Shown here piece by piece: positions 1 to 43,587 of a stretch of 43,587 nucleotides of DNA (the first letter of the stretch is position 1; each line of letters opens with the position of its first letter). The position numbers and the translations under genes are program-made. This stretch comes from Limisphaerales bacterium (GTDB lineage: Bacteria > Verrucomicrobiota > Verrucomicrobiia > Limisphaerales > UBA11358). The stretch lies in contig PLHK01000154.1 of assembly GCA_003139955.1 (NCBI GenBank), positions 1-43,587 of the forward strand, read 5' to 3'. Under the pieces are notes generated by a model. It had not been told where the DNA came from. It saw only the letters and a list, made by a program, of their open reading frames with translations, and ran no database searches.

Positions 1-697
1 CGAGGCGTTCGGGCAGGCCGGCGGCGAGGATTTTTTTCTGCGCAGCCTCGATGTCGTAGTCGAGGCGGCGGAGCTCGATCGTCTGCGCGTCCATGTCGTA
101 GATGACGTAGGCGGCCTTGGGATTATTGTCGCGCGGCTGGCCGACGGCGCCGACGTTGATGAAATATTTTTTCGAGGAATCCACCTTGAACTTCGAGTAA
201 GTGCCGCCACGCACGACGGTGTCGCGCATGAACGCGACGGGGACGTGCGTGTGGCCGAAGAAACACATCTGCGTGTTCTGATACGGAAAACTGGCGGCGG
301 CGGCGAGCTTGTCGAAGACGTAACCCCAGCGTTCGGGCGCGTCGAGCGTGGCGTGAACCATGGTGAAGTTCGCAGCCATGCGCGAGTATTTCAAATCGCA
401 CAGCCACTGTTTGTCGTCGGTGGAAAGTTGATTGCGCGTCCAGATGACGGCTTCAGCGGCGTGCGGATTAAAACCTTCGAGATGGTTTTCGCTGGAGCAG
501 TATTCGTCGTGGTTGCCCTTGACGACGGGGATATTCAAGTCGCGCACGATCTGGAGGCATTCCTTGGGGTTGGCGTTGTAACCGACGACGTCGCCGAGGC
601 ATACGATGTGCGTGGCTTTCTGCGCGCGGATGTCCTCCAGCACGACCTGAAAAGCTTCCAGATTGCCGTGGATGTCTGCAATGATGGCGTATTTCAT
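1..697 (-). CDS. metallophosphoesterase (calcineurin-like, YfcE/MJ0936 type), 3' end cut by window
   Basis: A dinuclear-metal phosphoesterase of the calcineurin-like family, probably cytoplasmic; its substrate cannot be told. Read from the ATG at 697 on the minus strand, the protein starts MKYAIIADIHGNLEAF, which holds the D-x-H metal motif. It continues with CLGDVVGYNANP (GDxxG), VKGNHDEYC (GNHD) and FFGHTHVP (GHTH), in the order expected for the family. The 232 codons run open to the window edge, and the C-terminus lies outside. The family is usually about 240-250 residues, so little is missing. The start lies 3 bases after the stop of the acylphosphatase gene upstream, so the two are likely cotranscribed. 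Family identity is secure; cellular role is unknown. Confidence 0.9.
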   Translation of the reverse strand, partial: MKYAIIADIHGNLEAFQVVLEDIRAQKATHIVCLGDVVGYNANPKECLQIVRDLNIPVVKGNHDEYCSSENHLEGFNPHAAEAVIWTRNQLSTDDKQWLCDLKYSRMAANFTMVHATLDAPERWGYVFDKLAAAASFPYQNTQMCFFGHTHVPVAFMRDTVVRGGTYSKFKVDSSKKYFINVGAVGQPRDNNPKAAYVIYDMDAQTIELRRLDYDIEAAQKKILAAGLPERL

Positions 698-700
698 TTC

Positions 701-1000
701 CTAGCGAACAATCTCAAATCCCCGAAATTCATTTTTTGCGTCGCCCCAGATTACCTGTTCGTCCCGGATAAATCCAGCAAGACCTGCATCATGGAGCGCG
801 GCGCGGAAAGCTTCAAGTTCCGCGTGGCTGCCCTCGGCGACGAGTTCCACGCGGCCATCCGGCAGATTGCGGATGGTGCCGGTGATCTCAAAACCGGTGG
901 CGACGGTCTTGGCGGTGTAACGAAAGCCGACACCCTGCACGCGGCCGGAGAAAAAAACGGTCTTCCGGCGGCGCGCGGCGGGCTGAACCGGTTGCGGCAT
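701..1000 (-). CDS. acyP: acylphosphatase
   Basis: A small cytoplasmic enzyme that hydrolyses carboxyl-phosphate bonds such as acetyl-phosphate. The family signature is visible as VFFSGRVQGVGFRYTAKTVA, with the phosphate-binding loop GRVQGVGFR containing the catalytic Arg. It is followed by a GTIRNLPDGRVELVAEG segment, the second conserved block with the catalytic Asn. The open frame extends back to 1117, but that extension is Arg/Ser-rich and unlike the family. I chose the ATG at 1000, which gives 99 residues, close to the usual 90-100. No clear Shine-Dalgarno is seen. The gene ends 3 bases before the metallophosphoesterase start. Confidence 0.9.
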   Translation of the reverse strand: MPQPVQPAARRRKTVFFSGRVQGVGFRYTAKTVATGFEITGTIRNLPDGRVELVAEGSHAELEAFRAALHDAGLAGFIRDEQVIWGDAKNEFRGFEIVR

Positions 1001-1050
1001 GGCGGGATGAAGCCAAAGCCGCGCGCGGGATGCAATGTTTTTTGGCGACG

Positions 1051-1081
1051 CGGTCAAAGATTTGTCTTTTTGGTTTGACCG
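1051..1081. promoter_or_regulatory. inverted repeat in divergent intergenic region (possible operator)
   Basis: A perfect 8-base inverted repeat: CGGTCAAA at 1051-1058 and TTTGACCG at 1074-1081, separated by 15 bases. It lies between the divergent acylphosphatase gene and the pilM-like gene, where a dimeric regulator could bind. On the minus strand the left arm contains TTGACC, which could also serve as a -35 box. There is no experimental or comparative support from this window alone. Confidence 0.3.
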
Positions 1082-1164
1082 GCCTGCGGATTTGCCGTAA
1101 TCACTTCGCGCTGCCACACATAAAATTTGAACCCCGGATTTTTCAGTGGCAGGTTGTGTAACTC

Positions 1165-3042
1165 ATGCTGAACACCAAGTCATTTTTGACCGTTGATTTC
1201 GGAGCCGGCAGCCTCAAGCTCGCCGAATTTGAAATGGACGAGTCGGGCGGTTTGCGGCTCAAAAATTTTGCCATCAAGCCGCTCGGCCTTGAGGGTTCGC
1301 AAGAAAGCGCCCGCGAGAAAATCATCTTGCAGGCGTTGCAGGAAGTGTTCGCGGAAAAAGGGTTCAAGGCCAGGTTCGTCAACGGCTGCGCGCCGGGCTT
1401 CCAGGTTTTTTCCAAGTTCGTCAAGCTGCCGCCGGTGGACGCGACCAAGGTCAGCCAGATCATCCAATACGAGGCGCAGCAGAACGTGCCGTTTCCGTTG
1501 AGCGAAGTGGTGTGGGATTATCAAATCCTCGGCTCGACGGCGAGCGGCGAGCTGGAAGTGCTGCTCGTCGCCATCAAGTCCGAGATTGTCGAGGGGCTTT
1601 TTCGCGTGGCCGACCAGGCGAAGTTGAAGCTGCAACTGTGCGACGCCTCGGCCGCCGCGCTGTGCAACGCGTTCCGGTATAATTATGGCGACTTGGAAGA
1701 TTGCACGATGCTGCTGGACATCGGCGCGAAGACGAGCAACCTGCTGTTCTTTGAAAAGGGAAAGGTTTTTTCACGCAGCATCAACCTGGGCGCGAACATC
1801 ATCACGCAGGATTTTGCGACCGAGGCGAAGTTGAAATTTGACGAGGCGGAAAAAATAAAGATCGCGGAGGGCTTTGTCAGCCTCGGCGGCGCTTATGAAG
1901 AGCCGGACAATCCGCAGCAGGCGGCGATCTCCAAGATCGCGCGGCAGTTCATGACCAAGCTGCACATTCAGGTGAACCAGACGATGCAGTTTTATCGCGG
2001 CCAGCAGGGCGGCTCGGCGCCGCAGCGATTGTTTTTGTCCGGCGGCGCTAGCATCATGCCTTACACGGCGCAGTTTTTTGCGGAAAAATTGAACGTGCCG
2101 GTGGAGTATTTCAATCCGTTCCGCAACGTGCAGATTGATCCATCGGTGGATCTGGAAGAGCTTTCGCGCGTCGCGCATGGTTTGGGCGAAGTGGTCGGTC
2201 TCGGCCTGCGCAATCTGGCCAACTGTCCGGTGGAAATGAATCTGATGCCGGAAAGCACGTTGCGCTGGCAGTCGCTCAACCAGAAAAAACCCTACTTTGT
2301 CGCCACGGTCATCAGCCTGGTGCTGGTGGCCTTTGGCGTGGGCTTTTTGTTCCAGAAGCTCGCGGTCAACAAGGAGCGTGAGATCGACCGGCTGGGACCC
2401 GTTGTCGCCGATTTGAGCAACAAGGTTGACCGCTTTAATTCGGCCTTCAAAAAACTTCAACGGACGCAGGCCGAGGCCGGCCAGATTACGACGTGGCTGC
2501 AGCAGCGTTATTATTGGGTTGATTTTCTGGCGGAGATGCGCCGCGCGCTCATCCGTTCCGAAGCTGACATTCGTAATAAATTGTCCGCGCAAAAGGCGGG
2601 CGTGGATGTCGGCATCTGGGTGGAGCGGATGACTTCGGCTTCCAATCCGGCCGCATCGGCAGACAGCAGTGCTGCCGCGCCGATGCCGCCGGTGGGGTTG
2701 CCCGGCGCAATCGCATCACCCGCGATGTTGTTAGGTTTCCGACCGTCGGCGTCCGGTGGGGTTGCGCCGCCTGACGACAATGCCGGCCAGCCTTTGGCGG
2801 TCACCCCGGTCACTACGGTCTCCAACAGCCTCATCACGCTGGTTTGCCGCGCCGTGAACCTGACGGCCATTGATCCGTCGGCCAACAACGAAATCGCCTA
2901 TGCGGTCGAGAACGAGATGAAAAATTCGCCGCTGGTGAATCCCCAGGCGACCCAATTGGACGGCGAGATGACGCCGGATGATGTGCATGGCACCTTCACG
3001 TTCACGGTGAATGTGACGCCGCTCAACCCGCTTAAATTTTGA
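1165..3042 (+). CDS. pilM: PilM-PilN fusion, type IV pilus/T2SS-like alignment protein
   Basis: The cytoplasmic actin-like PilM module is fused to a membrane-anchored PilN-like part. Residues 1-345 show the actin-like ATPase fold: phosphate-1 loop VDFGAGSLKLAEF near residue 10, phosphate-2 loop LLDIGAKTSN with D185, and an adenosine-type LFLSGGASIMP. A single hydrophobic segment at about 378-400 is followed by a coiled-coil-prone stretch (KEREIDRLGPVVADLSNKVD) and a Pro/Ala-rich periplasmic region, as in PilN. PilM alone is normally about 350 residues, so 625 residues fits a fusion. The stop is followed one base later by the next ATG. By family knowledge it couples the cytoplasmic motor to the inner-membrane alignment complex. 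No motor ATPase, pilin or PilC gene is in the window. Confidence 0.85.
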   Translation: MLNTKSFLTVDFGAGSLKLAEFEMDESGGLRLKNFAIKPLGLEGSQESAREKIILQALQEVFAEKGFKARFVNGCAPGFQVFSKFVKLPPVDATKVSQIIQYEAQQNVPFPLSEVVWDYQILGSTASGELEVLLVAIKSEIVEGLFRVADQAKLKLQLCDASAAALCNAFRYNYGDLEDCTMLLDIGAKTSNLLFFEKGKVFSRSINLGANIITQDFATEAKLKFDEAEKIKIAEGFVSLGGAYEEPDNPQQAAISKIARQFMTKLHIQVNQTMQFYRGQQGGSAPQRLFLSGGASIMPYTAQFFAEKLNVPVEYFNPFRNVQIDPSVDLEELSRVAHGLGEVVGLGLRNLANCPVEMNLMPESTLRWQSLNQKKPYFVATVISLVLVAFGVGFLFQKLAVNKEREIDRLGPVVADLSNKVDRFNSAFKKLQRTQAEAGQITTWLQQRYYWVDFLAEMRRALIRSEADIRNKLSAQKAGVDVGIWVERMTSASNPAASADSSAAAPMPPVGLPGAIASPAMLLGFRPSASGGVAPPDDNAGQPLAVTPVTTVSNSLITLVCRAVNLTAIDPSANNEIAYAVENEMKNSPLVNPQATQLDGEMTPDDVHGTFTFTVNVTPLNPLKF

Positions 3043-3043
3043 T

Positions 3044-3982
3044 ATGGGCTGGATCAAGCGAAATCTTTTTTTTGTGATCGGCGGCGTGGTCACGCTCGGG
3101 TTGCTGGGCGCGGGCGGCTTTTATATTTACACGGGCTGGGACCGGAATTCCCAGGCGGCGGAGAAGCTCAATGAGATCTACGGTACGCTCCGCAATCTCC
3201 AGACCGAGAAATTTACCGGCGGCAACGGGCAGGTGGACAACAGCCGGACCGCCCGGGAGCAGCAACAGCAGTTGCGTTCATGGATTGACAGCACCACCAA
3301 TTATTTCCAGCCCATCTTGGCCATCCCGGCGGACGACATCACCAGCGAAAATTTTGCCGAAGCCTTGCGCCGCACGGTGGATGCTTTGCAACGCGAGGCG
3401 GGAACTGCCGGCGTCACGCTGCCGCCCGGATATGATTTTTCATTTTCCGCCCAACGTCTGCTGGTCAACTTCGCTCCCGGCAGTCTGGAACCGCTGGCGG
3501 TGCAGTTGGGCGAGGTCAGGGTGATTGCGGAAACGGTTTTTGCCGCGCGCGTCAATGCCTTGGACGGCATCCAGCGTCTGCGGGTGTCGGGCGATGACAT
3601 GGCGGGTTCGCAAGGCGACTACACCGACGAGCATGCGGTCACGAATAATCTGGCCGTGCTCACGCCTTATGTCGTCACGTTCCGCTGTTTCACGCCGGAG
3701 CTGGCGCGCGTGGTCACCGGTTTTGCGGATTCCCCGAATATGTTTTTGGTCAAGGCGATCAATATCCAGCCGGCGGGCATATCATCTTCAGCACCGGAAA
3801 ATGCCGCGCCCGGAATGCCGGGTTTGATGAATGGGCGTCCGCCGTGGGGGTTCGGCTTGCCGGGTCCGGCGCCGGTTGCGCCGCCGCCGGCGGACAAGGG
3901 CGGGTTGCCAACGGTTTTGAAGGAGCAGCTCCTGCGCGTTACGTTGATAGTGGAGATCGTGAAACTGTTGCCGAAGAGTTAA
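3044..3982 (+). CDS. Amuc_1100-like membrane-anchored protein (PilO-type position)
   Basis: An inner-membrane protein with a large periplasmic part. It has one N-terminal transmembrane helix at about residues 7-29 (VIGGVVTLGLLGAGGFYIYTG), then a helical stretch containing LNEIYGTLRNLQTEK, two alpha/beta-looking segments, a Pro/Gly-rich linker near 255-285, and a final strand pair ending LKEQLLRVTLIVEIVKLL. This order matches what I remember of Akkermansia muciniphila Amuc_1100: anchor, coiled coil, two small domains, Pro/Ala linker, then a terminal KEQVFVQVSLNLVHF-like strand. Length is also close (312 versus about 317). Gene order beside a PilM-like gene and a secretin supports this. Identity is inferred from pattern and context, not from a search. 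The ATG lies one base after the preceding stop. Confidence 0.7.
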   Translation: MGWIKRNLFFVIGGVVTLGLLGAGGFYIYTGWDRNSQAAEKLNEIYGTLRNLQTEKFTGGNGQVDNSRTAREQQQQLRSWIDSTTNYFQPILAIPADDITSENFAEALRRTVDALQREAGTAGVTLPPGYDFSFSAQRLLVNFAPGSLEPLAVQLGEVRVIAETVFAARVNALDGIQRLRVSGDDMAGSQGDYTDEHAVTNNLAVLTPYVVTFRCFTPELARVVTGFADSPNMFLVKAINIQPAGISSSAPENAAPGMPGLMNGRPPWGFGLPGPAPVAPPPADKGGLPTVLKEQLLRVTLIVEIVKLLPKS

Positions 3983-3983
3983 G

Positions 3984-4772
3984 ATGCAATTTCTCAAAAA
4001 ACATTACGAAAAGATTTTGCTGGGCATTGTACTGGCGGGTCTGATCGGCGTGCTGGTGTTCATGCTGTTCTACATCGCCGCCGACAAGCAGGCCATGGAG
4101 CTGACCACCAGCGGTATTATCAATGCGTCGGCCAAGGTCTTGCCGGATCTGGATTTGACGGCCAATGACGCGGCGCTGGCGCGGCTGCAATCGCCCGTGC
4201 AACTGGATTTGGAAACGGGCAACATGGTGTTCAATCCGTTTGAATGGCAAAAATCGCTGGATGGCTCACTGATCAAAAAGGACACCAGCGTCGGCGCCCA
4301 AGTCGCGGTGGTGACCGGCATCACGCCGTTGTATCTGGTGCTGACCTTGGAATCGGTCATGACCAATGAGCTGGGCGCCCGCTATGTCATCGGCGTGGAA
4401 AAACAGGCGGCGGCCACACCTGCCAAGCGGCACAAACAGCAGCACTATGTTTCCCCGGGCGAAAAACCGAACGATACGTTCGCGTTGCTTGAGGTCAAGG
4501 GGCCGCCGGAAAACCCCGATGCCCTGGTGTTGAAAATTTTGGATACCGGCGAGACCGCCTCGGTTGCCTATGGCAAGCCCTTCCGCCGTGTGGATGGTTA
4601 CCTGGCCGATCTCCGCTACGACCCCGAGAAAAAAGTTTTTCACGGCCGCCGCGCGGGTGATAAAATTTCCTTTGGCGGCACGGATTATGTCTTTGTCGAT
4701 ATCAAGCCGGATGGGTTGACCTTGTCCGACCAGTCGAATGGAAAAAAAACTCCTTTGCCATTTGCGCCCTGA
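3984..4772 (+). CDS. membrane-anchored pilus-complex protein, PilP/Amuc_1099 position
   Basis: This 262-residue protein has one transmembrane helix at about residues 9-31 (ILLGIVLAGLIGVLVFMLFY) and the rest predicted outside the cytoplasm. The C-terminal part, from about residue 165, has short strand-like repeats ending FGGTDYVFVDIKPDGLTLSD. That is reminiscent of the small beta domains of PilP/GspC that contact the secretin. I do not recognise a named domain. Its place between the Amuc_1100-like gene and the secretin, and the one-base gap after the upstream stop, support a role as the periplasmic link to the secretin. Function is inferred from position. Confidence 0.6.
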   Translation: MQFLKKHYEKILLGIVLAGLIGVLVFMLFYIAADKQAMELTTSGIINASAKVLPDLDLTANDAALARLQSPVQLDLETGNMVFNPFEWQKSLDGSLIKKDTSVGAQVAVVTGITPLYLVLTLESVMTNELGARYVIGVEKQAAATPAKRHKQQHYVSPGEKPNDTFALLEVKGPPENPDALVLKILDTGETASVAYGKPFRRVDGYLADLRYDPEKKVFHGRRAGDKISFGGTDYVFVDIKPDGLTLSDQSNGKKTPLPFAP

Positions 4773-4823
4773 CTGTTAAAAATCTAAATTAGACCGCGCC
4801 ACATTGAAGAACCTCATATTGCC

Positions 4824-7127
4824 ATGACAAAAGCCGCCATCCTTTGCTTCGGCCTCGCCGCTCTGGTCGTCTTGCCCGCCACTGTGCCGGCCCAAGATGA
4901 TAATGATTCCACCGCCATGGCGGTCAACGAAGCGGTGTTGCGCCAGGCCAACACCATCGTGCTGCGCGGCAAACTGGCCGAGGCCAGCCACGCCAACCAG
5001 TCGGGCGATATTGTCACTGCGGCCAAGCTCTATCAGGAATCGTGCGAACTTGTGCAGCAAATTGGTTCGGGCATTGATCCCGAAGCGGCGCAGGCGGTCA
5101 GCGGCCTGGCCACCACGCGGCTGACATTGGCGAAGCAAGATCAGGCCAATGGTGATTTGCGGGATGCCGCCACGCAGGCGCAGCAGGTTCTGAATGTGGA
5201 TCCGAAAAATCCGGACGCGCTGGCTTTCAAAAAGCAGAACGACCAGATGCTCGCCGCTCTCAAGGGGCAGATTCCGAGTCCCGCCGCTCTGGATCAGGCG
5301 GCGCAAGTGGCGGCGCAAAAAACGGACGCCGGCACGCTGGTGCAGGATGGAAAATTACTTTATGAGATGGGCAAGCTGGATGATGCGGAAGCCAAATTAA
5401 GTCAAGCGCTTGTGCTGAACCCGGATGATCCGGCGGCCTTTTATTATTTAAACCTGATCCAGCAGGGCCGATTTGCCCGCGAAGCGGCGATGCATACGGT
5501 GGACACGCAGAAACGCATGCAGCACGTCGAAAAACAGTGGGTTTTGCCCACCACCAGCTATTCTTTGCCCTCACCCAATGCCTACGCCACCAACAATCTG
5601 GTCTATACGGGACCCGGTCGGCAGACGATCATTTCAAAGCTCGATCGTATCCACCTCGACAACGTGTCCTACGACGGCCTGCCGTTGAGCGAAGTGCTGC
5701 GCAACTTGTCGGAACAATCCAAGCTCCGCGATCCCGAACACAAGGGCATCAATTTTTTGATCAATCCTAACCCGGATCAATCCGGTGAACCGGTCGCGGC
5801 GACGGCGGCGGGCGGCGGTATTTATGGTCTTCGTGGCGGCGCGGTTCCGACAATCGATCCGTCCACTGGATTGCCGGTCGCCGCCGCCACGGCTGACAGC
5901 GGTAACGGTGGCGAGCCGGTGGATGTCGGTTCCTTCATTGTGAAAATTCCCAGTCTGACAGATGTCCGGCTGGCGGATGTTTTGGACGCCATTGTCATGG
6001 TGACCGACCATCCGATCAAATATTCGGTGGAAGATTTCGCCGTGGTTTTTTCTGCGAAAGGCGCGGATGTCCCGCAGTTGTTTATGCGCAGTTTCAAGGT
6101 GGATCCCAACACATTTTATTCCGGCCTCGAAAGCGTTGGTTCGGCAACGTTTGGCTCTATCAACAATAATAATAACAACAGTGGCAGCAGTAACGGTAAC
6201 AACAACAATAACAACAATAATAACAGCAACGGCGGCGGGAGCGGTGGTGCGGTCGTCGGGGTGGTGAACGCCTTTTCCGGTGAGGGCAGCCTACGCACCA
6301 GCGGTAACAACCAGAATGGCGGTAATTATGGTGGTAATAATGGTGGTAATAATCAGAACGGTGCGGTTGCCAACCTTGGATATAATGCCGGCAACACTGG
6401 TGGCGGTGGTGGCGGCAATATCGGTGGTGGTGGTGGCTTGCGTTATGTCACAACCATCAATCCGGCTTCCGAAGTGAGTGAGGCTGCCCGGGCATTTTTC
6501 ACGACGCTCGGGGTCAACCTGCAAAATCCGCCGGGAAAATCTGTTTTTTTCAACGACCGCTCGGGTTTGCTTTTTGTGAAGGCCACGTCGGATGATTTGG
6601 ACACGATCGAACGGGCCATCGAGATTTTGGATAAGGTCGCTCCGCAGGTGCATATCAAGTCGCGCTTCATCGAGGTGCAGCAGAACGATAACAAGGCGCT
6701 TGGCTTCGACTGGTATCTGGGTCAGGTAAACGCGGGTAACAGCGTGGTGGCCCAGGGCGGCAATCCTGGTTCGTTGAATGTGCCGACCTCATCGGCAAAT
6801 CCGCTGGGGGCGTTTCCCGGCGCCACGGCGGCCAATACGATTGGCGATACCGGCCAGGAACTATTTTCCAGCGGCCTGGCCAGTGGATCGGGATCCGCCA
6901 CCGCCACGATCACGGGCATATTGACCAATCCGAATTTTCAGGTGGTCATCCACGCGCTACAGCAGCGGCAAGGTTTTGAATCCTTGGCCGAACCCGAGAT
7001 AACCACCACCAGCGGACGCCAGACCCAAATCCGCGCCACCCAGATCATCACCGTCATCACCGGAGTCAATTACGAACAGGGCACGGCGGCCAGCATTGGT
7101 AATGGCACCACCGGCACGACACAATAA
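4824..7127 (+). CDS. pilQ: secretin, N-terminal part: TPR, N-domains and first part of the barrel/gate
   Basis: An exported outer-membrane secretin component of 767 residues. A signal peptide (about residues 1-23, cut after VPAQ) is followed by TPR-like helices at about 30-215. Secretin N-type domains come next (about 270-430), then an Asn/Gly-rich low-complexity linker (447-540). Another N domain follows (SGLLFVKATSDDLDTIERAI), and then the start of the secretin family domain (VHIKSRFIEVQQNDNKALGF). The frame stops just after ITVITGVNYEQG, the position of the VPVxTG gate segment in other secretins. The missing half is in the next gene. Akkermansia Amuc_1098 is the likely counterpart, from memory. 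It may be a real two-piece secretin; see the findings. Confidence 0.85.
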   Translation: MTKAAILCFGLAALVVLPATVPAQDDNDSTAMAVNEAVLRQANTIVLRGKLAEASHANQSGDIVTAAKLYQESCELVQQIGSGIDPEAAQAVSGLATTRLTLAKQDQANGDLRDAATQAQQVLNVDPKNPDALAFKKQNDQMLAALKGQIPSPAALDQAAQVAAQKTDAGTLVQDGKLLYEMGKLDDAEAKLSQALVLNPDDPAAFYYLNLIQQGRFAREAAMHTVDTQKRMQHVEKQWVLPTTSYSLPSPNAYATNNLVYTGPGRQTIISKLDRIHLDNVSYDGLPLSEVLRNLSEQSKLRDPEHKGINFLINPNPDQSGEPVAATAAGGGIYGLRGGAVPTIDPSTGLPVAAATADSGNGGEPVDVGSFIVKIPSLTDVRLADVLDAIVMVTDHPIKYSVEDFAVVFSAKGADVPQLFMRSFKVDPNTFYSGLESVGSATFGSINNNNNNSGSSNGNNNNNNNNNSNGGGSGGAVVGVVNAFSGEGSLRTSGNNQNGGNYGGNNGGNNQNGAVANLGYNAGNTGGGGGGNIGGGGGLRYVTTINPASEVSEAARAFFTTLGVNLQNPPGKSVFFNDRSGLLFVKATSDDLDTIERAIEILDKVAPQVHIKSRFIEVQQNDNKALGFDWYLGQVNAGNSVVAQGGNPGSLNVPTSSANPLGAFPGATAANTIGDTGQELFSSGLASGSGSATATITGILTNPNFQVVIHALQQRQGFESLAEPEITTTSGRQTQIRATQIITVITGVNYEQGTAASIGNGTTGTTQ

Positions 7128-7140
7128 TCAACAACCAGCG

Positions 7141-7147
7141 AGAAGGA
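7141..7147 (+). promoter_or_regulatory. ribosome binding site of secretin second half
   Basis: AGAAGGA (within GAGAAGGA from 7140) lies 5 bases before the ATG at 7153. It is stronger than the sites before most genes in this cluster, several of which start one base after, or overlapping, the previous stop with no visible Shine-Dalgarno. It argues that the second secretin half is started independently rather than reached by frameshifting. Confidence 0.6.
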
Positions 7148-7152
7148 TTCAA

Positions 7153-7800
7153 ATGAAAGATTTACCAGCAAAGAACGGCATGAGACTGGCGCTTGTGACC
7201 CTGTTGTTGCTCGCCGCCGCCGCCCGGGCGCAAACCGTCAACAATCAGGCCGGCACTTCCGCCATCACCTTCGACACGCAACCGGTCGAGACCGGGCCGA
7301 TCCTGGATGTCGTGCCGTATGTTTTGTCGGATGGCTACACCATCAATATGGCGCTCATTCCGTCCGTGACTGTATTTAACGGCTATGACACGCCGCCGAC
7401 CATTCCCAACGTCACCGGCAACCTGAATGTCGTTCAACTGCCCGTCATTCTTCCGGACTTCACCGTGCGGCAAGTGGTCACCACCGTGAATGTCTGGGAC
7501 AACCAGACCGTCGTCCTCGGCGGCTTGATTTCCTCGCAGATTCAATCTACCAAACAGCAGGTTCCCGTCATTGGCGATCTGCCTTTGTTGGGTCGCCTGT
7601 TTCAAAGCCAGAGCAAGACGACGCAGAAAAAGAACCTCATGATTTTTGTGACCGCCACTCTTGTTGACCCCGCCGGCAACCGGGTGCATTCCGATGATGA
7701 TTTGCCGTTTGCCCAGAACGCATTCCCATCCCAGCCGCCGGACGCCGGCAAGGTGACGGAAACTGAGCAGAAAATTCCGCCGCCCGTGGTGTCTGAGTGA
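7153..7800 (+). CDS. secretin, C-terminal part with its own signal peptide
   Basis: This gene encodes the second half of a secretin barrel as a separate exported protein of 215 residues. The ATG at 7153 follows GAGAAGGA with good spacing, and the protein begins with a clear signal peptide (MRLALVTLLLLAAAARAQ, cleavage after ARA). The mature part starts at the point where the upstream frame stops: FDTQPVETGPILDVVPYVLS, then LPVILPDFTVRQVVTTVNVW, DNQTVVLGGLISSQ, and the classic secretin end VPVIGDLPLLGRLFQSQSKT with LMIFVTATLVDP. A longer in-frame reading from 7096 exists but would lack an RBS and bury the signal peptide. The last four bases overlap the GTG start of the exonuclease gene. Confidence 0.85.
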   Translation: MKDLPAKNGMRLALVTLLLLAAAARAQTVNNQAGTSAITFDTQPVETGPILDVVPYVLSDGYTINMALIPSVTVFNGYDTPPTIPNVTGNLNVVQLPVILPDFTVRQVVTTVNVWDNQTVVLGGLISSQIQSTKQQVPVIGDLPLLGRLFQSQSKTTQKKNLMIFVTATLVDPAGNRVHSDDDLPFAQNAFPSQPPDAGKVTETEQKIPPPVVSE

Positions 7801-8675
7801 GCCGGCTGCTGATCATTGACGGCCACGCTTACGCTTACCGGGCGTTTCACGCCATCCGGGAGTTGCGTTCGCCCGTCGGGCAGCCGACGAATGCCATTTA
7901 TGGCTTCGTCAAGATGCTGGAGAAAATGCGGTCGGCCGTGGAACCGACGCATCTGGTGGTGGTGTGGGACGGCGGCTTGAGCGCGGAGCGGCTGGCGGCG
8001 CTGCCGGATTACAAGGCGCAGCGGCCGGAGATGCCGGCGGATTTGCGGCCGCAGCTGGCTGGCATCGTGGATTTTTTGGCGGCGGCGGGCATGGCCAGCT
8101 ACCGCGCGGAGGGTGTTGAGGCGGATGATTTCATCGCCACGCTCGCGCGCCTGGCGGCCGTGGAAAATTGGGACGTGGTGATCGCCAGTTCCGACAAAGA
8201 TTTTATGCAACTGGTCTCGGCGCGGATTGGATTGTTGAATCCCAACGACAAGACCGGGGTGATTTGGGGTCGCGCGCAGGTGGTGGCCAAAGCCGGTGTG
8301 GAGCCGGAGCAGGTGGCCGACTGGCTGGCGCTGATGGGTGACGCGGTGGACAACATCCCCGGCGTGCCCGGCGTGGGGCCAAAGACCGCCGCCGGGTTGT
8401 TGCAACAATTCGGCTCGGTGGACAATTTGCTGGCGCGGCTGGACGAAGTGAAGTCCGAAAAATTGCGCTCGTCGTTGCGCGCTTCGGCGGCGGCGGTGGT
8501 TCGCAACCAGAAATTGGTGCGGCTCCCCGAAGTGCCGTGCGAGTTTGCGCCGGCAATGCTGGCGGTGGGCGCTGGCGACCGCGCGGCGTTGGGCCGGCTG
8601 TTCGCCGGCTGGGGTTTTCAGGGCATGCTCGCCGCGCTGGCTGCGTCCGGCGAAAAACAGGCGGAATTGATTTGA
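7797..8675 (+). CDS. stand-alone 5'-3' exonuclease (PolA N-terminal domain family)
   Basis: A metal-dependent 5' nuclease that acts on flap or nicked DNA, related to the N-terminal domain of DNA polymerase I but lacking the polymerase part. Acidic motifs are visible: LLIIDGHAYAYRAFHA, VVVWDGG, EADDFIATLA, ASSDKDFMQL. They are followed by the helix-three-turn DNA-binding block MGDAVDNIPGVPGVGPKTAA. At 292 residues it fits the usual exo domain. The start is GTG at 7797, overlapping the preceding stop, so translation is coupled to the secretin gene. Its place inside a pilus and surface-protein cluster is odd. It may be a passenger, or linked to DNA uptake or processing, but the latter is speculation. 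Confidence 0.88.
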   Translation: MSRLLIIDGHAYAYRAFHAIRELRSPVGQPTNAIYGFVKMLEKMRSAVEPTHLVVVWDGGLSAERLAALPDYKAQRPEMPADLRPQLAGIVDFLAAAGMASYRAEGVEADDFIATLARLAAVENWDVVIASSDKDFMQLVSARIGLLNPNDKTGVIWGRAQVVAKAGVEPEQVADWLALMGDAVDNIPGVPGVGPKTAAGLLQQFGSVDNLLARLDEVKSEKLRSSLRASAAAVVRNQKLVRLPEVPCEFAPAMLAVGAGDRAALGRLFAGWGFQGMLAALAASGEKQAELI

Positions 8676-8731
8676 TTTGAAAATGAATTTGCACAGTTGG
8701 ATCAACAGAATGGCCGGTGCGATGAAACGCG

Positions 8732-8759
8732 CGGCGGGTTTTTTTAGACAAACCCGCCG
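8732..8759. terminator. 10-bp GC-rich hairpin before the secreted-protein run
   Basis: A perfect stem, CGGCGGGTTT (8732-8741) with AAACCCGCCG (8750-8759), has an 8-base loop. No U-tract follows, so it is not a classic intrinsic terminator. It could attenuate or stabilise the transcript between the exonuclease gene and the first secreted-protein gene. Its presence also argues against the long reading frame that would start upstream at 8677. Confidence 0.4.
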
Positions 8760-8787
8760 GGGTGGGTTATCTTTCCTGACTCTCGTC

Positions 8788-10761
8788 ATGCCAATCAACA
8801 ACCCGTCCAGAATTTTTGCCGTAGTCGCCGGTTGTCTGTTGGCCATTCCGTTCCTGGCTTCCGCCCAGACGAATTATTACGGCACCAACGGCACTGAATA
8901 CGCCATCATCGGTTCCTTGCCGGGCGACCAGGTTTTTCCTGACGCCGCGATTTCCCCCGCCGGCGGTTTTGTCGTCTGGCAGGACCCCATCACCGATGGC
9001 AACGGTTGGGGCATCAGCGCCCGGCGACTGGATGCGACGCTGTCCGGAACCCTGGGCACCTTTCGCGTGAATGTGTCCGCCCTCGGCAATCAGCAGAACC
9101 CGCGCGTGGCGTTGCTCAAAAATGGCGGCGCCGCGTTCGTCTGGCAGGGCGGGCAGCCGGGTCACCAGCATATTTACACGCGCTTCCTGACGCCCACCAA
9201 TACGTTTCTGACGACGAACGATGTGCTCGTCAACACGTTCACCAATAATTTTCAGATCAATCCGGCCGCGGCGGTTTTGAACAACAGCAACGTGGTCTTT
9301 GTCTGGGCGAGCTACGATCAGGCCGGGACGAACACGCTGCAGGATGTCTATGGTCAGATTTTCTCCCCCGCCGGCCAGAAGGTTGGCGGTGAATTCCGGG
9401 TCAACCAGTTCACCAACTTCAACCAGCGCACCCCGGCGGTGGCCGCCTTGGCGGGCGGCGGGTTTGTGCTGGCGTGGGTTTCCGAGCAGCAGCGGCAGAC
9501 GGTGGTGACCAACGCCAGCTACATTGGTATCACTAATGTGGTGGTGCCGAGCGTGGATATCTACGCGCGGCTGTTCCAGTCCAATGGCGCGGCGGCGGGC
9601 AATGAATTTCTCGTCAACACCGACAACAATCCCTGTGCGAATCCGGCCGCGGCGGCGGCGACGGACGGCAGTTTTATCATTGCGTGGACGGCGCGGGACC
9701 TGGCCAATCCCAACAACAGCCTGGATGTTCACGCGCGCACCTTCACCGGCGCGGGGGTCGGCGGTTCCGTCTTCTATGTGAACACCTATCTTTATGGCGA
9801 CCAGTATGTGCCGCGCATCGCTGCGCTGGGGCTGGATTATCTGGTGGCCTGGACCAGTCTCGGTCAGGATGGTTCGCGCGAGGGGGTTTACGGGCAGTTT
9901 ATTCATAGCGACGGCTCGCGGGTGGGCGGCGAATTCCGCGTTAACACCACCACCGTGGGCCAGCAGATGCAGCCGGCCGTCGCCGCGGACGGCGTGAACC
10001 AGTTTCTGGCGGTCTGGACCAGTTTCACCGGTTATCCCAATACGTTTGATCTCTTCGCCCAGCGTTTTCTCAATGCGGCGGATCTGTTGTCGCCGATGTC
10101 GGCGCCGTTTGTCTGGGTGCCTTTCGTTGCCAGCAATGGCGTTTATCAGCCGCAACTGGTGGTTTCCTGGCCGACCTTGCCCGGCCTGTCCGTGGCCAAT
10201 TTTGAGATCTATGTGGACGCTTCCAATGCGCCGATGGCGGTGGTCGTCACCAACCAATGGACGATGACGGCGGCGAACGGCCTGACTACCAGCAGCGTTC
10301 ATTCCTTTCAGCTTGATTATGTCACTACCGGCGGCCTGCGGTCGCCCCTTTCCGCTTCCGCCAGCGGTAAAACGTGGAGCGGTTTGAACTGGGGCGGCAT
10401 TCCGTATGAATGGATGGCGCAATATTTCGGCGGCTACAGCAATGGCAGTTACCACACGAATTTCTGGCCGGCGGCCGGCGCGCCCTTGACCGCTGGCGGC
10501 CCGTCTTTGACCAACATATTCCTCGGCGGCGGCAATCCGCTGGACTCGACCACCTGGTTGCAGACGGCGCTCACCCAGACCGCGCAGGGGATGTTTCTGG
10601 GTTGGAATACGCAGCCCGGCGCGACCTATCAGGTGCAGACGACGACCAATTTCAGCAACTGGAGCAACGTCGGTTCGCCGCGGTTTGCCGCGGGCACGAC
10701 CGATTCGATCTATGTCGGCGGCACCGCCGTCGGTTATTACCGGGTGGTGCTGCTGCGTTGA
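8788..10761 (+). CDS. secreted beta-repeat protein with verrucomicrobial C-terminal domain
   Basis: An exported protein of 657 residues from the ATG at 8788, chosen because it begins a good signal peptide (SRIFAVVAGCLLAIPFLASA, cleaved before QTNYYG). The longer frame from 8677 would run through a hairpin. The body has roughly 55-65-residue repeats: a DVYGQIF or DIYARLF strand, a GGEFRVN or GNEFLVN strand, a QRTPAVAAL-type segment and a GGFVLAWVS or GSFIIAWTA strand, repeated about six times. This looks like a beta-propeller. The C-terminus (YQVQTTTNFSNWSNVG, then GYYRVVLLR) is a small end domain I associate with exported verrucomicrobial proteins. No catalytic motif is seen and the ligand is unknown. 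The next gene starts 10 bases downstream. Confidence 0.8.
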   Translation: MPINNPSRIFAVVAGCLLAIPFLASAQTNYYGTNGTEYAIIGSLPGDQVFPDAAISPAGGFVVWQDPITDGNGWGISARRLDATLSGTLGTFRVNVSALGNQQNPRVALLKNGGAAFVWQGGQPGHQHIYTRFLTPTNTFLTTNDVLVNTFTNNFQINPAAAVLNNSNVVFVWASYDQAGTNTLQDVYGQIFSPAGQKVGGEFRVNQFTNFNQRTPAVAALAGGGFVLAWVSEQQRQTVVTNASYIGITNVVVPSVDIYARLFQSNGAAAGNEFLVNTDNNPCANPAAAAATDGSFIIAWTARDLANPNNSLDVHARTFTGAGVGGSVFYVNTYLYGDQYVPRIAALGLDYLVAWTSLGQDGSREGVYGQFIHSDGSRVGGEFRVNTTTVGQQMQPAVAADGVNQFLAVWTSFTGYPNTFDLFAQRFLNAADLLSPMSAPFVWVPFVASNGVYQPQLVVSWPTLPGLSVANFEIYVDASNAPMAVVVTNQWTMTAANGLTTSSVHSFQLDYVTTGGLRSPLSASASGKTWSGLNWGGIPYEWMAQYFGGYSNGSYHTNFWPAAGAPLTAGGPSLTNIFLGGGNPLDSTTWLQTALTQTAQGMFLGWNTQPGATYQVQTTTNFSNWSNVGSPRFAAGTTDSIYVGGTAVGYYRVVLLR

Positions 10762-10771
10762 GAAAATTTGT

Positions 10772-13135
10772 ATGCGGAAATTCATTATAAACATTTTTCT
10801 GGCCGGCGCGATCCTGATGACGCTCCCGTCGGCGTGGGGTTTTTCGCTGGCTGAGAAGATCGGCTTCGGCGGTGATTCCTGGCAGACCGTCACCATCGGC
10901 TACGGCTGGATTGAGGCGCATTTGTCAGATGCCGTGGCCCCGGCGGACATCTATCAGGAATACCGCCCGGTGGTGCCGGTGATGATCTATGCCTGTGACG
11001 GGACTTTTCTCACTTATTTCGGGGCCACTGGGCAGACCAACATTGACGAGGCTTTTGGCATCTTGAACGGCTATATGTGCGGGCTGACCAACACCCCGGT
11101 CTTCCTCTACAGCGAGACTAATGGCGTGACCCTGCCGGGCAACGGTCTGCCGGGTGGCGTGCCGGTCACCTTGACGGCCACGAACACGGTTGACCGTTAC
11201 AGCGCCGACCTGTCGGAATTCCCCATGGAAAACAATCAGGTCAATTACACCGCCCAGACCATGGACCTGCTCGACATAAAATCAGAGGTTCTGGGGGATA
11301 TGGTGTTGCAGCTTGGACTGGCCGATCCCACCCGCTATGTCTGGACCCTGCACGACCGGTATCTGCCCGCCAATGGGGTGTGTCCCCAAAATGAGGAGTA
11401 TTTGGTGGTGCAGCGCAATTATGATGTCAATCCCACCCAGAATTATCCTTACTCTTCCTATATCAATGGTTCGCTTTACTATTATCAGATCGATGAGAAC
11501 TGCGGCGCGACCGGCCTGCCCTTCGATGCCATCACCTATTCCCAACCGGTTGACACCGATGCTTCGTTTCTGCCGATGACGGCCGGCGGTTTGTATGGCA
11601 ACGGACTGTACGCGGGCGGTTATTATACGGGCCTGGAGCGCGACACGGCGGCCGGTCTTAAATATTTGTTGAGCACCAACATCATCAGTTGGGAGTCAAC
11701 GGCGTCCAGTGGCGGCACCTTGTTTACAACCAATGTTGGCGGCCAGATACCGCTGTTCACTTCGGATCTCGGCAAGTTGATCGCCTCCTCCCAGACGAAT
11801 GATCCGGTGACGCTGGCCACGTTGTTTCCGGGGCTGACCGCGACCGGGGTGGCGACGAACTATGCCCTCGGTTACATCACCAATGTCGTCAGTTATTATA
11901 CCAATCTCATCGGTTCGCCTTACGGCTCGCCGCCGCAACTGGTCACCTTGACGAACCTGACGCCGACCATCCTCACCAACTATCTGAATGTCTTCAACAA
12001 CGTCGTCACCAACCATTATTATCCGGACACCTACACCCGGGTGATGACGACGGCCGTGACCAACCTGATTGGCGCGCCCTATGGCAGCCCGCTGGTGACC
12101 AACGTAACCTATAAGTCGGTGGTTTTGACCAATGTGCCGTCCGGCGACTACTATTTGATCGCATCCAACCTGTTGGGGTATAAGATCAATTCCGTTATTT
12201 TGACCAACCAGATCATTGTCACCAACCTGTTCACCGGGGCGACGAATACCGTGTCAACGACGACCACGAACACCGCGTCCACCAATGGCTATTCCTTTTC
12301 GCAGCAAATCCTGACTTATACGACCAATTACTGGCTTCTGGTTCAGCCGTTGAGCCTGTCGTCGGCCAGCAATACGCCGGCCCTGCGGTATGGCATCGGC
12401 CGGATCCAGTTCATCCGCGCCAACTATGATTCCCTGCTGGGCCAGTTGTTTGTGCCGGTGACCAACAATTATTCGATGGTCAAGGTGGTGAACAGCCAGC
12501 CCGTCGTGGAATATTACCAGCGCGTGGTGACGGCCCCGGATTTTCTGTTCCAATCGGCGGATTTGGCCACGCTGCCCGTTGACCCGATTGCCACCGTGAC
12601 TTCGCCCCAGTTTGACACCAGCGCCGTCCCGACGGGTCAGGCCGGTCCGGGTGCCATCATCCCCGGCGGGACGGTGATCGTCTTCAACAACAACGGCACC
12701 AATGTTTATCGAAACGCCCACGGCCTTGGCGGCGCCGGCTATCTGAGCGGCACCAACAGCTTTTTGAATTACAACTCGCAGGAGTCGTCCTTCGGTTGGG
12801 GGGCGTTTGACGGTTCCACTAATTTTCCGGTGGCGTTCCCGTCCAGTGCGAGCATTGCCGGCCTGATGAACCAGTTGGTCATGGCGGTCACCCCCGCGAC
12901 CGCGCCGGACGGCACCAATGGCGTGCCTTACAGCGTCACCTTTGGTGTCTCGGGCGGCACGCCGCCCTATGCTTGGGCGGCGCCGGGATTTGCCGTGCCC
13001 GGCCTGTCCTTCGATCCGGCCACGCAAACCGTTTCCGGCACGCCCACGGTGTCGGCCAGTTTCAATTTCACCCTGCAAGTGACGGACTCGGCCAACCGGG
13101 TGGTCAGCTTGAATTACCCGATCACGATCCACTAA
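10772..13135 (+). CDS. large secreted protein with C-terminal Ig-like (He_PIG-type) domain
   Basis: This is an exported protein of 787 residues from the ATG at 10772, where a signal peptide starts (MRKFIINIFLAGAILMTLP, cleaved near SAWG). The frame is open further back, but that part overlaps the upstream gene. The central part is very rich in Thr, Asn, Tyr and Val and repeats a TNLIGxPYGSP motif twice near residues 380-440. Near the end, GVPYSVTFGVSGGTPPYAWA with LSFDPATQTVSGTPTVSASF is the putative-Ig (He_PIG-like) pattern found in bacterial surface proteins. I do not recognise the main domain and no enzyme motif is seen. It likely belongs to the same surface assembly as its neighbours; the next gene starts 3 bases after its stop. 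Confidence 0.8.
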   Translation: MRKFIINIFLAGAILMTLPSAWGFSLAEKIGFGGDSWQTVTIGYGWIEAHLSDAVAPADIYQEYRPVVPVMIYACDGTFLTYFGATGQTNIDEAFGILNGYMCGLTNTPVFLYSETNGVTLPGNGLPGGVPVTLTATNTVDRYSADLSEFPMENNQVNYTAQTMDLLDIKSEVLGDMVLQLGLADPTRYVWTLHDRYLPANGVCPQNEEYLVVQRNYDVNPTQNYPYSSYINGSLYYYQIDENCGATGLPFDAITYSQPVDTDASFLPMTAGGLYGNGLYAGGYYTGLERDTAAGLKYLLSTNIISWESTASSGGTLFTTNVGGQIPLFTSDLGKLIASSQTNDPVTLATLFPGLTATGVATNYALGYITNVVSYYTNLIGSPYGSPPQLVTLTNLTPTILTNYLNVFNNVVTNHYYPDTYTRVMTTAVTNLIGAPYGSPLVTNVTYKSVVLTNVPSGDYYLIASNLLGYKINSVILTNQIIVTNLFTGATNTVSTTTTNTASTNGYSFSQQILTYTTNYWLLVQPLSLSSASNTPALRYGIGRIQFIRANYDSLLGQLFVPVTNNYSMVKVVNSQPVVEYYQRVVTAPDFLFQSADLATLPVDPIATVTSPQFDTSAVPTGQAGPGAIIPGGTVIVFNNNGTNVYRNAHGLGGAGYLSGTNSFLNYNSQESSFGWGAFDGSTNFPVAFPSSASIAGLMNQLVMAVTPATAPDGTNGVPYSVTFGVSGGTPPYAWAAPGFAVPGLSFDPATQTVSGTPTVSASFNFTLQVTDSANRVVSLNYPITIH

Positions 13136-13138
13136 ATT

Positions 13139-16100
13139 ATGGAATCATTGGTTCGACATAGGAAAGCTGGAAGCGGTTGGCTGCAAGCCCTGCCGGTCGG
13201 GTTGTTGTTGCTGTTGCTGGGGTCGGCCGGCGTCCGGGCGCAGATGAATACCTTCGATGTCGGCTCCGGCGTCCCGGCGGATAACATCAATCCGCTGATC
13301 GACTATGCCCCGTTCATCGACGCCACCAATTTCGCGAATGACACCGGCTCGACCTTCAGTTGGAGCCTGGGCAGTTCGGGCACCTGGCTGGGGAGCCTGT
13401 ATCAAGGCTGGTTCTACACCCTGAATTTCACCAATGCCGGCGAGATGGATTCCTCGACCGGCTTCCGTTTTGACACGCAGATCCCGAATGTCTCCGGGCA
13501 CACCGAGGCGGTCAATTTTTACAACGCCGGCCCCATCAACTGCGGCACCTCGGACAACGCCGTCTTCCTGACGCAATTCGTGAATAACAATTCCTTCTCC
13601 TTTGGTGGCTATGGCGGCGCCTATGTGCTGGCCACGAACATCTTTAACTCCGGAACCATCGCCGTCGGCGCGAACGGTCTGGCCAAATTTGTCGGGGATG
13701 ACATCAATTTCAACCGCGGCGCGGTGGTCATCCAGGGCTCGGCTTTCACCGGTGGCAGTGGTGCCAATATCAGCGCCTCCGGCGCGGTGGACGCCAGCAC
13801 GAATCAATGGTCGCCCGCTGGCTCCTTGGAACCGTACAATGCCTACGGTCCGTTGAACAAAACCCCGTTCGAACTCTACCTGAACAATTCGACACCCTAT
13901 TTTAACATCACCACCAACGGGAATGGGACGAACATCGTGGTGCAGATGGTTTTCCTGGCGGACACCAGTGTGAATGTGGCGACTAACGTATATTTCGGCA
14001 GTTTTGGCGACGACAATGCCAATGTCGAATGGGTGGGAAGTTATACGGATCCGGCCACCGGCCTGCCCGCATCCCGCTATTTGTTTTTGTCCGACTATTT
14101 TGGCCAGATCAACACCAATCTTCTGGCCTTTGGCGATCCCGGCTCCGGCATGCCGAATAATTACAGCCTGTTCAGTTCATCCACTCCTCCCCCGACCGAT
14201 TTCCTCACGCTGGCCACCAATGGTTTTGTATCGGGCCTGCTGGAATCAGACAATGTCTCCAGCAACCTCTATTCTTATGTTGACGCGCAACTGACGCCCA
14301 CCACCGTCTCCACCAATGGCGCGACGGGGACGATTCCGCTGAACCAGTTGCCGGGTCGCGTGGAGCTGACGGCGGCCAAAGACCTGAACCTCACGCTGGC
14401 GTCGGTGTCCGGCATGAACTATCTGCTCCTCAACAGCACCAATGAGTTTGACACGGACGGCCAGTCGCAGTTTGGTTCACCCTATTCCGACATTTACCTT
14501 GGCCATACCAATGGCACGATGATCATCACCAACCTCATCCAGTCGTCCCTCCCGGTCTGGAACGGCACCATTGAAGCGTGGACCACCGAGTGGTTTTATA
14601 CCCAGACCAATGGCGGGGTCGGCGGCACCAACACCGTTAACTATGATTTTCGTGTGCTGTTGGTGTCCAGCCAATTGAATCCCGCCACGGCGTCCTCCGT
14701 GGAGGATTTCGTCCTTTACAGCCAGGACAATGTGGTCATCAGCGACGTGCTCAACATCACGCGCACCTTCTCGCTCAACTGCACCAATCTGCTGCTGACC
14801 ACGAACGGTCCGGGCAACGGGGCCGCTTCCTTGGAAGGGGAGTTAAATCTGGATTCCACGGCCATCAACTGGCCGGCTTCCGTGCCGCGCCTGAGCTGTC
14901 TGACCAACAACGGTGCGATCACTTATGAGAATACGGTCAAGTTTGCCGGCACTTCAAATGTTGTCACCGTGACGCCCGGCACGAACGCCGTGGCGGCGAC
15001 CGGGACGCTTTCCGAGGTGGCGGGCCGCACCAATGTGCTGGTGAACAACCGGGTGACCATTGGTACCAACATCTACTCCTTCGTCACCAAATTGACGAAC
15101 ACCATTCCCAACCAGGTCAAGATCGCCCCCGCGTTTGATGGCACCATCAGCAATTTGATCGCGGCCATCAACCACGCCGTCGGCGCGGGGACGAACTACA
15201 CCACCAACACGACCGCCAACCCGCTGGTCACGGCCGGGCTTTTGAACACCGGCACGCACGCCTTTGTCGTCACCGCCATCGCCGCCGGCACGGCGGGCAA
15301 CTCGATTGCCAGCACCAATTCTGCGGTCACGACCAACCTGACGTGGAACGGTCATGCCACGCTTTATGGCGGCGTCAATTATGCGGCGGCGGTCACCAAT
15401 GTTTCCCCGGTTCAGGTTCCCTACCTGGATTTTGTGAACAGCGGTTCGATTTCGGGCCTCGGCGCGACCATTTGGTCGGATGATTTTGAGAACTACGGCT
15501 ATTTCAACGCCGGCACCGGCTCCTTCACCGTTCAGTCACTGACGACGGCCATGACCAACGGCTCCGTCTTTGCCGCCGGCACCTTCAGTGTCGCCGCCGA
15601 TGACCTGGTGATTGGCGGCACCTCCATCCAATCCGGCAAATCCTTCACGCTCGCCGCCACCAACCTGCTCACCGACACCGGCGTGACCAACGGCAACGTT
15701 TGGTTGCTGGGCGCCAACTATTCGGGCTATGGCAATTGGACGGGGCTGGTCCTGCCCGTCAAGCCCACTTACGGCGACCTGCTCGGCACCACCATCACCA
15801 ACCTCGCCGTCACCAACGCCTTGATGGACATAACTTGGGCGGGTGAGGATCGCGGCGCGGTCAACGCCGGTTTCAGCAACAACGTCGCCATCGGCCAGCT
15901 GGTTTTTGACGCGCAAAGCACGGCCCCGCACACCGGGTTCTACTTCAGTGGCACCGGCGTCAGCAACGCCATCTATGTGGACAGCCTCATCTTGACGGAC
16001 CAATCCACCAACATTGACGGTGGTTACAATGTCAACGTTTTCCAGTTCAACACCAACCTGGTCATCTATTACGCGCAGGCGTTGCTGAACGGCGTCTCCG

Positions 16101-16564
16101 TGGCCGAAAAATTCGATCACAAGAATAACAATCATCTCCGGTGGGTGCCGACCTATGCCGGCTACTATAGCTCGACCAATCTGGTCTATCCGCCGGGCGT
16201 GACCAATACCGTCAATGCCGCGCTGGCGGAGAGCGCGGATATTGACTCCGATGGCGACGGCACGCCCAACAGCACCGACCCGACGCCGTTTCTGGTGCCG
16301 GCGCAGTTGAACTTCACCGAGACCATCACCAACGTGCCGCCGGTGTCGGTGCAGTTGCAATGGCAGACGGTCGCCAACGGCACGAATTATGTCTATTACA
16401 AGACCAACCTGCTCTCGCCGGGCTGGCTGCTGCTGACCAATTTTATCTCGCCGTTCCCGTATCCGTCGCCGCCCGGCTACGTCTCGGTGTTTGATCCGCT
16501 GACGAACGCGCCGCACTATTACCAGGTGGTCGTGCAGCCGGATTTGCTCTATGGCTCCCAATGA
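13139..16564 (+). CDS. very large secreted protein with C-terminal Ca-binding-type Asp repeat
   Basis: An exported protein of 1141 residues. The signal peptide ([19 protein letters not shown]) ends near residue 35. The body is Thr/Asn/Gly-rich and strand-dominated, with no family I can name with confidence. A middle segment (about residues 600-740) has a [20 protein letters not shown]-type stretch reminiscent of surface repeat modules. Near the end, [19 protein letters not shown] is a thrombospondin type-3-like calcium-binding Asp motif, often placed before cell-surface or export end domains. It is followed by a last small domain ([20 protein letters not shown] ... YYQVVVQP). The stop overlaps the next ATG by four bases (ATGA). 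Structural or adhesive surface roles are likely but unproven. Confidence 0.8.
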
Positions 16565-19500
16565 ACCGCGGCCCGAAAACTTTTGAAAATGAAACCCGCG
16601 CGGCCTGGCTGCGACGGAATGACTGGAGAAATGTTGTGAAAACGATTCGAAATAAAATGGCCGGTCATCTGCCGGTGCGGCGTTTGGTTGCCGGTGCCTG
16701 GCTCAAGCTGGCCCTGGTGCTGGGGTTTGCCTTGCTCGCCGGGCTGGCGGGCGCCCAGCCGGCCAACGATATGTTCACCAATGCCGTGACCATCTCCGGC
16801 CTGTCCGGCACGTTGTCCAGCAGCAACAACGGCGCCACCTTGGAACCGGGCGAACCCACCTTCATCAATGCGGATGATTTCGCCAGCGTGGATCAGTCCG
16901 TCTGGTATCAGTGGACGGCACCGTCGAACGGCGTGGCGTCCTTTGACACCTTCGGCAGCAGCTTCGACACGGTGCTGGCGGTTTATACCAACAACCCGGT
17001 GTTCACCACCAACACCGTGCTGACCACCAATATATTCATGGTGGTGACCACCAACACCGTGATCACCGCCAGCGCCGCGACCGTAACCAACCTTTCGCTC
17101 GTGGCGGCCAACGACGATTATATCACCTTGGTCGTGGTTGCCAGCCGGTTGACCTTCATGGCGGTGCAGGGCACGACTTATTACATCTCGGTCAACGGCA
17201 ACGCGGATCCGGCCCCCGGCTACAGCGATGCCGGCACCTTTGTGCTGGATTGGAGCGAAACCGTTCCCACCATCCCGTCGGGGACGTTTTACTTCACTTC
17301 ACCGACCTATACCGCGAGCGACCAGGAGAATCATCAGCCAAATAATCCTTATAGTCCGAGTGTGTATGAAAGCTGGCGGGGGGCGCGGGTAACCATATCC
17401 CGCACGAACGGCTGTAGCGGCCGGGTGGATGTGCCTTACTACGTGATTACTCAAGGCTATACGAATATTATCCCCGGCTATACCAATGTGTTTGGTACGT
17501 TTACAAATATAGTCCCGACCTACACCAATTCAGTCCCCTATCTTACCAATAATGGCTCGGTGGTTTTCGATGACTACCAGATGGGCGCGGATATCGCGGT
17601 GCCGGTTATATCGCTTAAGACCTTGACTGTCACCAATATAACGCCCGTCGTCTCCGGCGGCGTGACCAACGGTTATACGACCAACATTGTTTCTTATGCG
17701 CCTTCCGCGTCCATGACCGTGATGATGGGAACGCCGACCTTGGATCCGCTCGAATCTCCTGATTTGCTCCCGCCGGCGGCCGTTGGTGGCACCAATGGCA
17801 CCAGCGCAATCATCAATATATTGAGCACGACCTTGCAGGCGCACGGGGGTTCCGGGCCGGTCTTTTTCAATATCGAACGGTGCTGGTTCCGCACCGACCG
17901 AAATGTGAATGGAGGCAGTGCCTATATTTACGTCTTTCCCTCCGCCCTGCCCACGCAGCCGGGCCTAAACTATCTGGTGGATTATAACATTGATTATGGC
18001 GGCAATCACACCTTCCCGCTGCAGGCCGATTCAGATTACGCCAATCCCGGCACTGATTTTACCGATGTTTCCGGCACTTTGACTTATACCTATGGACAAA
18101 GCCCGATTCCCGAGCCGATTGTCATTCCGATTCATGCTATTTCTTCGGCGGCATTTAATGAAGACCTTCAAATTACCCTCCAAAATCCAAGGGATTCAGC
18201 TGGCAATACGCTGGCGCTCGGTCAGGTTAACACGGCCACGCTGACCATCCTGTTCAATGTCCAGCCGGCCGGTGCGGTGGATCAGGGCTGGAACCCGGAT
18301 GGTGACGCCAATTCCATTCCGCCGTACCTGAAATATCCCGGCACGCAGGGCGGTGTGAGCGACAGTGCCAATGGCAACGGCGGCACGGTCTATGCCGTGG
18401 CCGAGCAGCCCGACGGCAAAGCCGTGGTGGCCGGTAGTTTTATTTCCTTTGACTCCAATCCCTACAACCGCATTGTCCGGCTGCTGAACAACGGCTATCA
18501 GGATCCCGCGTTTCTGGCCGCGCCGAACAGCGGCGCGAATGACGCCATCTATGCCCTCGCCTTGCAGCCCAACGGCCAGATCATCATCGGCGGCAATTTT
18601 ACTTCCTTCAACGGGGTCAATCGCAACCACATCGCCCGTTTGAACGCGGATGGGTCGGTGGACACGACGTTCAATCCCGGCTCCGGTGCCAACGGCAAGG
18701 TTTGGGCGGTGGGATTGCAATCCGACGGCAAGATTTTCATCGCCGGCGAGTTCACGTCCTACAACAGCACCAACTGTAATTATCTCGCGCGCCTGAATCC
18801 GGACGGGTCGCTCGACACCGGCTTCAATCCCGGCAGTTCTTTGAACGGGCCGGTCTATGCGCTGGCCGTCCCGCCATATGCCCCGATCAACCTTACCAAC
18901 GTCACCGCCGGGGGCGCCGCTGAAGTGGACACCCCGGTCAGCTTGGGTTCGTCTACTTCCGGGACGTTGAGCGTCAATTATAACATGCTGTCCATTCCCG
19001 ACGATATGCGGGTTTTTTACGGCACCACCAACGGGGTTTTGATTTATGACACGGGCAACGTCAGCGGCATTGGGCAGTTTGTGCTTCCCTTTGGCCCGAC
19101 GAATGGCATCACCACCAATCTGATCACCATCGTCATGGATCAGGGTAATGGCACGCCGGGCACCTATTGGTCTTATTCCGCCTCGATCGTCACTGCCGGT
19201 TCCACGCAGGTTTATGCGGGCGGCGCCTTTAATCAGGTCAACGGGGCCAGCTATGGCGGCGTGGCCCGGTTCAATGGCGATGGCACGGTTGACTATACCT
19301 TTGCGCCCGGCATCGGCACTTATAATCCCAACACCGGCAACACCGATCCGATTTATGCCCTGGGGCTGCAAGCGAACGGGCAGTTGCTGGCGGGCGGCGC
19401 TTTTTCCACGGTCGAGTTGACCAGCTTCAATGGCATTTGCCGTTTTAACACCGACGGCACGTTGGATTTGAGCTTCAGCACCCTGGGTGCCACTAATGGC

Positions 19501-22500
19501 ACCTGGAATCCGGCCACCGGCATCGCCGACACGGTTGACGCCATCACCGTGGACACGAACCAGAACATCCTGATTGGCGGCAATTTCATGAATGTCAACC
19601 AGACCCGGCGGGTGGGCATCGCCCGGCTGCTCACCGACGGCAGTCTGGACACCAGCTTCATGGACACCGCCTATAACCAGTTCGCCGGCGTCATCAACCA
19701 TTACCACAACCCGGATGTCGTCAACACCAATGATTATCCGCAGGGCAACCATCGGAATAGCATCGATACCATCGCGGTGGAGGCCGGCGGCAACGTGATT
19801 GTCGGCGGCAACTTTTTACAGGTCGGCGGCGGTTCCTACGGCCATTCCGGCTCGATTGACAGCGTGGTGGGCACGGGTGTGAACGGCATCATTGCTAATG
19901 GTCGCATGGATGTCCATCCGCGCAGCAACGTGGCGCGGTTGGTGGGTTACAGCACGCCCGGCCCCGGCAACCTAGAGTTTTGCAACTTTAACATCCCCCC
20001 GAACACCTACACCGTGGACAAGGATGCCGGCACCCTGTTCCTGACCATGATCCGCACCAACGGCAGTTTGGGCAGCATCGCGGCGAGTCTCATTTCACCG
20101 CCCGGGGCCGTCGGCCAGCCGGGCATCGCCACCGCGGGGACGAATGGCAATTTCACCATCGGCAACACCGAGCCCGAATGGGCGACGATGTGGTCGAGCT
20201 CATGGATGAAGAGCGACGGCTATGAAGGCCAGAATAATTATGGTTACCCGGGCAACGAGGCGGATGAGACGTTTCAAATTTTCAACAACACCAACATCAC
20301 CGGCAACCTGAACGCCAATCTGGCCCTGACCGCGCCCAATCCGAACCTTTTCTTCCTGGGCGGCGAGGAGATTCCCCTCGGCGCGGCGCTGGGGGCCAGC
20401 CATGCCAGCCCGCTGACCATCATTGATGACAATTTTCCGCCCGGCACCTTTGGTTTCAGTTCGCCGACGTACACCGTCAATGGCAGTTCCAATGTGGTGG
20501 CCATCACCGTGGTGCGCACCAATGGCACCGGCGGCAGCGTGAGTATTTCCTACGCCACGTTCAACGGCACGGCCAGCAGTCCGGCCAACTACACGACGGT
20601 GAGCGGCACCTTGACCTTCAATCAGGGGGTCACCAGCCAGACCTTCACCGTTCCCATCATACCCGGCACCGTCACCGGTGCGGATAAGACCTTTAACCTG
20701 ATTCTCTATAGTATCACCGGCGGCGGCAGCTATGGTGTCACTAACGCCGCCGTCACCATTGTGAACAATGTTTTTGGCGCGGGCCACATCGCCTTTGCCT
20801 TTGCCACCAACACCGTGAGCGAAACCGCGGGGGTGGCCGGGGTCGTGTTGAACCGTCTGGGTGCCAGCAGCGGCACCTTGCAAGTCACGGCGGTCACCGG
20901 CGGCGGTTCGGCCGTCAATGGCGTGAACTATGTCGGCACCACGACGAACCTGCAGTGGGTAAACGGCGATGCGCTGCCCAAGACCATTTACATTCCGGTC
21001 ATTCATGACGGGATTTACACCTCCAATCTGACGGTCAACCTCTCGCTGACCAATGGGCTGGCGGGCGGCAAGGCGAGTCCCAATGTTCTCGGGCTTTCCA
21101 CCCTCACCAACTCGACGCTCGTAATCACCAATGTGGATTTCCCGGGGACGGTGCAGTTGTCGTCCGGGGTCTATTCGGTCAAGAAATTCGCTGGGTTCGC
21201 GCTGATTCCGGTGATCCGCACCGGTGGCAGTGCCGGCACCATCACCGTGACCAACTATACGGCCGACGGCACGGCGCTGAACGGTGTGAATTACACCGGC
21301 CAGACCAATGTGCTGGTTTTCACCAACGGGCAGGTCAGCCAGTCTTTCACCGTGCCGATCACCCCGGGGGCCACCAACGGGCTGGTGGCGCTCAACCTCG
21401 GCTTGACCAATGCCGTGGCGCTGAACACCTCCCTGCCTTGGAACGCACTGGGCACCCCGTCAACGGCGGTCTTGAACATCATTGACACCAGTTTGGTGAA
21501 TGAACCGCCCGGCTCGCCGGATACCACTTACAGTCCGCTGGCTGCGTTCAACCAGCCCGTGTTCGCCCTCGCGCTGCAACCCAACAATCAATTGCTGGCC
21601 GCCGGTGATTTCACCATGGCCAACGGCGTGCCGCGCCAGCGCGTCGCGCGCTTGAACTCGGACGGCACGCTGGACGCGTCGTTCTCCCTGCCGTCTTCGG
21701 CCGATGGCGCCAATGCCTCGGTGCGCGCCCTCGCCCTCCAGTCGGACGGGCGGATTTTGGTGGGCGGCTATTTCACCAATTTTAACAGTGTGGTCATGAA
21801 TTATATCGCGCGCCTCAATTACGACGGCTCGCTGGACAGCCGCTTCAATCCCGGTGCGGGCGCGGACAGCCCGGTTTTTGCCCTGGGTCAGACGTTTGTG
21901 AACGGCGCGGCTAAAGTTCTGGTGGGCGGCGCCTTTGCCTCGCTCAGCGGACAGGTGTTCAACTACATCGGCCGGCTGAATGATGACGGGTCGCCCGATA
22001 CGACGTTCAATGCGGGCGGTCTCGGCGCGAACGGGACGGTTTTTGCACTGGCCGTCCAGACGGATGGCAAGGTGGTCATCGGCGGTGACTTCACCGCCTA
22101 TAACAATACGCCCGTCAACCACGTCGCCCGCTTGAACGTGGATGGTTCGCTGGACCTGAACTTCACCAATGCGGTTTCCAATCCGGCGGCGGGGGCGAAC
22201 GGTTCCGTCCGCGCGATTGCGATCCAGCCGGACGGCAAGATTTTGATCGGCGGCCTGTTCACCAATGTGGATGGCGGCAACCTGAACTACCTTGCCCGGC
22301 TGAACACCGATGGCTCATTGGACGCCGGTTTCACGCCGGGCGTCGGTGCTGACGGCGCGGTGTTGAGCATCGCGTTGCAGACGGATGAGCGGATTGTTTT
22401 GGGCGGCCAGTTCACGCATTGCAGCGGGGTCAGCCGCAACCGCCTCACCCGGCTGAATCCGAATGGCACGGTGGATCCCACCATCAATTTTGGCGCGGGG

Positions 22501-25416
22501 GCCAACGATTTTGTGGCGGCCGTGGCCATTCAGGAGGCCACCATCGCGGGCTATCCGACCAATGTCCCGGATGAGAAGCTCATCATCGGCGGCGGGTTCA
22601 CCCAGTATTTTGGCCAGCCGTATTCGCACATCGCGCGGATTTACGGCGGGTCGGTCAGCGGCGTTGGCTCGTTTGAATTTTCCTCGCCCACCTATTCGGT
22701 GAATGAGAATGGCTTGAACGCCTTCGTCACGGTCATCCGCACCGGCGGCACCAGCGGCACCAATGCGAACGGCACGGGCGATATCTTTGTGCCGTTTGCC
22801 ACGGCCAACGGCACGGCGGTCGCGGGCGTCAATTATAGCAATGCGACGACCACTCTGGATTTTCCCGCCGGCGAAGTCATGCGGACCGTCACCATCCCGG
22901 TGAAGGATGACGGCGTCATCACCCCGAACCTGACGGTGAACCTGTCGGTCAGTCCCGTTTTGCCGGCCACCGATGGCGACCAGCCGGCGGCGGTGCTGAC
23001 GATCATCAACGACGACAGTTCGATCAGTTTCTCCTCGTCGAGCTATCAGGTGGCCAAGAACGTCCAGAGTGGCGTCGAACAGATTGACGTTTTGCGGCTG
23101 GGCGGCACCAACGGCACTTCCACGGTCGTGTTCAACACCACCACCAACGGCACGGCGCTGCCCGTCACGGATTATACCCCGCAGACGAATGTGGTGGTCA
23201 CGTTCAATCCGGGCGCCTCGGACGTCCAGGTGCCGATTCCCATCAACAACAACGGGCTGCCCGAAGGCAACCAGACCGTCACCCTCCAGCTCACCAATGT
23301 GACCGGCTCGGCCTTGTATAGTCCGTCGAACGCCACGCTGACCATCATCGACACGGCGCATCTGCCGGGGGTCTTGTCCTTCTCCGCGACGAATTACAAT
23401 GTCGGCTCGTCGGACGGCAACGCCTACCTCACGGTGTATCGCACCAACGGTTTCTCCGGCATCGTCTCGGCGAATTACACCCTCGTGCCGGGTACGGCGC
23501 AGCTCGGCTTGGACTACACGACCACCGGCGGGTTGGTGACGTTTGGTGACGGGGTGACGAATGCCACCATCACGATTCCGCTGGTGCCTCAAGCCCAGGT
23601 CAAACCGCCGGTAAGCCTGTCGGTCTCGTTATCCAACCCGGCTGGCGGCGTGACGCTGGCCAGCCCGACCAATGTCACGGTGACTATTTCCAGTGCGATC
23701 GCCGGCATTTCCTTCGTGACGGCGACCAACACGATGGCCGAGAACAGCGGCGCGGTGGTCGTCAACGTCCAGCGCCTATACGACACCAACAGCATCGTCA
23801 CCGTGAATTACGGCACGGTCAACGGCTCGGCCGTGGCCGGGCTGAATTACACCGCCACCAGCGGCTTATTGCAGTTCACCAATGGCGAGACGCTGAAGTC
23901 CATCACCATTCCGCTGTTGTATGACACGAATGTCACCGGCGATTTGAATTTCAGCGTCCAGTTGTCCAACCCGACCGGCGGCGCGCAATTGCTCGCCCCG
24001 AGCAGCACCGTCGTGATCGAGCAGGACGCGGATGCCGGCTTGAGCTTCAGCGCCGGCACGATGACGGTGCTGAAGAATTCCGGTGTCGCCAACGTCACGG
24101 TGGTCTGCTCCAACCCGCGGGTCGAGCCGGCGGGCACCAACGGCATATCGGTCGGTTATTACACGGTGGATGGCAGCGCCAAGGCGGGCACGGATTATCA
24201 AGCCGCCAGCGGCACGCTCGTTTTCAATGGCGGCGTCGCGACCAACACCTTCCCGGTGACCATTTACAACAACACTCTGGTCAGCAGCAACAAGGTCTTC
24301 TCCGTGGTGCTGACCAATGCGACGGCCCCCGGCCAGATCACCCCGCCCGGCACCGAGTCGGTGGTCATCGCCGAAAGCAACGCCGGGTTGAGCTTCTCGC
24401 AATCCGGTTACACCGTGCTCAAGAATGGCGTTTTTGCCAATATCACCGTCAACCGGACCGGCTATACCAACAGCGTCGTTTCCGTCAACTATCTCGCCAC
24501 CAACGGCACGGCGGTGAACGGCATCAACTTTGTCTCGACCAACGGCGTCTTGGTCTTCAGCAATGGCGTGGTCAGCCAGACGTTCTCCGTGCCCATCATC
24601 GCCAACAGCGTCGTCAACCCGAACCTCACCGTGCTGCTGCAATTGCTCAATCCGGTCAACGGTTACCTCGTGCCGCCCAGCGTGGCGACCCTGACCATTC
24701 TGGAGAACGGCGGCAGCTTCGTCATCCCGGCGGGCGCGCAGGTGGTCACCAATTACACGTCGCATTTGTCTGACGGTGTCATCGGTTCCAACGACACGGT
24801 GCAGGTGCTGTTCGGGCTGCGCGACAGCGCCGGGCTGAACGTGACCAACCTCATCGCGTATCTGCTGACCACCAACGGCGTGGTTTCACCAAGTCCCGCC
24901 AGCCAGGTCTATGGGCCGCTGACGGTCTATGGCCACTCGGTGTCGCAGCCGTTCACCTTCACGGCGCACAGCACCAACTCGTTCGCCATCGCGCCGACCT
25001 TTGCGCTCTATGACAATGCCAAGCCCATCGGCACGGCGAGTTTTCATTTCAGCATCGGCAACTGGACGACCAGCTTCGCCAGCACCAACGCCATTGTCAT
25101 CCTGGATGACACCAACGCCTCGCCGTATCCCTCCGCCATCAATGTGAGCGGCATCGGCTCCACGCTGATCAAGGCCACTGTGACGCTGAACAAACTGACC
25201 CACACGTACCCGCATGACATCGATGCGCTCGTGGTTTCGCCGGCGGGAACGAATACCTTGATCATGGCCCATGTCGGTGGTGGCACCAACGGCAACAGCG
25301 TGACCAACATCACCCTGAACTTTGACGACGCGGCCGCCTCGTCGTTGACGCAAAACCGGCTCACCACCAGCACCAACAAGCCGACGCAGTTTTATCCGGT
25401 GCAAAATTTCCCCTGA
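16561..25416 (+). CDS. giant secreted protein: PPC-like, delta-60 propellers, Calx-beta array, truncated P-domain-like end
   Basis: A 2951-residue exported protein. The start at 16561 overlaps the upstream stop. A GTG at 16636 with GGAG seven bases upstream is a strong alternative and would give a shorter signal peptide ([19 protein letters not shown]). Modules in order: PPC-like domain (about 65-230, [15 protein letters not shown]); a Calx-beta-like region; seven delta-60 repeats (about 605-1130) with an inserted beta domain in the fourth; four Calx-beta repeats (about 1140-1650); seven delta-60 repeats (about 1657-2032, for example [18 protein letters not shown]); six Calx-beta repeats (about 2035-2718); and the first half of a P-domain-like sandwich ending at QNFP. 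Known roles of such modules are calcium-dependent adhesion and scaffolding. No catalytic motif is seen. Confidence 0.88.
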
Positions 25417-25449
25417 TGCCATGTCGCGCACCTTTCAACCAGAGATTTT

Positions 25450-27903
25450 ATGAGCAAGACGTTTTTCAAGATGGGACTCGGCCTGCTGGCGGTGGCGGGA
25501 CTGGTCTGGCCGGCGGCGGCGGCGTTGCCCGGCCTGACGACCTTGTCCGGCCATGTGCCCGCCATGGTCTCGCAACTGGTTTCGACCGGCCGGCTGGTAT
25601 CCACCAACCATCTCCGTCTCGCCATCGGCTTGCCCTTGCACAACCAGGCCGGTTTGGATGCGCTGTTGCAGCAGATCAATGATCCCGCCAGTCCCAGCTA
25701 TCATCACTATCTGACGCCGGATCAGTTTGCGACCCAGTTTGGTCCCACCCCGGCGGATTATCAGGCTGTGCTGGATTTTGCCCGGACCAACGGATTTACC
25801 GTGACGCGCACCCACCCCAACCGGATGCTCGTGGATGTGGATGGCCAGGTTGCTGATATTGAAAAAACCTTTCATGTCAAACTGTCCACGTATCATCATC
25901 CCAAGGAGCCGCGGGATTTTTTTGCCCCTGATGTTGAGCCGTCCGTGGACGCGAATCTGCCCATCTTGAACGTTCAGGGCCTGAACAACTATGTTGTGCC
26001 GCACCCGTTTTTAGAAAAGATGCCGGCGTCGAAAATCAAACCGGGCATTGGTTCCGCCCCGGGTGGTGGTTACCTGGGTTCGGATTTCCGCAACGCCTAC
26101 GCGCCGGGCACCGCCTTGAACGGCTCCGGCCAGAGTGTCGGTCTGTTGCAGTTTGACGGATACTATGCCAGCGACATTGCCACGTATGAAGGTCTGGCCG
26201 GTTTGCCCAATGTGCCGTTGCAGAACGTGCTGCTGGACGGTTTTAATGGCACGCCGGGTGTGAATAACGACGAAGTGTGTCTCGATATCGAAACCTCCAT
26301 CTCGATGGCTCCGGGATTGTCCCGGGTCGTGGTGTTTGAGGCCGGCCCGGCCGGCAATGCCGATGACATCTTGAGCAGCATGGCGGCCAGCAATACGATC
26401 AAGCAGTTAAGCGCTTCCTGGGGCTATCCCGTGGATGCGACCACGGAACAATTATATAAACAGCTCGCCGTGCAAGGGCAGACCTTCTTGAACGCCTCCG
26501 GCGATGGCGATGCGTGGGTTGGCCCGATCCCTTATGGCTCTTGCGAGGATCCGAACATCACCATTGTCGGCGGGACGACGTTGACCATGAACGGCGTGGC
26601 CACCTCGTACGCGTCGGAAAAAGTTTGGAACTGGGGTTTCGTCGGCGATTACAATTGGAATCCGGATGGATATGCCGGCAGCAGCGGTGGCATCAGCACC
26701 GATGTGAACATCCCCGGCTGGCAGCAGGGCATCAGCATGGCCACCAATCATGGTTCCACCACCTATCGCAATGTTCCCGACGTGGCCTTGACGGGCGACA
26801 ATGTGTTTATCGTTTCCAGCGGCGGCAGCCAGAGCCTGGTGGGCGGCACGAGTTGTGCCTCGCCCTTATGGGCCGGCTTCATGGCGCTGGTCAACCAGCA
26901 GGCCGCCATCAACGGCAAGCCTTCCGTCGGTTTTCTGGCTCCGGCGGTTTATGCTCTGGCCAAAACCGCCAGCTATACGAATTGTTTTCATGACATCATT
27001 GCCGGTGACAATACTTGGGATCAAAGCCTGACCAACTTTTTTGCCGTGCCGGGTTATGATCTGGCCACGGGACTCGGCACCCCCAATGGCATCAACCTGA
27101 TCAACGCTCTTGCCGGCGGCGGCGGCGGCGGGCCGATCATCTCCGCGCCGCTGCCGCCGTGGGGCAATACTTTGAGCGTCATGAATGGCGGCAATCCCAA
27201 CGGCGACTGGTTTCTGTTTGTGCAGGATGACAAGGTGGCGGACACCGGCATCATTTCCAATGGCTGGTCGGTCGCGCTCACCACCGAAAGCCCGGTCGGT
27301 TACGCGGCGGACAACCAGGTTTACGCCACCCCCGCCAGTGTGACGCTCACTGCCAACACCACCTGGCCGGTCTCGCTGTCCGTCACCAATTATGGCCCGT
27401 CGGCCTCCACCAATGTTTACATCACCGATACCCTGCCCGTTCCCGGCACGGGCGTCACGCTGGTTTCCTCCAACGCCACCGCCGGCGCGGTAAGTGTCAC
27501 TGGCGACACGCTCACGTGGACGGTCGGCAACCTCCCCGTCAATGCCGGTGCCGGGTTGACGTTGAATTTTTACGCCAGTTCCGCCGCCTTGGGCCTCTAC
27601 ACCAACACCGCCCAGGTGTATGCGACCACCACCGATCCGAATCCCGACGACAACATCAGCGCGGCCACGCTGCTCGTCTCCGGTTCGGCCACGCCGCCGC
27701 AATTGACGACCGGCTACACCGTTGGCACCGGCGCGTTCCATTTGTCGGTCACGGGCGCGGCCGGCCAGTCCGCCATCGTCCAGGCGTCCACCAACCTCGT
27801 TTCCTGGGTGCCCGTCTTCACCAACGTGATTCCGTTCAGCTACACCAACTTTGATTCGACCAACTACCTGATGCGCTTCTACCGGGTCGTGGTCGGCCCC
27901 TGA
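25450..27903 (+). CDS. S53 (sedolisin/kumamolisin) peptidase fused to half a P-domain and a DUF11-like tail
   Basis: A secreted serine-carboxyl endopeptidase of 817 residues. Signal peptide 1-25, then an S53 activation prodomain (YHHYLTPDQFATQFGP), then the catalytic domain. The Glu/Asp pair is E275/D279 (DEVCLDIETS), the oxyanion Asp is D352 (NASGDGDAW), and the nucleophile is S468 in GGTSCASPLWAGF. The calcium-site end is GYDLATGLGTPNG. A Gly-rich linker at about 558-562 is followed by the second half of a P-domain-like sandwich (NPNGDWFLFVQDD ... ISNGWSVALTTE), a DUF11-like repeat (SVTNYGPSASTNVYITDTLP) and a verrucomicrobial end domain (QASTNLVSWVPVF ... FYRVVV). The first half of that sandwich is at the end of the upstream gene, 33 bases away. 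S53 enzymes usually work at acid pH; what it cleaves is unknown. Confidence 0.92.
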   Translation: MSKTFFKMGLGLLAVAGLVWPAAAALPGLTTLSGHVPAMVSQLVSTGRLVSTNHLRLAIGLPLHNQAGLDALLQQINDPASPSYHHYLTPDQFATQFGPTPADYQAVLDFARTNGFTVTRTHPNRMLVDVDGQVADIEKTFHVKLSTYHHPKEPRDFFAPDVEPSVDANLPILNVQGLNNYVVPHPFLEKMPASKIKPGIGSAPGGGYLGSDFRNAYAPGTALNGSGQSVGLLQFDGYYASDIATYEGLAGLPNVPLQNVLLDGFNGTPGVNNDEVCLDIETSISMAPGLSRVVVFEAGPAGNADDILSSMAASNTIKQLSASWGYPVDATTEQLYKQLAVQGQTFLNASGDGDAWVGPIPYGSCEDPNITIVGGTTLTMNGVATSYASEKVWNWGFVGDYNWNPDGYAGSSGGISTDVNIPGWQQGISMATNHGSTTYRNVPDVALTGDNVFIVSSGGSQSLVGGTSCASPLWAGFMALVNQQAAINGKPSVGFLAPAVYALAKTASYTNCFHDIIAGDNTWDQSLTNFFAVPGYDLATGLGTPNGINLINALAGGGGGGPIISAPLPPWGNTLSVMNGGNPNGDWFLFVQDDKVADTGIISNGWSVALTTESPVGYAADNQVYATPASVTLTANTTWPVSLSVTNYGPSASTNVYITDTLPVPGTGVTLVSSNATAGAVSVTGDTLTWTVGNLPVNAGAGLTLNFYASSAALGLYTNTAQVYATTTDPNPDDNISAATLLVSGSATPPQLTTGYTVGTGAFHLSVTGAAGQSAIVQASTNLVSWVPVFTNVIPFSYTNFDSTNYLMRFYRVVVGP

Positions 27904-27909
27904 TCCGGC

Positions 27910-28494
27910 ATGAAACTCTGCGGCTTGACCGGCGGCGTCGGGATGGGCAAATCCACCGCCGCCGCTTTTTTTTCAGGACTCGGCGCGCGCGTCGTGGACA
28001 CCGATGAGCTCGCCCGCCAGTTGGTCCGACCCGGCCAGCCCGCCCTGGCGGAGATCCAGACGGTCTTCGGCGGCGAATTCCTGGCCGCCGACGGAACCCT
28101 GAAGCGCGACGAACTGGCGCGCCTCGTGTTTGCCGATACCAGCGCGCGCCAAAAGCTCGAGGCCATTTTACACCCGCGCATCCGTGAGGCGTGGCTCGCG
28201 CAGGTGGAAAATTGGCGGCAGGAAAACTGCCCGCTCGCCCTCGTCGTCATCCCGCTCCTGTTTGAGACCGCCGCCGAAAATCATTTTGAAAAGATCATCT
28301 GCGTCGCCTGTTCGCCGGCATCGCAACGCGAACGCCTCGCCGCGCGCGGCTGGTCGCCGGAACAGATCCGGCAGCGCAGCGCGGCGCAACTGCCCGTGGC
28401 GCAGAAAATCGCGCGGTCACATTATGTTCTCTGGACCGAAGGTAAACTGGCGTCGCACGCGCAGCAGGTGTCCCGCGTCGTTGCCGGCTTCTGA
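27910..28494 (+). CDS. coaE: dephospho-CoA kinase
   Basis: Cytoplasmic enzyme of the last step of coenzyme A synthesis; it phosphorylates the 3'-hydroxyl of dephospho-CoA with ATP. The P-loop GLTGGVGMGKST is at residues 5-16, then VVDTDELARQLV (substrate-site Asp), a LHPRIREAW block, VVIPLLFETA, and the lid region ERLAARGWSPEQIRQRSAAQ. The length of 194 residues is typical. It starts 6 bases after the S53 peptidase stop, so it is likely transcribed from the long upstream unit or from a promoter inside it. No functional link to the surface genes is evident. Confidence 0.95.
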   Translation: MKLCGLTGGVGMGKSTAAAFFSGLGARVVDTDELARQLVRPGQPALAEIQTVFGGEFLAADGTLKRDELARLVFADTSARQKLEAILHPRIREAWLAQVENWRQENCPLALVVIPLLFETAAENHFEKIICVACSPASQRERLAARGWSPEQIRQRSAAQLPVAQKIARSHYVLWTEGKLASHAQQVSRVVAGF

Positions 28495-28609
28495 ATTTTC
28501 ATCTGGAGCAAAATCGGGTTCACCGGATTATATCCTTCACCCGCCCAAACCGGCTGTGCCCCGGCTCAAACGCGTCCGGCGTTAAAAGCGCGGGTCACGG
28601 CACGGTGCC

Positions 28610-28777
28610 CTAGCGTTTTGATTTCGTTCTTGAATCCGATGAGTGAATTTTTCTGCCATCGAAAACCACCCCATTCGACGAGTCATGGGACAATTTTTCC
28701 AATTTGCGCAGCCGCACATCGCGGGCGTTTACCGCCTTGATGATGGCATTTATTTCTTGTGAGGCCTTCTTTGGCAA
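28610..28777 (-). CDS. possible small protein, TTG start
   Basis: On the minus strand AGGAG lies 9 bases upstream of a TTG at 28777, which opens a 55-codon frame ending at TAG (28610-28612). An in-frame TAG just upstream rules out a longer version. The product is Lys/Arg-rich and begins MPKKASQEINAIIKAVNARD, followed by a helical VRLRKLEKLSHDS part and a polar tail. It looks like protein rather than random sequence, but I recognise no family and it could be a remnant. The surrounding kilobase is otherwise gene-poor. Confidence 0.4.
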   Translation of the reverse strand: MPKKASQEINAIIKAVNARDVRLRKLEKLSHDSSNGVVFDGRKIHSSDSRTKSKR

Positions 28778-29108
28778 AACGTTTTTCTCCTATCTGAAAG
28801 ACCTTGCCCGCAGCGCGTTGCGTCTTCAAATAATTTCTCAATCAACTAGCTTACATTTGTGAGCCGGCCTTGCGTTTGCAAAGAATATGACCCCGCTGCT
28901 TTTTGGCGACGGTCCTTTGTGATCAGTCAAAACGCTTATTTCATTCAATCTTTACGGGCTTTTTCAATAAATCTACATCCGTCAGAGGCCTACTCCCGGC
29001 GGGTTCATGTACCCAGAACTGGTGACTCGTAACCATCCGCGGATTGAGTATGCTGATGACGTTGGAAGTAGTGACTCCAACTAAAACTTTAAGTGTGTTG
29101 TTCCCAAG
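28778..29108. other. gene-poor stretch, possibly structured RNA
   Basis: No credible protein gene is seen here. The last part, about 28940-29108, contains a small hairpin (GTTGGA with TCCAAC, 29063-29083) and leads directly into a strong terminator. The open frames on either strand (for example minus 28941-29210) lack an RBS and run across the terminator and a pseudogene fragment, so I left them out. Confidence 0.35.
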
Positions 29109-29142
29109 GAGGCCGGAGTAGTGTCCGGCCTCTTTGTTTTTC
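29109..29142 (+). terminator. Rho-independent terminator
   Basis: A perfect 9-bp GC-rich stem, GAGGCCGGA (29109-29117) and TCCGGCCTC (29124-29132), with a 6-base loop is followed by TTTGTTTTT. This is the clearest intrinsic terminator in the window. It is about 600 bases after coaE, so it may end a read-through coaE transcript or a small RNA transcribed from the preceding gene-poor stretch. Confidence 0.75.
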
Positions 29143-29171
29143 CAGCAGGGCTGTTCTAGGAACCAGCCCGC

Positions 29172-29339
29172 AATTGAAACTGCCCCGTTTCCCGCGCCCT
29201 CTTCGCGCATGGCGCAAAAGGTTTCCCCCCCAAACCGTCTGCCCTCCTCGACACCCGCGTCGTTTATTGCGGCGACAATCTGGAATCACTCGCCAAGCTG
29301 CCCGCCGCCTGCGTGGATTTGATCTGCCTCGCCCCGCCC
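29172..29339 (+). pseudogene. decayed 5' end of a DNA methyltransferase gene
   Basis: This stretch matches the leader and first about 50 codons of the intact methyltransferase gene (29487-29679), including the shared upstream CCCCGTTTCCCGCGC and CTTCGCGCATGGC around the start codon at 29209. A frame equivalent to TRVVYCGDNLESLAKLP is visible, but it is out of frame with that ATG because of internal deletions. The catalytic DPPF equivalent has become APPK. Similarity stops exactly after CCCGCCC at 29339, where a dispersed palindromic element begins. It is a dead remnant of a related gene. Confidence 0.8.
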
Positions 29340-29340
29340 A

Positions 29341-29434
29341 AATCCCAACGGGATTAAATCATCCAGCCCGGGGTTGCGCGGAACGAGCTACCCTGGGTGA
29401 ACCGAAATCAAATTCATCAACTCTGAAAGAGTTG
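29341..29434. repeat. dispersed palindromic repeat element
   Basis: Three consecutive palindromes: AATCCC-AAC-GGGATT (29341-29355), CCCGGGGT with ACCCTGGG (29367-29397, one G-T pair), and CAACTCT-GAA-AGAGTTG (29418-29434). I recall very similar CCCTGGGT and AACTCTGAAAGAGTT blocks scattered through verrucomicrobial and planctomycete genomes. Here the element abuts the breakpoint of the methyltransferase remnant, suggesting it took part in, or inserted after, the disruption. Confidence 0.6.
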
Positions 29435-29523
29435 TATTAATCCCACACATATCCCGAACCTCAGCGCGCGCGCCTGGCTCGCCCGGAATTGACGCCGCCC
29501 CGTTTCCCGCGCACACTTCGCGC

Positions 29524-31038
29524 ATGGCAAAAAAGGCCGCTGCGAAACCAACCGCCGCTTCACCCCGGCTGAAATCTTCTTCCCTCCTCGACACCCGCGT
29601 CGTCTATTGCGGCGACAATCTGGAATCGCTCGCCAAGCTGCCGGATGCCTGTGTGGATTTGATCTACATCGACCCGCCCTTCAACTCCAATCGCAACTAT
29701 GAAGCCTTTTGGGGTGAGACCAAGGAGAAGCGCGCCTTTGAAGACCGCCACGAGAACACCAAGGCCTACATTGACTATATGCGCCCGCGCTGCGTGCAAC
29801 TCGCCCGCGTCCTCAAAAAGACCGGCAGCTTTTATTACCACTGCGACTCGCACGCCAGCCACTACGTCAAGGTCATGCTTGATGGTCTTCTTGGTGAAAA
29901 TAATTTTCAGAACGAAATCATCTGGAAGAGAACCAGCAGCCACAGTGATGCAAAACGTAAATTTGGTGACCAAAGTGATTCAATTATGTTTTACACGGGT
30001 GGCGACGCTAAATATACGTTCAATCCGCTTTACCAACCCTATTCTCAAGAATATATCAAATCACATTACAGCAATGTTGACGCCGATGGCCGTCAATACA
30101 CCACTCGTGATTTGAGAAGTCCATCTCCAAGGCCAAATCTGACTTATGAATATAAGGGTTACAAACCACATCCCAATGGCTGGTCAATCTCTCGCGAAGT
30201 GATGGAAAAATTGGATGCCGAAGGAAAGCTTTATTTCCCGAAGGATCAAGACGGCAGAATCCGAATCAAAAATTATTTGGATGAAATGCCCGGCACACTC
30301 TTTGGCAATGTTTGGGATGACATTGAACCTCTGAACTCACAAGCTGCCGAACGTCTTGGTTATCCAACGCAAAAGCCGCTCGCACTTTTGGAGCGAATGA
30401 TTAAAGCCAGCAGCAACGAGAACGACATTGTGTTAGATGCGTTCTGCGGTTGCGGCACGGCGCTCGTCGCGGCGCAGAATTTGAAACGCCAGTGGATTGG
30501 CATTGATATTTCGCCCACCGCCTGTCGCGTCATGGCTAAACGCCTGCGCGACGTTTGCGGCTTGCCGGAAAGCGAACCGCTCTGGCGCGCCGGACGCGGC
30601 TTCGTCGTCCGCGACCTGCCGTGGACGGTGGAGAAGCTGCGCGTCATCCCGCCGTTTGAATTTGAGAACTGGGCCGTCATCGCCCTCGGCGGCATCCCCA
30701 ACAAAGTGCAGGTCGGCGACATGGGCATTGATGGTCGCATCTTCCCTGTGAGCGCCAATGCCACGCCGCGCAAAAAACAGGAAGGCGAACTCTTGCTGCA
30801 AGAACGCTGGTATCCGATTCAGGTAAAACAAAAAGACAAGGCCGGTCGCCCGGACATTGACGCGTTCGAGGCCGTGATGATGCGCGAGGATTGCGAGAAA
30901 GGTTTCTTCATCTCGTTCGATTTCAGTTCGGATGCGTTGACGGAGATTGACGCGTTCTTCAAGCGCAGCCACAAAGTCATCGTTGCCCTGACCGTGCAGG
31001 AAATCTTGGACGAGCAGATTGCGAGGAAGCTGGCATGA
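29524..31038 (+). CDS. beta-class DNA adenine methyltransferase fused to Mrr-like PD-(D/E)XK nuclease domain
   Basis: A probable restriction-modification protein of 504 residues. Motif IV DPPF (D50) comes before the SAM-binding motif DAFCGCGTALVAAQ (D305), the beta-class order seen in type III Mod and related N6-adenine (or N4-cytosine) enzymes. The target-recognition region lies between them (about 125-290) and is visibly more AT-rich than both flanks. After residue 360, GDMGIDGRIF (D403) and YPIQVKQ (Q433, K435) form a D...QxK nuclease core like Mrr-type endonucleases, so modification and cleavage may sit on one chain. Two decayed pieces of a related gene flank the locus. The stop overlaps the next ATG by four bases (ATGA), so it is coupled to the HEPN-type gene. 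The target site cannot be predicted. Confidence 0.88.
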   Translation: MAKKAAAKPTAASPRLKSSSLLDTRVVYCGDNLESLAKLPDACVDLIYIDPPFNSNRNYEAFWGETKEKRAFEDRHENTKAYIDYMRPRCVQLARVLKKTGSFYYHCDSHASHYVKVMLDGLLGENNFQNEIIWKRTSSHSDAKRKFGDQSDSIMFYTGGDAKYTFNPLYQPYSQEYIKSHYSNVDADGRQYTTRDLRSPSPRPNLTYEYKGYKPHPNGWSISREVMEKLDAEGKLYFPKDQDGRIRIKNYLDEMPGTLFGNVWDDIEPLNSQAAERLGYPTQKPLALLERMIKASSNENDIVLDAFCGCGTALVAAQNLKRQWIGIDISPTACRVMAKRLRDVCGLPESEPLWRAGRGFVVRDLPWTVEKLRVIPPFEFENWAVIALGGIPNKVQVGDMGIDGRIFPVSANATPRKKQEGELLLQERWYPIQVKQKDKAGRPDIDAFEAVMMREDCEKGFFISFDFSSDALTEIDAFFKRSHKVIVALTVQEILDEQIARKLA

Positions 31039-32477
31039 CAGCAGACGAATTTGTCAAAATTGTCCGAAAAGGTTCTGATAAACTTCGAGTTGACGAAATA
31101 ATTATCAATACCGGTAGCCAAGAATTGCGCGGCAAGGGAATGCTTTACATTAATCGCAAGAAAATCGAAGTCGAAGTCACCATCAGTAAAGACGAACCGG
31201 ACAAAGGAGAAAAGCTTCCCGAAGTTCGGACTGGTGTTTACACTAAGAGGGATAATTGGAAATTGGCTGGGCTTATTGAGGATACTTTGAGGTTCAAATG
31301 TGAGCATATACATCCAATTGGAAGTAGGCAATGGCTGTGGCCTGGGAACATTACAAGATGCACAATAGATATTCATCCAATTGATCTTATTCCAACGGGT
31401 TGGGAGGCGGGCACGCGCAAAGAGCGCAAAGAATTTTTGGAACAAAATAAAATGCCGCCGACCGGCTTCGGTTTAGATAAGACAGAAGACAATGTGTCAT
31501 TTTACGCTACGCTCCTCGAATATCCTCTTAATACGTTGAGTTGGGGTAAAGAAATCAAAGGTGAAACCGAATACTTTGATTTTGTTTTAACTAAATCAGA
31601 GGACACTTCTGACCTGCATGTTTCTCTTGAATCGAAAAAAGAATATACTTCCCAAGGAGAGGAAAAAGATTGGAAAAGGTTTTATGCCTTTATGAATGCA
31701 CTTGCACTTGTAAATGGCACGAATGCTTGGCCGTATCGCATCCAATATTGGCGTGCGGGACAAAAACTCATAGACCGCGTTACTGCAGCAAAACGTCTCG
31801 CAAAAACAATCCATGCTCCATTTCCTAAAACTCTGGCATTTAATGCAAAGACAGGCTCAATTAATTGGGATTTTCCAGACACCATCAAATTGATAACAAA
31901 ATTCTTTGAAACCGAATCTACGTTAAGCGAAGAAGTGGCCTATCTTATGTTCTTATTTCGTCAGGCAGGAAGCAAAGGAGTCCATCGTGATATTACAACG
32001 CTAACTCTATGCGTTCTGTTTGAAAATGTAGTGAGGCATATTTTTAAAGAGTTGAAGCTGGAAGAAAAGGCTCGAATCGAAAATCCACTTTATAATTCTT
32101 TTGAGCAGGCAAAGAAAACTGTCCTTGGACAGATGGATTCAAAGCTTTTGGAAAGTGACGACGGATATAAACGTGTTCAATCAGTGATCCGAACTTCGGA
32201 AGTATTTAATGCAGAGCGCATGTTTGAAGCAATAATCAGTCATTTTGGCCTTCAATGGAAAGATGACATGGAACTTGTTCTCAAAGCATGGCGACGCGCA
32301 CGCAATCCTTCTGTTCATCAATCAAAATATGCAACACGCTCCGAGGATGATTTGAAAGAAATCAGTCTGGCTGAATCTCGTATTGCCGGAGCAATTAATA
32401 TTTTGCTGTTAAAACTTTTTGGATATTCGGGCTACATTCGACATTCTGCTTTTGAGGATGGATATAGACAAATTTGA
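31035..32477 (+). CDS. HEPN-domain protein with RNxxxH motif, candidate defence effector
   Basis: This 480-residue protein belongs to no family I can name from end to end. The C-terminal third is helical and contains WRRARNPSVHQSKYA, where R423-N-P-S-V-H428 fits the RxxxxH catalytic motif of HEPN ribonucleases, in the Apea-like variant. The N-terminal part (RGKGMLYINRKKIEVEVTIS) could be an ApeA-type sensor domain, a weak inference. The gene is much more AT-rich than the genome around it and overlaps the methyltransferase stop by four bases, so it was probably acquired and is coexpressed. HEPN RNases in such contexts cleave RNA when modification or infection is sensed; here that is a hypothesis. 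Confidence 0.75.
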   Translation: MTADEFVKIVRKGSDKLRVDEIIINTGSQELRGKGMLYINRKKIEVEVTISKDEPDKGEKLPEVRTGVYTKRDNWKLAGLIEDTLRFKCEHIHPIGSRQWLWPGNITRCTIDIHPIDLIPTGWEAGTRKERKEFLEQNKMPPTGFGLDKTEDNVSFYATLLEYPLNTLSWGKEIKGETEYFDFVLTKSEDTSDLHVSLESKKEYTSQGEEKDWKRFYAFMNALALVNGTNAWPYRIQYWRAGQKLIDRVTAAKRLAKTIHAPFPKTLAFNAKTGSINWDFPDTIKLITKFFETESTLSEEVAYLMFLFRQAGSKGVHRDITTLTLCVLFENVVRHIFKELKLEEKARIENPLYNSFEQAKKTVLGQMDSKLLESDDGYKRVQSVIRTSEVFNAERMFEAIISHFGLQWKDDMELVLKAWRRARNPSVHQSKYATRSEDDLKEISLAESRIAGAINILLLKLFGYSGYIRHSAFEDGYRQI

Positions 32478-32499
32478 TTCACGACCACCCTCATCCCGG

Positions 32500-32519
32500 C
32501 CTTCTCCCCAAGGAGAAGG
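32500..32519. repeat. short palindromic repeat
   Basis: CCTTCTCC-CCAA-GGAGAAGG forms a perfect 8-bp stem with a 4-base loop, preceded by CCCTCATCCCGG. This is a commonly dispersed REP-like block in many bacterial genomes. It has no U-tract but could act as a transcript end for the HEPN gene just upstream. The remaining sequence to 32661 is GC-rich with several CCGGCGG/CCGCCGG pairs and no gene. Confidence 0.5.
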
Positions 32520-32661
32520 AGAAACGTGCTCCGTCGCCTTGAAAATTTGCGCCAATTCCTGCAATTCGTGTCAAAGTTTTTTGAATTTCCACACATAGCC
32601 GGCGGCTTTCGCGGCCGGAAGTAACCGCCGGACGCCGTTCCGGCAGCAGATTATGGCGTCT

Positions 32662-32716
32662 GCCGCTGACCGTTCAGGAAATCCTCGACGAGCATATGGC
32701 CAAGAAGATAGTCTAA
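32662..32716 (+). pseudogene. decayed 3' end of a DNA methyltransferase gene
   Basis: The frame reads PLTVQEILDEHMAKKIV and then TAA, closely matching the C-terminus of the intact methyltransferase-nuclease (ALTVQEILDEQIARKLA). DNA identity over the last about 52 bases is obvious by eye. It lies downstream of the HEPN gene, so together with the 5' remnant at 29172-29339 it brackets the intact two-gene module. Confidence 0.75.
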
Positions 32717-32725
32717 AAATAAAAA

Positions 32726-33055
32726 ATGGGCCGGTTGCCAAAAATCAAATCTCCCATGTCACTGGACGAGTGGCTCCGCCGGGTGTTGCGTAAAAAAAGG
32801 CCGGAAGACCGGATGAAAATCTTTCGGGAGTGGCGGCGGTTAAATTTAAGATTAAATTTAAAAAAAGAGCCGACAGATGAACAAATTGAGGAAGAGATAA
32901 AACTATTTCGGGAACATGACGCCTTAAATTATCCCTTTGGTTTGGCGGATTCGTTAAGTGATTTCGTTGCGGTTTATCATCAGGCAAATCGCCTTAAAAA
33001 GGCGCAACGCGCGGCCACCGTCCGTTGGGCAACATCGACCGGTGGCGGTTCGTAA
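32726..33055 (+). CDS. small hypothetical protein
   Basis: A 109-residue charged protein with predicted helices (MSLDEWLRRVLRKKRPEDRM, then an acidic EPTDEQIEEEIKLFREHD). No family recognised and no signal peptide or membrane segment. The ATG at 32726 lies 9 bases after the methyltransferase remnant's stop and has no clear Shine-Dalgarno. It contains a tandem TTAAATTTAA at about 32848-32870. The even amino-acid composition suggests a real gene, but this is moderate evidence only. Confidence 0.5.
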   Translation: MGRLPKIKSPMSLDEWLRRVLRKKRPEDRMKIFREWRRLNLRLNLKKEPTDEQIEEEIKLFREHDALNYPFGLADSLSDFVAVYHQANRLKKAQRAATVRWATSTGGGS

Positions 33056-33073
33056 AAATTTCCAAAAAAAGTC

Positions 33074-33210
33074 CTTGGTGCATTTTTCGGCGCTTCACTT
33101 TTGCACCAAGCATCGGTAAATCTGCGTCAAGCATCGGGCTAATCAGCTCTTGTTATTGAGGACTTGCGCATTTACTTGCGCCAAGCATCAAGAATTCTGC
33201 GGCAAGCATC
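33074..33210. repeat. iteron-like direct repeats
   Basis: Four direct copies of TGCRNCAAGCATC start at 33102, 33123, 33177 and 33198, so each pair is spaced exactly 21 bases. An inverted partial copy (CTTGGTGCA) is at 33074-33082. A spacing of two helical turns would put bound protein on one face of the DNA. They lie upstream of the KTSC gene and could be an operator array. No other origin features are present. Confidence 0.5.
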
Positions 33211-33248
33211 CAATTCTCCCTTCGGAAGTCCAGTTTTCCATTTTTCCC

Positions 33249-33317
33249 CATGTTATTTTAATCATGTCCGGAATGCCATGAGCATGACCATCAAACAATT
33301 AACCATGAAATAACATG
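33249..33317. promoter_or_regulatory. inverted repeat reaching the start codon of the KTSC gene
   Basis: CATGTTATTT (33249-33258) and AAATAACATG (33308-33317) are a perfect 10-base inverted repeat around 49 bases. The right arm includes the ATG at 33315. It could be an operator, or a leader hairpin hiding the start codon. Only the pairing itself is seen. Confidence 0.35.
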
Positions 33318-33503
33318 ACATTGATTCTCGTCAATTCCTCGGCCATCCGCGCCGTGGGCTATGATGGTTACACGCTGACCGTCGAGTTCCACACCGGACG
33401 CATTTACGACCATCCCGGCGTGCCCTATTCGGTTTATGCCGGATTTATGAACGCCTCGTCCATGGGCGCATATTACAACCGCCATATTCGGGGACGCTAC
33501 TAG
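33315..33503 (+). CDS. KTSC-domain protein
   Basis: A 62-residue protein that is almost entirely one KTSC domain (named after its lysyl-tRNA-synthetase C-terminal-like occurrence). The pattern SSAIRAVGYDGYTLTVEF, then GRIYDHPGVPYSVYAGFMNA, SSMGAYYNRHIRGRY fits the family closely, including VPxxVY, the NASS turn and the final YxNxxIRGxY. Its function is not established; a nucleic-acid-related role is only an inference from the name-giving context. It lies behind iteron-like repeats and an inverted repeat, 10 bases before the next gene. Confidence 0.85.
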   Translation: MTLILVNSSAIRAVGYDGYTLTVEFHTGRIYDHPGVPYSVYAGFMNASSMGAYYNRHIRGRY

Positions 33504-33513
33504 TGAGGTTGCC

Positions 33514-34413
33514 ATGCATGCACAAAAAACAACGTCCATATCGCCGGCAAAACTCGCCGCCAACCGTCGGAACGCCCGGAAATCCACCGGCCCCAAAACG
33601 CCGCAGGGCCGGGCCATATCTAAAATGAACGCACTTAAACACGGCATCCTGTCCAAAGCAGCGGTGGTGCGTGGCCGGTGTCTCAAGGAAGATGACCGGG
33701 AATTTGCAGCCTTGCACCAACGGCTGTGCGCGGATTTGAAGCCCGTCGGCCTGCTGGAGGAAATGCTGGTGGACCAGATTGTGACCGCGCACTGGCGGTT
33801 GCGCCGGGCGTTGAAAGCGGAGACGGGCGAAATCGCCTTGAACGTGGATGCGGGGCAGTGGGATCGTAAACATCAGAATCCTGTGCTGGATCGCCAGCGA
33901 TGGGAAGCGCATGGGGATCCGGTGTATGACATGGAAAATTCGGTTTTGGGGAATTTTATCATTGGAAATAAATTGAAGCAGATCCGCTCCCTGGTCGAAC
34001 AGGAAGGCGAATTGAATGAAGCCGCCGTCCGTTTGGCGTATTTCCACGGTGAACCGAACCGCCTGTCGGAAGAACTGGAAAAAATACGTTCAAGGTGGCA
34101 GCAGAATTCCGAAGGTTTGGAATTGTCGGCGTTGCGTGGCAGACAGCAAGCGGAGGTCTTGGCTTATATTGACAAACGTTTGGAGTTCATTTCATGGCAC
34201 AATCCTGAATGTGAGGAGCATGAAGACGGGGTTGAGGCGGCGCGGCAGGCGGCGGCGGTGCTGCCATCCCCCGAGGTGTTGGATAAAATCATGCGTTATG
34301 AGACGAAGCTGGAGCGTCAGTTATATCGTGCCATGAACCAATTGGAACGGTTGCAACGGAGGCGGCTGGGCGAGGCGGTGCCGCCGCCGGTGATAATGAT
34401 GGTCTCGCCTTGA
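33514..34413 (+). CDS. conserved hypothetical protein with KSTGPKT N-terminal motif
   Basis: A 299-residue soluble protein. The N-terminus AANRRNARKSTGPKTPQGRA followed by ISKMNALKHGILSK is a very recognisable block in a large uncharacterised family found, often in several copies per genome, in Acidobacteria, Planctomycetes and Verrucomicrobia. The rest is helical and charged, ending in a long helix (YETKLERQLYRAMNQLERLQ). The basic start suggests nucleic-acid binding, but no activity is known. It begins 10 bases after the KTSC gene, probably in the same transcript. Confidence 0.8.
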   Translation: MHAQKTTSISPAKLAANRRNARKSTGPKTPQGRAISKMNALKHGILSKAAVVRGRCLKEDDREFAALHQRLCADLKPVGLLEEMLVDQIVTAHWRLRRALKAETGEIALNVDAGQWDRKHQNPVLDRQRWEAHGDPVYDMENSVLGNFIIGNKLKQIRSLVEQEGELNEAAVRLAYFHGEPNRLSEELEKIRSRWQQNSEGLELSALRGRQQAEVLAYIDKRLEFISWHNPECEEHEDGVEAARQAAAVLPSPEVLDKIMRYETKLERQLYRAMNQLERLQRRRLGEAVPPPVIMMVSP

Positions 34414-34492
34414 CTATAAATCCATTTTTGCCAAACGAACCCATCTTGAAAACCCGAGAAAAGCTGATAACGGTGAGATTTGAAGCGATTTT

Positions 34493-34522
34493 TTGCCCGG
34501 ACATAAATTGCGCTGCTAGACT
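34493..34522 (+). promoter_or_regulatory. possible sigma-70 promoter for glgB
   Basis: TTGCCC (34493-34498), an 18-base spacer and TAGACT (34517-34522) give a partial match to -35/-10 boxes about 110 bases before glgB. The 218-base gap between the upstream gene and glgB holds no other clear feature. Confidence 0.3.
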
Positions 34523-34631
34523 GAAACGAACCCAGTCAAACCAGTGTTTTGCCATGATTCGAAACCGGCATCGGGCAAGGTGGCATGAAATTGTATCGCT
34601 GCCTTTCCGATAACTTGTTATTTTTATTTGC

Positions 34632-36830
34632 ATGATTCTGACGCCTGACGAACTTCGCAGTCTGGTCGAGCTGACCCATCAATCCCCGCATACGCTGCTC
34701 GGTATGCACCCGCTCGGGGACAAGTCAGGCGTGGTGGCTCGCGCGCTCCTGCCCGACGCCAAAAAAGTCGAAGTCCAGCCCGTGCATGAAAAGGACAAGC
34801 CCAAGTTTGAACTCACGCGCATTCCGAACACCGATATTTTTGAAGGCGTCACCCGACTGGCGAATTCCGTTTACGCTTACGACCTCGTCGTCACGGATAA
34901 ATCTGGAAAAACCCGCCGCACGCGCGACGCTTATTCCTTTTTGCCCACGCTCGGCGAATCTGATTTGTTTTTGTTCGGCAAGGGCGACGAGCGGAAAATT
35001 TACGACAAACTCGGCGCGCAATTGCGCACGATTGACGGTGTTCATGGCACGAGCTTCGCGGTGTGGGCGCCGAACGCGCAGCGCGTCAGCGTCGTCGGCG
35101 ATTTCAACCAATGGGACGGGCGCTTTCACGCGCTGCGTCTGCTCGGTGCATCCGGCGTCTGGGAGATTTTCATTCCCGGCGTGGGGCCGGGCGCGCATTA
35201 CAAATTCGAGATCCGCGACGCGCATGGCCATATCAAATTGAACACCGATCCCTTCGGCTTTTTCTTCGAGGTCGCGCCCAAGCAGGCGGCGATCGTCTGG
35301 GAAACCAAAAATTTCAAGTGGAGCGACGATGCGTGGCTTAAAAAACGGCGCGAACGTGATGCGCTGCGTTCGCCGATGAGCGTCTATGAGATGCACGTCG
35401 GCTCGTGGCAGAAAAAAACCGCGACCGAATCGTGGAGTTACCGCGAACTCGCGAAGCCGCTCGTCGAATATGTCACGCGTCTTGGCTTCACGCACATTGA
35501 ATTCATGCCCGTGGCCGAGCACGCGTTTTATCCGTCGTGGGGCTATCAGGTCACCGGCTTTTACGCGCCGACCAGCCGCTTCGGCACGCCGGAGGATTTT
35601 CAATTTCTCGTCAACGCGCTGCACGCGGCCGGCATCGGCGTCATCGTGGACTGGGTGCCCGCACATTTTCCGCGCGACGAATGGGCGCTTGCCAAGTTCG
35701 ACGGCACCGCGCTCTTCGAGCACGAAGACCCCCGCAAAGGCGCGCATCAGGACTGGGGCACGCTGATTTTTAATTTTGGCCGCAACGAGGTCTCCAACTT
35801 TCTCGTCGCCAACGCGCTGTTCTGGTGCGAGCGCTTTCACATTGACGGCCTGCGCGTGGACGCCGTCGCCTCGATGCTTTACCTCGATTATTCGCGCAAA
35901 TCCGGCGAATGGATTCCCAATCAATTCGGCGGCCGCGAAAATCTCGAGGCGATCGAGTTCCTGAAAAAATTCAACCACATCACGCACACGGAATTTCCCG
36001 GCGTGATGACCATCGCCGAGGAATCCACCGCGTGGCCGCAGGTCACGCGCCCGCCTTACCTCGGCGGCCTCGGTTTTTCTTTCAAGTGGAACATGGGCTG
36101 GATGCACGATACGCTCGGCTATTTCAAACACGAACCGATCCATCGCAAATATCATCAGAACGACCTCACGTTCGCGATGCTCTATCATCATAACGAAAAT
36201 TTCGTGCTGCCGCTTTCGCACGATGAAGTCGTCCACGGCAAAGGCTCGCTCATCACGCGGATGCCCGGCGACGACTGGCAGAAATTTGCCAATCTCCGCA
36301 CACTGCTCGCCTATCAATGGCTGTTTCCTGGTAAAAAATTGTTATTCATGGGCGGTGAATTTGGCCAGACGAAAGAATGGAACGAAAATGCGCAACTCGA
36401 CTGGTGGCTGCTGGACGCCGGCCCGTTCCATCGCGGTGCGCAGAAATTTGTCGCGGACTTGAACGCGCTCTACAAAAAATCGCCCGCCTTCTGGCAAGGC
36501 GATTACGACCACGCGGGTTTCAATTGGATTGATTGCAACGACCGGGAAAATAGCGTGTTGTCATTCCTGCGCCAGACGGCGGATGGTAAAAATCATTCGG
36601 TGGTCATCCTGAATCTAACACCCGTGCCGCGCCCGCATTATCGCATCGGCCTGCCGTGCGGCGGCCGATGGAAGGAAGCCTTGAACAGCGATGCGCAAAT
36701 CTACGGTGGCAGCAACCAGGGAAATTTCGGCGGCGTCACGGCGCAAAACGCCCCCGTCCACAGCCAGCAATTTTCGGCGGAATTTAATTTGCCGCCGTTG
36801 AGCGTCCTCGTCTTTCAGGCGGAAAACTGA
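34632..36830 (+). CDS. glgB: 1,4-alpha-glucan (glycogen) branching enzyme
   Basis: A cytoplasmic GH13 enzyme that makes alpha-1,6 branches in glycogen. An N-terminal beta-sandwich region (about 1-110) is followed by a CBM48 domain (GTSFAVWAPNAQRVSVVGDF). The catalytic barrel carries the nucleophile D410 (DGLRVDAV), acid/base E463 (TIAEEST) and D531 (LSHDEVVHGKGS), then the all-beta C-terminal domain ending LPPLSVLVFQAEN. At 732 residues it matches the family norm (E. coli about 728). The product is complete. No other glycogen genes are in the window. It is preceded by a candidate promoter and followed by a weak terminator-like hairpin. Confidence 0.97.
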   Translation: MILTPDELRSLVELTHQSPHTLLGMHPLGDKSGVVARALLPDAKKVEVQPVHEKDKPKFELTRIPNTDIFEGVTRLANSVYAYDLVVTDKSGKTRRTRDAYSFLPTLGESDLFLFGKGDERKIYDKLGAQLRTIDGVHGTSFAVWAPNAQRVSVVGDFNQWDGRFHALRLLGASGVWEIFIPGVGPGAHYKFEIRDAHGHIKLNTDPFGFFFEVAPKQAAIVWETKNFKWSDDAWLKKRRERDALRSPMSVYEMHVGSWQKKTATESWSYRELAKPLVEYVTRLGFTHIEFMPVAEHAFYPSWGYQVTGFYAPTSRFGTPEDFQFLVNALHAAGIGVIVDWVPAHFPRDEWALAKFDGTALFEHEDPRKGAHQDWGTLIFNFGRNEVSNFLVANALFWCERFHIDGLRVDAVASMLYLDYSRKSGEWIPNQFGGRENLEAIEFLKKFNHITHTEFPGVMTIAEESTAWPQVTRPPYLGGLGFSFKWNMGWMHDTLGYFKHEPIHRKYHQNDLTFAMLYHHNENFVLPLSHDEVVHGKGSLITRMPGDDWQKFANLRTLLAYQWLFPGKKLLFMGGEFGQTKEWNENAQLDWWLLDAGPFHRGAQKFVADLNALYKKSPAFWQGDYDHAGFNWIDCNDRENSVLSFLRQTADGKNHSVVILNLTPVPRPHYRIGLPCGGRWKEALNSDAQIYGGSNQGNFGGVTAQNAPVHSQQFSAEFNLPPLSVLVFQAEN

Positions 36831-36857
36831 AAATGGATTTCAATATGCCTGGCGCTG

Positions 36858-36902
36858 CCTGACGACCTCATGACCAAAATCCGTCAGGACTTTTCAGTTT
36901 TC
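36858..36902 (+). terminator. possible terminator after glgB
   Basis: CCTGACG (36858-36864) pairs with CGTCAGG (36882-36888) over a 17-base loop, followed by a T-rich ACTTTTCAGTTTT. The loop is large, so this is a modest candidate for ending the glgB transcript. Confidence 0.35.
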
Positions 36903-36905
36903 CAA

Positions 36906-36932
36906 ATCCGTGTTTATCTGTGTGCATCTGTG
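36906..36932. repeat. three ATCYGTG repeats at 10-base period
   Basis: ATCCGTG (36906), ATCTGTG (36916) and ATCTGTG (36926) repeat once per 10 bases just upstream of xth. I recall closely similar ATCCGTGTTCATCTGTG blocks scattered between genes in Verrucomicrobiota, so this is probably a copy of a dispersed intergenic element. Confidence 0.5.
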
Positions 36933-36949
36933 GTTTATTTTCTCCGCTC

Positions 36950-37702
36950 ATGAAACTGATTTCGTGGAACGTCAACGGCCTGCGCGCCGTGCTGAAGAAA
37001 AACTTTCTGGAGTTTCTCGATGCTGAGAAGCCGGACATTCTTTGCCTGCAAGAAATTAAATGCATGTCGGATCAAGTCGAACAACTTTGGCCAGCAACTT
37101 ACACGACTTATTGGAACAGCGCGGAAAAGAAAGGTTATTCCGGCACGGCGATTTTCACCAAGGAACGTCCGCTCAAAGTTGCGCCGCACATTGGCATTGC
37201 CGAGCACGACAAGGAAGGCCGCGTGCTCACCGCCGAGTATAAAGATTTTTTTCTGGTCAATGTTTACACGCCAAATTCCAAGCGCGAACTGGAGCGGCTA
37301 CCGTATCGCCAGGTGTGGGACAAAGATTTTCTCGCCTACCTGAAAAAACTGGAAAAGAAAAAGCCCGTCATTTTCTGCGGCGACCTCAATGTGGCGCACA
37401 CGGAAATTGATCTCGCGAATCCCAAAGCCAATGTGCGCAATCACGGTTTCACCATCGAGGAACGCAATGGGTTCAGCGCGTTCGTGAACGCCGGCTTCGT
37501 GGACACCTTCCGCGAATTTGAAAAGGGCGGGGGACATTACAGTTGGTGGAGTCCGATGAGCGGCGCGCGGTCGCGGAACGTCGGCTGGCGCATTGATTAT
37601 TTTCTCATCTCGCAATCGCTGCGCCCGCGTTTGAAGCAAGCCAGCATCCAGCCGCAAATCATGGGCAGCGATCATTGCCCCGTCGGCATCGAGCTGGCCT
37701 GA
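36950..37702 (+). CDS. xth: exodeoxyribonuclease III (AP endonuclease)
   Basis: A base-excision repair nuclease that cuts at abasic sites and trims 3' ends; cytoplasmic and Mg-dependent. The ATG at 36950 gives a 250-residue protein starting MKLISWNVNGLRAVLKKNF. Motifs follow in family order: LCLQEIKC (metal-binding Glu), GYSGTAIFTK, NVYTPNS, FCGDLNVAHTEID (Asp/Asn pair), WRIDYFLIS and GSDHCPVGIEL (catalytic His). The open frame starts earlier at 36920, but that part lies in the dispersed ATCYGTG repeat. The stop codon is directly adjacent to the stop of the convergent hemerythrin-like gene, with no bases between. Confidence 0.95.
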   Translation: MKLISWNVNGLRAVLKKNFLEFLDAEKPDILCLQEIKCMSDQVEQLWPATYTTYWNSAEKKGYSGTAIFTKERPLKVAPHIGIAEHDKEGRVLTAEYKDFFLVNVYTPNSKRELERLPYRQVWDKDFLAYLKKLEKKKPVIFCGDLNVAHTEIDLANPKANVRNHGFTIEERNGFSAFVNAGFVDTFREFEKGGGHYSWWSPMSGARSRNVGWRIDYFLISQSLRPRLKQASIQPQIMGSDHCPVGIELA

Positions 37703-38143
37703 TTATTTTGAAACCTGCCGGCGGCGGAGCCATTCTTCGCCCAGTTCGTTCAGCGTCTTCGCCTTGAGGATGCGTTCGGCCAGCGGAAACACGATGCGTT
37801 CTTCCTTGTCGAAATGTTTGCGCGAGGCGGCGATGGCATTGAGCAGAATTTTTTTGGCAACCTTGAGCGTGCGCGCCTTTTGCACCGTGGCCAAAGCGCC
37901 TTCGATATGTTCGTGCTCGGCGTGAAAAGTTTCCTTCTGTCCCATCTGGTCGAAATAAGGTTCCAGTGGCTCGATGAACAGATCGTCTTCGGTCTTGGAA
38001 TGCGGTCCGTGCAACTTTTCCACCAGCGTGGCGAGACCTTTGATTTCCGCCAAAGTTTTCACGCGCGGCGCGGCGACTTCGATGTGGTCGAACAAATTGT
38101 GGAAGACCGCGTGTTCCGCGCGCAGGACGTCGGTAATTTTCAT
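37703..38143 (-). CDS. hemerythrin-like HHE-domain protein
   Basis: A 146-residue soluble four-helix protein. It has the spaced His/Glu pattern of HHE cation-binding domains: AEHAVFHNLFDHI near residue 10, LHGPHSKTEDDLFIEPLE, FHAEHEHIEGAL, and SRKHFDKEERIVFPLAE. This family binds a non-haem di-iron centre and is linked to oxygen, NO or metal sensing and to iron-sulfur repair; the specific role here is unknown. The gene converges on xth and shares its border exactly. The 80 bases upstream to gcvP hold no clear feature. Confidence 0.9.
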   Translation of the reverse strand: MKITDVLRAEHAVFHNLFDHIEVAAPRVKTLAEIKGLATLVEKLHGPHSKTEDDLFIEPLEPYFDQMGQKETFHAEHEHIEGALATVQKARTLKVAKKILLNAIAASRKHFDKEERIVFPLAERILKAKTLNELGEEWLRRRQVSK

Positions 38144-38223
38144 GGTGTCAGTCGGTTGCTATCTGCCGATAACATTCACCAGATAGCGTGCTATGACCAA
38201 CCATTTTTTGCCAATCGCTTGCC

Positions 38224-41145
<2,922 letters not shown>

Positions 41146-41302
41146 CCAAAGAAATTAAAGTTCGCCTCGGCAAAAAGCGAGTTGGATTTCCAGTTACAAG
41201 CTTTGCTTACGCCGGTTGTAAGCACACACAATATGTCCGGCTGGCAAGGAAAAACCGCCACAACTAATGGTGTTTTTGGCTCAAAAAAACCTTAGTTTCG
41301 CA

Positions 41303-41331
41303 TTGTGAAACTAACTGATTTTTCATACATT
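41303..41331 (+). promoter_or_regulatory. candidate sigma-70 promoter for gyrB
   Basis: TTGTGA (41303-41308), a 17-base spacer and TACATT (41326-41331) lie about 50 bases before the gyrB start, within the 235-base divergent region between gcvP and gyrB. The match is moderate. No DnaA-box cluster is seen here, so there is no sign of an origin beside gyrB. Confidence 0.4.
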
Positions 41332-41335
41332 TTAG

Positions 41336-43587
<2,252 letters not shown>

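Follow-up and report, generated by a model that had tools for sequence, protein, structure and literature searches.

A P-domain divided between a giant secreted protein and the exchangeable peptidase encoded beside it in Limisphaerales bacteria

Introduction

Can one small protein domain be divided between two neighbouring genes and still be put to use as a unit? The question is raised by a locus in 43,587 nucleotides of DNA (the window), which make up one whole contig (C127) of a 2.79 Mb metagenome-assembled genome that is 92% complete and, among named relatives, comes nearest to 'Verrucomicrobia subdivision 3' / Limisphaerales genomes from lake, peat and soil. At this locus a giant secreted protein ends in the first part of a P-domain, and the remaining part appears in the peptidase encoded next to it. 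P-domains commonly adjoin secreted peptidases. A sequence-only reading of the window had proposed that a beta-sandwich is shared between the two products, that the peptidase gene had landed in an older giant gene, and that the halves might pair outside the cell. Here we consider the division itself, its distribution and origin, the enzymes found at the locus, and the fit between the two halves.

Results

The P-domain is bisected between adjacent genes

The giant (2951 aa; 16,561–25,416, + strand, as for all features in this paragraph) comprises, from N- to C-terminus, a signal peptide, DUF5122/delta-60 beta-propeller repeats, Calx-beta repeats and P-domain half 1, which makes up its final ~111 residues (25,081–25,413) and stops at the identical end residue in all split giants. 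The C-terminus reads ...QNFP and is followed by a TGA stop codon (25,414–25,416). After a 33-nt intergenic gap (25,417–25,449), which is purine-rich and has a ribosome-site-like AGAG, plus TTTT ahead of the ATG, comes an ORF of 817 aa (25,450–27,903) with its own start and signal peptide, hereafter the slot S53 peptidase. Its signal peptide, MSKTFFKMGLGLLAVAGLVWPAAA (25,450–25,521), has an MSKxFxK-like start and is followed by a Pro-kumamolisin activation domain (25,576–25,989; Pfam PF09286, E 1.1e-30), an S53 (sedolisin/kumamolisin) catalytic domain with Glu/Asp/Asp/Ser catalytic positions (26,077–27,111), an 11-residue linker (27,112–27,144) that is Gly-rich in the window and variable in length across loci (9–27 aa), and P-domain half 2, APLPPWG...WSVALTTE (27,145–27,288). 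A DUF11 domain (27,319–27,672; Pfam PF01345), which directly follows half 2 in intact giants as well, and a C-terminal tail domain, ...QASTNLVSWVPVFTN...FYRVVVGP (27,697–27,900), complete the protein. The next gene, coaE (dephospho-CoA kinase; 27,910–28,494), is the constant downstream neighbour of split and intact forms alike.

The strings quoted in the sequence-only reading lie where it had placed them, with APLPPWGNTLSV, NPNGDWFLFVQDD and ISNGWSVALTTE C-terminal to the catalytic domain of the S53 ORF, and its claim of a sandwich shared between the giant and the S53 protein is borne out by comparing separate with joined halves. Against Pfam P_proprotein (PF01483; gathering cut-off 21 bits), half 1 alone matches positions 9–51 at 16.6 bits and half 2 alone matches positions 51–84 at 17.2 bits, both under the cut-off, whereas the joined halves (166 residues) match positions 9–83 at 30.0 bits (E 5.7e-7). 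The profile is bisected at position 51, and on these scores a chance resemblance of the halves to a P-domain is ruled out. When joined and intact domains are combined into one profile, the break in split genomes falls at about 109/110 of 163 positions, and the alignment of intact with split forms has no gap at the junction: intact proteins read ...TAYFPVTAFP-TPAPPAPYATNL..., and the split second half starts IISAPLPPWGNTL. In the intact relatives the domain occupies a single polypeptide; 30 genomes of the genus spread it over two ORFs. A PDB sequence search for P-domain relatives gave no match.

Modelling the two fragments together, a check that the earlier reading had called for, was carried out with AlphaFold2 on window DNA 25,063–27,297 translated through the stop, with TGA read as W. 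In this read-through model (pTM 0.74), pLDDT is mostly 82–98 in half 1 and 80–96 in half 2, and falls below 50 at residues 119–152, an artificial and disordered linker. Half 1 contributes eight strands and half 2 three, mostly at high confidence, the P-domain fold being an eight-stranded jelly-roll. The halves are compatible with one domain, a result that stays short of proof in trans because the alignment includes intact P-domains. In a control fold without half 1, half 2 has a pLDDT of about 30, but the alignment behind it was shallow and the S53 C-terminus failed too, so the comparison is confounded. Among the matches listed, a Foldseek search with the fusion model returned the S53 part (1t1e) and not the P-domain.

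Several other features of the window deserve mention in their own right. PilM (1,165–3,042) and two PilN/PilO-like membrane proteins (together 1,165–4,772) lie upstream of a secretin-type gene, so that the block of large secreted proteins, of which the giant is the last, has a type IV pilus/type II secretion-like operon immediately ahead of it. The secretin-type gene (TPR, Secretin_N; 4,824–7,800) looks broken: the ORF at 4,824–7,127 stops within the secretin region and the remainder continues in another frame (7,096–7,800), which may reflect an assembly frameshift or a genuine lesion. On the other side of the locus, an N6/N4 DNA methylase (29,524–31,038) with a weak Mrr-like restriction-domain match is possibly a solitary restriction-modification gene.

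The split is conserved across genomes as two separate genes

Forty-nine genomes of the genus were searched with the joined sequence, and the loci were then read individually. Both halves lie on one contig in 27 of the 49, and three more loci are truncated by contig ends, which brings the split to 30/49; one genome (G005) has an uninterrupted P-domain in a 3246-aa giant, and neither half is present in 18/49. In none of these 49 is one half present with the other demonstrably missing. At the 27 loci the giant terminates in FP (FH once) with a stop codon immediately after (TGA in 26/27, TAA in 1/27), and the peptidase gene comes next in every case. Identity to the window drops to about 39–50% in half 1 and 43–50% in the half 2 region with neither half lost, and the split is conserved across about 30 species of uncultured lake and soil bacteria. 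It is also found on one contig binned to a different family of the same order (G132); this 3.9-kb contig, from a 73%-complete genome, could be mis-binned.

Every named split-form sequence comes from a metagenome-assembled genome, which would suit an artefact of assembly or binning. Yet the identical junction recurs in about 30 genomes whose assemblies are independent and stem from lakes, peat and soil, and it does so at widely varying protein identity. With so many independent metagenome assemblies in agreement, we reject an assembly artefact and give artefacts of either kind next to no weight.

The earlier reading had also placed both parts in one reading frame. This is true of the window, where the two ORFs are in frame with a single TGA between them, and it would suit bridging at the level of expression, in which stop read-through, frameshifting or hopping yields one long polypeptide with an internal peptidase. 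The shared frame is nevertheless a coincidence: over the 27 loci, the offset between giant and peptidase is 0 in 8, 1 in 7 and 2 in 12, and several gaps hold further stops. Moreover, every peptidase has its own start, a ribosome-site-like sequence and a signal peptide. Because the frame offsets differ between loci, joining by read-through or frameshift is rejected in favour of two separate proteins, and bridging of any form is extremely improbable.

The split derives from an intact giant at the same locus

An order-wide search, covering 320 genomes in total, showed that giants elsewhere in the order are mostly 2,800–3,500 aa long and have a whole P-domain followed by DUF11, and that they occur in many other families. 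An uninterrupted version, which the sequence-only reading had suggested looking for, exists in these giants, beside coaE, and reads ...KPTxxxxxxFP-xPAPxxPYG.... Two observations that would have told against that reading are likewise contradicted: homologous giants do not all end naturally at QNFP, FP ends being confined to the split lineage, and S53 relatives elsewhere do not carry a complete domain at this place, having neither the half nor a full P-domain. In three genomes (G005, G079 and G092) coaE lies directly 3' of an intact giant, matching its position 3' of the split pair in the genus, such that relatives hold an intact homologue at the same locus, as in gene fission. Since giants with intact P-domains are found at this coaE-flanked locus, the intact form is ancestral and the split is the derived state. 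The proposal of an S53 gene landing in an older giant gene thus holds as far as a peptidase gene inside an older giant gene is concerned; the split is, however, old and conserved rather than a one-off event, and the present S53 is not necessarily the first arrival, given the repeated exchange of catalytic domains described below.

When joined and intact domains are placed in one tree, the split loci fall into one supported group (99/99) together with the intact giants of G005 and G079. The AU test does not reject a single clade of split forms (p 0.208); the G005 and G079 giants are placed within the split clade on weak branches, so that one origin is tentative, and there may have been a reversion or a second split.

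A transposon target-site duplication was sought at the junction and none was found. The sole 20-nt direct repeat around the catalytic cassette (95%) is rich in GGC and has one copy in the signal peptide and the other in the linker (25,505–25,524 and 27,108–27,127), where it flanks the swappable pro-catalytic cassette; it may be a low-complexity chance match, and Gly-rich linkers are not general among other loci. In another family, an S53 gene (locus L193, 9,538–12,768 of G162:C38) lies directly 3' of an intact giant. This S53 and the giant-less slot S53 of G009 (L158) are the closest kin of the largest slot S53 clade, and a source of the inserted gene is possibly to be sought there.

Different peptidases occupy the same slot

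Both parts that characterize S53 peptidases, an activation domain (PF09286) and a subtilisin-like catalytic domain (1t1e), are present in the slot S53, and together they align full length with pro-kumamolisin 1t1e (E 8.4e-40 by sequence, 4.1e-33 by Foldseek). The catalytic set E275, D279, D352 and S468, which marks the sedolisin/kumamolisin family, is invariant in 19 slot S53s; the enzyme is putatively an acid protease. Half 2 is carried by 27/27 slot S53 ORFs and by 0/53 other S53 domains, nearly all of which come from the same genus; the idea that S53s generally carry a half P-domain is rejected on that count.

The enzyme in the slot has been exchanged. In an 80-row S53 tree, the slot catalytic domains form four separate clades among ordinary S53s, with at least 4 label changes forced by well-supported branches. 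The tree of joined halves has 11 changes of peptidase type, and sister pairs with a support of 100/98-99 carry different enzymes (G014/G015, G028/G025, G043/G038 and G012/G046). A single S53 insertion followed by vertical inheritance is rejected by the discordance of these trees. In two genomes (G014 and G132) an unrelated enzyme, a reprolysin-like metallopeptidase, occupies the slot; it too is followed by this half 2, DUF11 and tail, and its gene is preceded by the same AGAG/TTTT gap pattern. The G014 enzyme has HEVGHNLGLHH, which fits the HExxHxxGxxH zinc motif, and scores 26.9 bits against Reprolysin_3 (cut-off 22.4); the G132 enzyme has HEVGHNLNLHH, with N for G, and at 21.1 bits is slightly under that cut-off. 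A start of MSKxF[FLS]K (or MN[SR]xFLK) is found in 13/27 slot genes across S53 clades and in 0/55 others, the latter including two slot genes cut by contig ends, and the G132 metallopeptidase begins MSNTFFK. Because the start motif is common to S53 clades and to this metallopeptidase, the swapped unit seems to be the stretch between signal peptide and half 2.

At one locus (L051; G010:C43, contig positions 23,812–24,831, minus strand), the split giant itself has an S53 domain near its N-terminus in addition to the downstream slot S53. S53 domains seem to have entered large secreted proteins of this lineage repeatedly.

The linker and the choice of enzyme bear on whether the halves become joined covalently, be it that the peptidase or a partner ligates them, or that a self-releasing cut in the linker leaves half 2, DUF11 and tail on the giant. 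S53 enzymes process themselves, and the linker between enzyme and half 2 is variable and partly Gly-rich. The linker has, however, no conserved cleavage or ligation motif, and the slot also houses a metallopeptidase; covalent joining is very unlikely.

The two halves diverge in step and are absent from the same genomes

Neutral gene fission would account for the split with no pairing at all: half 1 would be a leftover C-terminus, and half 2 would be kept through its fusion to a DUF11 and tail needed for sorting of the peptidase. The tail is indeed a general C-terminal module on other S53s and giants, and half 2 could ride along with it. Against this, half 1 is conserved to its final residues (KPT...FP), and both halves are under purifying selection, with Nei-Gojobori dN/dS of 0.08–0.42 for half 1 and 0.06–0.22 for half 2 (dS is large in some pairs). 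Furthermore, the divergence of half 2 follows that of half 1 and not that of its own enzyme. In pairwise distances over 25 slot loci, half 1 and half 2 correlate at r 0.52 (0.50 in a partial Mantel test given coaE, p 0.0005), whereas half 2 shows no such correlation with the catalytic domain alongside it in the chain (r 0.02, p 0.50), even though that domain belongs to the same protein as half 2 and is located between the halves on the DNA. Part of the correlation between the halves could be due to linkage, as they are close on the chromosome; simple linkage alone is insufficient because the intervening catalytic domain is uncorrelated with half 2.

Absence is shared as well. All 18 genomes of the genus without half 1 are also without half 2, and in 11 genomes without both the block g10685-g13139-coaE is still recognisable. 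At that block, G003, G009 and G016 have no giant but an S53 gene of ~1340 aa, whose product bears the usual tail and is devoid of half 2; the S53 at a giant-less locus thus comes without the half P-domain. As these giant-less S53s have the tail without half 2, as half 1 is conserved to its end and as half 2 tracks half 1, neutral fission is unlikely.

We further asked how well the split domains keep the hallmarks of the whole fold, for which we took the 32 positions that at least 90% of 34 intact P-domains have in common. On average, 81% of the 18 positions in half 1 and 91% of the 14 in half 2 are kept, the main departures being replacements of Leu by Val or Ile, plus a single Gly position. 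Taken with co-absence, distances and dN/dS, the two fragments have been selected and retained together, as in gene fission.

Two departures lie in half 1 (numbered from window base 25,081): a Leu that is near-invariant in intact domains at position 51 is Val in 25/28 split domains, and another at position 61 is Ile in 17/28. It is possible that the interface was retuned after the split.

These split-specific changes in the half 1 core, a sign of some post-split adaptation, would also suit halves refitted to separate jobs, for example with half 2, DUF11 and tail as an export or anchor module and with half 1 binding another partner or capping the giant. But the core swaps are conservative, as expected of a re-tuned interface, both halves retain nearly all the remaining hallmarks of the whole fold, and the two are absent from the same genomes. 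We regard separate jobs as distinctly unlikely, and prefer a pairing of the two halves.

In 44 of its 46 matches the tail domain (~68 aa) forms the very end of the protein. It is common on secreted proteins, with many other S53s and giants among its bearers, and is absent from split giants; scans against Pfam and NCBIfam models gave no match. Because of its extreme C-terminal position in 44/46 matches, the tail is probably a sorting or anchoring signal, and apparently an undescribed one. As the split giant is without the tail and a docked peptidase would supply it, this suggests that the split giant, too, is held or sorted via its enzyme.

Discussion

We consider it likely that the halves re-form the P-domain in trans and dock a swappable peptidase, together with its tail, onto the giant. 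What we infer here is the pairing and docking, their place (periplasm or cell surface) and the anchoring by the tail; pairing and docking are well supported by conservation, co-absence and correlated divergence. On this account, a peptidase gene that brought along its own start and signal peptide would have arrived within the P-domain of an ancestral giant gene, after which the giant would have terminated in the first half of the P-domain and the downstream peptidase would have borne half 2 along with the giant's former DUF11 and C-terminal tail. The two proteins, made from adjacent genes, would be exported separately. Outside the cytoplasm the halves would associate non-covalently and rebuild the beta-sandwich, half 2 giving the strands lacking in half 1; such domain completion after export would be the simplest mechanism, because half 1 is without the last strands and half 2 supplies them. 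The rebuilt sandwich would dock the peptidase and its tail at the C-terminus of the giant. The halves would then be a fixed plug and socket, and the enzyme between signal peptide and half 2 an exchangeable part, drawn from several S53 clades or from a metallopeptidase. On balance, we favour the broader view that one bisected extracellular domain has become a natural docking port: the scaffold would present one part, enzymes encoded upstream of the other part would plug on, the cargo would be swapped while the port stays constant, and the scaffold would rely on the docked enzyme for its C-terminal sorting tail.

If pairing is shown, the case could count as a docking system of a new kind: a split-domain attachment of natural evolutionary origin, by which interchangeable secreted enzymes are mounted on a giant protein in dozens of species. 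An insertion expected to destroy a protein would instead have created a new modular complex, and extracellular protein engineering would gain a native split tag, probably a non-covalent one. The arrangement also offers a handle on the role of the enormous Calx-beta/propeller proteins of uncultured Verrucomicrobiota.

In the open-access literature on split P-domains, on sedolisins with P-domains and on gene fission, to which our search extended, we found no description of one domain divided between a giant and an exchangeable peptidase. The ingredients, namely P-domains, S53 peptidases and fission into complementary products, are already known; their arrangement is new as far as the open-access literature shows. 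Like the proprotein convertase P-domain (PF01483), the joined halves span the profile above the gathering score; unlike it, the domain is here divided between two gene products. The peptidases here, moreover, are S53 or reprolysin-like instead of subtilisin/kexin (S8). With kumamolisin and sedolisin (MEROPS S53), the slot S53 shares pro- and catalytic domains that align with 1t1e and conserved catalytic residues; it differs in adding a half P-domain, DUF11 and tail, of which the half P-domain is missing in the other S53s of the same genomes.

Comparable logic is found in assemblies of separate chains. In the cellulosome, enzymes with a constant dockerin module dock on the cohesins of a scaffoldin, and by analogy a constant docking module would here put different catalytic domains on a large scaffold; cohesin and dockerin, however, are separate and complete domains, whereas plug and socket here would be parts of a single domain. 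In donor-strand complementation and in split domains of the SpyTag/SpyCatcher type, an extracellular beta-sandwich is completed by strands of another chain. The present case would be unlike these in being natural and non-pilus, in that the partner holds about one third of the domain and carries an exchangeable enzyme, and in that no isopeptide chemistry is to be assumed.

A parallel in gene history is mitochondrial cox2 of Campsomeris wasps, in which insertional gene fission gave two genes, with the two products proposed to come together again as a heterodimer (PMC5374615). There as here, one gene was split by insertion and the products are complementary, pairing being in our case what we infer. 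Unlike in the wasps, where a cluster of ORFs split the subunit (PMC5374615), the second fragment is here fused to the inserted gene, the cut goes through a single small domain, and the enzyme that was inserted has since been exchanged several times.
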